Source of the DNA: Dillenia suffruticosa
Lineage: Eukaryota > Streptophyta > Magnoliopsida > Dilleniales > Dilleniaceae
Length of the DNA: 64,000 nt
Assembly: GCA_033439265.1 (NCBI GenBank)
Contig: JAVTVX010000027.1
Location: 12,043,001 to 12,107,000, forward strand
Reading direction: 5' to 3'
Each line of letters begins with the position of its first letter. The stretch's first letter is position 1. Both the position numbers and the translations under genes were made by a program. Positions 1 to 64,000 of the stretch are shown piece after piece. The notes beneath the pieces were generated by a model. The model ran no database searches, was not told the origin of the DNA, and was given only the letters and a program-made list of their open reading frames with translations.

Positions 1-1018
1 AAATTAAGTTCAGCACTTCTTGGTAATAATTTTAAGAAATGCATTAGTGATTCCTCCATGTTTACTAAAGTTAACAATGAAGAAATCACTATTGTTCTTA
101 TTTATGTAGATGATATAGTTATTACAGGAAGTGATATGAATGGTATTGATCAAGCTAGAAGTTTCCTTAAATCTACTTTTGAGATTAAAGATTTAGGAAA
201 ACTAAAGTACTTCTTAGGAAATATGTACTTGACCTTTTGCAGGAAACTGGAAAGGTAGGAGTAAAACCAGCAGCAACTCCTATATCCACAGCAGAACGAG
301 CAAAAGGTGATGAAGAAATGTTCCAGGATATTCCTAGATATCAAAGACTTGTGGGGAGGCCCATCTACCTCACCATTACAAGACCAGATATCACCTATGC
401 CGTCAGCTTAATCAGCCAACGGATGCATGCTCCAAGGATTCAAGATTGGAAGGCAGCGGAAAGAATTCTCAAGTATTTAAAGAGCTCACCAGGAAGGGGA
501 ATTCTTATGAAAAACAACCATAGCATGGAGATTTATGGCTACTGTGATGCAGATTGGGCTGGGGATGTCACGGATAGGAGATCCACCACCGGCTACTGCA
601 TGTTCGTGGGAGGAAATCTTGTAACATGGAAAAGCAAGAAATAATCTGTTGTATCCAGATCAAGCGCTGAGGCTGAATACAGAGCAATGACAGCGGCTAC
701 AAGTGAAATAGTTTGGCTAAAGGCATTACTTGAGGAGATGGCATTTCCTACTATCGCTCCTATTCTTCTACATTGCGATAATCAAGCAGTTCTTCATATT
801 GCTGCCAATCCGGTATTTCACGAAAGAACGAAGCACATTGAGGTTGATTGTCATTATGCTCGAGAAAAATTAGAAAACAAGACAATTTCGACCGCATATG
901 TTAGAAGTGAAGACCAGCTAGCTGACATTTTCACTAAGGCAACAACCGAGAAACACCTTCAACACATCTGTAGTAAGTTGGGGTCCATAGACATCTATGC
1001 ACCCAACTTGAGGGGGAG

Positions 1019-1256
1019 TGTTAAAAATAAGGGAGAAGATGAAGATAAGTCTCAAGGTATTCAACTTGAAAATATGATAATGTCATAAACATTGGGCTTT
1101 TTATTTTTTAATGTTCAGAATTTTGCAACATATTATGACCCAAAATATATTCAAAAACAAGCCCAATGAAGCCCAAAAGTATAAAGGAAAGTCTAAGAGG
1201 TAAACCCAAATAGTTAGGGGCAGTTTGGGCAATGTATATTCCAACAGTCCAAAAAC
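1019..1256 (+). repeat. A0 3' LTR, left segment
   Basis: First 238 bp of an A-type LTR, beginning TGTTAAAAATAAGG directly after the polypurine tract AACTTGAGGGGGAG. It stops at the base where B1 inserted; AAAAC at 1252-1256 is repeated at 11279-11283 as the target-site duplication. Confidence 0.92.
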
Positions 1257-1321
1257 TGTTGAAATGAAGCATAATTAGGCTTCATAGTTAGTTGATGCTA
1301 GGATCAAGTGTACAAACCTAA

Positions 1322-1780
1322 TGTTAAAAATAAGGGAGAAGATGAAGATAAGTCTCAAGGTATTCAACTTGAAAATATGATAATGTCATAAACATTGGGC
1401 CTTTTATTTTTTAAATGTTCAGAATTTGGCAACATATTTATGACCCAAAATACATTCAAAAACAAGCCCAATGAAGCCCAAAAGTATGGAGAAAAGTCTA
1501 AGAGGTAAACCCAAATAGCTAGGGGCAGTTTGGGCAATGTATATTCCAACAGTCCAAAAACTAGCTGTTGGAATTCCTTGGGGTTTGAGCCCCAACGGGA
1601 ATATTGACTTTGTTCTCTCTCTACTGGCTATTTTTCTCCCTTTGCCTATAAATAGAGCTATTGCTCTCCTTGTAAAATTAAAAGAGGAAGATAATCTCTC
1701 TTCCTTTGTATCATTCTACTACATCAATAAAAACCAGAAGTTTATTAGATTTCTCTCTCTTCTTAGTCAAAAATCCAACA
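1322..1780 (+). repeat. Aw 5' LTR
   Basis: 459 bp, TGTTAAAAATAAG at the start and AAATCCAACA at the end. TATAAATAG lies at 1647-1655 and AATAAA at 1726-1731. An inverted repeat TTCCAACAG / CTGTTGGAA lies in U3, upstream of the TATA box. Confidence 0.95.
1647..1655 (+). promoter_or_regulatory. TATA box of the Aw 5' LTR
   Basis: TATAAATAG, preceded by a CT-rich stretch and followed about 80 bases later by the AATAAA signal at 1726. The same arrangement recurs in every A LTR, placing the U3/R border about 30 bases downstream of the TATA box. No ATG occurs between here and the gag start at 1780. Confidence 0.7.
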
Positions 1781-4700
1781 TGGTATCAGAGCAAACATCG
1801 ACTCCGGGGTTGGGAAATTCTCTTCCTCAAATCTCTTCCTTTCAAATCCAACTTTTCTCCCAAATTATTCTAAGCTCAACCAATTACTTCCAATGGGCTA
1901 GTCATATCAGAAGATCTCTCAATGGAGCAAAACTTCTGTCTTTCATTACAAAAGATCCTATGGATCGGCTAGACCCACGATTTGATGAATGGAAGGAGCT
2001 GGATGATCAAGTGTTCCTATTGCTAACAAGCTCCATGGATCAAGCACACAAAAATATGGTAATGTGCTGTCCGAGTTCCAAATCCTTATGGGAGCAAATG
2101 TATGGGTTATATGGTCAGGAATCAAACTTGAGCAGAATATTTGAAATACAAAAAAGGATTGCGGCCATCCAAATGGAGGAGAAATCAATTACACAATTGT
2201 TCGGAGAACACGAGGACTTGTGGAATGAGCTTAACACATTGAGACCTCTCACAAGTGATATAAAAGTGCTGCAAAAGAGACAAGATGAAGACAAGGTGTT
2301 TTCATTGCTCTCATCACTCAATGAGTCATTTGTACAACTTCGACAGGAAATTCTTCGAATGAAAGAATTTCCATCATACCAAGAGACTCGATTTATGATT
2401 CAAAGAGCTGCAGCTTCTCAAAGGCTTGAAGAAAGCAATCAGTCCAAAAGTGAAGTTCATGGGTTCTCCACAAAGCAGAATGAGCAAGCTTCAAATAAGG
2501 CTCATCAGGGAATAAAAAAGGTGTGTTCTCATTGCAAAAAGTTGGGACATACCAAGGATGGTTGCTGGTTTCTTCATCCTAACCTTAAACCTGAGTTCAT
2601 CAAGAAAAAAGAGCAAGAGAGGAGGGAGCAAAATGCTCAACCAGCTGCAAACAAAGCAAATCTGACATCTCAAAAATTAGGAAAATCCTCCTCAGGTACT
2701 TGCTCTAACTCATCTGTTACTTCTTCAAAATGGTTGATAGATTCAGGTTGTGATCACCATATGGTCAAAGATAAGCAAAATTTTCAGAATCTTGAACCTC
2801 TCCTAGAACCTAAAATGGTTAAAGTTGCGAATGGACATAATTTCAAAATTAAGCAAATTGGGGATGTTGAAATATTTGGAAGAAAATCAAAGGCCTTATA
2901 TGTTCCTCAATTTACCTCTAATCTTATGTCCATTGGACAAGTCACTAAGGACTTAAATTGCAAAGCTATTTTTGACCCTCATTCTGTTGTTTTTCAGAAT
3001 TTGGAGACGAATCAAGTGATTGGTAGTGGTTCTATGCAAGATAACTTGTATTTTTGGAAACAAGATAGTTTTGTATTTTCCGCAATCCGAGAGGAAAGTT
3101 ACCTCCTTTGGCATGCTAGATTAGGTCATCCTTCTATGCAAGCTCTGAAATGCCTATTCCCATCAAAAAATTGTAGTGATAGACATTGTGAAGCATGCAT
3201 TTTTGGAAAGGAAACCCGAATGTGTTATCCTATTTCTGAAACTCAATATAAAAAGCCTTTTGATCTTGTTCACTCGGATGTATGGACTTCACCTATGATA
3301 TCTAGAAGGGGATTTAAGTATTTTATCTCATTTATAGATCATAAGTCTAGGTATACATGGGTGTATATGCTAAGATCAAAAGACCAAGTTTATGAAGCCT
3401 TCAAGTCCTTTTACAAGTATATTATAAAACAATATGAGGCCAACATTAAAATTCTTAGGACAGATAATGGTGGGGAATATATGAGCACCAATTTCAAAAA
3501 TTTCATTGAGGAGAATGGAATTATTCATCAAACTAGTTGTCCCTACACTCCCCAACAAAATGGAGTTGCCGAACGCAAAAATAGACATCTCCTAGAAATA
3601 GCTAGAACTATCATGTTCTTTGCTAATATGCCTAAGCGTTTTTGGAGTGATGCGGTTAGTACCGCAGCTCATTTAATAAATCGTCTTCCAACTAGAGTTC
3701 TCCATGGAAAATCTCCATTAGAGTTGCTTAGAAAAGACAAACCAAACCTCTCTCACCTTAGAGTTTTTGGGTGTATTTGTTATGTTCATATTCCTAGGCA
3801 GTTTAGAGATAAGTTAGATATCAAAGGAAGGAAATGTGTTTTTATTGGGTACGCTTCATTCCAAAAAGGATATATTTATTTTGAACCTGACTCTAACAAG
3901 GTATACACATCGAAAGATGTGATATTTGTAGAAAATGAATTCTTTTTTGCAGGAGAAAAAAATGAAGAAAATTCATCAAGCAATGACTTGCGAATCTTCT
4001 GCGATGTTCCCATAAATCCTCCTCTGGTTCCTCAAGAATCCAATGAAGAGAATTCACTTTCAGGGGGAGAAAACGAAGAGGGAGGAGTGGATGAGTCTGA
4101 AAATGAAGAGAACTCTTCCGAAGAAAGAGAAGAAGGCGAGGGATTACCTACCTTAGGAGAATCCGGAGACGAAACTAGACTGCCCTCTCCGCTGGCTCCT
4201 CCACTTCGACGTTCCACCAGATTGAGGCTTCCTCCCTCAGAGTGGATCAACAGAAGAGTTTATTACAATTCTAAGGTAACTCACTATCCTATTTCAAATT
4301 ACTATTGTGTATCTAATACTTCCTCAAGCCATCAAGGGTTCTTGAGTGGCATTGACTCATCACAGGAACCTAAGGATTTTGATGAGGCAAATACCAAACC
4401 CGAATGGAGACAAGCTATGCTTGAAGAACTAGATGCATTGAATAAAAATGGGACGTGGGAGATTACTACTCTCCCTAAGGGAAGAAAGGCTGTCGGGTGT
4501 AAATGGGTGTTCAAAATCAAGTATAAAAGTGATGGATCCATTGAACGCTACAAGGCAAGACTTGTAGCCAAAGGATTCACACAAACTTATGGAGAAGACT
4601 ACACTGAGACTTTTGCCCCTGTTACCAAAATGAAAACGATAAGGGTTTTGATGTCAATTGCAACCAATGGAGAATGGCCAATGTATCAAATGGACGTGAA

Positions 4701-5905
4701 GAATGCTTTCCTTCAAGGGGACTTAGACGAAGAAATCTACATGCAAATTCCCCAAGGGCTAGATGAGGATTCAAACATCAAGGTGTGTCGTCTTAAAAAA
4801 GCAATCTATGGGTTAAAACAATCTCCTCGTGCCTGGTATGCAAAATTAAGTTCAGCACTTCTTGGTAATAACTTTAAGAAATCCATTAGTGATTCCTCCA
4901 TGTTTACTAAAGTTAACAATGAAGAAATCACTATTGTTCTTATTTATGTAGATGATATAGTTATTACAGGAAGTGATATGAATGGTATTGATCAAGTTAG
5001 AAATTTCCTTAAATCTACTTTTGAGATTAAAGATTTGGGAAAACTAAAATATTTCTTAGGAATAGAGCTTGCCTATTCTCATAAGGGGCTAGTTCTATGC
5101 CAAAGGAAATATGTACTTGACCTTTTGCAGGAAACTGGAAAGGTAGGAGCTAAACCAGCAGCAACTCCTATATCCATAGCAGAACGAGCACAAGGTGATG
5201 AAGAAATGTTCCAGGATATTCCTAGATATCAAAGACTTGTGGGGAGGCTCATCTACCTCACCATTACAAGACCAGATATCACCTATGCCGTCAGCTTAAT
5301 CAGTCAACGGATGCATGCTCCAAGGATTCAAGATTGGAAGGCAGCAGAAAGAATTCTCAAGTATTTAAAAAGCTCACCAGGAAGGGGAATTCTTATGAAA
5401 AACAACCACAGCATGGAGATTTATGGCTACTGTGATGCAGATTGGGCTGGGGATGTCACGGACAGGAGATCCACCACCGGCTACTGCATGTTCGTGGGAG
5501 GAAATCTTGTAACATGGAAAAGCAAGAAACAATCTGTTGTATCCAGATCAAGCGCTGAGGCTGAATACAGAGCAATGGCAGCGGCTACAAGCGAAATAGT
5601 TTGGCTAAAGGCATTACTTGAGGAGATGGGATTTCCTACTATCGCTCCTATTCTTCTACATTGCGATAATCAAGCAGCTCTTCATATCGCTGCCAATCCA
5701 GTATTTCATGAAAGAACGAAGCACATTGAGGTTGATTGTCATTTTGTTCGAGAAAAATTAGAAAACAAGACAATTTCAACCTCATATGTTAGAAGTGAAG
5801 ACCAGCTAGCTGACATTTTCACTAAGGCAACAACTGAGAAACATCTTCAACACTCCTTAGCAAGTTAGGGTCCATAGACATCTATGCACCTAACTTGAGG
5901 GGGAG
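1780..5905 (+). CDS. Aw gag-pol polyprotein (coding body)
   Basis: One long frame encodes a Ty1/copia polyprotein. Order of parts: gag (residues about 1-240); CCHC zinc knuckle CSHCKKLGHTKDGC (about 248-262); aspartic protease LIDSGCDHH (about 318-328); pre-integrase HARLGH; integrase with HSDVW, RTDNGGEY and NGVAERKN giving the D,D,E triad (about 498-600); reverse transcriptase with YVDD (about 1056); RNase H with CDADWAGD (about 1218) and SSAEAEYRAM. The ATG at 1780 uses the last base of the LTR plus the first bases of the primer-binding site; it is the first ATG after the TATA box. The frame is also open upstream into the LTR, but that part precedes the TATA box and should not be transcribed. 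Nearly whole, at most one break. Confidence 0.9.
1781..1792 (+). other. Primer-binding site, initiator-Met tRNA type (Aw)
   Basis: TGGTATCAGAGC follows the LTR end CA directly. It is the classic plant complement to the initiator methionine tRNA 3' end. It overlaps the first codons of gag (MVSEQ). Confidence 0.9.
5892..5905 (+). other. Polypurine tract of Aw
   Basis: AACTTGAGGGGGAG immediately before the 3' LTR; plus-strand DNA priming site. The same tract precedes every A, B and C 3' LTR in the window. In the family reading frame it encodes Asn-Leu-Arg-Gly-Ser. Confidence 0.85.
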
Positions 5906-6364
5906 TGTTAAAAATAAGGGAGAAGATGAAGATAAGTCTCAAGGTATTCAACTTGAAAATATGATAATGTCATAAACATTGGGCCTTTTATTTTTTAAAT
6001 GTTCAGAATTTGACAACATATTTATGACCCAAAATACATTCAAAAACAAGCCCAATGAAGCCCAAAAGTATGGAGAAAAGTCTAAGAGGTAAACCCAAAT
6101 AGCTAGGGGCAGTTTGGGCAATGTATATTCCAACAGTCCAAAAACTAGCTGTTGGAATTCCTTGGGGTTTGAGCCCCAACGGGAATATTGACTTTGTTCT
6201 CTCTCTACTGGCTATTTTTCTCCCTTTGCCTATAAATAGAGCTATTGCTCTCCTTGTAAAATTAAAAGAGGAAGATAATCTCTCTTCTTTTGTATCATTC
6301 TACTACATCAATAAAAACCAGAAGTTTATTAGATTTCTCTCTCTTCTTAGTCAAAAATCCAACA
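5906..6364 (+). repeat. Aw 3' LTR
   Basis: 459 bp, identical to the 5' LTR except for about two positions. TATA box at 6231-6239. Followed by the target duplication CCTAA. Confidence 0.95.
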
Positions 6365-6473
6365 CCTAATTCAATGGGTATTTCAATGGGTCTGGCCCGA
6401 AGGGCCCAGCCCGAGCCAGCAAATGGGGCCCCAAATGGGCCCCCAGCAGGCTGGGAATCTTGCCGTTGGTGGT

Positions 6474-6518
6474 CCCAACGGCTAGTTCCCATTCTAGCCG
6501 TTGGAGGTCCAACGGCTA
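6474..6518 (+). promoter_or_regulatory. Cluster of three MSA-type (MYB3R) sites in the B1 5' LTR
   Basis: CCCAACGGCTA at 6474-6484, TAGCCGTTGGA at 6495-6505 (reverse strand) and TCCAACGGCTA at 6508-6518 each match YCYAACGGYYA, the M-phase-specific activator consensus of plant G2/M genes. The second and third form a perfect inverted repeat with 11-base arms and a 2-base spacer. The cluster lies 72-116 bp upstream of the TATA box at 6590. The match is seen directly; function is inference. Confidence 0.6.
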
Positions 6519-6725
6519 GTAGAGAAGGAGAGGGCTTTATGCCCTCTCCACTCTCTCTTTTCTCTCACTCTCCTCTCCTCTCCATCCTCTATAAATAGGG
6601 CAGCATGTTGCCCTCTCAAAGTATGAAAAAATGCCTTCAACCACTTGTATAATTTCCTTGAAATATCAACAAAATCTTTGAAGTCCTTTTTTATTACTCA
6701 TTGCTTGCTTCCCTAGAAATTCAAC

Positions 6726-9700
6726 ATGGTGTCAGAGCGGACTAATATCCCTTCTTCCTCCGGCCTTGGAGGTCCACCACCACAAATTAGCACTTCTATG
6801 TTCACCTCCATTCTTTTGGATTCATCAAATTACAATGCTTGGCAAGACACCATCAAAAGGTCTTTAAACTTCTTCAATCTCGAAAATCATATATTTGAAG
6901 ATCCACTTGATGTTGCTGAGCCTTCATTCAAAGCATGGAAGAAAAGAGATGATCAAGTGGTGGTTCTTCTACAAATGTCTCTTGACAAAACCCACAAAGC
7001 AATGGTCTCTTGCATTCCAAATGCTAAGGCTTTGTGGGATCAAATGCACTCTTTATATGGCCAAGAAACAAACACGGGCAGAATCTTTGAGTTAAAAAAG
7101 AAGATCTTCAAGGTTCAAAAAGGAGGTAAAACCCTACCCGAATACTTTGGGGAATATAGGGATCTATGGAATGAACTCAATCTTTTGAGGCCTCCTACTT
7201 CAAATCTTAAAATTCTTCTTCAAAGAAATGATGAAGACATAACCTTTGGTCTTCTTATGGGTCTTGGAGAAGAGTATGCTCCTATTCGTCAAGAAATTCT
7301 AAGAATGAAGATATTTCCTTCATTCCAAGAGGTGCAATTCATGGTGCAAAGAACTGAAACAAGTATGAGGCTTGAGGATTCAACTAAACTCAAATCCGAA
7401 GCTCAAGCATTTAAATCTGTCCAGGAGGAGCACCCGGCCAACAAAGCTCAATATTTTGGCAAAAGAGACGTATGCACTCATTGCAAGAAACCAGGCCATA
7501 AAAGGGAGAAATGTTGGTTTCTCCATCCTGAATTACGGCCTAAGAACAGCAAAAGGGAGGCGGCTCAAACGGCAAATGCTCAACATGTCTCCCAAGTTGC
7601 TGCTCTTGAAAATAAAATGGAAGAAATGCAAAAAGAGATGAGGAATCTTATTGGCCAGATTGCTTCACATTCTAGTAACCTTCTAAACTCATCTAATTTT
7701 GATTCATGGCTTATTGATTCTGGTTGTGACAATCATATGGTCAAAGATAGAAACAAAATTAAGAAACTTATTCCTCTCTCTGACCATAAGATTGTCAAAG
7801 TGGTTAATGGTGAAAAATTAAAGGTTGATCATTTAGGAGAAGTTGAATTACTTGGCATGAAAACTAAAGCTTTATATGTGCCTAAATTCAATTCTAACCT
7901 TCTGTCCATTGGAAAAATAACTAAAGAACAAAATTGTAAAGTCACTTTTGATCCTAATGAAGTTGTATTTCAGGACCTCAACACGAATCACTTGATTGGC
8001 AAGGGGTCTAGGAGGCACAACCTATACTACTTGGATCAAGGAAATCAAGCTTTTGCTGCACAAAATCAAATGCATTCATTATGGCATGCTCGTTTGGGTC
8101 ATCTTGGGAACTTAGCTTTGAAACGCCTATTTCCAAAACTAGAAGTAGAAGATAGGCATTGCAAAGCTTGTGTTCTAGGAAAGCAAACTAGGATGTACTA
8201 TCCTATTTCAAATACAATATATGAAAATGCTTTTGAACTTGTGCATTCTGATGTTTGGACTTCCCCCATAGTATCGCATAATGGATTTAAATACTTTGTT
8301 ACCTTCATTGATCATAAAACTAGATATACTTGGGTTTACCTATTGGTAACTAAATCTGAGGTTTTTGAAGCCCTTAAGAGTTATTATAGATATGGGACCA
8401 AACAATTCAATGCCAACATTAAAATCATTAGGTCTGATCATGGGGGAGAGTACATTAGTCATGCATTTGAAAACTTCCTAGAAGGAAAAGGGATTATTCA
8501 CCAAAAGTCATGTGTTTACACTCCACAACAAAATGGAGTTGCCGAAAGGAAAAATAGGCATTTACTAGAAACGCCTAGGGCTATGATGTTCCATTCTAAT
8601 ATGCCTAAAAGGTTTTGGAGTGAGGCAATAAAAACCGCTGCCCATCTCATTAATCTTATGCCCACTCAAGTTCTAGGAGAAAAATCTCCATTAGAGCTAC
8701 TCTTAGGAAGAAAATCCAATATCTCCCATCTTAGAGTCTTTGGATGCTTATGCTATGTCCATGTACCGGAAAATTTCAGAAACAAGTTAGAGGAAAGGGG
8801 GAGAAAATGTGTGTTCTTAGGATACTCAACATTTGAAAAAGGGTATAAATGTTATGATCCACTAACCAAAAAACTATACACATCCAAGGATGTGATATTT
8901 GTAAAAAAAGAATTCTATTTTACAGGAAAGGAAGATCTAGATCAAGCTGAAAAAGGAGAAGCTCAAGATCTATGGAACATTATTCTTCCAACCATTAATC
9001 ATCCAAATATTGAACAAGAACCAGCTCCGAATGTTCATGAAGATTCAGCTCAAGAAGATCCCTCGCCATCTCATTCTGATCAAGAAACCGTTCAAGAACA
9101 AGGGGGAGTTGATTCTGAGCAAGAGCTGGTCATTGAACAAGAAGAACAAATCATAGATGAACCACCTCCTCCTCTTCGTAGATCAACAAGACTTAGACTT
9201 CCTCCCTCCAATTGGATCAACAAAAGAGTTTTTTATAACTCCAAAGTAACTTCTTATCCCATTTCTAAATATTATTCAATTGCTAACACCTCTTGCAGCC
9301 ATCAAAGATTTATTCGAAACATAGATCTACATGAAGAACCAAGAACCTTTGAAGAAGCAAAAAACCATCCTCAATGGGTGCAAGCCATGAAGGATGAATT
9401 AGAAGCATTAGCCAAGAATGGAACATGGGAAATAACATCTCTACCAATAGGAAAGAAAGCCGTAGGGTGCAAATGGATCTACAAAATCAAGTACAAGAGT
9501 GATGGAAGTCTTGATAAATATAAAGCAAGATTAGTTGCCAAAGGTTTCACTCAAGCTTATGGGATAGACTACAAGGAGACATTTGCACCTGTAGCAAAAA
9601 TGAACACCATTCGAGTACTTCTATCTCTTGGTGTCAATCATTCTTTGCCCTTATTCCAAATGGATGTTGCAAATGCTTTTCTTCAAGGAGACTTAGAAGA

Positions 9701-10870
9701 AGAGGTATATATGGAGGTTCCTCCGGGCTTCTCTCATCAAGACAACAAAGTTTGCAAGTTAAAGAAAGCCATCTATGGCCTCAAACAATCCCCTCGAGCT
9801 TGGTATGCCAAACTTAGCTCTACTCTTCTTGATCATGATTTTAAGAAATGCAATAGTGATTCATCCCTCTTTGTTAAGAAACAAAATGGAAAAATCATTA
9901 TAGTTTTAGTTTATGTAGATGATATAATCATAACCGGAAATGACTTAAATCTAATCAATCAAGTTAGAAAATTTCTCCAAATTAAGTTTGATATCAAAGA
10001 CTTAGGGAAACTAAAGTACTTTCTAGGAATAGAACTTGCCTATTGTCCAAATGGGCTTGTTCTATCACAAAGAAAGTATGTGCTTGATCTTTTGCAGGAA
10101 ACCGGGAAGTTAGGTGCAAAGCCTGCATGTAGTCCAATCAGCACTTCTGGTGGTCTTCAAGATGATGATGAAGAGTTTGAGGATGAACAAAGATATCAAA
10201 GGTTTGTAGGGAGATATCTATCTCACCATAACAAGACCCGATATCTCCTTTGCTGTGGGTCAAGTTAGCCAGCATATGCACAAGCCAAAAAGAAAGCATT
10301 GGAGAGCCTCTGAAAGAATTCTTCACTACTTGAAGGGCACACCCGGCATGGGAATTTGGATGAAGAAAAATTACAGCTCTCAAATCATAGGGTATTGTGA
10401 TGCAGATTGGGCTGGAAATTCAGAAGATAGAAGATCAACCACGGGATATTGCATGTTCGTTGGAGGAAATTTAGTAGCTTGGAAAAGCAAAAAACAACAT
10501 GTTGTATCAAGATCAAGTGCTGAAGCGGAATATAGAGCAATGGCAGCCGCAACAAGTGAGATAGTTTGGTTGAAAGCTCTAATTGAGGAGATAGGGTTCA
10601 TAGTTTCAACTCCGATCCAACTCCATTGTGACAATCAATCAGCAATTCACATAGCCTCAATTCGGTTTTTCATGAAAGAACAAAACATATTGAGGTAGAT
10701 TGCCACTTTGTGAGGCAAAAGATTGAAGATAAGCTCATCTCACCAAGTTTCACAAGGAGTGATCATCAAGTAGCTGACATATTCACCAAGCCGGGAACCA
10801 CAAAGCACATCCTCAAGAATATGGGCAAGTTGGGTGTCATAGACATATACACACCCAACTTGAGGGGGAG
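6726..10870 (+). pseudogene. B1 gag-pol polyprotein remnant
   Basis: Copia polyprotein starting MVSER at the LTR/primer-site junction. Gag carries a segment typical of the B group (SSNYNAWQDTIKRSL near 6820). The zinc knuckle CTHCKKPGHKREKC is near 7470 and protease LIDSGCDNHM near 7710. Integrase HSDVW is near 8245, with RSDHGGEY and NGVAERKN downstream. RT YVDD is near 9915 and RNase H CDADWAG near 10400. The acidic, proline-rich stretch between integrase and RT (near 8940-9180) is the usual variable linker. Gag to RT is open; the 3' third is decayed, about two or three breaks in all. Confidence 0.88.
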
Positions 10871-11278
10871 TGTTGAAATGAAGCATAATTAGGCTTCATA
10901 GCTAGTTGATGCTAAGATCAAGTGTACAAACCTAATTCAATGGGTATTTCAATGGGTCTGGCCCGTGGGATTCGGACTGGGCCCTTCGGGCCCAGCCCTC
11001 GCCAGCAAATGGGGCCCCAAATGGGCCCCCAGCAGGCTGGGAATCTAGCCGTTGGAGGTCCCAACGGCTAGTAGAGAAGGAGAGGGCTTTATGCCCTCTC
11101 CACTCTCTCTTTTCTCTCACTCTCCTCTCCTCTCCATCCTCTATAAATAGGGCAGCATGTTGCCCTCTCAAAGTATGAAAAAATGCCTTCAACCACTTGT
11201 ATAATTTCCTTGAAATACCAACAAAATCTTTGAAGTCCTTTTTTATTACTCATTGCTTGCTTCCCTAGAAATTCAACA
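10871..11278 (+). repeat. B1 3' LTR
   Basis: 408 bp from TGTTGAAATGAAGC to TTCAACA, preceded by AACTTGAGGGGGAG. It is shorter than the 5' LTR in the hairpin module. One inverted MSA-type pair remains near 11046-11072. The TATA box TATAAATAG is near 11142. Confidence 0.9.
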
Positions 11279-11283
11279 AAAAC

Positions 11284-11506
11284 TAGCTGTTGGAAATCCT
11301 TAGGGTTTGAGCCCCAACGGGAATATTGTCTTTGTTCTCTCTCTACTGGCTATTTTTCTCCCTTTGCCTATAAATAGAGCTATTGCTCTCCTTGTAAAAA
11401 AATATAGAGAGGAAGATAATTTCTCTTCCTTTGTATCATTCTACTACATCAATAAAAGCCAGAAGTTTATTAAATTTCTCTACTCTTCTTAGTCTAAAAT
11501 TCAACA
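11284..11506 (+). repeat. A0 3' LTR, right segment
   Basis: Continuation of the A-type LTR after B1 and its target duplication (11279-11283): TAGCTGTTGG through the TATA box near 11370 to TTCAACA at 11506. Confidence 0.88.
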
Positions 11507-12040
11507 ACAACCGAGAAACACCTTCAACACATCCTTAGCAAGGTAGGGTCCATAGACATCTATGCACCCAACTTGAGGGGGAGTGTTAAAAATAAGGGAG
11601 AAGATGAAGATAAGTCTCAAGGTATTCAACTTGAAAATATGATAATATCATAAACATTGGGCTTTTTATTTTTTTAATGTTCAGAATTTTCAACATATTT
11701 ATGACCCAAAATACATTCAAAAACAAGCCCAATGAAGCCCAAAAGTATGAAGGAATGTCTAAGAGGTAAACCCAAATAGCTAGGGGCAGTTTGGGCAATG
11801 TATATTCCAACAGTCCAAAAACTAGCTGTTGGAATTCCTTGGGGTTTGAGCCCCAACGGGAATAGTCTTTGTTCTCTCTCTACTGGCTATTTTTCTCCCT
11901 TTGCCTATAAATAGAGCTATTGCTCTCCTTGTAAAATTAAGAGAGGAAAATAATCTCTTTTCCTTTGTATCATTCTACTACATCAATAAAAGCCAGAAGT
12001 TTATTAAATTTCTCTACTCTTCTTAGTCAAAAATTCAACA
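11507..12040 (+). mobile_element. A1: 3' end of an A-family element (tail plus LTR)
   Basis: A short A-family coding tail (11507-11570) runs into the polypurine tract (to 11583) and a 457-bp 3' LTR at 11584-12040. Everything upstream lies beyond A0 and outside the window, so A1 is the target into which A0 inserted. Directly after its LTR comes B-type coding sequence, so A1 inserted in B0. Its target duplication cannot be checked because the left end is missing. Confidence 0.85.
11584..12040 (+). repeat. A1 3' LTR
   Basis: 457 bp, TGTTAAAAATAAGG to AAATTCAACA. TATA box TATAAATAG near 11906 and AATAAA near 11984. Confidence 0.9.
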
Positions 12041-12636
12041 CCAGCAAGAACAATGGAATGTGATTCTACCAAAAATCAATGAAGTTCCTGCCGAAAGCAA
12101 TGAAGAAACTCACCAAAATGATCCAACTCAAGGGAACCCATCACCCTCTCATTCAGATCATGAAATAGAAGAAGATCAAGAGGAAGGACACTCAGACTCA
12201 GGGGGAGCTCTTGATACGGCCGAAGAGCATGAGGAGCAGTCTATGGATGAACCCCCTCCTCCTCTTCGAAGATCTACAAGACTTAAACTTCCTCCCTCGG
12301 AATGGATCAATAGAAGGGTCTATTTTAACTCCAAGGTGACTACTCATCCAATTTCTCAATACTACTCAATATCTAACATGTCTTGCAATCACCAAAGATT
12401 CATCAAGAACATAGACCTTCACCAAGAGCCTAGAACATTTGAGGAGGCAAAGGATCAACCTCATTGGGTTCAAGCAATGAAGAATGAGTTGGATGCTTTG
12501 GCTAAAAATAACACTTGGGAAGTGACCTCTCTACCAAAGGGAAAAAGAGCTGTGGGATGCAAATGGATATTCAACATCAAACACAAGAGTGATGGAAGCA
12601 TAGATAGATTCAAGGCAAGATTGGTGGCCAAGGGCT
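12041..12636 (+). mobile_element. B0: internal fragment of a B-type copia element
   Basis: This is the integrase-RT linker and start of reverse transcriptase of a B-type element. It has an acidic linker, then PPPLRRSTRLKLPPSEWINR near 12250, NTWEVTSLPKGKRAVGCKW near 12510 and RFKARLVAKG near 12605. It resembles the same part of B1 and B4 but is a distinct copy. It is bounded left by the A1 LTR and right by the C1 LTR, so only about 600 bp of the oldest element in this nest remains. The frame is open over the fragment; the element is otherwise missing. Confidence 0.8.
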
Positions 12637-13085
12637 TGTTGAAAAGAAGGATAACTTAACCCATCTTCATCACCAACCAAGTGCATCTATTTAGAAGTCC
12701 AAAAATCAGCATGCATTGTCCAGCAAGCATGGCCCATTTGGGCAGCCTAAACCAACCCAAAATACATTCAAAAATAGGCCCAAGGAAGCCCAAAAGTTTG
12801 GAGAAAAGTCTAGGAAGCAAACCCAAATAGCTAGGGGCAGTTTGGGCAGCATATATTTCAACAGTCAAAAAACTAGCTGTTGGAATTCCTTCGGGTTTGA
12901 GCTCCAACGGGAATATCACTTTCTACTGGCTATTTTTCCCTTTTCTCTATAAATAGAGCCTCATTGTATCTCCAAAAACTATGAGAAAAATGCTCTCAAA
13001 TCTGTCCATGTATGCTCTCATTCTTCTTCAATAAAATTCAGAAGTATTCTTCATTTCTTGTGCTCTATTTTTTGATATTTCAACA
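12637..13085 (+). repeat. C1 5' LTR
   Basis: 449 bp from TGTTGAAAAGAAGG to ATTTCAACA. Its middle (about 12760-12950) is clearly related to A LTRs, sharing the AGCCCAAAAG, CTAGGGGCAGTTTGGGCA and CTGTTGGAATTCC stretches. CTATAAATAGAG near 12947 is the TATA box. Confidence 0.87.
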
Positions 13086-15600
13086 TGGTATCAGAGCAAA
13101 TTTCGATCCCTTCCTCTTCAAGGTTGGGTGACCTTCCACCTTCCATCAACCTTACCCAATTTCAAAATATATCCTCCATTCAATTAAGAGGAGGAAATTA
13201 TTATCAATGGGCAGCCTTGATGAGAAGGGTGCTGGAACTTCACAACTTGGAGGGTCACATACTTGATCAACCACTTGAAGAGGTGGATTCTTCCTACAGA
13301 GAATGGAAGAAGAGGGACAATCATGTGTTTTTTCTTCTACTCAATTCCATGGATGAAACACACAAAACTATGGTGACTTGTGCTCCCAATGCAAAACTAA
13401 TATGGGACACAATGTTTTCTCTTTATGGCCAAGAATCTAACCTTGGCAGAATTTTTGAGTTCAAACGACAAATTTCAAACATCAAAAAGGAAGGGAAATC
13501 ACTTCCTCAATATTTTGGGGAATATACGGATACTTGGAATGAGCTCTCCACTCTCCGTCCGGATTCCATAGATCTCAAAGTCCTCCAAAAGAGGAAAGAA
13601 GAAGATAAAATCTTTGGTCTTCTCATGGGTCTAGATGATTCCTACTCTCTTCTTAGACAAGAAATTCTCCGAATGAAGGAATTTCCTTCATTTGGAGAAG
13701 TGCAAAATATGATCCAACGAACGGAAGTTAGCATGCGTTTGGAAGAAAATTCCAAACTTAGACTTGAAGCTCAAGGTCACATGGCTACCGTTGAAGAGCA
13801 CATGGCTGCCAAAGCACATCAAGTTCCAAAGAAAATTGATGTATGCACCCATTGCAAGAAAAGAGGACATACGAAGGAGAAGTGTTGGAACCTTCATCCT
13901 CATTTAAAGCCCAAGACCTTCAAACCAAGGGAGCAACTTTCCGAGCAGCATAATGTACTTCACACCAAGCTTCAAGGACCTACCATGGCTGATTTTGCTA
14001 CTCTTCAAAGTCAACTCAATGACATCTCCAAGAAGTTTCAACAACTTGCTCCCTCCAATAGTAAAAATCAAAACACTTTATCCTCTTTCAATTTCGAAGA
14101 TTTTCTCATTGATTCGGGAACGGACCATCATATGGTAAGGGATAGAAGAAAAATCAAGCATTTTAAAAAACTCCCTAACCATAAGATAGTCCGTGTTGCC
14201 AATGGGCAAGATTTGAAAGTTGAGCAAATTGGGGAAATTGAACTTTTTGGAAAAACATCAAATGCTTTATTTGTTCCCCAACTCACTTCAAATCTTTTGT
14301 CCATTAGCAAAGTCACTAACGATCAAGGGTGTAGAGTTGTTTTTGACCCAAACACTGTTACTTTTCAGGACCTCAAGTCGAATCAATGGATTGGCAAGGG
14401 TTCTAGAAGAGGGGATCTATATTTTTTGGATCAAAAGCATCATGCACTCGTAGCTCATATCAAAGAAGATGCATCTCTTTGGCATAAACGTTTTGGGCAT
14501 CCTAGTGACCAAGCTTTAAAACGTCTATTTCCAAGTATTAATATTGAAGATAGACATTGTGAAGCTTGTATTCTGGGAAAGGAAACCCGATCAATGTATC
14601 CCATTTCAAAAACAATTTATAAAGATGCTTTTGATTTAGTTCATTCGGATTTGTGGACTTCACCTATCAAATCTCATTTAGGCTACAAGTATTTCATTAC
14701 TTTTGTAGACCAAAAAACTAGGTACACTTGGGTCTACCTTTTGAATACCAAAGATCAAGCTTTTGAAGCCTTTAAAAGCTATGAGAGATATGTGACCAAA
14801 CTTTACAATGCTAACATTAAAATTCTAAGGACGGACCATGGTGGAGAATTCACTAGTTTGACATTTGAAAACTACCTTAGAGAGAATGGCATTATACATC
14901 AAATGTCTTGTGTGTACACACCTCAAAAAAATGGGGTGGCCGAAAGGAAAAATAGGCACATATTAGAAATAACTAGAGCTATGATGTTTCATGCAAATGT
15001 GCCTAAGAAATTTTGGTGTGATGGAATAAAAACCGCTGTCCACCTAATAAACCTTATCCCATCTCAAGTCCTGGATGGCAAGTCACCCTTAGAAGCCCTA
15101 CTAGATAGAAAACCTAAGATATCTCATCTTAGAACATTCGGTTGTGTATGTTACATTCATATTCCAGCACACATGAGGGATAAGTTAGATCATAAGGGTA
15201 GAAAGTGCATATTTTTGGGGTATGCTTCCTTTGAAAAGGGGTATAGATGTTATGACCCTAAAACTAACCAAACATACACATCTAAGGATGTGATATTTGT
15301 GGAGAATGAGTCCTTTTTTGTAGATAATGAAGAACATCAATCATCAGAAGAAGAGAGCACTCCAAGCACGTGGAATTTCTTACTTCTCCCGAATCAATCA
15401 TCTCCACCAATTGCAGAAGGAATCTCCCAAGAGACTAATGAGCAATCTCAAAATAATGAAGAAGAAGGATCAAACTCCATAGAAGAGGAGGCAGCCCACA
15501 CTTCAGGGGGAGATCAAGAAACCGAAGAGGAAGAATCCGAGCATGTAGAGGGAGATTTGGATGCACCACCTCCTCACCTTAGGCGATCCACGAGGCTTAG
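13085..15600 (+). pseudogene. C1 gag, protease and integrase remnant
   Basis: A C-family polyprotein begins MVSEQ at the LTR/primer-site junction. Gag contains the YYQWAALMRR segment near 13200. The zinc knuckle CTHCKKRGHTKEKC is near 13845 and protease LIDSGTDHHM near 14105. Integrase shows HSDLW near 14645, RTDHGGEF near 14835 and NGVAERKN near 14930. Then comes an acidic linker ending RRSTRLR near 15600. The sequence is close to the whole C2 copy. No C-type RT follows; the frame passes into A2 sequence. It is part of a chimera, so not a working element. Confidence 0.85.
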
Positions 15601-16499
15601 GAAATATGTACTTGACCTTTTGCAGGAAACTGGAAAGGTAGGAGCAAAACCAGCAGCAACTCCTATATCCACAGCAGAACGAGCAAAAGGTGATGAAGAA
15701 ATGTTCCAGGATATTCCTAGATATCAAAGACTTGTGGGGAGGCTCATCTACCTCACCATTACAAGACCAGATATCACCTATGCTGTCAGCTTAATCAGCC
15801 AACGGATGCATACTCCAAGGATTCAAGATTGGAAGGCAGGGGAAAGAACGAAGCACATTGAGGTTGATTGTCATTATGTTCGAGAAAAATTAGAAAACAA
15901 AACAATTTCAACCGCATATGTTAGAAGTGAAGACCAGCTAGCTGACATTTTCAATAAGGCAACAACCGAGAAACACCTTCAACACATCCTTAGCAAGTTA
16001 GGGTCCATAGACATCTATGCACCCAACTTGAGGGGGAGTGTTAAAAATAAGGGAGAAGATGAAGATAAGTCTCAAGGTATTCAACTTGAAAATATGATAA
16101 TGTCATAAACATTGGGATTTTTATTTTTTTAATGTTCAGAATTTTGCAACATATTTATGATCCAAAATAGATTCAAAAACAAGCCCAATGAAGCCCAAAA
16201 GTATGAAGGAAAGTCTAATAGGTAAACCCAAATAGCTAGGGGCAGTTTGGGCAATGTATATTCCAACAGTCCAAAAACTAGCTGTTGGAATTCCTTGGGG
16301 TTTGAGCCCCAACGGGAATATTGTCTTTGTTCTCTCTCTACTGGCTATTTTTCTCCCTTTGCCTATAAATAGAGCTATTGCTCTCCTTGTAAAAAAATAG
16401 AGAGGAAGATAATCTCTCTTCCTTTGTATCATTCTACTACATCAATAAAAGCCAGAAGTTTATTAGATTTCTCTACTCTTCTTAGTCAAAAATTCAACA
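15601..16499 (+). repeat. A2: A-family 3' tail with 3' LTR
   Basis: A-type late RT/RNase H sequence (YVLDLLQETGKVGAKP near 15604; RPDITYAVSLISQR near 15765), then the polypurine tract to 16038 and a 461-bp LTR (16039-16499) with TATA box near 16364. The frame from C1 continues across the family change and into the LTR. Only a shortened A tail is present. Confidence 0.85.
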
Positions 16500-17294
16500 A
16501 ATCGAGGATCGGGGCATGATAAAGTCGTTGTGCATTTTAATTAGCAAACAACTATCATATTGACAAGTCTGATAGTATATATCGATATGCTACTGCGTAA
16601 GTACGAATTGGTAGACTCGGACAAATTAATTGATCGATGTGTTTTCTACAGGTCAACAAGAATTTTGATATGTCGATGTGTATATTTTAGAAACACACAA
16701 TAATAGGTCGACATATGCCACTCTCAAGTTGATGTGTTACTATTCATTGGTTGAATTGGTTGACGTGTTTAAGTGAATCGGTCGATGTGTCTTGACTAGG
16801 TCGATAAGTACAATAACGGGTTGAAGTGTGTTTTTGACACAATTGTTATCGGGTTGATGTATGAACCAACAAGTTGATGTGTCATTGTTCATAGGTGAAT
16901 TGGTTGATGTGTTAGAATGAATTGGTCGATGTGTCACTATTTCTATAGTTTCATGTCGATAAGATTTGTGCTCAACTTGATGTGTTGGAATGTCTGATGT
17001 ATAAGACATTCATTGTTCAGGTTTATGTGTGTTTATATCGGTTGAAATGTTCAAACACTTGTTTCTATAGAAATCATTTATCTCAAGTCGACAAGAACAA
17101 CAAACGGCTCGATGTGTATCTGTGAATGTCATGAATTGGTCAACACAGTACTTGCAATTGGTGGACTTGCTATACAGGTCGATGTGTTTACTAATCAGGT
17201 CAACATGAACTGTAGAGCTCTAAATTTTCTAACTGTTTTTCTTATTTTCTTGAACTAATTTTCTTTCAATCTATTATCATCAAAACTCTATTAG
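16500..17294. repeat. Anonymous DNA with a degenerate GATGTGT-rich repeat
   Basis: No gene or element recognised. From about 16630 to 17195 the motif GGTYGATGTGT or a close variant recurs a dozen or more times at irregular spacing of roughly 25-60 bases (for example near 16636, 16675, 16731, 16783, 16925, 16978 and 17183). It could be a decayed minisatellite. 17210-17294 is AT-rich and featureless. Confidence 0.5.
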
Positions 17295-17385
17295 GTCAAT
17301 AGAAACAATAGAGTTTCCAAATGACAAAGCAACTTAGATAATCTAAACAAAGTACTAAAATCAGGTTCTATAAAATATCGAGAGT

Positions 17386-18440
17386 CTAAAGAACGTCGTG
17401 TAGATACAAAGTCTGACCACTTTGCAACCCTAGATTGTAAGTACCAAACCCTCTGATGATGACAAATACTCTATTCCCCATGTAAATCCTCCTAGCTTGA
17501 AGACTTAGTTGGTGAAACTCCACATACACGCTCCTATCTTGAATTATATGGTTGGTATCACTTGAGTCTATAATGCACAAAGAAGAGAAATCAATAAGCA
17601 TTACAGTAGAGGAGACAGAACTCGAACTATTTAAAGAAGAAGAACATATCTTCTGCTCATCATACTATGAGCGAAATGACCAAGTTTGCCACAAACGTAG
17701 TACTTCACCTTGGCCTTATCAATCTCCTTCTTCTTGGGTTTTTGTACTTTGTTGTCAGATTTTTCGGATGGCTTCTTCTGGCCTAAACCTTGGATCTTCT
17801 TCTCATGCTTTTCCATTTGTATTTGGTGCCATGGGAGCCTTTGCTCGACTCCACTGCATAATCATGACCCGAATGTGGCTTACTGGCCCCTAAGCACTCC
17901 TCTCTCGATCTCACAGTATCTACTCACATAACAAAAGCACGAATACTCTCATCATGTATGAGATAGGTCTTCATGGTCTCCCATGGTCAGGTAAAGACAA
18001 GATCATAGCCAGTACCTGAACCTTATCTAAAATGGGCTTGCCGGTATTCTTTAACCCGACAATCATACTTGACATTTGCATCAAATATTGATTCATCTTA
18101 TAATCAACCCTTTTCTTACAAGTAATAAACTTATAAGTCAGCATCCTTATCTTAGGAGCTGAAAGAGAACCATAATACTCTTTTAGTGTGAGCCAAACTA
18201 ACATAGCCATATAAGACTACTCATAGACCGGGATCATATCATCATGCATACTACTAATTAGGATTGTCCTACCCTGACTATCCTTCTTTTGCATGCACGA
18301 TAAGCCTCTTGATCCCATCTAGTCTGAGGTGTGGTACCCTCCTCGAGGTCTAACATCTTGTGTCTTTGAATCTCAGACAACTTATCCCCAGTGCAATAAT
18401 CTAGAACGACAGTTCTAAAAAAAGCCATAGTCTCTGGCAT
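17386..18440 (-). pseudogene. D1 gag and protease remnant
   Basis: Minus-strand pieces in order: gag N-terminal region near 18440-18260, a gag middle segment (KRVDYKMNQYLMQM) near 18120-18060, a lysine-rich stretch with a CCHC-type knuckle near 17800-17690, and a protease-region block (LCIIDSSDTNHI, then RSVYVEFHQL) near 17590-17390. The same blocks in the same order occur in D2 (41600-40680). The knuckle and block order support copia gag-pro; decay is heavy, several breaks. Confidence 0.65.
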
Positions 18441-19451
18441 AAAAAAGAGATGTTAGTGACTTATTGATTCTTATTATGATATTTTGTGTTCAACTTTAAT
18501 CAACAAGATGTGATAGATCGAATGTGAACCCCAAAGTGAACGAACGAATCAACGGACCCATCCACCACAACCCGGAGTTCCGTCTCACCATACTTGGATT
18601 TAGTACACAAAAACCCATAAAAAGTCACAAATAATGATGTGACGATGGCGTGTTCCGTGCGTCGCCAAGCACCGACATGCTTCCACGTGTCGTCACACAC
18701 CGGCGGCATGCTTCCATGCACCTGCGACATGCTTCCTCATGCCTGCATGCACCGATAGCAAGCTGCTGCATGTGGCAGACGTGCAGCATGTCTGGCACAT
18801 GCCTTTACATGTGCCTAGGTCCCATCCTAGGTCGGGACATGGGTCGGGATGTGGATCTGAGTTGGGATGCGGATCAGGATTAGAACCGTCCCAAATCCCC
18901 TGACTGGGTCTTCACACGACTCATCGTGCATGAAGCCCATGTGCCAGTGCCCTATACTATCATGCGCCTTTCGTGCGCCTAAAGTGCACGTGCCTACAGA
19001 ACTTCTTTCATTAATCTTTCACTTGATTTTTTTAAGGATTCAAGCCTTAATCTTGGCAAAATCAACATCCTCTACCGTGCCCTTTGTGGCCAAGTCAAAA
19101 ACATTCAATTTTTTATGACAGAAATACACAAATAATATATCAAAATTATAGATCAGAACATGATGATCATTTCTAGAGCATTTTCACATATCAAATCATC
19201 TTATATCTCGACGGATATATGATTTTAGGGTTCGGGTTCACTGTTCATGGTTGGAACTTTGACTGAAAGTTTCGTGGTTTAAATATGATCTGAAAGTTAA
19301 ATAAAATTCATATTCTTGTCCTTGGGTCACGGGTAATCTTGTGGTATCTTCAAATTCTTGAAACTCATTCGTAATCTGGATTCTAAATTTTTACCCTACA
19401 CATTTTATACCCAAAAAATTCTAAAAATATTTTTTAATAAATCTAAATATA
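18441..19451 (-). other. D1 untranslated leader with a GC-rich CATGC cluster
   Basis: About 1 kb lies between the D1 primer-binding site and gag. Between about 18650 and 18970 it is GC-rich, unlike the surrounding AT-rich DNA, and holds many CATGC/GCATG words and CACGTG-like palindromes. No coding frame is convincing. It may be leader or packaging sequence, or a foreign piece carried in D1. Confidence 0.4.
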
Positions 19452-19463
19452 CTCTGATACCAA
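19452..19463 (-). other. Primer-binding site of D1
   Basis: On the minus strand TTGGTATCAGAG directly follows the LTR end (AACA); initiator-Met tRNA type, with one extra T between the LTR and the TGG. Confidence 0.7.
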
Positions 19464-19929
19464 TGTTATATTTATTTGTGTATGCACATGCAGAAGGGTG
19501 AAAATTAAATTATCAAAATTTTTTGAATCGTATCTTGATATGTAGGTTTTAAAAAATTCATGACTGGGAGTTCTCGAACAAAATGCACGATCGAGATGGT
19601 GATCATAAAATCGAACCACCACCATAATATCATAATATTTCAATCCACAATCTGGTGAACCAAATGACTGGAAAAATTTCTTTCTCAAAATTTTTTGATC
19701 GCTTGGTTTTTCTCTCTAGAAAGATATATATTTTATCACAATATTTTTATCTCTATGTTTCTTATGGTTGTCACTCCAGAGAATTTGATCATGATCATCT
19801 CACACATGCAATCATGGGATCAAGGATAAAAATCAGGGGAGTTATGGGAAGTTATCTCGTTATGCAAATTCAAATTCAAAATTATTTGAATTTCTTTCCC
19901 AAAAATGCCCCTACATGGGCATACCAACA
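19464..19929 (-). repeat. D1 5' LTR
   Basis: 466 bp, TG...CA bounded. It aligns with the D2 3' LTR (20670-21541) over its length, except that D1 has one copy of the 176-bp unit that D2 carries about three times. Confidence 0.7.
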
Positions 19930-20035
19930 AACACCATCCATTGACATACAACTGATTCATTCCTCTTATCCATTGTCCTTTCAACTGATTTCTTTCATTT
20001 GCCATAACTTGTTAACTTTCGGGCTTTTGTGTTAC

Positions 20036-20669
20036 GCTAGTGAATCTATTAAAAAGGTGTATGAACGAAAGTGTGACCAACTTAGGCTGCAATTTGCGGA
20101 AGATTGTAGTACACATGATTGACAAAACACAAGCAGTTGTAAAAGATCTTAATTCATGGATAAGGGTGGTGATTCAAGCTGTGGATTCAATATCAAAGTG
20201 GAATGATAAATTGAGGGATGAGGAGCTACTACCCTAACTAACACAGCTGCTTCAAGGGTAAATTTTTGTCTTCCTTCTAATCCTTTGTATAAGCTTGTCA
20301 GTTGATCATTACATTGACCACTAGATTCTTAATAGATTGATCAACATATGGAAAGCCATGCTTGAACACCACCATACATAATACATAACCATTTCTTTGG
20401 CATATCATGTGAGAAGCTCGACGTACACGCAATCAGATATTGGCCTAACTTCAGCATGAGCTGGAATGCTTTTGGCTTAAGCTTTGCTAATTGGGTTAAC
20501 AATCACACTTCCTATGTTGAAGCTCTCAATGCTTGGTTGCAAAACTGCATCTTGCTACCCCAGAAATAAAAGAGCAAAAGACCATTTTCTCCTCGACGAG
20601 TCTTGGCACCGCCTATATTTAACCTCTGCCACGATTGGTCAGGTGGTGTCAGGTCAAATCATTGCCATC
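20036..20669 (+). pseudogene. Host gene fragment, DUF632 (NRG2-type) protein
   Basis: I recognise conserved DUF632 segments of plant bZIP-like/NRG2-family regulators, plus strand. They are ESIKKVYERKCDQLRLQFAED (20042-20104), IDKTQAVVKDLNSWIRVVIQ (near 20114), ILNRLINIWKAMLEHHH (near 20325), ITISLAYHVRSS (near 20388), SFANWVNNHTSYVEALNAWL (near 20478) and RPFSPRRVLAPPIF (near 20580). A GT...AG gap at 20258-20324 (67 bp) sits where an intron would separate LLQG from the IWKAML block, so this is genomic DNA, not a cDNA copy. It is dead: a frameshift after the first segment, stops near 20236, 20379, 20458 and 20569, and another frame change before SFANW. The rest of the gene is absent; D1 abuts on the left and D2's LTR on the right. 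Confidence 0.78.
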
Positions 20670-21541
20670 TATTAGATTTATTTCATGCATTTGGAAACAT
20701 GGAAAATCACAAAATTAAATGGATCAGAATTCCAGGATAAATATCTTAATATATAGGTTTTCAAAAATCCGTAACTACAAACTCTCGAACAAATTGCTCG
20801 GCCGAGATGATGATCACATAGTATGAACCACCACCACAATATCACGACACCGCAACATAAAATGTGGTGACACAATGATGATGAGAAAATTTCCTACTTT
20901 AAATTTTTTTGATTCCTCAATAGTTTTCTCACTCTAGAGAATGTATGTCCGTCACTATCTCTCTAACCAATTCTCAATTACTCTTATTGTTCTCTCTCAA
21001 CAATGACCACCATAATATCACAACACCGCAACATAAAATGTGGTGACATAATGATGATGAGAAAATTTCCTACTTGAAATTTTTTTGATTCCTCAATAGT
21101 TTTCTCACTCTAGAGAATGTATGTCCGTCACTATCTCTCTAACCAATTCTCAATTACTCTTATTGTTCTCTCTCAACAATGACCACCATAATATCACAAC
21201 ACCGCAACATAAAATGTGGTGACACAATGATGATGAGAAAATTTCCTACGTGAAATTTTTTTGATTCCTCAATAGTTTTCTCACTCTAGAGAATGTATGT
21301 CCCTCACTATCTCTCTAACCAATTCTCAATTACTCTTATTGTTCTCTCTCAACAATGTACATAGTGATATGTTTTAATTCAAAACTCAAATTGAAAATAG
21401 TTAACTCATGTAAAAAGTATACTGAGAGAAAGAGAAATCTATGAGGAAATGGGGATAATGTGACCCATCATCTCATAATTTAAAACAATTTGAATCTTTT
21501 ACTTGTGGTAAAAGGCTCATCATGTGCATATTTTACCAACA
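20670..21541 (-). repeat. D2 3' LTR
   Basis: About 872 bp. The right edge at 21541 is supported by an adjacent purine tract (minus strand AAGTGAGAGA, 21542-21551). The left edge is set by alignment to D1's LTR and is good to a few bases. It is longer than the D1 LTR because of internal tandem copies. Confidence 0.65.
20829..21357. repeat. Three tandem copies of a 176-bp unit inside the D2 LTR
   Basis: Copies begin at about 20829, 21005 and 21181; the block from ACCACCATAATATCAC to CTCTCAACAATG repeats with a period of 176 bp and only a few differences. D1 has one copy, so the expansion arose in D2 or its parent. Confidence 0.88.
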
Positions 21542-22600
21542 TCTCTCACTTATACTTTAAAGCATTTTACGTTTGTCACAAGATCACAACTCATGCGATC
21601 TTGTATATCACCCCTCTAGATTTTTATACAAAATTGGGTGTCCTACGACTATATGTACACCTACAAGTAAAGACTTCTCGATGTATTTGTTAGGATGATC
21701 GAGAAGTTACCATTAGTACAAAAAGAACTTGTTGTACCATCTATCAAGCCACTATTCTCATCAAAAGTAATCCACAATCTTTGCTTAACTGTGTATTCAC
21801 TACTATATTTCAATCCCAAAATATATAAACATAATATGTTGATCGGCGAAACAACACAATAATTTAATGTCGATTGGTTTTCCTTTTCCCTATTAGAATC
21901 TATCCATCTCAATTCAATTGGTTTCCTAGACCTATCCTGTAGACCCATTATCTTCTAGACCATTGGAAAGCAGACTAAAATAGCATATACTAAACCAAAA
22001 CTTCAAAAAACAACCGAAAGCATTAAGGGTACCATTGGTCCCATCTAATAGGACTCGGGTCTCACACAATGGGCACGGGAATGAAGATCAAATCATCATC
22101 TCAAATAATAGCTCCCACTATGCCACAATCGGCTTTTCACACGTGATATGAAACACATACCATAATGTTATTTCTTAATCTCTCAAAATGGTATATGTCA
22201 AATTTATCTAATACTATGTAGGTATGAGACTTAGTTTACACATAAGTTTTTATCCAGAGATCTTATAGAGAGTACCTTAGAGACTATATCATTAGTTGCA
22301 GATGATATCTGATATCTCAAACGTGGTTACTTACAAGCAACATAGATATAGGTATGTCCATATCGATCATATTACGTATAATCTCATCCTGAACATGTAT
22401 CAAGGTGACTTATGTCCTAGTAGGGCCACTCTCAAAATCTCTTACGACCTGAACCGTCTTATCCCTGCTTACTCAGAGCCAGAGGTGGTTACTCATATAA
22501 TAAAGTCGATCTCGTTTGCTTGACATATCTTTTATCAATCACATCACATCACAAAAATATATGACAACAAATAAGTACAATAAATCAATAACTAAATAAT
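21542..22600 (-). other. D2 3' untranslated region
   Basis: Between the end of RNase H (about 22600) and the 3' LTR. It contains a purine tract next to the LTR (21542-21551) and a second purine-rich word (minus strand TAGTGGGAGC, near 22111-22120). No convincing gene is seen. Confidence 0.5.
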
Positions 22601-24291
22601 GCACGTATGTCACATATAAAAATAAATATCAAAATATCAACATAGTATATATGAAAAATGTCAAATACGTGTAAACTCAACAATTTCCTATATCCTATAA
22701 AGGAATCTCTCCTAATGGGTTTGGTGAAGGGATTAGCCACCATGTTTTGTTTGAAAATGTACTTGATCATCATTTCACCCTTCTTGATAATATCTCTCAC
22801 AAAATAGTATCTTGTATCAATGTATTTGGTTCTATTGTGATACTTAAGGTTTCAGGTGTAAGCAATGGCGGTCTAATTATCACAATAAATCATCACTAGC
22901 CTCCTACTATATGCCACAATCCCTAAATCATTCAGAAATCTCCACAGCTAAACATTCTCCTGAATTGCTACTGAGCATACCACAAACTCAGCCTTTATGG
23001 TAAATAGAGATACACATGTTTGCTTTTTGTTGCTCCATGATATGGTATCGTTATTAAGTAAGATAGCAAAACCTGATGTAGATTTGCGTCCATCCAGATC
23101 ACCATCTCAGTCGGCATCTGAATACCCAACAAAACACAAATCACCTCCTTCATAACACAAGAAGAGATACACAATTCTCTTGAAATATCACAGAATCCTT
23201 TTCACCGATCTCTAGTAACCCCTTCCAGGATTCGATTCATACCTACTCATCAGACTGACTACAAAACAAATGTCTGGTCATGTATATAATATCTCGTATA
23301 TCAAATTGCCTACTGGACTAGTATAAGAGATTTTACTCATCTCCCTTATTTCTTTATGAGTTTTAGGATGCATTACAAGATTTAAGCTTTCAGCTTTAGC
23401 ATATGAGAGTATCTATGGGTTGCAATCGCTATCCCGAAGAGCTCGAGAAGCTTCCTGATGTAGAACTTTTGTGAAAGAGATAACATCAATCTCGGGTGAT
23501 CCCTCTGAATCCTAACTTTGAGAATAAACTAAGTTTCACCCATGTCCTTCATTCAAAACTTGACGATAACCACGTTTTAATGGTCATCAAATAATATCTA
23601 TTTCTCTCGACCAACAGAATATCATCCACATATAAAGATATAATCACAAAAGAGTTCATAGAACATATGAGGTGCACGCAATAATCCTCCTCGATCATCA
23701 TGAAACCATAAGATATTATTTTCTCATGAAATTTCAAGTACCATTAGCTAGATGATTCCTTAAGACCATATATTAACTTCTGAAGTCAATAAATTTTATC
23801 CTCTCGATCTATAGGAACAAAACCAGATGGATGTTCCATGCAAATCTTCTCATCCAAACTTCTGTTCAGAAAGATTGTCTCAATATCTATCTAGTATGAT
23901 TCTAAATCTATATCCAAGATAATCGCTAAAAGTATACAAATCAAGGGAAATTTGACTATCTGTGAGAAAGTCTCATCCTAATCCACACGCTTAGTCTGAC
24001 TGTAACCGTTGGCTACTAGACTGACCTTACACCTCTCCACCAATCTATTAATCTTTCTCTTGATCTTGAGAACCCACTTGTTTTAAATAGTCTTTCTGCC
24101 GTTATAAAAATCAACTAGATTCCAAACTCTATTGATATTCAAAGACTTCGTCTCTTCATCCATGGTCTTCAACCAATGGTCTTTCATAGGACCCTCAAGA
24201 GCCTCCTGGGCCGTTTTGGACTCATTATTTTCGAGAGTTACAATGAAAGTCTCACCCTCGATTGGGAAACGATGTTTAGGTACACATCTAC
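22600..24291 (-). pseudogene. D2 reverse transcriptase and RNase H remnant
   Basis: Minus strand: RT N-terminal block with EALEGPMKDHWLKTMDEE near 24200-24140, the catalytic SLYVDDILLV near 23640-23610, RNase H sequence near 23130-22900, and the terminal block MVANPFTKPIRRD near 22740-22700. This is classical copia pol but not of the A-C type. Heavily decayed, several breaks. Confidence 0.7.
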
Positions 24292-24629
24292 TGTTGAAAT
24301 AAAGCACAATTAGGGCATGTGGCTGTCCCAATCCAGTAAACTTTGTGCTCTTAGAACAAGACCCAAATGTAAAATAAAAAGGGAGGCAATGCAATGTAAA
24401 ATTGAGGGCCAAAGGCCCCCAACGGATAGAGAGGGCAATGCCCTCTCTCCCCCTCTTATTTTCTCCTCTCTCAACTCTCTTTCTCTTCTTCTATAAATAG
24501 GGCAGCTAGTTGCTTTTAAAAGGTATGAAAAAAATGCCTCCAACCTCTTGTATGCTCTCTTTGAAACATCAATAAAATACTTGAAGTTCTTATTCATTTC
24601 TCATTGCTTGCTTCTTTGGAATTTCATCA
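24292..24629 (+). repeat. B2 5' LTR
   Basis: 338 bp, TGTTGAAATAAAGC to ATTTCATCA. TATA box TATAAATAG near 24492. It lacks most of the GC-rich hairpin module present in its 3' partner. Confidence 0.88.
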
Positions 24630-25335
24630 TGGTATCAGAGCAGGCATTCATTCCTTCCTCATCTAATCTTGGTGATCCACCACCACAAATTAGCACCTCA
24701 ATATTCACTTCCATTCTTTTAGATGCTTCAAATTACAACGCATGGCAAGACACCATCAAGAGGTCTCTAAACTTCTTCAATCTTGAAAACCACATATTTG
24801 AAGACCCTCTTGATGATGCTGATCCGTCTTACAAAGCATGGAAAAAGAGAGATGATCAAGTGGTGGTGCTCTTACAAATGTCTTTAGACAAAACCCACAA
24901 AGCAATGGTCACTTGTATTCCCAATGCCAAGTCTTTGTGGGATCAAATGCATGCTCTTTATGCTCAAGAAACCAACACCGGTAGAATATTCGAATTGAAA
25001 AAGAAAATCTTCTACATTCAAAAAGGAGGAAAGACCCTACCCGAATATTTTGGGGAATATAGGGATCTTTGAAATGAGCTTAATGTTTTGAGGCCTCCAA
25101 TCTCAAATCTCAAAACTATCCTTCAAAGGAATGATGAAGACATGACCTTTGGTCTTCTAATGGGTCTTGGAGAAGAGTATGCACCTATACGTCAAGAAAT
25201 TCTTAGAATGAAGATTTTTCCTTCATTCCAAGAAGTTCAATTCATGGTGCAAAGAGCTGAAACAAGCATGAAGCTTGAAGAATCATCCAAGCCCAAAACC
25301 GAAGCTCAAGCATTCAAATCTGTCCAAGAAGAGCA
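24629..25335 (+). pseudogene. B2 gag remnant, left part
   Basis: Begins MVSEQ at the LTR/primer-site junction. It encodes B-type gag with YNAWQDTIKRSLNFFNLENH near 24735 and KTHKAMVTCIPNAKSLWDQM near 24890. Gag stops at the A3 insertion; the remainder resumes at 35562. Broken. Confidence 0.85.
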
Positions 25336-25791
25336 TGTTGGATTTTTGACTAAGAAGAGAGAGAAATCTAATAAATTTCTGGTTTTTATTGATGTAGTAG
25401 AATGATACAAAGGAAGAGAGATTATCTTCCTCTTAATTTTACAAGGAGAGCAATAGCTCTATTTATAGGCAAAGGGAGAAAAATAGCCAGTAGAGAGAGA
25501 ACAAAGTCAATATTCCCGTTGGGGCTCAAACCCCAAGGAATTCCAACAGCAAGTTTTTGGACTGTTGGAATATACATTGCCCAAACTGCCCCTAGCTATT
25601 TGGGTTTACCTCTTAGACTTTTCTCCATACTTTTGGGCTTCATTGGGCTTGTTTTTGAATGTATTTTGGGTCATAAATATGTTGCCAAATTCTGAACATT
25701 AAAAAATAAAAGGCCCAATGTTTATGACATTATCATATTTTCAAGTTGAATACCTTGAGACTTATCTTCATCTTCTCCCTTATTTTTAACA
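25336..25791 (-). repeat. A3 3' LTR
   Basis: 456 bp; on the plus strand it reads TGTTGGATTTTTGAC to TTATTTTTAACA. TATA box (minus) near 25463-25471. Confidence 0.93.
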
Positions 25792-28147
25792 CTCCCCCTC
25801 AAGTTAGGTGCATAGATGTCTATGGATCCTAACTTGCTAAGGATGTGCTGAAGATGTTTCTCAGTTGTTGCCTTAGTGAAAATGTCAGCTAGCTGGTCTT
25901 CACTTCTAACATATGAGGTTGAAATTGTCTTGTTTTCTAATTTTTCTCGAACAAAATGACAATCAACCTCAATGTGCTTCGTTCTTTCATGAAATACTGG
26001 ATTGGCAGCGATATGAAGAGCTGCTTGATTATCGCAATGTAGAAGAATAGGAGCGATAGTAGGAAATCCCATCTCCTCAAGTAATGCCTTTAGCCAAACT
26101 ATTTCGCTTGTAGCCGCTGCCATTGCTCTGTATTCAGCCTCAGCGCTTGATCTGGATACAACAGATTGTTTCTTGCTTTTCCATGTTACAAGATTTCCTC
26201 CCACGAACATGCAGTAGCCGGTGGTGGATCTCCTGTCCGTGACATCCCCAGCCCAATCTGCATCACAGTAGCCATAAATCTCCATGCTGTGGTTGTTTTT
26301 CATAAGAATTCCCCTTCCTGGTGAGCTTTTTAAATACTTGAGAATTCTTTCTGCTGCCTTCCAATCTTGAATCCTTGGAGCATGCATCCGTTGACTGATT
26401 AAGCTGACGGCATAGGTGATATCTGGTCTTGTAATGGTGAGGTAGATGAGCCTCCCCACAAGTCTTTGATATCTAGGAATATCCTGGAACATTTCTTCAT
26501 CACCTTGTGCTCGTTCTGCTATGGATATAGGAGTTGCTGCTGGTTTAGCTCCTACCTTTCCAGTTTCCTGCAAAAGGTCAAGTACATATTTCCTTTGGCA
26601 TAGAACTAGCCCCTTATGAGAATAGGCAAGCTCTATTCCTAAGAAATACTTTAGTTTTCCCAAATCTTTAATCTCAAAAGTAGATTTAAGGAAATTTCTA
26701 ACTTGATCAATACCATTCATATCACTTCCTGTAATAACTATATCATCTACATAAATAAGAACAATAGTGATTTCTTCATTGTTAACTTTAGTAAACATGG
26801 AGGAATCACTAATGGATTTCTTAAAGTTATTACCAAGAAGTGCTGAACTTAATTTTGCATACCAGGCACGAGGAGATTGTTTTAACCCATAGATTGCTTT
26901 TTTAAGACGACACACCTTGATGTTTGAATCCTCATCTAGCCCTTGGGGAATTTGCATGTAGATTTCTTCGTCTAAGTCCCCTTGAAGGAAAGCATTCTTC
27001 ACGTCCATTTGATACATTGGCCATTCTCCATTGGTTGCAATTGACATCAAAACCCTTATCGTTTTCATTTTGGCAACAGGGGCAAAAGTCTCAGTGTAGT
27101 CTTCTCCATAAGTTTGTGTGAATCCTTTGGCTACAAGTCTTGCCTTATAGCGTTCAATGGATCCATCACTTTTATACTTGATTTTGAACAGCCATTTACA
27201 CCCGACAGCCTTTCTTCCCTTAGGGAGAGTAGTAATCTCCCACGTCCCATTTTTATTCAATGCATCTAGTTCTTCAAGCATAGCTTGTCTCCATTCGGGT
27301 TTGGTATTTGCCTCATCAAAATCCTTAGGTTCCTGTGATGAGTCAATGCCACTCAAGAACCCTTGATGGCTTGAGGAAGTGTTAGATACACAATAGTAAT
27401 TTGAAATAGGATAGTGAGTTACCTTAGAATTGTAATAAACTCTTCTGTTGATCCACTCTGAGGGAGGGAGCCTCAATCTGGTGGAACGTCGAAGTGGAGG
27501 AGCCAGCGGAGAGGGCAGTCTAGTTTCGTCTCCGGATTCTCCTAAGGTAGGTAATCCCTCGCCTTCTTCTCTTTCTTCGGAAGAGTTCTCTTCATTTTCA
27601 GACTCATCCACTCCTCCCTCTTCGTTTTCTCCCCCTGAAAGTGAATTCTCTTCATTGGATTTTTGAGGAACCAGAGGAGGATTTATGGGAACATCGCAGA
27701 AGATTCGCAAGTCATTGCTTGATGAATTTTCTTCATTTTTTTCTCCTGCAAAAAAGAATTCATTTTCTACAAATATCACATCTTTCGATGTGTATACCTT
27801 GTTAGAGTCAGGTTCAAAACAAATATATCCTTTTTGGAATGAAGCGTACCCAATAAAAACACATTTCCTTCCTTTGATATCTAACTTATCTCTAAACTGC
27901 CTAGGAATATGAACATAACAAATACACCCAAAAACTCTAAGGTGAGAGAGGTTTGGTTTGTCTTTTCTAAGCAACTCTAATGGAGATTTTCCATGGAGAA
28001 CTCTAGTTGGAAGACGATTTATTAAATGAGCTGCGGTACTAACCGCATCACTCCAAAAACGCTTAGGCATATTAGCAAAGAACATGATAGTTCTAGCTAT
28101 TTCTAGGAGATGTCTATTTTTGCGTTCGGCAACTCCATTTTGTTGGG
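25792..28147 (-). pseudogene. A3 integrase end, RT and RNase H (3' half)
   Basis: Minus-strand A-family coding half: integrase end (NGVAERKN near 28125), RRSTRLRLPPSEWINR near 27490-27440, RT with YVDD near 26745, RNase H CDADWAGD near 26265-26240 and SSAEAEYRAM near 26145. It runs through the polypurine tract into the LTR. Cut off from its 5' half by C2. Confidence 0.88.
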
Positions 28148-28625
28148 TGTTGAAAGATCAAAGAAAGAACTCAAGAGATCTTGAAATATAACTCTGAATT
28201 TTATTGAAATAGAAAGCAAATAACATTCATAGATTTGAACTTTTGTTCATACCATTGCTTGAATACATAGAAGCCTATTTATAGAAGAAGATGAGGGAGA
28301 GAATTAGAGAGCAAAAAGAGAGAACAAGAGAGGGGTTAAGACCCCTCTCTACTAGCCGTTGGAGGCTGTCTCCAACGGCTAGAATTACTAGCCGTTGGAC
28401 AGCTTCCAATGGCTAGGTTTGCCTAGCCGTTGGGGCCCAATTGGGCCCCCTTTGCTGGGCCAAAACGGGCCCTTTTGCTGGCCCGGGCTGGGCCCTTCGG
28501 GCCCAGCCCGAATTCTGCGGGCCAGCCCTAATTAATTCTCCATCCTTGAGAAGAACTTGTTGAACTCTTGGGAAGGCCCTTTCTTAGAAATGTGATGATA
28601 GGTTGATTAATTCCTCTTTTCAACA
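28148..28625 (-). repeat. C2 3' LTR
   Basis: 478 bp. On the plus strand it begins TGTTGAAAGATC and ends CTCTTTTCAACA. The hairpin/MSA region is at about 28375-28457, TATA box (minus) near 28275-28283. One difference from the 5' LTR. Confidence 0.95.
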
Positions 28626-31600
28626 CTCCCCCTCAAGTTGGGTGCGTAGATGTTTATAGTACCCAACTTGCCCATCATTTCTTGTAGGTGAGCTGCTGTT
28701 CCTCCTTTTGTGAAGATATCTGCTAGCTGATCTTCTCCTTTGATATGAGGAGTCACAATGAGTTTTTCTTCTACCTTTTGACGAATAAAATGACAATCAA
28801 CTTCTATGTGCTTGGTGCGTTCATGGAAGACCGGATTAGTGGCAATGTGAATTGCTGATTGATTGTCACAATGGAGGTTGATTGGAGTGGAGACTGTGAA
28901 TCCTAGTTCTTCTACTAAAGCCTTCAACCAAACTATCTCGCTTGCACTCGCTGCCATGGCCCTATACTCGGCCTCTGCACTTGATCTAGACACAACCCGC
29001 TGTTTTTTGCTCTTCCAAGCTACCAAGTTGCCTCCTACAAACATGCAATACCCAGTGGTAGACTTTCTATCGGTGGAGTCACCTGCCCAATCAGCATCAC
29101 AATACCCTTCAATGTTTGAACTTCCATTGTTCTTCATCCAAATGCCTAGCCCCGGGGATCCTTTGATATAATGAAGGATCCTTTCAGCTGCTCTCCAATG
29201 GCCTTTTGTTGGAGAGTGCATGAATTGACTTACATAGCTAACGGCATATGCTATGTCTGGCCTTGTGATGGTGAGGTAGATAAGTCTCCCAACCAACCTT
29301 TGATATCTTTCAATGTCTTCTAGAGGATCATTATCATCGGCTAAAGGACCGGAAGAGGAAACTGGACTGCAAACTGGTCTTGCTCCAAGCTTTCCTGTTT
29401 CCTGTAAAAGGTCAAGAGCATATTTTCTTTGGGAGAGAATTAGCCCATTGGGACAATAGGCTAACTCAATTCCTAGAAAATACTTTAGTTTTCCTAGATC
29501 TTTAATTTCAAATCTGGACTTTAAAAAATTTCTAACTAGGTTTATTTGATGCAAATCACTACCTGTGATGATAATGTCATCTACATAAACTAGTGCTATT
29601 GTGATATAATCATTAGTTTTTCTAATAAAGAGAGATGAATCACTATTGCATTTATGAAATCCATGACTAAGGAAAGTATGACTTAACTTTGCATACCAAG
29701 CTCTTGGAGACTGTTTGAGACCATAAATTGCCTTATGAAGTTTGCATGCATTTCCTCCTTGAGATCGAAGACCCATTGGTATTTGCATGTAGACTTCTTC
29801 TTCTAGATCTCCTTGGAGAAAAGCATTTGCTACATCCATTTGAAATAGGCTCCAACCGTGATTCACCGCAAGGGATAAAAGGACTCTAATAGTATTCATT
29901 TTTGCAACTGGAGCATAGGTCTCCTTATAATCAATCCCATATGCTTGAGTATACCCTTTGGCTACTAGTCTTGCTTTGAATCGCTCAATTGATCCATCGC
30001 TTTTGTGCTTGATTTTGTATACCCATTTACATCCTACGGCTTTCTTCCCTTTTGGTAGTGAAGTGATTTCCCATGTCCCATTCTTTGATAGAGCTTTTAG
30101 TTCCTCCTCCATTGCTTTTCTCCATCTTGGATCCTTTGATGCCTCCTCAAATGACGTTGGTTCCACTTCTTTATCTAGATTACTCAAGAAAGCTTGGTGG
30201 TCCAAGGAAACATGTGAGGTGGTATAATAATCATAAATAGGATGGGAGGTTACCTTAGAGTTATAGAATACCCTTCGATTGACCCATTCGGATGGAGGCA
30301 GTCTAAGCCTTGTTGATCTTCTTAGTTGAGGTGGTGGTTCATCCGGTTCCTCCTCGATTTCAAGAGATTCCTCCTCGTTTGTATTCTCCTCATTTGTATC
30401 ACTTTCTCCCCCTGAAACAATTGGTTGTTCAGCCTCTAAAGCTTCTGAATTATCATCTTGAGAGTTATGGCTTGTTTCAGAGGTGGAGTTTCCTTCGGTT
30501 TGTTCAGCTTCTTGAGGAGGCGATATGAGGAAGTCCCAAGTGCTAGGAGGAATTTCAGTCTTTGGAGCTTCCTTTATATCTTCATTTCCTGCGAAATAGA
30601 ACTCACTTTCTAAAAATATCACATCTTTTGATGTGTATGTTCGGTTAGTGGTAGGATCATAGCACCTATAGCCTTTTTCAAAGGCTGCATATCCAAGAAA
30701 TATACACTTTTTCCCTCTATGTTCTAGTTTATTCCTTAGGTGCGTAGGAATGTGAATGTAACATGTGCAACCAAATATCCTAAGGTGGGAAATATTTGGT
30801 TTCCTTCCTAGGAGAACCTCAAGGGGAGATTGCCCTTTTAAAACTTCGGTGGGCATAAGATTGATTACATGTACCGCGGTTTTAACCGCATCACACCAAA
30901 ATTTCTTAGGCATGTTTGCATAGAACATCATAGCTCTAGATATTTCAAGTATGTGTCTATTCTTCCTTTCCGCTACCCCATTTTGTTGGGGTGTGTAAAC
31001 ACATGACATTTGGTGTATAATGCTATTGTCCTTAAGGTAATTTTCGAAATTAAGACTTGTAAACTCACCACCATGATCTGACCTTAGGACTTTTATATTG
31101 GCATTATATAGTTTGGTTACATACTTCACATAGCTCTTGAGTGCTTCAAGAGCTTGGTCTTTAGTATTTAGAAGGTACACCCATGTGTGCCTTGTTTTGT
31201 GATCAATGAAAGTAATGAAGTATTTGTAACCTAAGTGGGACATGATGGGTGAAGTCCAAACATCGGAATGAACTAAATCAAAAGGATTTTCATATATTGT
31301 TTCTGAACTAGGATACATTGTTCGGGTTTCCTTTGCCAAAATACAAGCTTTACAATGTCTATTCTCAAAATTTAAAGTTGGAAATAGACGTTTTAAAGCT
31401 CGATCACTAGGATGTCCTAAGCGTCTATGCCAAAGAGATTGATCCTCCTTAACATGAGCTACATGTGCATTTTGTTCTTGATCCAAGTAATAAAGTCCTC
31501 CTCTTCTAGAACCCTTGCCAATCAATTGATTCGACTTGAGGTCCTGAAAAGAGACATTATTGGGGTCAAAAACAACTCTACACTTTTGATCCTTGGTGAT

Positions 31601-32848
31601 CTTGCTAATGGACAGTAGGTTTGAGGTAAGTTTGGGGACATATAAAGCCTTGGTTGGTTTTCCAAAAATGTCAACTTCCCCAACTTGATTTACTCTCAAA
31701 TCTTGTCCATTTGCAACTCGAATAGTCATATGGTTTGGAAGGTTTTCAAATCTCTTTATTTTTGCTCTATCCTTAACCATATGACATTCGGTTCCCGAAT
31801 CAATGAGAAAATTTTCAGAATTTAAATATGAGAAAGGTTCTTGATTTTTACCGGATGAAGGAGCTATTTGTTGAAGCTTTTGTGCAACCTCATTTAGTTG
31901 AGTTTGGAGTGCAGCAAAGTCAGCCAAAGATGGTGCTTGAACCTTTACGAATTGGGCAGCAGCTTGCTGTCCTGAACCAAATCCGTTTGGAGCTCCTTGC
32001 TGGTCCCTTTGCCTAAATACTTTGGGCTTTAGTTGGGGATGCAAGAACCAGCATTTATCCTTTGAATGGCCTCTTTTCTTACAATGAGAACATATCTCAT
32101 TTCTCCTTTGAGTTTGATTCACTTTGGCAGCAACTACTTCATTTGTAGAGGCAATGAATGCTTGAGCTTCAAATTTTTGCTTAGAGCTTTCTTCCAATCT
32201 AATGCTCACTTCAGCCCTTTGAATCATATTTTGGACTTCCCCAAATGATGGAAAGTCCTTCATTCGAAGAATTTCTTGCCTTAGATGGGAATATGAATCA
32301 TCTAGACCCATGAGAAGTCCAAATATTTTATCTTCTTCTCTTCTTTTTCGAATGACCTTGAGATCTATGGAATCTGGCCGTAAAGTAATCAGCTCATTCC
32401 AAGCATCTGAATACTCCCCAAAGTATTGAGGAAGAGATTTACCTTCCTTTTTGATGGAAGCAATTTGTCTCTTAAGCTCAAAGATTCTCCCAAGGTTGGA
32501 TTCCAAGCCATAGAGAGAGAACATTTCATCCCACAAAGTTTTTGCATTTGGGGCGCATGACACCATTGCTTTGTGAGTTTCATCTAGAGAGTTGAGGAGA
32601 AGAATAAAAACATGATCATCCCTTTTCTTCCATTCTCGAAAGGATGGATCTGTTTCTTCAAGTGGATCATCAAGAACATGACTCTCTAAGTTGTGAAGGT
32701 TGAGTGCCCTCTTCATTACATTTGCCCATTGATAGTAATTCCCCCCTTTCAATTGGATAGAGGATATACTTTGTATTTGGGAAAAGTTTATGGAAGGAGG
32801 AGGGTCACCCAACCTTGAAGAGGATGGGATCGTTTGCTCTGATACCAT
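28607..32848 (-). CDS. C2 gag-pol polyprotein, 1413 residues
   Basis: A single open frame for a full Ty1/copia polyprotein. Gag occupies residues 1 to about 250. CCHC knuckle CSHCKKRGHSKDKC is at about 254-268. Protease LIDSG is near 347, followed by the pre-integrase HRRLGH segment. Integrase triad: HSDVW (about 526), RSDHGGEF (about 589), NGVAERKN (about 625). Acidic linker, then LRRSTRLRLPPSEW. RT has YVDD (about 1086); RNase H has CDADWAGD (about 1248) and SSAEAEYRAM. The ATG joins the last LTR base to the primer-binding site. The frame continues through the polypurine tract (Asn-Leu-Arg-Gly-Ser) and stops a few codons inside the 3' LTR. About 1,400 residues is normal for copia. Gag and pol are in one frame, so any excess of Gag must come by another route. 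Confidence 0.93.
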   Translation of the reverse strand: MVSEQTIPSSSRLGDPPPSINFSQIQSISSIQLKGGNYYQWANVMKRALNLHNLESHVLDDPLEETDPSFREWKKRDDHVFILLLNSLDETHKAMVSCAPNAKTLWDEMFSLYGLESNLGRIFELKRQIASIKKEGKSLPQYFGEYSDAWNELITLRPDSIDLKVIRKRREEDKIFGLLMGLDDSYSHLRQEILRMKDFPSFGEVQNMIQRAEVSIRLEESSKQKFEAQAFIASTNEVVAAKVNQTQRRNEICSHCKKRGHSKDKCWFLHPQLKPKVFRQRDQQGAPNGFGSGQQAAAQFVKVQAPSLADFAALQTQLNEVAQKLQQIAPSSGKNQEPFSYLNSENFLIDSGTECHMVKDRAKIKRFENLPNHMTIRVANGQDLRVNQVGEVDIFGKPTKALYVPKLTSNLLSISKITKDQKCRVVFDPNNVSFQDLKSNQLIGKGSRRGGLYYLDQEQNAHVAHVKEDQSLWHRRLGHPSDRALKRLFPTLNFENRHCKACILAKETRTMYPSSETIYENPFDLVHSDVWTSPIMSHLGYKYFITFIDHKTRHTWVYLLNTKDQALEALKSYVKYVTKLYNANIKVLRSDHGGEFTSLNFENYLKDNSIIHQMSCVYTPQQNGVAERKNRHILEISRAMMFYANMPKKFWCDAVKTAVHVINLMPTEVLKGQSPLEVLLGRKPNISHLRIFGCTCYIHIPTHLRNKLEHRGKKCIFLGYAAFEKGYRCYDPTTNRTYTSKDVIFLESEFYFAGNEDIKEAPKTEIPPSTWDFLISPPQEAEQTEGNSTSETSHNSQDDNSEALEAEQPIVSGGESDTNEENTNEEESLEIEEEPDEPPPQLRRSTRLRLPPSEWVNRRVFYNSKVTSHPIYDYYTTSHVSLDHQAFLSNLDKEVEPTSFEEASKDPRWRKAMEEELKALSKNGTWEITSLPKGKKAVGCKWVYKIKHKSDGSIERFKARLVAKGYTQAYGIDYKETYAPVAKMNTIRVLLSLAVNHGWSLFQMDVANAFLQGDLEEEVYMQIPMGLRSQGGNACKLHKAIYGLKQSPRAWYAKLSHTFLSHGFHKCNSDSSLFIRKTNDYITIALVYVDDIIITGSDLHQINLVRNFLKSRFEIKDLGKLKYFLGIELAYCPNGLILSQRKYALDLLQETGKLGARPVCSPVSSSGPLADDNDPLEDIERYQRLVGRLIYLTITRPDIAYAVSYVSQFMHSPTKGHWRAAERILHYIKGSPGLGIWMKNNGSSNIEGYCDADWAGDSTDRKSTTGYCMFVGGNLVAWKSKKQRVVSRSSAEAEYRAMAASASEIVWLKALVEELGFTVSTPINLHCDNQSAIHIATNPVFHERTKHIEVDCHFIRQKVEEKLIVTPHIKGEDQLADIFTKGGTAAHLQEMMGKLGTINIYAPNLRGSVEKRN

Positions 32849-32974
32849 GTTGAAAGATCAAAGAAAGAACTCAAGAGATCTTGAAATATAACTCTGAATT
32901 TTATTGAAATAGAAAGCAAATAACATTCATAGATTTGAACTTTTGTTCATACCATTGCTTGAATACATAGAAGC

Positions 32975-32983
32975 CTATTTATA
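32975..32983 (-). promoter_or_regulatory. TATA box of the C2 5' LTR
   Basis: TATAAATAG on the minus strand, about 130 bases from the LTR's inner end, so transcription should start near 32945. The first ATG of gag at 32848 then lies roughly 100 bases downstream. Confidence 0.65.
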
Positions 32984-33052
32984 GAAGAAGATGAGGGAGA
33001 GAATTAGAGAGCAAAAAGAGAGAACAAGAGAGGGGTTAAGACCCCTCTCTAC

Positions 33053-33134
33053 TAGCCGTTGGAGGCTGTCTCCAACGGCTAGAATTACTAGCCGTTGGAC
33101 AGCTTCCAACGGCTAGGTTTGCCTAGCCGTTGGG
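33053..33134 (-). promoter_or_regulatory. Five MSA-type (MYB3R) sites in the C2 5' LTR
   Basis: Exact matches to YCYAACGGYYA on one strand or the other at 33053-33063, 33071-33081, 33089-33099, 33105-33115 and 33124-33134. Sites 1-2 and 3-4 are inverted pairs able to form hairpins. They lie about 70-160 bp upstream of the TATA box. The consensus is that of plant G2/M genes bound by three-repeat MYB factors; activity here is inference. Confidence 0.6.
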
Positions 33135-33230
33135 GCCCAATTGGGCCCCCTTTGCTGGGCCAAAACGGGCCCTTTTGCTGGCCCGGGCTGGGCCCTTCGG
33201 GCCCAGCCCGAATTCTGCGGGCCAGCCCTA
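33135..33230 (-). promoter_or_regulatory. GGGCCC palindromes and site II-like words in the C2 5' LTR
   Basis: A GC-rich stretch with repeated GGGCCC, TGGGCC and GGCCCA, including a near-perfect inverted repeat of CTGGGCCC and GGGCCCAG around TTC. TGGGCY is the site II motif found upstream of plant genes active in dividing cells (TCP targets). The same module occurs in B1, B2, B4 and B5 LTRs. Confidence 0.45.
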
Positions 33231-33330
33231 ATTAATTCTCCATCCTTGAGAAGAACTTGTTGAACTCTTGGGAAGGCCCTTTCTTAGAAATGTGATGATA
33301 GGTTGATTAATTCCTCTTTTCAACATTGGG

Positions 33331-35100
33331 GAGTGTAGGGACAACTAGTTTGATGAATAATTCCATTCTCCTCAATGAAATTTTTGAAATTGGTGCTCAT
33401 ATATTCCCCACCATTATCTGTCCTAAGAATTTTAATGTTGGCCTCATATTGTTTTATAATATACTTGTAAAAGGACTTGAAGGCTTCATAAACTTGGTCT
33501 TTTGATCTTAGCATATACACCCATGTATACCTAGACTTATGATCTATAAATGAGATAAAATACTTAAATCCCCTTCTAGATATCATAGGTGAAGTCCATA
33601 CATCTGAGTGAACAAGATCAAAAGGCTTTTTATATTGAGTTTCAGAAATAGGATAATACATTCGGGTTTCCTTTCCAAAAATGCATGCTTCACAATGTCT
33701 ATCACTATAATTTTTTGATGGGAATAGGCATTTCAGAGCTTGCATAGAAGGATGACCTAATCTAGCATGCCAAAGGAGGTAACTTTCCTCCCGGATTGCG
33801 GAAAATACAAAACTATCTTGTTTCCAAAAATACAAGTTATCTTGCATAGAACCACTACCAATCACTTGATTCGTCTCCAAATTCTGAAAAACAACAGAAT
33901 GAGGGTCAAAAATAGCTTTGCAATTTAAGTCCTTAGTGACTTGTCCAATGGACATAAGATTAGAGGTAAATTGAGGAACATATAAGGCCTTTGATTTTCT
34001 TCCAAATATTTCAACATCCCCAATTTGCTTAATTTTGAAATTATGTCCATTCGCAACTTTAACCATTTTAGGTTCTAGGAGAGGTTCAAGATTCTGAAAA
34101 TTTTGCTTATCTTTGACCATATGGTGATCACAACCTGAATCTATCAACCATTTTGAAGAAGTAACAGATGAGTTAGAGCAAGTACCTGAGGAGGATTTTC
34201 CTAATTTTTGAGATGTCAGATTTGCTTTGTTTGCAGCTGGTTGAGCATTTTGCTCCCTCCTCTCTTGCTCTTTTTTCTTGATGAACTCAGGTTTAAGGTT
34301 AGGATGAAGAAACCAGCAACCATCCTTGGTATGTCCCAACTTTTTGCAATGAGAACACACTTTTTTTATTCCCTGATGAGCCTTATTTGCAGCTTGCTCA
34401 TTCTGCTTTGTGGAGAACCCATGAACTTCACTTTTGGACTGATTGCTTTCCTCAAGCCTTTGAGAAGCTGCAGCTCTTTGAATCATAAATCGAGTCTCTT
34501 GGTATGATGGAAATTCTTTCATTCGAAGAATTTCCTGTCGAAGTTGTACAAATGACTCATTGAGTGATGAGAGTAATGAAAACACCTTGTCTTCATCTTG
34601 TCTCTTTTGCAGCACTTTTATATCACTTGTGAGAGGTCTCAATGTGTTGAGCTCATTCCACAAGTCCTCGTGTTCTCCGAACAATTGTGTAATTGATTTC
34701 TCCTCCATTTGGATGGTCGCAATCCTTTTTTGTATTTCAAATATTCTGCTCAAGTTTGATTCCTGACCATATAACCCATACATTTGCTCCCATAAGGATT
34801 TGGAACTCGGACAGCACATTACCATATTTTTGTGTGCTTGATCCATGGAGCTTGTTAGCAATAGGAACACTTGATCATCCACCTCCTTCCATTCATCAAA
34901 TCGTGGGTCTAGCCGATCCATAGGATCTTTTGTAATGAAAGACAGAAGTTTTGCTCCATTGAGAGATCTTCTGATATGACTAGCCCATTGGAAGTAATTG
35001 GTTGAGCTTAGAATAATTTGGGAGAAAAGTTGGATTTGAAAGGAAGAGATTTGAGGAAGAGAATTTCCCAACCCCGGAGTCGATGTTTGCTCTGATACCA
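33331..35100 (-). pseudogene. A3 gag, protease and integrase (5' half)
   Basis: Minus-strand A-family coding half, beginning MVSEQ at the LTR/primer-site junction. Knuckle CSHCKKLGHTKDGC is near 34360-34315, protease LIDSGCDHHM near 34145-34115, HARLGH near 33765, HSDVW near 33610, RTDNGGEY near 33425. It ends at the C2 insertion. Sequence nearly identical to Aw. Confidence 0.88.
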
Positions 35101-35556
35101 TGTTGGATTTTTGACTAAGAAGAGAGAGAAATCTAATAAACTTCTGGTTTTTATTGATGTAGTAGAATGATACAAAGGAAGAGAGATTATCTTCCTCTTA
35201 ATTTTACAAGGAGAGCAATAGCTCTATTTATAGGCAAAGGGAGAAAAAAAGCCAGTAGAGAGAGAACAAAGTCAATATTCCCGTTGGGGCTCAAACCCCA
35301 AGGAATTCCAACAGCAAGTTTTTGGACTGTTGGAATATACATTGCTCAAACTGCCCCTAGCTATTTGGGTTTACCTCTTAGACTTTTCTCCATACTTTTG
35401 GGCTTCATTGGGCTTGTTTTTGAATGTATTTTGGGTCATAAATATGTTGCCAAATTCTGAACATTAAAAAATAAAAGGCCCAATGTTTATGACATTATCA
35501 TATTTTCAAGTTGAATACCTTGAGACTTATCTTCATCTTCTCCCTTATTTTTAACA
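35101..35556 (-). repeat. A3 5' LTR
   Basis: 456 bp; about three differences from the 3' LTR. TATA box (minus) near 35224-35232. Confidence 0.93.
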
Positions 35557-35561
35557 GAGCA

Positions 35562-38500
35562 TCCAGCCAACAAAGCTCAAAATTTCACCAAAAGAGATTT
35601 TTGCTCCCATTGTAAGAAACCTGGTCATAGAAAGGAGAAATGTTGGCATCTCCATCCCCATTTGCAGCCAAAATACAACAAAAGGGAAGGTGACCAAATG
35701 GCAAGTGTCCAACATGTTTCTCAAGTTGCTGCCCTAGAAAGCAAAATGGAGGAAATGCAAAAGGAGATGAAAAAGCTCGTTGGCCAGATTACTTTGCATT
35801 CTGGTAATCTCTTAAATACATCTCATTCATGGCTTATTGATTCTGGTTGTGATAATCATATGGTAAAAGATAAGAGCAAAATTAGAAGACTCATTCCTCT
35901 CACTGATTCTAGGATTGTTAAGGTAGCTAATGGTGAGAAACTAAGAGTTGATCATCTAGGTAAAATTGAGTTATTTGGCAAGAAAACTAAAGCTCTATAT
36001 GTGCCTAAATTTAATTCTAATCTTTTATCCATTGGAAAGATAACCAAAGAACAAAATTGCAAAGTTACATTTGATCCTAATGAAGTTGTTTTTCAGGACC
36101 TCAAAACGAATCATTTGATTGGCAAGGGGTCTAGGAGGCACAACCTATATTACTTGGATCAAGAAAACCGAGCTTTTGCTGCCCAAAGTCAAATGCATTC
36201 ATTATGGCATGCTCGTCTAGGTCATCTTGGGGACTTAGCTTTGAAACGTCTATTTCCAAATCTAGTAGTAGAAAATAGGCATTGTAAAGATTGTGTTCTT
36301 GGAAAACAAACTAGAGTGTATTATCCCATTTCAAATACTATATATGAGAATGCATTTGAACTTGTTCATTCTGATGTTTGGACCTCACCCATAGCATCTC
36401 ATAATGGTTTTAAATACTTTGTGACATTTATTGATCACAAAACTAGATATACTTGGGTATACCTATTGGTAACCAAATCTGAGGTTTTTGAAGCCCTTAA
36501 GAGCTATTATAGATATGTCACCAAACAATTCAATGCCAACATCAAAATCATTAGGTCTGACCATGGGCGGGAGTATACTAGTCATGCATTCGAAAACTTC
36601 TTAGATGAAAAGGGGATCATGCACCAAAAATCATGTGTCTACACTCCACAACAAAATAGAGTTGCCGAAAGGAAAAATAGGCACTTGTTAGAAACAGTTA
36701 GGGCCATGATGTTTCATTCTAATATGCCTAAAAAATTTTGGAGTGAGGCAATAAAAACCGCTGCCCATCTCATTAATCTTATGCCCACTCAAGTTCTAGG
36801 AGGTAAATCCCCATTGGAGCTGCTCTTAGGAAGAAAACCTAATATCTCCCATCTTAGAGTCTTTGGATGCTTATGCTATGTCCATGTACCTGAAAATTTC
36901 AGAAACAAGTTAGAGGAAAGGGGGAGAAAATGTGTGTTCTTAGGATACTCAACATTTGAAAAAGGATATAAATGTTATGATCCACTAACCAAAAAACTAT
37001 ACACATCCAAGGATGTGATATTTGTAGAAAGAGAATCTTATTTTTCAGGAAAAGAAGATCAAGATCAAGATGGAAAAGGAGAAGCTCAAGATCTATGGAA
37101 CATTATTCTCTCAAGTATCAATCATCCCTCTCATCCGAATATTGAACAAGAACCAGCTCCGAATGTTCATGAAGATCCGGTTCAAGAAGATCCCTCACCA
37201 TCTCATTCTGATCAAGAAACCATTCAAGAACAAGGGGGAGATGATTCGGAGCAATAGCTGCCCATAGAACAAGAGGAACAAATCATAGATGAACCACCTC
37301 TTCCTCTTCGTAGATCAACAAGGCTTAGACTTCCTCCCTCCGAATGGATCAACAAAAGAGTCTTCTGTAACTCTAAAGTAACTTCTCATCCCATTTCCAA
37401 ATATTATTCAATTGCTAAGACTTCTTAGAGCCATCAAAGATTCATTCGGAACATAGATCTTCATGAAGAGCCAAGATCTTTTGAAGAAGCTAAAAACCAA
37501 CCTCAGTGGGTGCAAGCTATGAAGGATGAGTTGGAAGCTTTAGCAAAAAATGGAACATGGGAAATAACATCACTTCCAAAAGGGAAAAAAGCCATAGGGT
37601 GCAAGTGGGTCTACAAAATCAAACACAAAAGTGATGGGAGTCTTGACAAATACAAGGCAAGATTAGTTGTCAAGGGTTTTACTCAAACTTATGGAGTAGA
37701 CTACAAGGAAACATTTGCTCCCGTGGCAAAAATGAATACCATTCGTGTACTCTTATCCTTTGCTGCCAACTACTCCCTACCTCTATTTCAAATGGATGTT
37801 GCAAATGCCTTTCTTCAAGGGGACTTAGAAGAAGAGGTGTATATGGAGGTTCCTCAGGGTTTCTCTCATCAAGACAACAAAGTTTGCAAATTAAAGAAAG
37901 CTATCTATGGACTTAAACAATCACCAAGAGCTTGGTATGCCAAACTTAGTTCTACTCTTCTTGATCATGACTTTAAGAAATGCACTAGTGACTCATCTCT
38001 TTTTGTTAAGAAACTAAAAGATAAATTCATTATAGTCCTAATATATGTAGATGATATAATCATAACCGAAAATGACTTGAACTTAATTAATCAAGTTAGG
38101 AAATTTCTCCAAACAAAGTTTGAGATTAAAGACTTAGGGAAACTAAAGTACTTTCTAGGGATAGAACTTGCCTATTGTCCAAATAGGTTTCTTCTATCAC
38201 AAAGAAAGTATGTGCTTGATCTTTTGTAGGAAACCGGAAAGTTAGGTGCCAAGCCCGCATGTAGTCCGATCAGCACTTCTTGTGGCCTTAAAGATGAAGA
38301 CGAAGAGTTTGAGGATGAACAGAGATACCAAAGGCTTGTAGGGAGACTAATCTATCTCACTATAACGAGGCCCGATATCTCCTTTGCTATGGGACAAGTT
38401 AGCCAACATATGCACAAGCCAAAAAGAAAGCATTGGAGAGCCATCGAAAGAATACTTCACTACCTAAAGGGCACACCCGGCATGGGAATTTGGATGAAGA

Positions 38501-39005
38501 AAAATTGCAGCTCACAAATCATAGGGTATTGTGATGCGGATTGGGCCGGAGATTCTGAAGATAGAAGATCAACTACAGGATATTGCATGTTTGTTGGAGG
38601 AAATCTAGTAGATTGGAAAAGCAAAAAACAACATGTGGTGTCAAGATCAAGTGCTGAAGCGGAGTATAGAGCAATGGCAGCCGCAACAAGTGAAATAGTT
38701 TGGTTAAGGGCTCTAATTGAAGAGCTAGGGTTCATAGTTCCAACTCCAATTCAACTCTATTGTGACAACCAATCGGCAATTCACATAGCCTCAAATCCGG
38801 TGTTTCATGAAAGAACAAAACATATTGAGGTAGATTGTCACTTTGTGAGACAAAAGATTGAAGACAAGCTCATCATTCCTAGCTTTACAAGAAGTGATCT
38901 TCAAGTTGCTGACATCTTTACAAAACCGGGAACCACCAATCACATTCACAAGAATATGGGCAAGTTAGGTGTTATAGACATATATACACCCAACTTGAGG
39001 GGAAG
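35562..39005 (+). pseudogene. B2 gag end, protease, integrase, RT and RNase H remnant
   Basis: Plus-strand B-type coding body after A3. Knuckle CSHCKKPGHRKEKC near 35602, protease LIDSGCDNHM near 35833, HARLGH near 36205, HSDVW near 36365, RSDHG near 36555, then an acidic linker, LRRSTRLRLPPSEWINK near 37305, RT YVDD near 38045, RNase H CDADWAGD near 38530 and SSAEAEYRAM near 38648, ending in the polypurine tract before 39006. Close to B1. A handful of breaks. Confidence 0.87.
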
Positions 39006-39428
39006 TGTTGAAATAAAGCACAATTAGGGCATATGGTTGTCCCAATCCAGTAAACTTTGTGCTCTTAGAACAAGACCCAAATGTAAAGTAAAAAGGGAGG
39101 CAATGTAATGGGCCCTAAATGGATCTAGCCCACGGGTTTCGGGCTGGGCCCAGCCCGGGCCAGCAAAATTGAGGGCCAAAGGCCCCCAACGGCTAGTAAA
39201 AGAACTAGCCGTTGGGTCCAACGGATAGAGAGGGCAATGCCCTCTCTCCCCATCTTATTTTCTCCTCTCTCAACTCTCTTTCTCTTCTTCTATAAATAGG
39301 GCAGCTAGTTGCTTTTAAAAGGTATGAAAAAAATGCCTTCAACCTCTTGTATACTCTCTTTGAAACATCAATAAAGTACTTGAAGTTCTTATTCATTTCT
39401 CATTGCTTGCTTCTTTGGAATTTCATCA
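39006..39428 (+). repeat. B2 3' LTR
   Basis: 423 bp with the GC-rich module. Exact MSA-consensus matches lie at 39185-39195 and 39206-39216 (an inverted pair). TATAAATAG is near 39291. Confidence 0.88.
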
Positions 39429-41633
39429 TCCACGTCTACTCCTTCATGTAGGGAGATCTTTTCACCTCTAAATGGATCACTCCCACTAGAACCATGATCC
39501 GTAACAAGTTCTTGAGTCCAACCAGTGGGTTTAGCTGAACTACTAGGCTCATTCATCTCATAAAAGGTCAAATCTCAATCGATTTCACCTCTCTTAAGAA
39601 AATCATTCTCCATAAATGTGACAATTTAAGACTCAATATCTGTGATAGTGCCATCTGTACACTCAACTAAGAATACAAGCCCCTTGGAGTATTCTAAGTA
39701 TTTTATAAAGATGCACTTCTTTTCACGCAGGCTTAACTTGCCATGTGGATATAAGGAATCGTTAACATACAGGGCGCAATCCCATGATCTCAAGTGGCTA
39801 AAGTCAAGCTCCTCCCTATCTAAAGCTCGTATGGAGTATTGACTATAGACTTTGATAAGACATAATTAAGGACGTAACCTGCAATCAACAAAATATCTCC
39901 CCAATAAGAGATAGGAAAATTAGCCTATCTCATCATAGATCTCACCATCTCTAACAAAATTCTATTCCCTCTTCTCAACTACTTCATACTGTTGAGAAGT
40001 AACAGAAATAGTCATTTATCTCATAATACCCTTCTAGAAACAGAGCTCTTTGAATTGTTTAAACAAATACTCAAGACCCCAATCAGTTCTGAGAGTCTTT
40101 ACTATCAAAACTAACTGATTCTCAACCTCACTAATAAACCTCCTGAGGCATTCCAATGCATCAAACTTGTACGAAATGAAATAGATGTAACTAAATATGT
40201 GTAATCGTCTATAAACGTAATAAAATATATAGCTCCATTTTGGATTCTCATATTCATAGAGCCACAGATATCGGAATGGACATACTACAATGGAGTCCCA
40301 ACTCTCATTGTCTTACAAATAGTTTTCTTGTAACTTTGTCAGCTAGGCAAAAGTCACATATAGGCAACTCTACCCTAGTTAGCGGGCATAACATACCACT
40401 CATTGTTAACCAATTTATCCCCTCTTCCCCTATGTGTCCAAGTTTATTATGTCATATATTCACATAATCATCAACGTAATTAAATTTAAAGGCAGTAGAA
40501 GAATACAAGAATTACTATTAAAAGAAATTACATCCAATGCATACAATCTATCATGCACAAAATCAAAACAAGCAAAAGAACTGTCATAGCTAGTAGAAAC
40601 AATAGAGTTTTTAAAAGATAAAGCATATCTTAAGTGGTCTAAACAAAGTACAAAAATGAAATTCAGTTGAATATTCGAAGCATAAAGGACGTCATGTAAA
40701 TATAGAGTCTCACATCGTAACTTCAGCCTGCAAGTACCAATCCCTTTAATGACAACAAATACTCCGTTCCCCACATAATTCCTCTTAGCTTGAGAATTCA
40801 TTTGGCAGAACTCCACGTATACACTCCTATCTTGAGTTACATGGTCGGTGACTCTTAAGTCTACAACCCATAAAGGAAAGGAACCAGTAAGTATCATAGT
40901 AGAGGAGACAAAACTCAACCATGTAAAGAAAAATGACATACCTTCCGCTCGTTACATTCACGAGGGAAATGACCAAGTCTTCTACATACATAGCACCTCA
41001 CCTTGGCCTTATCCAGCTCTTTTTCCTATGGTTTTGTACTCTGTTATCATATTTCTCAGATGGCTTCTTCATACCTGGAATTTGGGTCTTCTTCTCATGC
41101 TTCTTCCATTAACGTTTAGTGCCATGGGAGCCCTTGCTTAACTCTACTGCATAAGCATGACCTGAGTGTGGTTTACTCACCTCCAAGTACTCATCCTCAA
41201 GCTCATAATACCTACTCACATTAGGGAAAGTATGAATACTCTCATCATGCCTGAGTTAGGTTTTCATGGTCTCCTATGAACAAGGTAATTACTATATCAC
41301 ACCCAATACCTAAAACTCATCCGAAATGGGCTTGCCCACGATCTTTAGCTTAGCGGTCATACTCGACATTTGTATCAAATGTTGATTCATCATATGATTA
41401 GCCCTTTTCTTATAAGTAATAAACTTAAGTCAGCATCATCACCTTAGGAGCTAAAAGAGTACCATAATACTCTTTTAGGACAAGCCAAACCAACATAGCC
41501 GTAGAATATTACTTATAAACCGGGATCATGTCACCGTGCATACTACTGATCAGGATTATCTTAACTTGGCTATCATTTTTCTTCCACACGCGATAGGCCT
41601 CCTGACCCCCAAACCTGAGGTGTGGTACCCTCC
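39429..41633 (-). pseudogene. D2 gag (partial), protease and integrase remnant
   Basis: Minus strand from 41633: gag sequence matching D1, a knuckle-like region near 41000-40960, the protease block VTDHVTQDRSVYVEF near 40860-40815, TLYLHDVLYA near 40715, then integrase-like sequence to about 39640 and the linker near 39560-39440. The D family is identified by colinearity with D1. Heavily decayed. Confidence 0.68.
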
Positions 41634-41859
41634 TTACTAGCCGTTGGGTCCAACGGATAGAGAGGGCAATGCCCTCTCTCCCCCTCTCATTTTCTCCTCT
41701 CTCAACTCTCTTTCTCTTCTTCTATAAATAGGGCAGCTAGTTGCTTTTAAAAGGTATGAAAAAATGCCTTCAACCTCTTGTATGCTCTCTTTGAAACATC
41801 AATAAAGTACTTGAAGTTCTTATTCATTTCTCATTGCTTGCTTCTTTAGAATTTCATCA
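41634..41859 (+). repeat. B3: partial B-type LTR
   Basis: Right-hand 226 bp of a B2-like LTR: TAGCCGTTGGG, CT-rich stretch, TATAAATAG near 41724, ending ATTTCATCA. It joins D2 gag on the left and A4 integrase on the right, with no internal B sequence. It may mark a recombination junction or a truncated solo LTR. Confidence 0.8.
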
Positions 41860-42059
41860 ATCATAAGTCTAATTATAAATGGGTGTATATGCTAAGATCG
41901 AAAGACCAAGTTTATGAAACCTTCAAGTCCTTTTACAAGTATATTATAAAACAATACGAGGCCAACATTAAAATTCTTAGGACAGATAATGGTGGGGAAT
42001 ATATGAGCACCAATTTCAAAAATTTCATTGAGGAGAATGGAATTATTCATCAAACTAAT

Positions 42060-42826
42060 TGATGTGATCATCAAGACTGCAAGAAATTTACAAGATTCAA
42101 CTCAAGTTTCAGTTGGGCCAGTAACAAAAGTTTGAGTTAAAAGGTTCAAAAAAATACTGAATAACTTAATTCAGAGGGTTTTACAATAAGAAATTGAAAC
42201 CCAAATAAATGAAGAACCAAAAGGGGCTTCACTTATGCTCATGCAAGCCCGGTTGGAAGAATAAAAGGCCCAAAACTATCCAAGACCAAGGGAGGACGAA
42301 AATGAAGAAAATAGCAGCAAAACTTGGTCAAAATAGTTTGATTTATTTAGTTTCCTAATTCTTATTTTTTTATAACTTTTTGTTTCCTAATTCTTTATTG
42401 TTTAGAGAGTTACTAAATTTTTAGTTGCCAATTATATTTTTACCTTTAGGCTATAAATAGGTCATTATACATTGTGTAAAACAACACTTTTGAGAGAATT
42501 AATAAAATTGTGAGGATTCTTCACACAAGTCTTGTTCTTTTGAGAATTTTGAACTTATTCAAGATATGAGTCTTGTTTAGTTCTTTGACTTATCAATTTA
42601 GGTTTTGAACCATCTAAATTGTGGCATCATTCATTCCATCTTTATACCAAGGTTCTTGATCTAGCGAGAAACGGGTCTAAGGTCATATACCTTAGGTTCT
42701 TCCTCCTTTAGGGCAAGGGTTGAGGTTTTAAAATCCACCGGTTTAAATAATTCGTTGTGACGATTTTTGGGCTAAATTAACTTATTCGTGGGTTTTAGGG
42801 TTTTTATACCCAACGGGTTCACATCA
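42060..42826 (+). repeat. G1 5' LTR
   Basis: 767 bp; TATA box CTATAAATAGG near 42460, AATAAA near 42500. Ends CACATCA. Confidence 0.9.
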
Positions 42827-43308
42827 GTTGGTATCAAAGCAATTTCGGGTTACCTTTCGAGTTGTTCATATTTGTCTATAATTGTTCCTATTTATCTATA
42901 ATTTTTCATAAAACAAAGGCAGCTTCCAATTTTTTTTTCTTTTATTGTTTCTTCTTTATTTCTTATTTTTTTCTTATTTGTTCACATTCTTTATTTTCTT
43001 CCTTTATTCACTTTTCTTATTCAATTCATTCCATCTTTGTTTCTTTCTTAATTTGGAATTTTTCCAAATTTGCGACTTCCTTATTTCTCACTTATTGTCC
43101 TTCTTTATTTTTCTTGTTATTCTTTCTGTGAATTTCGCAAGACAATTATTTTTTAGTTAAATTCAAAGAGTTGTTGATTCATTAAGATGGTAAAAGACAT
43201 GTTCAAGGGATTGAATTCATTGAGACTTTTTCCATACAAAATGCGGTTGCGGATGCATTTTCACATAAGTGACAATTTGGGGACAAATCGTTGTCAAGAA
43301 GGGGGGAA
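42827..43308 (+). other. G1 internal region
   Basis: 482 bp: primer site (GTTGGTATCAAAGC at 42827-42840), a long T-rich tract (about 42925-43130) and a stretch from about 43190 with gypsy C-terminal similarity, then the polypurine tract. No enzyme domain is visible. Confidence 0.75.
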
Positions 43309-44075
43309 TGATGTGATCATCAAGACTGCAAGAAATTTACAAGATTCAACTCAAGTTTCAGTTGGGCCAGTAACAAAAGTTCGAGTTAAAAGGTTCAAAA
43401 AAATACTGAATAACTTAATTCAGAGGGTTTTACAATAAGAAATTGAAACCCAAATAAATGAAGAACCAAAAGGGGCTTCACTTAATGTCATGCAAGCCCA
43501 GTTGGAAGAATAAAATGCCCAAAACTATCCAAAACCAAGGGAGGACGAAAATGAAGAAAATAGCAGCAAGACTTGGTCAAAATAGTTTGATTTATTTAGT
43601 TTCCTAATTCTTATTTTTTTGTAACTTTTTGTTTCCTAATTCTTTATTGTTTAGAGAGTTACTAAATTTTTAGTTGCCAATTATATTTTTACCTTTAGGC
43701 TATAAATAGGTCATTATACATTGTGTAAAACAACACTTTTGAGAGAATTAATAAACTTGTGAGGATTCTTCACACAAGTCTTGTTCTTTTGAGAACTTTG
43801 AACTTATTCAAGATATGAGTCTTGTTTAGTTCTTTGACTTATCAATTTAGGTTTCGAACCATTTAGATTGTGGCGTCATTCATTCCATCTTTATACCAAG
43901 ATTCTTGATCTAGTGAGAAACGGGTCTAAGGTCATATACCTTAGGTTCTTCCTCCTTTAGGGCAAGGGTTGAGATTTTAAATTCCACAGGTTTAAATAAT
44001 TCGTTGGGACGATTTTTGGGCTAAATTAACTTGTTCGTGGGTTCTAGGGTTTTTATACCCAACGGGTTCACATCA
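43309..44075 (+). repeat. G1 3' LTR
   Basis: 767 bp, about 22 differences from the 5' LTR. The gypsy-like C-terminal frame crosses from the polypurine tract into the first about 130 bases of this LTR. Confidence 0.9.
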
Positions 44076-45612
44076 CTAGTTGTCCCTATACTCCCCAACA
44101 AAATGGAGTTGCCGAACGCAAAAATAGACATCTCCTAGAAATAGCTAAAACTATCATATTCTTTGCTAATATGCCTAAATGTTTTTGGAGTGATGCGGTT
44201 AGTACCGCAGCTCATTTAATAAATCGTCTTCCAACTAGAGTTCTCCATGAAAAATCTCCATTAGAGTTGCTTAGAAAAGACAAACCAAACGTCTTTCATC
44301 TTAAAGTTTTTGGGTGTATTTGTTATGTTCATGTTCCTAGGCAGTTTAGAGATAAGTTAGATATCAAAGGAAGGAAATGTATTTTTATTGGGTACGCTTC
44401 ATTCCAAAAAGGATATATTTGTTTTGAACCTGACTCTAAGAAGGTATACACATCGAAAGATATGATATTTGTAGAAAAAGGCGAGGGATTGCCTATCTTA
44501 GGAGAATCCGGAGACGAAACTAGACTGCCCTCTCTGCTGGCTCCTCAACTTCGACGTTCCACCAGATTGAGGCTTCCTCCCTCAGAATGGATCAACAGAA
44601 GAGTTTATTACAATTCTAAGGTAACTCACTATCATATTTCAAATTACTATTGTGTATCTAACACTTCCTCAAGCCATCAAGGGTTTTTGAGTGGCATTGA
44701 CTTATCACAGGAACCTAAGGCTTTTGATGAGGCAAATACCAAACCCGAATGGAGACAAGCTATGCTTGAAGAACTAGATGCATTGAATAAAAATGGGACG
44801 TGTGTGATTACCACTCTCCCTAAGGGAAAAAAGGCTGTCGGGTGTAAATGGGTGTTCAAAATCAAGTATAAAAGTGATGGATCCATTGAACGCTACAAGG
44901 TAAGACTTGTAGCCAAATGATTCACACAAACCTATGGAGAAGACTACACTGAGACTTTTGCCCATGTTGCCAAAATGAAAACGATAAGGGTTTTGATGTC
45001 AATTGCAACCAATGGAGAATGGCCAATGTATCAAATGGACGTGAGGAAGTCTTTCCTTCAAGGGGACTTAGACGAAGAAATCTACATGCGAATTCCCCAA
45101 GGGCTAGATGAGGATTCAAACATCAAGGTGTGTCGTCTCAGAAAAGCAATATATGGGTTAAAACAATCTACTCGTGCCTGGTATGCAAAATTAAGTTCAG
45201 CACTTCTTGGTAATAATTTTAAGAAATGCATTAGTGATTCCTCTATGTTTACTAAAGTTAACAAGGAAAAAATCACTATTGTTTTTATTTATATAGATGA
45301 TATGGTTATTACAGGAAGTGATATGAATGGTATTAATCAAGTTAGAAGTTTCCTTAAATCTACTTTTGAGATTAAAGATTTGAAAAAACTAAAGTGCTTT
45401 TTAGGAATAGAGCTTGCCTATTCTCATAAAGGGCTAGTTCTATGCCAAAGGAAATATGTACTTGACCTTTTGCAAGAAACTGGAAAGGTAGGAACAAAAC
45501 CAGCAGCAACTCCTATATCCACAGTAGAACGAGCAAAAGATGATGAAGAAATGTTCCAGGATATTTCTAGATATCAAAGACTTGTTGGGAGGCTCATTTA
45601 CCTCACCATTAC

Positions 45613-46387
45613 TGATATGAACCCGATGGGTATAAAAACCCTATAACCCACGTACAAGTTAATTTAGCCCAAAAATCGTTCCAACAAATTATTTGAACTG
45701 ATTGAATTAAAAATCTCAACCCTTGCCCTAAAGGAGGAAAAACCTAAGGTATATGATTTTAGACCCGTTTCTCACTAGATCAAGAACCTTGGTATAAAGA
45801 TGGAACGAATGACGCCACAACCTAGATGGATCAAAATCTAGATTGATAAGTCAAAAAACTAAACAAGACTCCTATCTTGAATAAGTTCAAAATTCTCAAA
45901 AGAGTAAGACCTGTGTGAAGAATTCTCATAATTTTATTAATTCTCTCCAAAGTGTTTTTTTTTACACAATGTATAATGACTTATTTATAGCCTAAAGGTC
46001 AAAACTTAATTGACAACTAAAAATTTAGTAACTCTCTAAACAATAAAGAATTAGGAAACTAAAACATAAGTTACAAAAAATAAAAATTAGGAAATTAAAT
46101 AAATCAAACTATTTTGATCAAGTCTTGCTGCTATTTTTCTTTATTTTCGTCCTCCCTTGGTTTTGGGTAGTCTTGGGCCTTTTATTCTTCCAACTAGACT
46201 TGTATGAGCATAATTAAGGCTCCTTTTGGTTCTTTATTTATTAGAACTCTAATTTCTTATTGTAAAGCCCCCCTAAATTAAGTTATTCAGTATTTTTTTA
46301 AATCTTTTAATTCGGGCCTTTGTCACCGGGCCAACTGGAACTTGAGTTGGATCTCGTGAATTCCTTGCAATCTTGATGATCTGATCA
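45613..46387 (-). repeat. G2 3' LTR
   Basis: 775 bp, related to the G1 LTRs along its length but clearly more diverged. TATA-like CTATAAATAAG (minus) near 45980-45990. Confidence 0.85.
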
Positions 46388-46640
46388 TTCCCCTCCTCTT
46401 GAGAAGGATTTGTCCTCAAATCGTCACCTACATCAAAAGGACTGAAGTCAGTAATATTGAAAGTAGTACTAACATGATACTCACATGGTAAATCATGTCT
46501 ATAAGTATTGTCGTTGATTCGTTCTAGCACTTGAAAAGGACCATCTCCTCGGGACAACAACTTGGAACGTCTCTGTGCCGGAAGTCTTTCCTTCCGCATG
46601 TGTAACCAAACCCAATCACCGGATTCAAAAATCAACTTGT
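46388..46640 (-). pseudogene. G2 integrase C-terminus remnant
   Basis: Minus strand: ESGDWVWLHMRKERLP, then GPFQVLERINDNTY and STTFNITDFSPF, the conserved C-terminal part of plant gypsy polyproteins. The frame runs across the polypurine tract into the LTR, ending GPVTKARIKRFKKILNNLI near 46275. Upstream coding sequence lies beyond B4. Confidence 0.82.
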
Positions 46641-47044
46641 TGATGAAATTTAAATATAGCAAGCTAAGAATGAATAAAGAAACTTCAAGAATTTAATTGA
46701 GAATTCAAAGAGAGTTTATATGCAATGAAGGCATGTTTTTCATACCTTCCAAAGAAACATATAAGCCCTATTTATAGAGAACAAGAAGAGGGGCAAGGGG
46801 ATACGAAAAGAGAGAGAGGAGAGGGCATTGTGCCCTCTCCAATTATGGCCGTTGGGGCAGTCCCCAACGGCTAGTTTTACTAGCCGTTGGGGACAGCCCC
46901 AACGGCTGTTTTTGCTAGCCGTTGGGGAACCTGATGAAACCTTAAAGGGATTACAATGAGAATGAAAAACCTACACAAATTAAAACTATACATTTAGACT
47001 TCATTCCCTTAGGACATAAACCCTAATTGTCCTTTATTTCAACA
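46641..47044 (-). repeat. B4 3' LTR
   Basis: 404 bp. Exact MSA-consensus matches at 46863-46873, 46881-46891 and 46916-46926. TATA box (minus) near 46772-46780. Confidence 0.9.
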
Positions 47045-50007
47045 CTCCCCATCAAGTTGGGTGTGTATGTATCTATGACACCCAACTTGACCATATTTTT
47101 ATGTATGTGATTGGCGGTTCCTGACTTGGTGAAGATATCCGCTACTTGATCGTCACTTCGTGTAAAGCTTGGAGTGATGAGTTTTTCTTCAAACTTTTGT
47201 CTCACAATGGAGTGAAGATATCCGCTATGTGAATAGCCGATTGATTGTCACAATGGAGTCGGATTGGAGTAGGAACAGAGAACCCTAGTTCTTCAATTAG
47301 AGCCTTTAACCAAACCATCTCACTTGATGCGGCTGCCATTGCTCTATATTCAGATTCGGCACTTGATCTTGACACCACATGTTGTTTTTTGCTTTTCCAA
47401 GATACTAGATTTCCTCCAACAAACATGCAATATCCTGTGGTTGATCGTCTATCTTCTGAGTCTCCAGCCCAATCTGCATCACAATATCCTACAATTTGTG
47501 AGTTGTTCTTCTTCTTCATCCAAACTCCCATGCCTGGTGTACCCTTTAGATAATGGAGGATTCTTTCGGTGGCTCTTCAATGCTTTCTTTTTGGCTTGTG
47601 CATATGTTGGCTAACTTGACTCACGACAAAGGAGATGTCCGGTCTCGTTATGGTGAGGTAGATCAATTTCCCTACGAGCCTTTGATATCTTGGTTCATCC
47701 TCATAATCTTCATCATCATCCTTGAGGCCACAAGAGGAGCTAATGGGACTACAAGCGGGCTTGGCACCTAACTTCCCAGTTTCCTGCAAGAGATCAAGCA
47801 CGTACTTCCTTTGTGATAGAACAAACCCATTTGGACAATAGGCGAGTTCTATCCCTAAGAAGTACTTTAGTTTCCCTAAGTCCTTAATATCAAATTTTGT
47901 TTGTAAGAAACCTCTTACTTGGTTGATTAAATCTAAATTATTACCGGTTATGATTATATCATCTACATAAACTAACACTATAATGATTTTTCCATCTAGT
48001 TTCTTAACGAAGAGAGAAGTGTCGCTATTGCATTTTTTGAAATCATGATCAAAAAGAGTTGAGCTAAGTTTGGCATACCAAGCTCTTGGAGATTGTTTGA
48101 GACCATAGATTGCTTTCCTAAGTTTGCAAACTTTGTTGAGTTGCTGAGAAAAGCCAGGTGGAATCTCCATGTACACTTCCTCTTCCAGATCACCTTGAAG
48201 GAAAGCATTGGCTACGTCCATTTGAAACATTGGCCAAGAGTGATTGATTGCAAGGGACATCAAGACTCGAATTGTGTTCATCTTGGCCATCGGAGCATAC
48301 GTTTCCTTGTAATCTACTCCATAAGCTTGAGTGAAGCCCTTTGCCACTAATCTTGCTTTGTATCTATCAATGCTTCCATCACTTTTGTACTTGATCTTAT
48401 AGATCCATTTACATCCTACTGCCCTTTTTCCTTTAGGAAGAGATGATAACTCCCAAGTTTCGTTTCTTTCTAAGGCTTCTAGCTCATCTTTCATTGCTTG
48501 GATCCATTGAGGAAGTTGTTTGGCTTCTTCAAAGTTTCTAGGCTCTTGATGAAGGTCTAAATTCTTGATGAATTTTTGATGGCTACAAGACATGTTAGCA
48601 ACCGAATAATATTGGGAAATGGGGTGAGATGTTACCTTTGAGTTATAGAAAACTCTTTTGTTGATCCATTCTGAAGGAGGGAGCCTAAGCCTTGTTGATC
48701 TTCGAAGAGGAGGAGGAGGCGGCTGCTCAATGCTTTGTTCTACTTCCTCTATAACTTGCCCTTGACCTAAGTTGTCTCCCCCTTCCTCTTGGATGGATTC
48801 ATGATCAGAATGAGATGAGGTTGATTGTTCTTGAGTTGGATCATTTTCACCTTGGATTGGTTGTTCTTCTTCTTCATTTTGATGAGAGGCTTCTTTGATT
48901 GAGGGAAGGACTACATTCCAATGGTCTTGTGCTCCTCTTTCCTTTGGTTGCTCTTGATCCTCTTTTCCTGCAAAATAAGATTCTTTTTCTACAAATATCA
49001 CATCCTTGGATGTGTATAGCTTTTTGGTCAGAGGATCATAACATTTATATCCTTTTTCAAAGGTAGAGTATCCTAAAAATACACATTTTCTCCCTCTTTC
49101 ATCTAGTTTATTTCTAAAGTTTTCTGGTACATGCACATAACAAATGCACCCAAAAACTCTTAAGTGTGAGATACTAGGTTTTCTTCCTAGGAGTAGTTCT
49201 AAAGGGGATTTTCCTTCCAGCACCTTTCCCTTTTGTGGCCGGGCTTCTTGCAATTTGTGCAAATATCCTTTTTAAAGAAATTTTGAGCTTTGTTGACCAT
49301 GTGATCATCTTGAACAGCTTTGAAGGCTTGGGCTTCGGATTTGAGCTTGGTAGACTCCTCTAGCCTCATGCTAGTCTCGGCCCTTTGAATCATAAATTGA
49401 ACTTCTTGGAATGAAGGGAAAATCTTCATTCTAAGGATTTCTTGACGAATTGGAGCATATTCATCTCCAAGACCCATAAGAAGACCAAAGGTCATGTCTT
49501 CATCATTTCTTTGAAGAATGGTCTTGAGATTAGAAGTTGGAGGCCTAAGAATATTAAGCTCATTCCAAAGATCCCTATATTCCCCAAAGTATTCGGGAAG
49601 AGTTTTACCTCCTTTTTGAATCTTGAAGATTTTTCTTTTGAGCTCAAAGATTCGTCCGGTGTTGGTCTCTTGTCCATATAGAGCATGCATTTGATCCCAC
49701 AAAGCCCTTGCATTTGGAATACAAGTAGCCATTGCTTTGTGGGTTTTGTCAAGAGACATTTGAAGTAGCACCACCACTTGATCATCTTGCTTCTTCCATG
49801 ATTTGAATGTAGGGTTGGCATCATCTAAGGGATCCTCCAATATGTGATTTTCAAGATTGAAGAAGTTCAAGGATCTCTTGATGGTGTCTTGCCAAGCATT
49901 GTAATTTGATGAATCTAAGAGAATGGAAGTAAACATGGAAGTACTAATTTGTGGTGGAGGATTACCAACACCGGAAGATGAAGGTATCGAAGATGGCTCT
50001 GATACCA
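47045..50007 (-). pseudogene. B4 gag-pol polyprotein remnant
   Basis: B-type copia coding body, minus strand: gag with YNAWQDTIKRSLNFFNLENH near 49905-49850, KTHKAMATCIPNARALWDQM near 49745, knuckle region near 49275, integrase C-terminal part (LRVFGCICYVHVPENF) near 49150, acidic linker near 48950-48740, RT and RNase H to the polypurine tract near 47050. Shorter than a complete relative; several breaks. Confidence 0.83.
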
Positions 50008-50422
50008 TGATGAAGTTTAAATATAGCAAGCTAAGAATGAATAAAGAAACTTCAAGAATTTAATTGAGAATTCAAAGAGAGTTTACATGCAATGAAGGCA
50101 TGTTTTTCATACCTTCCAAAGAAACATATAAGCCCTATTTATAGAGAACAAGAAGAGGGGCAAGGGGATAAGAAAAGAGAGAGAGGAGAGGGCATTGTGC
50201 CCTCTCCAATTATGGCCGTTGGGGAACCTGATGGACCCCCATTTGCTGGCCCAGGCTGGGCCCGAGGGCCCAGCCCGAACAATCCGGGCAAGGCCCATTT
50301 AGGGCCCAACTTAGAAACCTTAAAGGGATTACAATGAGAATGAAAAACCTACACAAATTAAAACTATACATTTAGACTTCATTCCCTTAGGACATAAACC
50401 CTAATTGTCCTTTATTTCAACA
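50008..50422 (-). repeat. B4 5' LTR
   Basis: 415 bp, on the plus strand TGATGAAGTTTAAATATAGC to TTTATTTCAACA. TATA box (minus) near 50139-50147. It contains the CTGGGCCC/GGGCCCAG palindrome region. Confidence 0.9.
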
Positions 50423-50427
50423 CTTGT

Positions 50428-52119
50428 GACGTCCCTTGTTAGCTTACTTGATGTATTGTTCGGTCCTCCTCTCTATATTGAACCGTACTTTCTCGTGAAG
50501 TTGCTTCACAAATTTTGCTTTTTTCTTATCATCTAAATTCACTTACTCAGAAATAGGTAAAGGTAAGAAATCCAAAGAAGTTAAAGAATTAACACCATAA
50601 ACAATTTCAAACGGTGAGAATTTAGTAGTAGAGTGAACAACACGATTATATGCAAACTCAACATGTGGCAAACATTCTTCCCAATTTTTAATATTTTTAC
50701 TAATGACAGCCCTTAACAAAGTGGATAAAGTTCTGTTGACTATTGACCATCAGTTTGAGGATGACAAGTTGTTAAAAATAAAAGTTTTGTTCCTAATTTT
50801 CCCCATAATGTCTTCCAAAAGTAACTCAGGAATTTAGCATTTCGATCTGAAACGATTGTTCTAGGCATCCCATGTAACCTTACAATCTCCCTAAAGAATA
50901 ATTCTGCAATACGAGAAGCATTGTCAGATTTATGACAAGGAATAAAATGAGCCATCTTAAAAAATCGATCTACAACTACAAAGATCGAATCTCGTCCATA
51001 TTTATTCTTAGGTAAACCCAAAACAAAATCCATTGAAATGTCAATCCAAGGTGAACTAGGAATAGGTAGGGGTGTATAAAAACCATTAGGTTGAACCTTA
51101 GATTTAGCTTGCCTACAGGTAATACATCTACCACAAAATCTCTCAATGTCTCGCTTCATGTGTGGCCAATAAAAGTGCTCTTGTAAAATTGCCAAGGTTT
51201 TGACAATTCCAAAATGTCCCATTAACCCTCTGCTATGAGATTCTTGAACTAACAACTCTCTCGATAAACAATTTGGCATGCACAACTTATTTTCTCTAAA
51301 CAAAAAGTTATCATGCCTATAAAATTTGTCCTCTGCAGATTTTTCACATGCACTATAAATTTCTCCAAAATCATGGTCATCATGATAAAATTCTTAAATA
51401 TACTCAAAACCAAGAAATTTAGCATCAAGAGTAGAGATTAAGGCATACATGCGTGAAAGTGCATCTGTAACTACATTCTCCTTACCTTGTTTATATCGAA
51501 TGACATAAGAAAAAGTTTTGATGAATTCCATCCATCGAGCATGTCTCTTATCCTGCTTATGTTGACTTTTCAAATGTTTCAAAGATTCATGATCCGTACG
51601 AATAACAAATTCTTTCGACCACAAATAGTGTTGCCATGTCTCCAAAGCTCGAACCAAGGCGTACAATTCTTTGTCATAGGTAGGATAGTTAAGTGCAGCC
51701 CCGATTAACTTCTCGCTAAAGTATGCAAGTGGTTTTTCATCCTGCATAAGAACAGTGCCTATATTGTTATGTTGTTGATGGCTCGACAGTCAACACACAT
51801 CCTCCATGTTCCATCTTTCTTAGGTACCAAAATCACCGGAACTACACATAGACTCATACTTTCTCTCACATGCCCCTTTTCCATCAACTCTTTGACTTGT
51901 CTTTGAAGCTCCTTCGCCTCTTCTGGATTGCTTTCATATGTTGGACGATTTGGAATTGATACATCGGGTATGAAATCAATTTGATTTTCAATCCCTCGGA
52001 TAGGTGGCAAACCTTGGGGTAGATCTTCAGGAAACACATCTTCGAATTCCTGCAAAAGAGAAACAATAACACTCGGTAAAGAAGGGTTAAGTTGGTCAGT
52101 GTTTAAAAGGAATTCGTTG
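50428..52119 (-). pseudogene. G2 RT, RNase H and integrase remnant
   Basis: Minus strand. RT N-terminal block with PYQ-region remnant and [18 protein letters not shown] near 51830-51770. RNase H with [10 protein letters not shown] near 51740, [20 protein letters not shown] near 51690 and VTDALSRM near 51480. Integrase with the zinc-binding segment [20 protein letters not shown] near 51210 and [15 protein letters not shown] near 51125. The core has [12 protein letters not shown] near 51035, [13 protein letters not shown] near 50970 and HPQTDGQ near 50760. This is typical of Ty3/gypsy, chromovirus-like by integrase sequence. Broken, a few breaks. Confidence 0.85.
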
Positions 52120-52217
52120 TGATGAAATTTAAATATAGCAAGCTAAGAATGAAGAAAAAAACTTCAAGAATTTAATTGAGAAATCAAAGAGAGTTTACAT
52201 GCAATGAAGGCATGTTT

Positions 52218-52672
52218 TGTTGGATTTTTGACTTAGAAGAGAGAGAAATCTAATAAACTTCTGGTTTTTATTGATGTAGTAGAATGATACAAAGGAAGAG
52301 AGATTATCTTCCTCTTAATTTTACAAGGAGAGCAATAGCTATATTTATAGGCAAAGGGAGAAAAATAGCCAGTAGAGAGAGAACAAAGTCAATATTCCCG
52401 TTGGGGCTCAAACCCCAAGGAATTCCAACAGCTAGTTTTTGGACTGTTGGAATATACATTGCCCAAACTGCCCCTAGCTATTTGGGTTTACCTCTTAGAC
52501 TTTTCTCCATACTTTTGGGCTTCATTGGGCTTGTTTTTGAATGTATTTTGGGTCATAAATATGTTGCCAAATTCTGAACATTAAAAAATAAAAGGCCCAA
52601 TGTTTATGACATTATCATATTTTCAAGTTGAATACCTTGAGACTTATCTTCATGTTCTCCCTTATTTTTAAC
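52218..52672 (-). repeat. A5 3' LTR
   Basis: About 455 bp, next to the polypurine tract (plus-strand CTCCCCCTCAAGTT). TATA box region near 52344. Confidence 0.9.
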
Positions 52673-55600
52673 TCCCCCTCAAGTTAGGTGCATAGATGTC
52701 TATGGACCCTAATTTGCTAAGGATGTGCTGAAAATGTTTCTCAGTTGTTGCCTTAGTGAAAATGTCAGCTAGCTGGTCTTCACTTCTAACATATGAGGTT
52801 GAAATTGTCTTGTTTTCTAATTTTTCTCGAACAAAATGACAATCAACCTCAATGTGCTTCGTTCTTTCATGAAATACTGGATTGGCAGTGATATGAAGAG
52901 CTGCTTGATTATCGCAATGTAGAAGAATAGGAGCGATAGTAGGAAATCCCATCTCCTCAAGTAATGCCTTTAGCCAAACTATTTCGCTTGTAGCCGCTGC
53001 CATTGCTCTGTATTCAGCCTCAGCGCTTGATCTGGATACAACAGATTGTTTCTTGCTTTTCCATGTTATAAGATTTCCTCCCACGAACATGCAGTAGCCG
53101 GTGGTGGATCTCCTGTCCGTGACATCCCCAGCCCAATCTGCATCACAGTAGCCATAAATCTCCATGCTGTGGTTGTTTTTCATAAGAATTCCCCTTCCTG
53201 GTGAGCTTTTTAAATACTTGAGAATTCTTTCTGCTGCCTTCCAATCTTGAATCCTTGGAGCATGCATCCGTTGACTGATTAAGCTGACGGCATAGGTGAT
53301 ATCTGGTCTTGTAATGGTGAGATAGATGAGCCTCCCCACAAGTCTTTGATATCTAGGAATATCCTGGAACATTTCTTCATCACCTTGTGCTCGTTCTGCT
53401 ATGGATATAGGAGTTGCTGCTGGTTTAGCTCCTACCTTTCCAGTTTCCTGCAAAAGGTCAAGTACATATTTCCTTTGGCATAGAACTAGCCCCTTATGAG
53501 AATAGGCAAGCTCTATTCCTAAGAAATACTTTAGTTTTCCTAAATCTTTAATCTCAAAAGTAGATTTAAGGAAATTTCTAACTTGATCAATACCATTCAT
53601 ATCACTTCCTGTAATAACTATATCATCTACATAAATAAGAACAATAGTGATTTCTTCATTGTTAACTTTAGTAAACATGGAGGAATCACTAATGGATTTC
53701 TTAAAGTTATTACCAAGAAGTGCTGAACTTAATTTTGCATACCAGCACGAGGAGATTGTTTTAACCCATAGATTGCTTTTTTAAGATGACACACCTTGAT
53801 GTTTGAATCCTCATCTAGCCCTTGGGGAATTTGCATGTAGATTTCTTCGTCTAAGTCCCCTTGAAGGAAAGCATTCTTCACGTCCATTTGATACATTGGC
53901 CATTCTCCATTGGTTGCAATTGACATCAAAACCCTTATCGTTTTCATTTTGGCAACAGGGGCAAAAGTCTCAGTGTAGTCTTCTCCATAAGTTTGTGTGA
54001 ATCCTTTGGCTACAAGTCTTGCCTTGTAGCGTTCAATGGATCCATCACTTTTATACTTGATTTTGAACACCCATTTACACCCGACAGCCTTTCTTCCCTT
54101 AGGGAGAGTAGTAATCTCCCACGTCCCATTTTTATTCAATGCATCTAGTTCTTCAAGCATAGCTTGTCTCCATTCGGGTTTGGTATTTGCCTCATCAAAA
54201 TCCTTAGGTTCCTGTGATGAGTCAATGCCACTCAAGAACCCTTGATGGCTTGAAAAAGTGTTAGATACACAATAGTAATTTGAAATAGGATAGTGAGTTA
54301 CCTTAGAATTGTAATAAACTCTTCTGTTGATCCACTCTGAGGGAGGAAGCCTCAATCTGGTGGAACGTCGAAGTGGAGGAGCCAGCGGAGAGGGCAGTCT
54401 AGTTTCGTCTCCGGATTCTCCTAAGGTAGGTAATCCCTCGCCTTCTTCTCTTTCTTCGGAAGAGTTCTCTTCATTTTCAGACTCATCCCCTCCTCCCTCT
54501 TCGTTTTCTCCCCCTGAAAGTGAATTCTCTTCATTGGATTCTTGAGGAACCAGAGGAGGATTTATGGGAACATCGCAGAAGATTCGCAAGTCATTGCTTG
54601 ATGAATTTTCTTCATTTTTTTCTCCTGCAAAAAAGAATTCATTTTCTACAAATATCACATCTTTCGATGTGTATACCTTGTTAGAGTCAGGTTCAAAACA
54701 AATATATCCTTTTTGGAATGAAGCGTACCCAATAAAAACACATTTCCTTCCTTTGATATCTAACTTATCTCTAAACTGCCTAGGAATATGAACATAACAA
54801 ATACACCCAAAAACTCTAAGGTGAGAGAGGTTTGGTTTGTCTTTTCTAAGCAACTCTAATGGAGATTTTCCATGAAGAACTCTAGTTGGAAGACAATTTA
54901 TTAAATGAGCTGCGACACTAACCGCATCACTCCAAAAACGCTTAAGCATATTAGCAAAGAACATGATAGTTCTAGCTATTTCTAGGAGATGTCTATTTTT
55001 GCGTTCGGCAACTCCATTTTGTTGGAGAGTGTAGGGACAACTAGTTTGATGAATAATTCCATTCTCCTCAATGAAATTTTTGAAATTGGTGCTCATATAT
55101 TCCCCACCATTATCTGTCCTAAGAATTTTAATGTTGGCCTCATATTGTTTTATAATATACTTGTAAAAGGACTTGAAGGCTTCATAAACTTGGTCTTTTG
55201 ATCTTAGCATATACACCCATGTATACCTAGACTTATGATCTATAAATGAGATAAAATACTTAAATCCCCTTCTAGATATCATAGGTGAAGTCCATACATC
55301 CGAGTGAACAAGATCAAAAGGCTTTTTATATTGAGTTTCAGAAATAGGATAATACATTCGGGTTTCCTTTCCAAAAATGCATGCTTCACAATGTCTATCA
55401 CTACAATTTTTTGATGGGAATAGGCATTTCAGAGCTTGCATAGAAGGATGACCTAATCTAGCATGCCAAAGGAGGTAACTTTCCTCTCGGATTGCGGAAA
55501 ATACAAAACTATCTTGTTTCCAAAAATACAAGTTATCTTGCATAGAACCACTACCAATCACTTGATTCGTCTCCAAATTCTGAAAAACAACAGAATGAGG

Positions 55601-56796
55601 GTCAAAAATAGCTTTGCAATTTAAGTCCTTAGTGATTTGTCCAATGGACATAAGATTAGAGGTAAATTGAGGAACGTATAAGGCCTTTGATTTTCTTCCA
55701 AATATTTCAACATCCCCAATTTGCTTAATTTTGAAATTATGTCCATTCGCAACTTTAACCATTTTAGGTTCTAGGAGAGGTTCAAGATTCTGAAAATTTT
55801 GCTTATCTTTGACCATATGGTGATCACAACCTGAATCTATCAACCATTTTGAAGAAATAACAGATGAGTTAGAGCAAGTACCTGAGGAGGATTTTCCTAA
55901 TTTTTGAGATGTCAGATTTGCTTTGTTTGCAGCTGGTTGAGCATTTTGCTCCCTCCTCTCTTGCTCTTTTTTCTTGATGAACTCAGGTTTAAGGTTAGGA
56001 TGAAGAAACCAGCAACCATCCTTGGTATGTCCCAACTTTTTGCAATGAGAACACACCTTTTTTATTCCCTGATGAGCCTTATTTGCAGCTTGCTCATTCT
56101 GCTTTGTGGAGAACCCATGAACTTCACTTTTGGACTGATTGCTTTCCTCAAGCCTTTGAGAAGCTGCAGCTCTTTGAATCATAAATCGAGTCTCTTGGTA
56201 TGATGGAAATTCTTTCATTCGAAGAATTTCCTGTCGAAGTTGTACAAATGACTCATTGAGTGATGAGAGTAATGAAAACACCTTGTCTTCATCTTGTCTC
56301 TTTTGCAGCACTTTTATATCACTTGTGAGAGGTCTCAATGTGTTGAGCTCATTCCACAAGTCCTCGTGTTCTCCGAACAATTGTGTAATTGATTTCTTCT
56401 CCATTTGGATGGTCGCAATCCTCATTTGTATTTCAAATATTCTGCTCAAGTTTGATTCCTGACCATATAACCCATACATTTGCTCCCATAAGGATTTGGA
56501 ACTCGGACAGCACATGACCATATTTTTGTGTGCTTGATCCATGGAGCTTGTTAGCAATAGGAACACTTGAACATCCAGCTCCTTCCATTCATCAAATCGT
56601 GGGTCTAGCCGATCCATAGGATCTTTTGTAATGAAAGACAGAAGTTTTGCTCCATTGAGAGATCTTCTGATATGACTAGCCCATTGGAAGTAATTGGTTG
56701 AGCTTAGAATTATTTGGGAGAAAAGTTGGATTTGAAAGGAAGAGATTTGAGGAAGAGAATTTCCCAACCCCGGAGTCGATGTTTGCTCTGATACCA
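52673..56796 (-). pseudogene. A5 gag-pol polyprotein remnant
   Basis: A-family copia polyprotein on the minus strand, starting MVSEQ at the LTR/primer-site junction. Order and motifs are as in Aw: gag, CCHC knuckle, LIDSGCDHHM protease, integrase with HSDVW, RTDNGGEY and NGVAERKN, acidic linker, RT with YVDD, RNase H with CDADWAGD. One or two breaks; otherwise very close to Aw and A6. Confidence 0.88.
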
Positions 56797-57252
56797 TGTT
56801 GGATTTTTGACTTAGAAGAGAGAGAAATCTAATAAACTTCTGGTTTTAATTGATGTAGTAGAATGATACAAAGGAAGAGAGATTATCTTCCTCTTAATTT
56901 TACAAGGAGAGCAATAGCTCTATTTATAGGCAAAGGGAGAAAAATAGCCAGTAGAGAGAGAACAAAGTCAATATTCCCGTTGGGGTTCAAACCCCAAGGA
57001 ATTCCAACAGCTAGTTTTTGGACTGTTGGAATATACATTGCCCAAACTACCCCTAACTATTTGGGTTTACCTCTTAGACTTTTCTCCATACTTTTGGGCT
57101 TCATTGGGCTTGTTTTTAAATGTATTTTGGGTCATAAATATGTTGCCAAATTCTGAACATTAAAAAATAAAAGGCCCAATGTTTATGATATTATCATATT
57201 TTCAAGTTGAATAGTTTGAGACTTATCTTCATCTTCTCCCTTATTTTTAACA
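56797..57252 (-). repeat. A5 5' LTR
   Basis: 456 bp, with several G-to-A or C-to-T changes relative to the 3' LTR, as expected of methylated, silent copies. TATA box (minus) near 56920-56928. Confidence 0.92.
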
Positions 57253-57610
57253 TGTTTTTCATACCTTCCAAAGAAATATATAAGCCCTATTTATAGAGAA
57301 CAAGAAGAGGGGCAAGGAGATAAGAAAAGAGAGTGAGGAGAGGGCATTGTGCCCTCTCCAATTTTGGCCATTGGGGACAGCCCCAACGGCTATTTTTGCT
57401 AGCCGTTGGGGGACCTGTTGGTCCCCCATTTGCTGGCCTGGGCTGGGCCCGAAGGGCCCAGCTTGAACAATCCGGGCAATGCCCATTTAGCGCCCAACTT
57501 AGAAACTTTAAAGGGATTACAATGAGAATGAAAAATCTACTCAAATTAAAGCTATACATTTAGACTTCATTCCCTTAGGACATAAACCCTAATTGTCCTT
57601 TATTTCAACA

Positions 57611-58665
57611 CTCCCCCTCAAGTTGGGTGTGTATGTATCTATAACACCCAACTTGATCATATTTTTATGTATGTGATTGGCGGTTCCTGACTTGGTGAAG
57701 ATATCCGCTACTTGATCATTACTTTGTATAAAGCTTGGAGTGATGAGTTTTTTTTCAAACTTTTGTCTCACAAAGTGGCAATCCACCTCGATGTGATTTG
57801 TTCTTTCATGAAAAACCGGATTTGAGGCTATGTGAATAGCCGATTGATTGTCACAATGGAGTCGGATTGGAGTAGGAACAGAGAACCCTAGTTCTTCAAT
57901 TAGAGCATTTAACCAAACCATCTCACTTGATGCGGCTGTCATTGCTCTATATTCAGCTTCGGCACTTGATCTTGACACCACATGTTTTTTGCTTTTCCAA
58001 GATACTAGATTTCCTCCAACAAACATGTAATATCCTGTGGTTGATCGTCTATCTTCTGAGTCTCCAGCCCAATCTGCATCACAATATCCTACAATTTGTG
58101 AGTTGTTGTTCTTCTTCATCCAAACTCCCATGCCTAGTGTACCCTTTAGATAATGGAGGATTCTTTCGGTGGCTCTCCAACGCTTTCTTTTTGGCTTGTG
58201 CATATGTTGGCTAACTTGACTCACGGCAAAGGAGATGTCCGGTCTCGTTATGGTGAGGTAAATCAATTTCCCTACGAGCCTTTGATATCTTGGTTCATCC
58301 TCATAATCTTCATCATCATCCTTGAGGCCACAAGAGGAGCTAATGGGACTACAAGCGGGCTTGGCACCTAACTTCCCGGTTTCCTACAAGAGATCAAGCA
58401 CATACTTCCTTTGTGATAGAACAAGCCCATTTGGACAATAGACGAGTTCTATCCCTAAGAAGTACTTTAGTTTCTCTAAGTCCTTAATATCAAATTTTGT
58501 TTGTAAGAAACCTCTTACTTGATTGATTAAATCTAAATCATTATCGGTTATGATTACATCATCTACATAAACTAACACTATAATAATTTTTCCATCTAGT
58601 TTCTTAACGAAGAGAGAAGTGTCGCTATTGCATTTTTTGAAATCATGATCAAAAAGAGTTGAGCT
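57611..58665 (-). pseudogene. B5 RT and RNase H remnant
   Basis: Minus-strand B-type coding: RT VYVDDVIIT near 58575-58545, YLTITRPDISFAVSQVSQHM near 58260-58205, CDADWAGD near 58080, SRSSAEAEYRAM near 57965, end of frame into the polypurine tract at 57611-57625. Ends on the gag side at the B6 insertion. Several breaks. Confidence 0.83.
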
Positions 58666-59126
58666 TGTTGAAATAAAAGAGAACTAAGTGTGGTTAGCAT
58701 AGGCCCCATTTCAAGCCAAGTTTAAGCCCATCCATGAGATGTATTTGGCCCGTTCCTTATGGGTTTTTTAGTCCTTAAAAAAGACATTGTTAAGCCCCTA
58801 AAAGAAGCCCAAAATCGGCCCTGAAAAAGGCAAAACGGCTAGTTCTTTTGAACTAGCCGTTGCACTGTATAACTGCCATAAAAATGGCTGTTATACAGTG
58901 ATTTTGGGGACAGAAATCTGTCCCCAATGTCCCCCAACGGCTCTTTGAGTCTTTGGGGTCTTTTTCCCTCTGTTTCTCAAGTAATAATCTCTATAAATAG
59001 GAGCTTGTATGGGATGTTCTATCTATGAAAAAAAAAACCAATGCTCTCATTGTGCATTCTTTCTTCAAATAAAGTTATTTAAGTTTTCATTTAATCCTAA
59101 TTGCTTGATAGCTTGAAATCTTAACA
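58666..59126 (+). repeat. B6 5' LTR
   Basis: 461 bp. TATAAATAG near 58992. Hairpins at 58834-58861 (12-base perfect arms around TTTT, containing AACGGCTAG) and 58863-58900 (17-base arms with one mismatch around AAAA). Confidence 0.88.
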
Positions 59127-59459
59127 TGGTATCAGAGCAGGCAACGATACCTTCCTCTTCCAGTCTTAATGACCCTCCACCACAAATTAGCACCTCAATG
59201 TTCATCTCCTTACTTCTAGATTCCACAAACTATAATGCTTGGCAAGATACCATCAAGAGGTCTCTAAACTTCTTCAACCTTGAAAATCATATCTTTGAAG
59301 AACCTTTTGATGAAGCCAATCCATTATTCAAAGTATGGAAGAAGAGAGACGATCAAGTGGTGGTACTCCTTCAAATGTCTCTTGACAAAACTCACAAGGC
59401 TATGGTCACATGTATTCCAAACGCAAGAGCATTATGGGAGCAAATGCAATCGTTATATG
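59126..59459 (+). pseudogene. B6 gag N-terminal part
   Basis: B-type gag from MVSEQ at the LTR/primer-site junction, with YNAWQDTIKRSLNFFNLENH near 59230 and KTHKAMVTCIPNARALWEQM near 59387. Interrupted by the A6 insertion; target duplication would be ATATG (59455-59459), whose partner is outside the window. Confidence 0.85.
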
Positions 59460-59915
59460 TGTTGGATTTTTGACTAAGAAGAGAGAGAAATCTAATAAAC
59501 TTCTGGTTTTTATTGATGTAGTAGAATGATACAAAGGAAGAGAGATTATCTTCCTCTTTATTTTACAAGGAGAGCAATAGCTCTATTTATAGGCAAAGGG
59601 AGAAAAATAGCCAGTAGAGAGAGAACAAAGTCAATATTCCCGTTGGGGCTCAAACTCCAAGGAATTCCAACAGCTAGTTTTTGGACTGTTGGAATATACA
59701 TTGCCCAAACTGCCCCTAGCTATTTGGGTTTACCTCTTAGACTTTTCTCCATACTTTTGGGCTTCATTGGGCTTGTTTTTGAATGTATTTTGGGTCATAA
59801 ATATGTTGCCAAATTCTGAACATTAAAAAATAAAAGGCCCAATGTTTATGACATTATCATATTTTCAAGTTGAATACCTTGAGACTTATCTTCATCTTCT
59901 CCCTTATTTTTAACA
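59460..59915 (-). repeat. A6 3' LTR
   Basis: 456 bp, plus-strand TGTTGGATTTTTGAC to TTATTTTTAACA. TATA box (minus) near 59584-59592. The 5' partner is outside the window. Confidence 0.92.
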
Positions 59916-62900
59916 CTCCCCCTCAAGTTAGGTGCATAGATGTCTATGGACCCTAACTTGCTAAGGATGTGCTGAAGATGTTTCTCAGTTGTTGCCTTAG
60001 TGAAAATGTCAGCTAGCTAGTCTTCACTTCTAACATATGAGGTTGAAATTGTCTTGTTTTCTAATTTTTCTCGAACAAAATGACAATCAACCTCAATGTG
60101 CTTCGTTCTTTCATGAAATACTGGATTGGCAGCGATATGAAGAGCTGCTTGATTATCGCAATGTAGAAGAATAGGAGCGATAGTAGGAAATCCCATCTCC
60201 TCAAGTAATGCCTTTAGCCAAACTATTTCGCTTGTAGCCGCTGCCATTGCTCTGTATTCAGCCTCAGCGCTTGATCTGGATACAACAGATTGTTTCTTGC
60301 TTTTCCATGTTACAAGATTTCCTCCCACGAACATGCAGTAGCCGGTGGTGGATCTCCTGTCCGTGACATCCCCAGCCCAATCTGCATCACAGTAGCCATA
60401 AATCTCCATGTTGTGGTTGTTTTTCATAAGAATTCCCCTTCCTGGTGAGCTTTTTAAATACTTGAGAATTCTTTCTGCTGCCTTCCAATCTTGAATCCTT
60501 GGAGCATGCATCCGTTGACTGATTAAGCTGACGGCATAGGTGATATCTGGTCTTGTAATGGTGAGGTAGATGAGCCTCCCCACAAGTCTTTGATATCTAG
60601 GAATATCCTGGAACATTTCTTCATCACCTTGTGCTCGTTCTGCTATGGATATAGGAGTTGCTGCTGGTTTAGCTCCTACCTTTCCAGTTTCCTGCAAAAG
60701 GTCAAGTACATATTTCCTTTGGCATAGAACTAGCCCCTTATGAGAATAGGCAAGCTCTATTCCTAAGAAATACTTTAGTTTTCCCAAATCTTTAATCTCA
60801 AAAGTAGATTTAAGGAAATTTCTAACTTGATCAATACCATTCATATCACTTCCTGTAATAACTATATCATCTACATAAATAAGAACAATAGTGATTTCTT
60901 CATTGTTAACTTTAGTAAACATGGAGGAATCACTAATGGATTTCTTAAAGTTATTACCAAGAAGTGCTGAACTTAATTTTGCATACCAGGCACGAGGAGA
61001 TTGTTTTAACCCATAGATTGCTTTTTTAAGACGACACACCTTGATGTTTGAATCCTCATCTAGCCCTTGGGGAATTTGCATGTAGATTTCTTCGTCTAAG
61101 TCCCCTTGAAGGAAAGCATTCTTCACGTCCATTTGATACATTGGCCATTCTCCATTGGTTGCAATTGACATCAAAACCCTTATCGTTTTCATTTTGGCAA
61201 CAGGGGCAAAAGTCTCAGTGTAGTCTTCTCCATAAGTTTGTGTGAATCCTTTGGCTACAAGTCTTGCCTTGTAGCGTTCAATGGATCCATCACTTTTATA
61301 CTTGATTTTGAACACCCATTTATACCCGACAGCCTTTCTTCCCTTAGGGAGAGTAGTAATCTCCCACGTCCCATTTTTATTCAATGCATCTAGTTCTTCA
61401 AGCATAGCTTGTCTCCATTCGGGTTTGGTATTTGCCTCATCAAAATCCTTAGGTTCCTGTGATGAGTCAATGCCACTCAAGAACCCTTGATGGCTTGAGG
61501 AAGTATTAGATACACAATAGTAATTTGAAATAGGATAGTGAGTTACCTTAGAATTGTAATAAACTCTTCTGTTGATCCACTCTGAGGGAGGAAGCCTCAA
61601 TCTGGTGGAACGTCGAAGTGGAGGAGCCAGCGGAGAGGGCAGTCTAGTTTCGTCTCCGGATTCTCCTAAGGTAGGTAATCCCTCGCCTTCTTCTCTTTCT
61701 TCGGAAGAGTTCTCTTCATTTTCAGACTCATCCACTCCTCCCTCTTCGTTTTCTCCCCCTGAAAGTGAATTCTCTTCATTGGATTCTTGAGGAACCAGAG
61801 GAGGATTTATGGGAACATCGCAGAAGATTCGCAAGTCATTGCTTGATGAATTTTCTTCATTTTTTTCTCCTGCAAAAAAGAATTCATTTTCTACAAATAT
61901 CACATCTTTCGATGTGTATACCTTGTTAGAGTCAGGTTCAAAACAAATATATCCTTTTTGGAATGAAGCGTACCCAATAAAAACACATTTCTTTCCTTTG
62001 ATATCTAACTTATCTCTAAACTGCCTAGGAATATGAACATAACAAATACACCCAAAAACTCTAAGGTGAGAGAGGTTTGGTTTGTCTTTTCTAAGCAACT
62101 CTAATGGAGATTTTCCATGGAGAACTCTAGTTGGAAGACGATTTATTAAATGAGCTGCGGTACTAACCGCATCACTCCAAAAACGCTTAGGCATATTAGC
62201 AAAGAACATGATAGTTCTTGCTATTTCTAGGAGATGTCTATTTTTGCGTTCGGCAACTCCATTTTGTTGGGGAGTGTAGGGACAACTAGTTTGATGAATA
62301 ATTCCATTCTCCTCAATGAAATTTTTGAAATTGGTGCTCATATATTCCCCACCATTATCTGTCCTAAGAATTTTAATGTTGGCCTCATATTGTTTTATAA
62401 TATACTTGTAAAAGGACTTGAAGGCTTCATAAACTTGGTCTTTTGATCTTAGCATATACACCCATGTATACCTAGACTTATGATCTATAAATGAGATAAA
62501 ATACTTAAATCCCCTTCTAGATATCATAGGTGAAGTCCATACATCCGAGTGAACAAGATCAAAAGGCTTTTTATATTGAGTTTCAGAAATAGGATAATAC
62601 ATTCGGGTTTCCTTTCCAAAAATGCATGCTTCACAATGTCTATCACTACAATTTTTTGATGGGAATAGGCATTTCAGAGCTTGCATAGAAGGATGACCTA
62701 ATCTAGCATGCCAAAGGAGGTAACTTTCCTCTCGGATTGCGGAAAATACAAAACTATCTTGTTTCCAAAAATACAAGTTATCTTGCATAGAACCACTACC
62801 AATCACTTGATTCGTCTCCAAATTCTGAAAAACAACAGAATGAGGGTCAAAAATAGCTTTGCAATTTAAGTCCTTAGTGACTTGTCCAATGGACATAAGA

Positions 62901-64000
62901 TTAGAGGTAAATTGAGGAACATATAAGGCCTTTGATTTTCTTCCAAATATTTCAACATCCCCAATTTGCTTAATTTTGAAATTATGTCCATTCGCAACTT
63001 TAACCATTTTAGGTTCTAGGAGAGGTTCAAGATTCTGAAAATTTTGCTTATCTTTGACCATATGGTGATCACAACCTGAATCTATCAACCATTTTGAAGA
63101 AGTAACAGATGAGTTAGAGCAAGTACCTGAGGAGGATTTTCCTAATTTTTGAGATGTCAGATTTGCTTTGTTTGCAGCTGGTTGAGCATTTTGCTCCCTC
63201 CTCTCTTGCTCTTTTTTCTTGATGAACTCAGGTTTAAGGTTAGGATGAAGAAACCAGCAACCATCCTTGGTATGTCCCAACTTTTTGCAATGAGAACACA
63301 CCTTTTTTATTCCCTGATGAGCCTTATTTGCAGCTTGTTCATTCTGCTTTGTGGAGAACCCATGAACTTCACTTTTGGACTGATTGCTTTCTTCAAGCCT
63401 TTGAGAAGCTGCAGCTCTTTGAATCATAAATCGAGTCTCTTGGTATGATGGAAATTCTTTCATTCGAAGAATTTCCTGTCGAAGTTGTACAAATGACTCA
63501 TTGAGTGATGAGAGCAATGAAAACACCTTGTCTTCATCTTGTCTCTTTTGCAGCACTTTTATATCACTCGTGAGAGGTCTCAATGTGTTAAGCTCATTCC
63601 ACAAGTCCTCGTGTTCTCCGAACAATTGTGTAATTGATTTCTCCTCCATTTGGATGGCCGCAATCCTTTTTTGTATTTCAAATATTCTGCTCAAGTTTGA
63701 TTCCTGACCATATAACCCATACATTTGCTCCCATAAGGATTTGGAACTCGGACAGCACATTACCATATTTTTGTGTGCTTGATCCATGGAGCTTGTTAGC
63801 AATAGGAACACTTGATCATCCAGCTCCTTCCATTCATCAAATCGTGGGTCTAGCCGATCCATAGGATCTTTTGTAATGAAAGACAGAAGTTTTGCTCCAT
63901 TGAGAGATCTTCTGATATGACTAGCCCATTGGAAGTAATTGGTTGAGCTTAGAATAATTTGGGAGAAAAGTTGGATTTGAAAGGAAGAGATTTGAGGAAG
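59916..64000 (-). pseudogene. A6 gag-pol polyprotein remnant (window-truncated)
   Basis: A-family copia polyprotein with the full order gag, CCHC knuckle, protease, integrase, acidic linker, RT, RNase H. The highest coordinates encode LPQISSF of the gag N-terminus, so only the first dozen residues and the 5' LTR are missing from view. About one break. Confidence 0.88.

Follow-up and report, generated by a model that had tools for sequence, protein, structure and literature searches.

Arrays of MSA-like MYB sites in Ty1/copia LTR promoters of Dillenia suffruticosa suggest elements timed to cell division

Findings

In a 64-kb stretch of Dillenia suffruticosa DNA (contig JAVTVX010000027.1; the whole stretch is hereafter the window), the U3 promoters of related Ty1/copia retrotransposons appear to carry conserved MYB binding sites that share the core CCAACGG, and these site arrays suggest copia elements that are timed to cell division. 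Four families, B, C, D and E, have inverted copies matching the M-phase-specific activator (MSA) element, with a forward copy 40-80 bp before the TATA box as the apparent anchor. The MSA element is the established cis-element of plant G2/M genes such as the B-type cyclins and is bound by three-repeat MYB (MYB3R) factors; its full consensus is taken here as YCYAACGGYYA, the passages of the papers cited below giving just the core and the bait TCCAACGGT.

The timing and place of heritable plant transposon insertions are called largely unresolved in a passage of PMC12477314. For one group of elements, a promoter made of the mitotic MYB element would supply an answer that is direct and open to testing. 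Such a promoter would also let transposons bring cell-cycle sites close to host genes, a route described for E2F.

Clusters of exact MSA sites upstream of the TATA box

A sequence-only reading of the B 5′ LTR had reported three exact matches to YCYAACGGYYA, and a pattern scan recovered all of them, at 6474-6484 (+), 6495-6505 (-) and 6508-6518 (+). The latter two form, as had been noticed, an inverted pair with a 2-base spacer, and the sites lie at the proposed distance of 72-116 bp upstream of the TATA box TATAAATAG (start 6590). The same reading held that such clustering is unlikely by chance, and indeed at least three sites were found in 0 of 2000 dinucleotide-preserving shuffles of this U3 (6370 to the TATA box). 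The comparison with shuffled sequence that it had suggested, run within the 64-kb window, gave 24 exact matches against 0.12 expected, the largest count in 100 shuffles of the window being 2. All 24 matches fall within U3, upstream of the TATA box, of Ty1/copia LTRs of the related families B, C, D and E, with their cores 77-148 bp upstream of TATAAATAG, in both orientations and at a maximum of five per LTR. The LTRs concerned, together with those of families A, F and G (5′ and 3′ LTRs being written B5, B3 and so on), include the following features:

6474..6484, plus strand: MSA site in the B 5′ LTR; exact match.
6495..6505, minus strand: MSA site in the B 5′ LTR, inverted partner of 6508..6518; exact match.
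6508..6518, plus strand: MSA site in the B 5′ LTR nearest to the TATA box; exact match, core at -79 from the TATA box.
6463..6467, minus strand: fourth AACGG core of the B 5′ LTR; 2 mismatches against the consensus.
6370..6726, plus strand: larger part of the B 5′ LTR; the remainder, 1257-1321, lies on the far side of an inserted A element, and a primer-site-like sequence is at 6727.
6590..6598, plus strand: TATA box TATAAATAG of the B 5′ LTR.
10871..11278, plus strand: B 3′ LTR, with MSA sites 11046-11056 (-) and 11060-11070 (+); target-site duplication (TSD) of the B element AAAAC.
32848..33325, minus strand: C 5′ LTR, with five exact MSA sites inside 33053-33134.
28148..28625, minus strand: C 3′ LTR, with four exact MSA sites; its single difference from the C 5′ LTR is a CpG transition in the site at -129.
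39006..39428, plus strand: D LTR (D3), with MSA sites 39185-39195 (+) and 39206-39216 (-) and a one-mismatch site at -71.
41636..41859, plus strand: truncated D LTR, with an exact site at 41638-41648 and one one-mismatch site.
24292..24629, plus strand: D LTR (D5), lacking 53 and 32 bp of D3; no exact site, one one-mismatch site remaining.
46641..47044, minus strand: E 3′ LTR, with four exact sites (46846-46926).
50008..50422, minus strand: E 5′ LTR, with one exact site (50213-50223); TSD CTTGT in common with the E 3′ LTR.
57253..57610, minus strand: truncated E-type LTR (E2), with two exact sites (57382-57410); the core nearest to its TATA box is AATGG (site CCAATGG).
58666..59126, plus strand: G LTR, with four AACGG cores and no exact MSA site; its U3 folding is the strongest of those tested (z -13.05).
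1322..1780, plus strand: A-family LTR (one of nine), with one forward CCCAACGGG at -53 and an inverted pair CAACAG/CTGTTG.
12637..13085, plus strand: F LTR, with forward TCCAACGGG at -42 and an inverted pair CAACAG/CTGTTG.

We examined 21 LTRs (nine of A, three each of D and E, two each of B and C, and one each of F and G). Exact sites number 3 in B5, 2 in B3, 5 in C5, 4 in C3, 2 in D3, 1 in the truncated D LTR, 0 in D5, 1 in E5, 4 in E3 and 2 in E2, so that the full consensus is present in 9 of the 10 B-E LTRs and absent from D5 and from all 11 LTRs of A, F and G. An exact MSA site in every family is thus ruled out, with A, F and G having none while keeping the core. At least one AACGG is present in 21/21 LTRs, and in 20 of them it is a forward CCAACGG that stands nearest to the TATA box. 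The earlier interpretation as MSA elements stands in part: the MYB-type sites go beyond chance, are conserved and are positioned like those of known MSA promoters; having covered a single LTR, it had overlooked both the spread over several families and the hairpin arms considered below.

Counted from the TATA box, and not from a mapped start site, the cores of C5 and E3 share a common register of -148/-147 (+), -129 (-), -113/-112 (+), -95/-94 (-) and -77 (+). Those of B5 stand at -127 (-, two mismatches), -113 (+), -92 (-) and -79 (+), and those of D3 at -103 (+), -82 (-) and -71 (+, one mismatch). Most cores in the set fall between -42 and -158, with outlying cores in C (-185) and G (-242). 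Both orientations occur in B, C, D3, E3 and G, and a single core in A, F, D5 and E5; A7, which has no exact TATA string, also has a single AACGG core. The cores of A and F read CCCAACGGGAA or TCCAACGGGAA, two mismatches from the MSA consensus. This layout in B-E appears to fit the arrangement of host MSA promoters: passages of PMC10905365 place three forward sites and one reverse site at -34 to -101 in Arabidopsis SCL28, and describe site number and orientation as variable among MYB3R-regulated genes.

The elements that carry the sites

Ty1/copia elements lie nested in the window, recognizable by their TG..CA LTRs, 5-bp TSDs (from A, B, C and E) and an initiator-Met-like primer site, which is TGGTGTCAGAGC in B (6727-6738) and TGGTATCAGAGC in the other elements found. 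The B element consists of a 5′ LTR (1257-1321 and 6370-6726) and a 3′ LTR (10871-11278) with the TSD AAAAC; its 5′ LTR is split by a complete A element (1322-6364; TSD CCTAA), whose LTRs have 2 differences in 459 and which has an open 1449-codon frame from stop to stop. Nine A-family LTRs were counted in the window. The C element (28148-33325; TSD TTGGG) is young, its 1416-codon frame being open from stop to stop and its LTRs differing at 1 of 478 bases, and the E element occupies 46641-50422 (TSD CTTGT). A Pfam search with pieces of B and C recovered Retrotran_gag_2, gag_pre-integrs, rve and then RVT_2, which is the copia domain order, and the reverse transcriptase pieces of C, A and E are respectively 79%, 73% and 88% identical to that of B. 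No relatives of the B reverse transcriptase piece were confirmed among the pattern-matching stretches from viral_contigs (3) or genome_contigs (20). The inverted MSA pair was found in 2 viral_contigs sequences, in what by eye (401 bases each) is seemingly unrelated coding DNA.

Conservation across families and retention of CpG

Comparison of the U3 regions of seven family representatives revealed CCAACGG as the only 7-mer common to all of them, and none was common in any of 300 shuffles. It is found in forward orientation at most 90 bp from the TATA box in 7/7 representatives, a placement with a shuffle frequency of 0-0.4% per family. The U3 regions of B-E can clearly be aligned among themselves, and so can those of A and F; since B-E share ancestry, their sites are not independent. 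The four B-E representatives hold 14 exact MSA sites, whereas about 0.01 would be expected over all seven. Between the groups A/F, B-E and G, the scores of 14 local alignments were little above those of shuffles: 4 exceeded all 100 shuffles and the rest were reached by 1-16 of 100; the best block contained the MYB core in eight, a CT-rich stretch in two, AGCCCA in two and the LTR start in two. The CpG-containing 7-mers common to one A, one B-E and the G representative are CCAACGG and CCCAACG, and such sharing was equalled in 0 or 1 of 3000 shuffles for each of four trios (0-7 of 3000 for CpG-containing 6-mers in A/B-E/G trios). The corresponding test with all 7-mers was discarded as support, being not beyond chance (A1, C5 and G share 5; shuffles mean 2.3, maximum 9). 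An alignment of nine U3 regions, made independently of the AACNG/CNGTT pair pattern used below, has few invariant columns besides the TATA box, most of them being a left arm A.C.G and a right arm T.GC.GTT.

CpG is far below expectation in these regions, with 1 against 9.9-10.9 in the U3 of eight A LTRs, 1 against 13.5 in A7 when its whole LTR is counted, and 10 against 23 in C5; it is also low internally (57 against 153 in A, 39 against 148 in B and 54 against 165 in C). The AACGG cores hold 24 of the 36 U3 CpGs remaining in the seven representatives, and the only CpG counted in each of the nine A LTRs is that of the core, although counts inside one family are not independent. Shuffles that keep the number of CpGs averaged 1.5 AACGG cores and never exceeded 7 in 5000 trials, as compared with the 24 observed. 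Taken family by family, the observed number of cores was reached in none of 5000 shuffles for B5, C5 and E3, 2 for G and 6 for D3, while one AACGG is not rare for A1 or F taken alone (272 and 438).

Turnover of site number

Site number changes within single insertions. The B5 array includes 34 bp that are absent from B3, and B5 lacks 20 bp elsewhere, with 7 differences in 323 aligned positions. E5 has one core and E3 five, although here as in B matching TSDs mark the LTR pair of one insertion; E5 and E3 differ in U3 blocks, a GGGCCC block being missing from the 3′ LTR, and the breakpoints are uncertain because 9 gaps break the alignment. Deletion between repeated arms likely lies behind the change in site number.

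Such rapid copy-number change within single insertions could also be expected if the palindromes were a mutational or inherited curiosity, originating once by template switching, repeated by slippage and now functionless. We consider this most improbable, as CpG-containing cores should then decay fast, yet the remaining U3 CpGs concentrate there, and the young C copy retains five exact sites along with its open frame and LTRs one base apart. That sites do decay after insertion is seen in C3, where the CpG transition lies in the core at -129.

Protein-binding sites or hairpin arms

Many MSA sites are arms of strong hairpins, and a structural role is therefore a real rival. The fold z-scores of U3 (-170 to -1) are -2.9 in A1, -0.5 in F, -8.4 in B5, -6.9 in B3, -10.5 in C5, -5.3 in D3, -2.2 in D5, -9.2 in E3, -4.8 in E5, -7.25 in E2 and -13.05 in G, as compared with a mean of -0.53 (sd 1.28, minimum -3.49) in 29 coding windows. 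Folding thus goes beyond shuffles in all tested families except F, being moderate in A1 and D5, and several near-perfect hairpins stand in a row in the G LTR (U3 of 58666-59126). The inverted copies might accordingly be kept for structure with the MSA match as a by-product: U3 forms part of the 3′ end of the element transcript, and hairpins there could contribute to the stability, 3′ end formation, packaging or reverse transcription of this RNA.

In 8 of 11 convergent pairs the core base that varies is paired as G-C, in two as A-T, and in one it is T-T, while both T-A and C-G occur at position -3, as a structural role would have it; the invariance of the other AACNG/CNGTT letters is no result here, because the search pattern itself demanded them. 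Further inverted repeats of the GAGAGGGC type are seen by eye beside the array, and some stems extend beyond the site (C, E and G), which keeps structure in play as a rival. Against it, pairing holds in 7-11 of the 11 pairs at the remaining offsets between -4 and +8 but falls at -8 to -5 to 3-6 of 11, near the 4 of 11 expected for random letters. The well-paired part thus approximates the 11-base MSA footprint (-3 to +7) and reads as two inverted binding sites and not as a free stem. Moreover, identical letters recur beyond mere pairing (CCAACGG in 7/7 families), the forward copy nearest to the TATA box is kept in 20/21 LTRs even where no inverted AACGG partner exists (D5 and E5), and the central pair of G is mismatched at the variable base. 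In F, TCCAACGGG is retained though the U3 folds no better than shuffles, which we count in favor of protein binding. We regard the structural explanation as unlikely, and think it probable that the U3 arrays are conserved protein-binding arrays.

Which MYB proteins might bind the array

Besides MYB3R, R2R3-type MYBs also use a core of this kind, CNGTTR. Were they the binders, stress, hormone or reproductive expression would be expected, as is reported for Tto1 and suggested for Rider, driven by MYB and not by the cell cycle. The motif recurring over all families is indeed the general MYB core, AACNG/CNGTT, in the form CAACAG/CTGTTG in A and F and with AACTG as an additional form in G. The Rider LTR carries CTGTTG and CTGTTA, for which passages of PMC6762207 point to R2R3-MYBs, with NtMYB2 acting on Tto1. 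R2R3 binding is nonetheless unlikely in our estimate, as B-E match the full MSA footprint with their 14 exact sites, and site II is enriched while W-box, ABRE, DRE, HSE and as-1 are not.

MYB3R acting through MSA is the best candidate for the array, and by the site matches it seems marginally favored that MYB3R proteins are its binders, with G2/M timing. Two observations go against it: no exact MSA site is present in A, F or G, and the base following AACGG is C in 17 of the 18 sites with at most one mismatch (seven representatives), against T in the MYB3R1 motif, as seen when the motif in the relevant part of PMC8725346 is turned round. Passages on host genes attest to the importance of the core: promoter activity of SCL28 becomes undetectable on changing AACGG (PMC8964727), a KNOLLE reporter is less active after the same change (PMC12227204), and in yeast SlMYB3R3 binds a bait of three TCCAACGGT copies (PMC9730800), activator and repressor MYB3Rs being said there to use the same site. 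Binding of a host MYB to the array would most likely lead to transcription from the 5′ LTR. If MYB3R activators drive the elements as they do G2/M genes through MSA, with repressor members otherwise silencing the same genes, expression would be biased to dividing tissue.

Site II (TGGGCY) is linked to proliferation genes and to TCP factors. Out of 18 motifs compared, it was above all 500 shuffles together with MSA, AACGG, its extension AGCCGTT and the MYB core; the other 13, with W-box, ABRE, DRE, HSE and as-1 among them, were not. Its 19 occurrences against 4.7 expected (0/500 shuffles) are weakened as evidence because B-E share the block by descent and E3, D5 and the truncated D LTR have none; in addition, the count in B5 taken by itself is unremarkable (326 of 2000 shuffles), and proper TCP sites are either missing or present just once (0 and 1). 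More tentatively, one might picture a mitotic enhancer common to the copia lineage, in which site II, the palindromic MSA array and the TATA box would yield G2/M transcription in meristems, MYB3R repression would act in resting cells, and inter-arm deletion would tune site number; this wider scheme we hold to be possible, with the balance somewhat against it.

Relation to known systems

According to the parts of the cited papers that bear on them, MSA promoters such as those of SCL28, KNOLLE and the B-type cyclins have multiple AACGG cores in mixed orientation close upstream of the start (PMC10905365, PMC8964727, PMC12227204), as is the case, counted from the TATA box, in several of the LTRs described here. 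Unlike the LTRs, those are promoters of host genes, for which binding and expression are demonstrated, and the hairpin arrangement of the LTRs has no mention in the passages on MSA promoters of MYB3R targets. Tto1 and Rider are likewise copia elements with MYB core sites in their LTRs, but theirs are R2R3-MYB sites with CTGTTG/CTGTTA cores tied to stress and ABA response, and not MSA arrays (passages of PMC6762207). The heat-response elements of ONSEN and the W-boxes of EVADE are comparable in that host factor sites in copia LTRs time expression, in their case to heat or immunity and not to cell division (as outlined in PMC12786077). Motifs of cell-cycle factors in transposons are represented by E2F sites in Brassica and by a survey of LTR motifs in 75 plant species, which names E2F and MYB24, MYB3R being absent from its main text by a text search for MYB, which matched in 2 places, each of them MYB24 (PMC11656987). 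A MYB3R1 motif is enriched in another group of reverse-transcribing elements, the tomato EPRV copies; unlike the LTR promoter array, these are described as intronic pararetrovirus remnants near virus-induced up-regulated genes (passages of PMC8725346). Against general meristem activity, retrotransposon transcripts in the pea shoot apex are stated not to be high, unlike in maize (a passage of PMC2478663).

Host factor sites in LTRs are well known, while an MSA array across several copia families was not found reported: no account of MSA arrays in LTR retrotransposons emerged from the literature searched, in which subscription papers were mostly beyond reach, and papers containing the 10-mer, on either strand, had unrelated titles among the matches listed.

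Other observations in the window

A different copia-like LTR is present as a pair, 767 bp each and 97% alike, at 42060-42826 and 43309-44075; AACGG is absent from the 392-bp U3 of the first (42060-42826), and CCCAACGGG occurs near its 3′ end. Amid the copia elements, a gypsy-like integrase fragment with an H2C2 zinc-binding domain lies at 50740-51393. At 20830-21357 a 176-bp unit is repeated three times in tandem, the copies being 98% alike.
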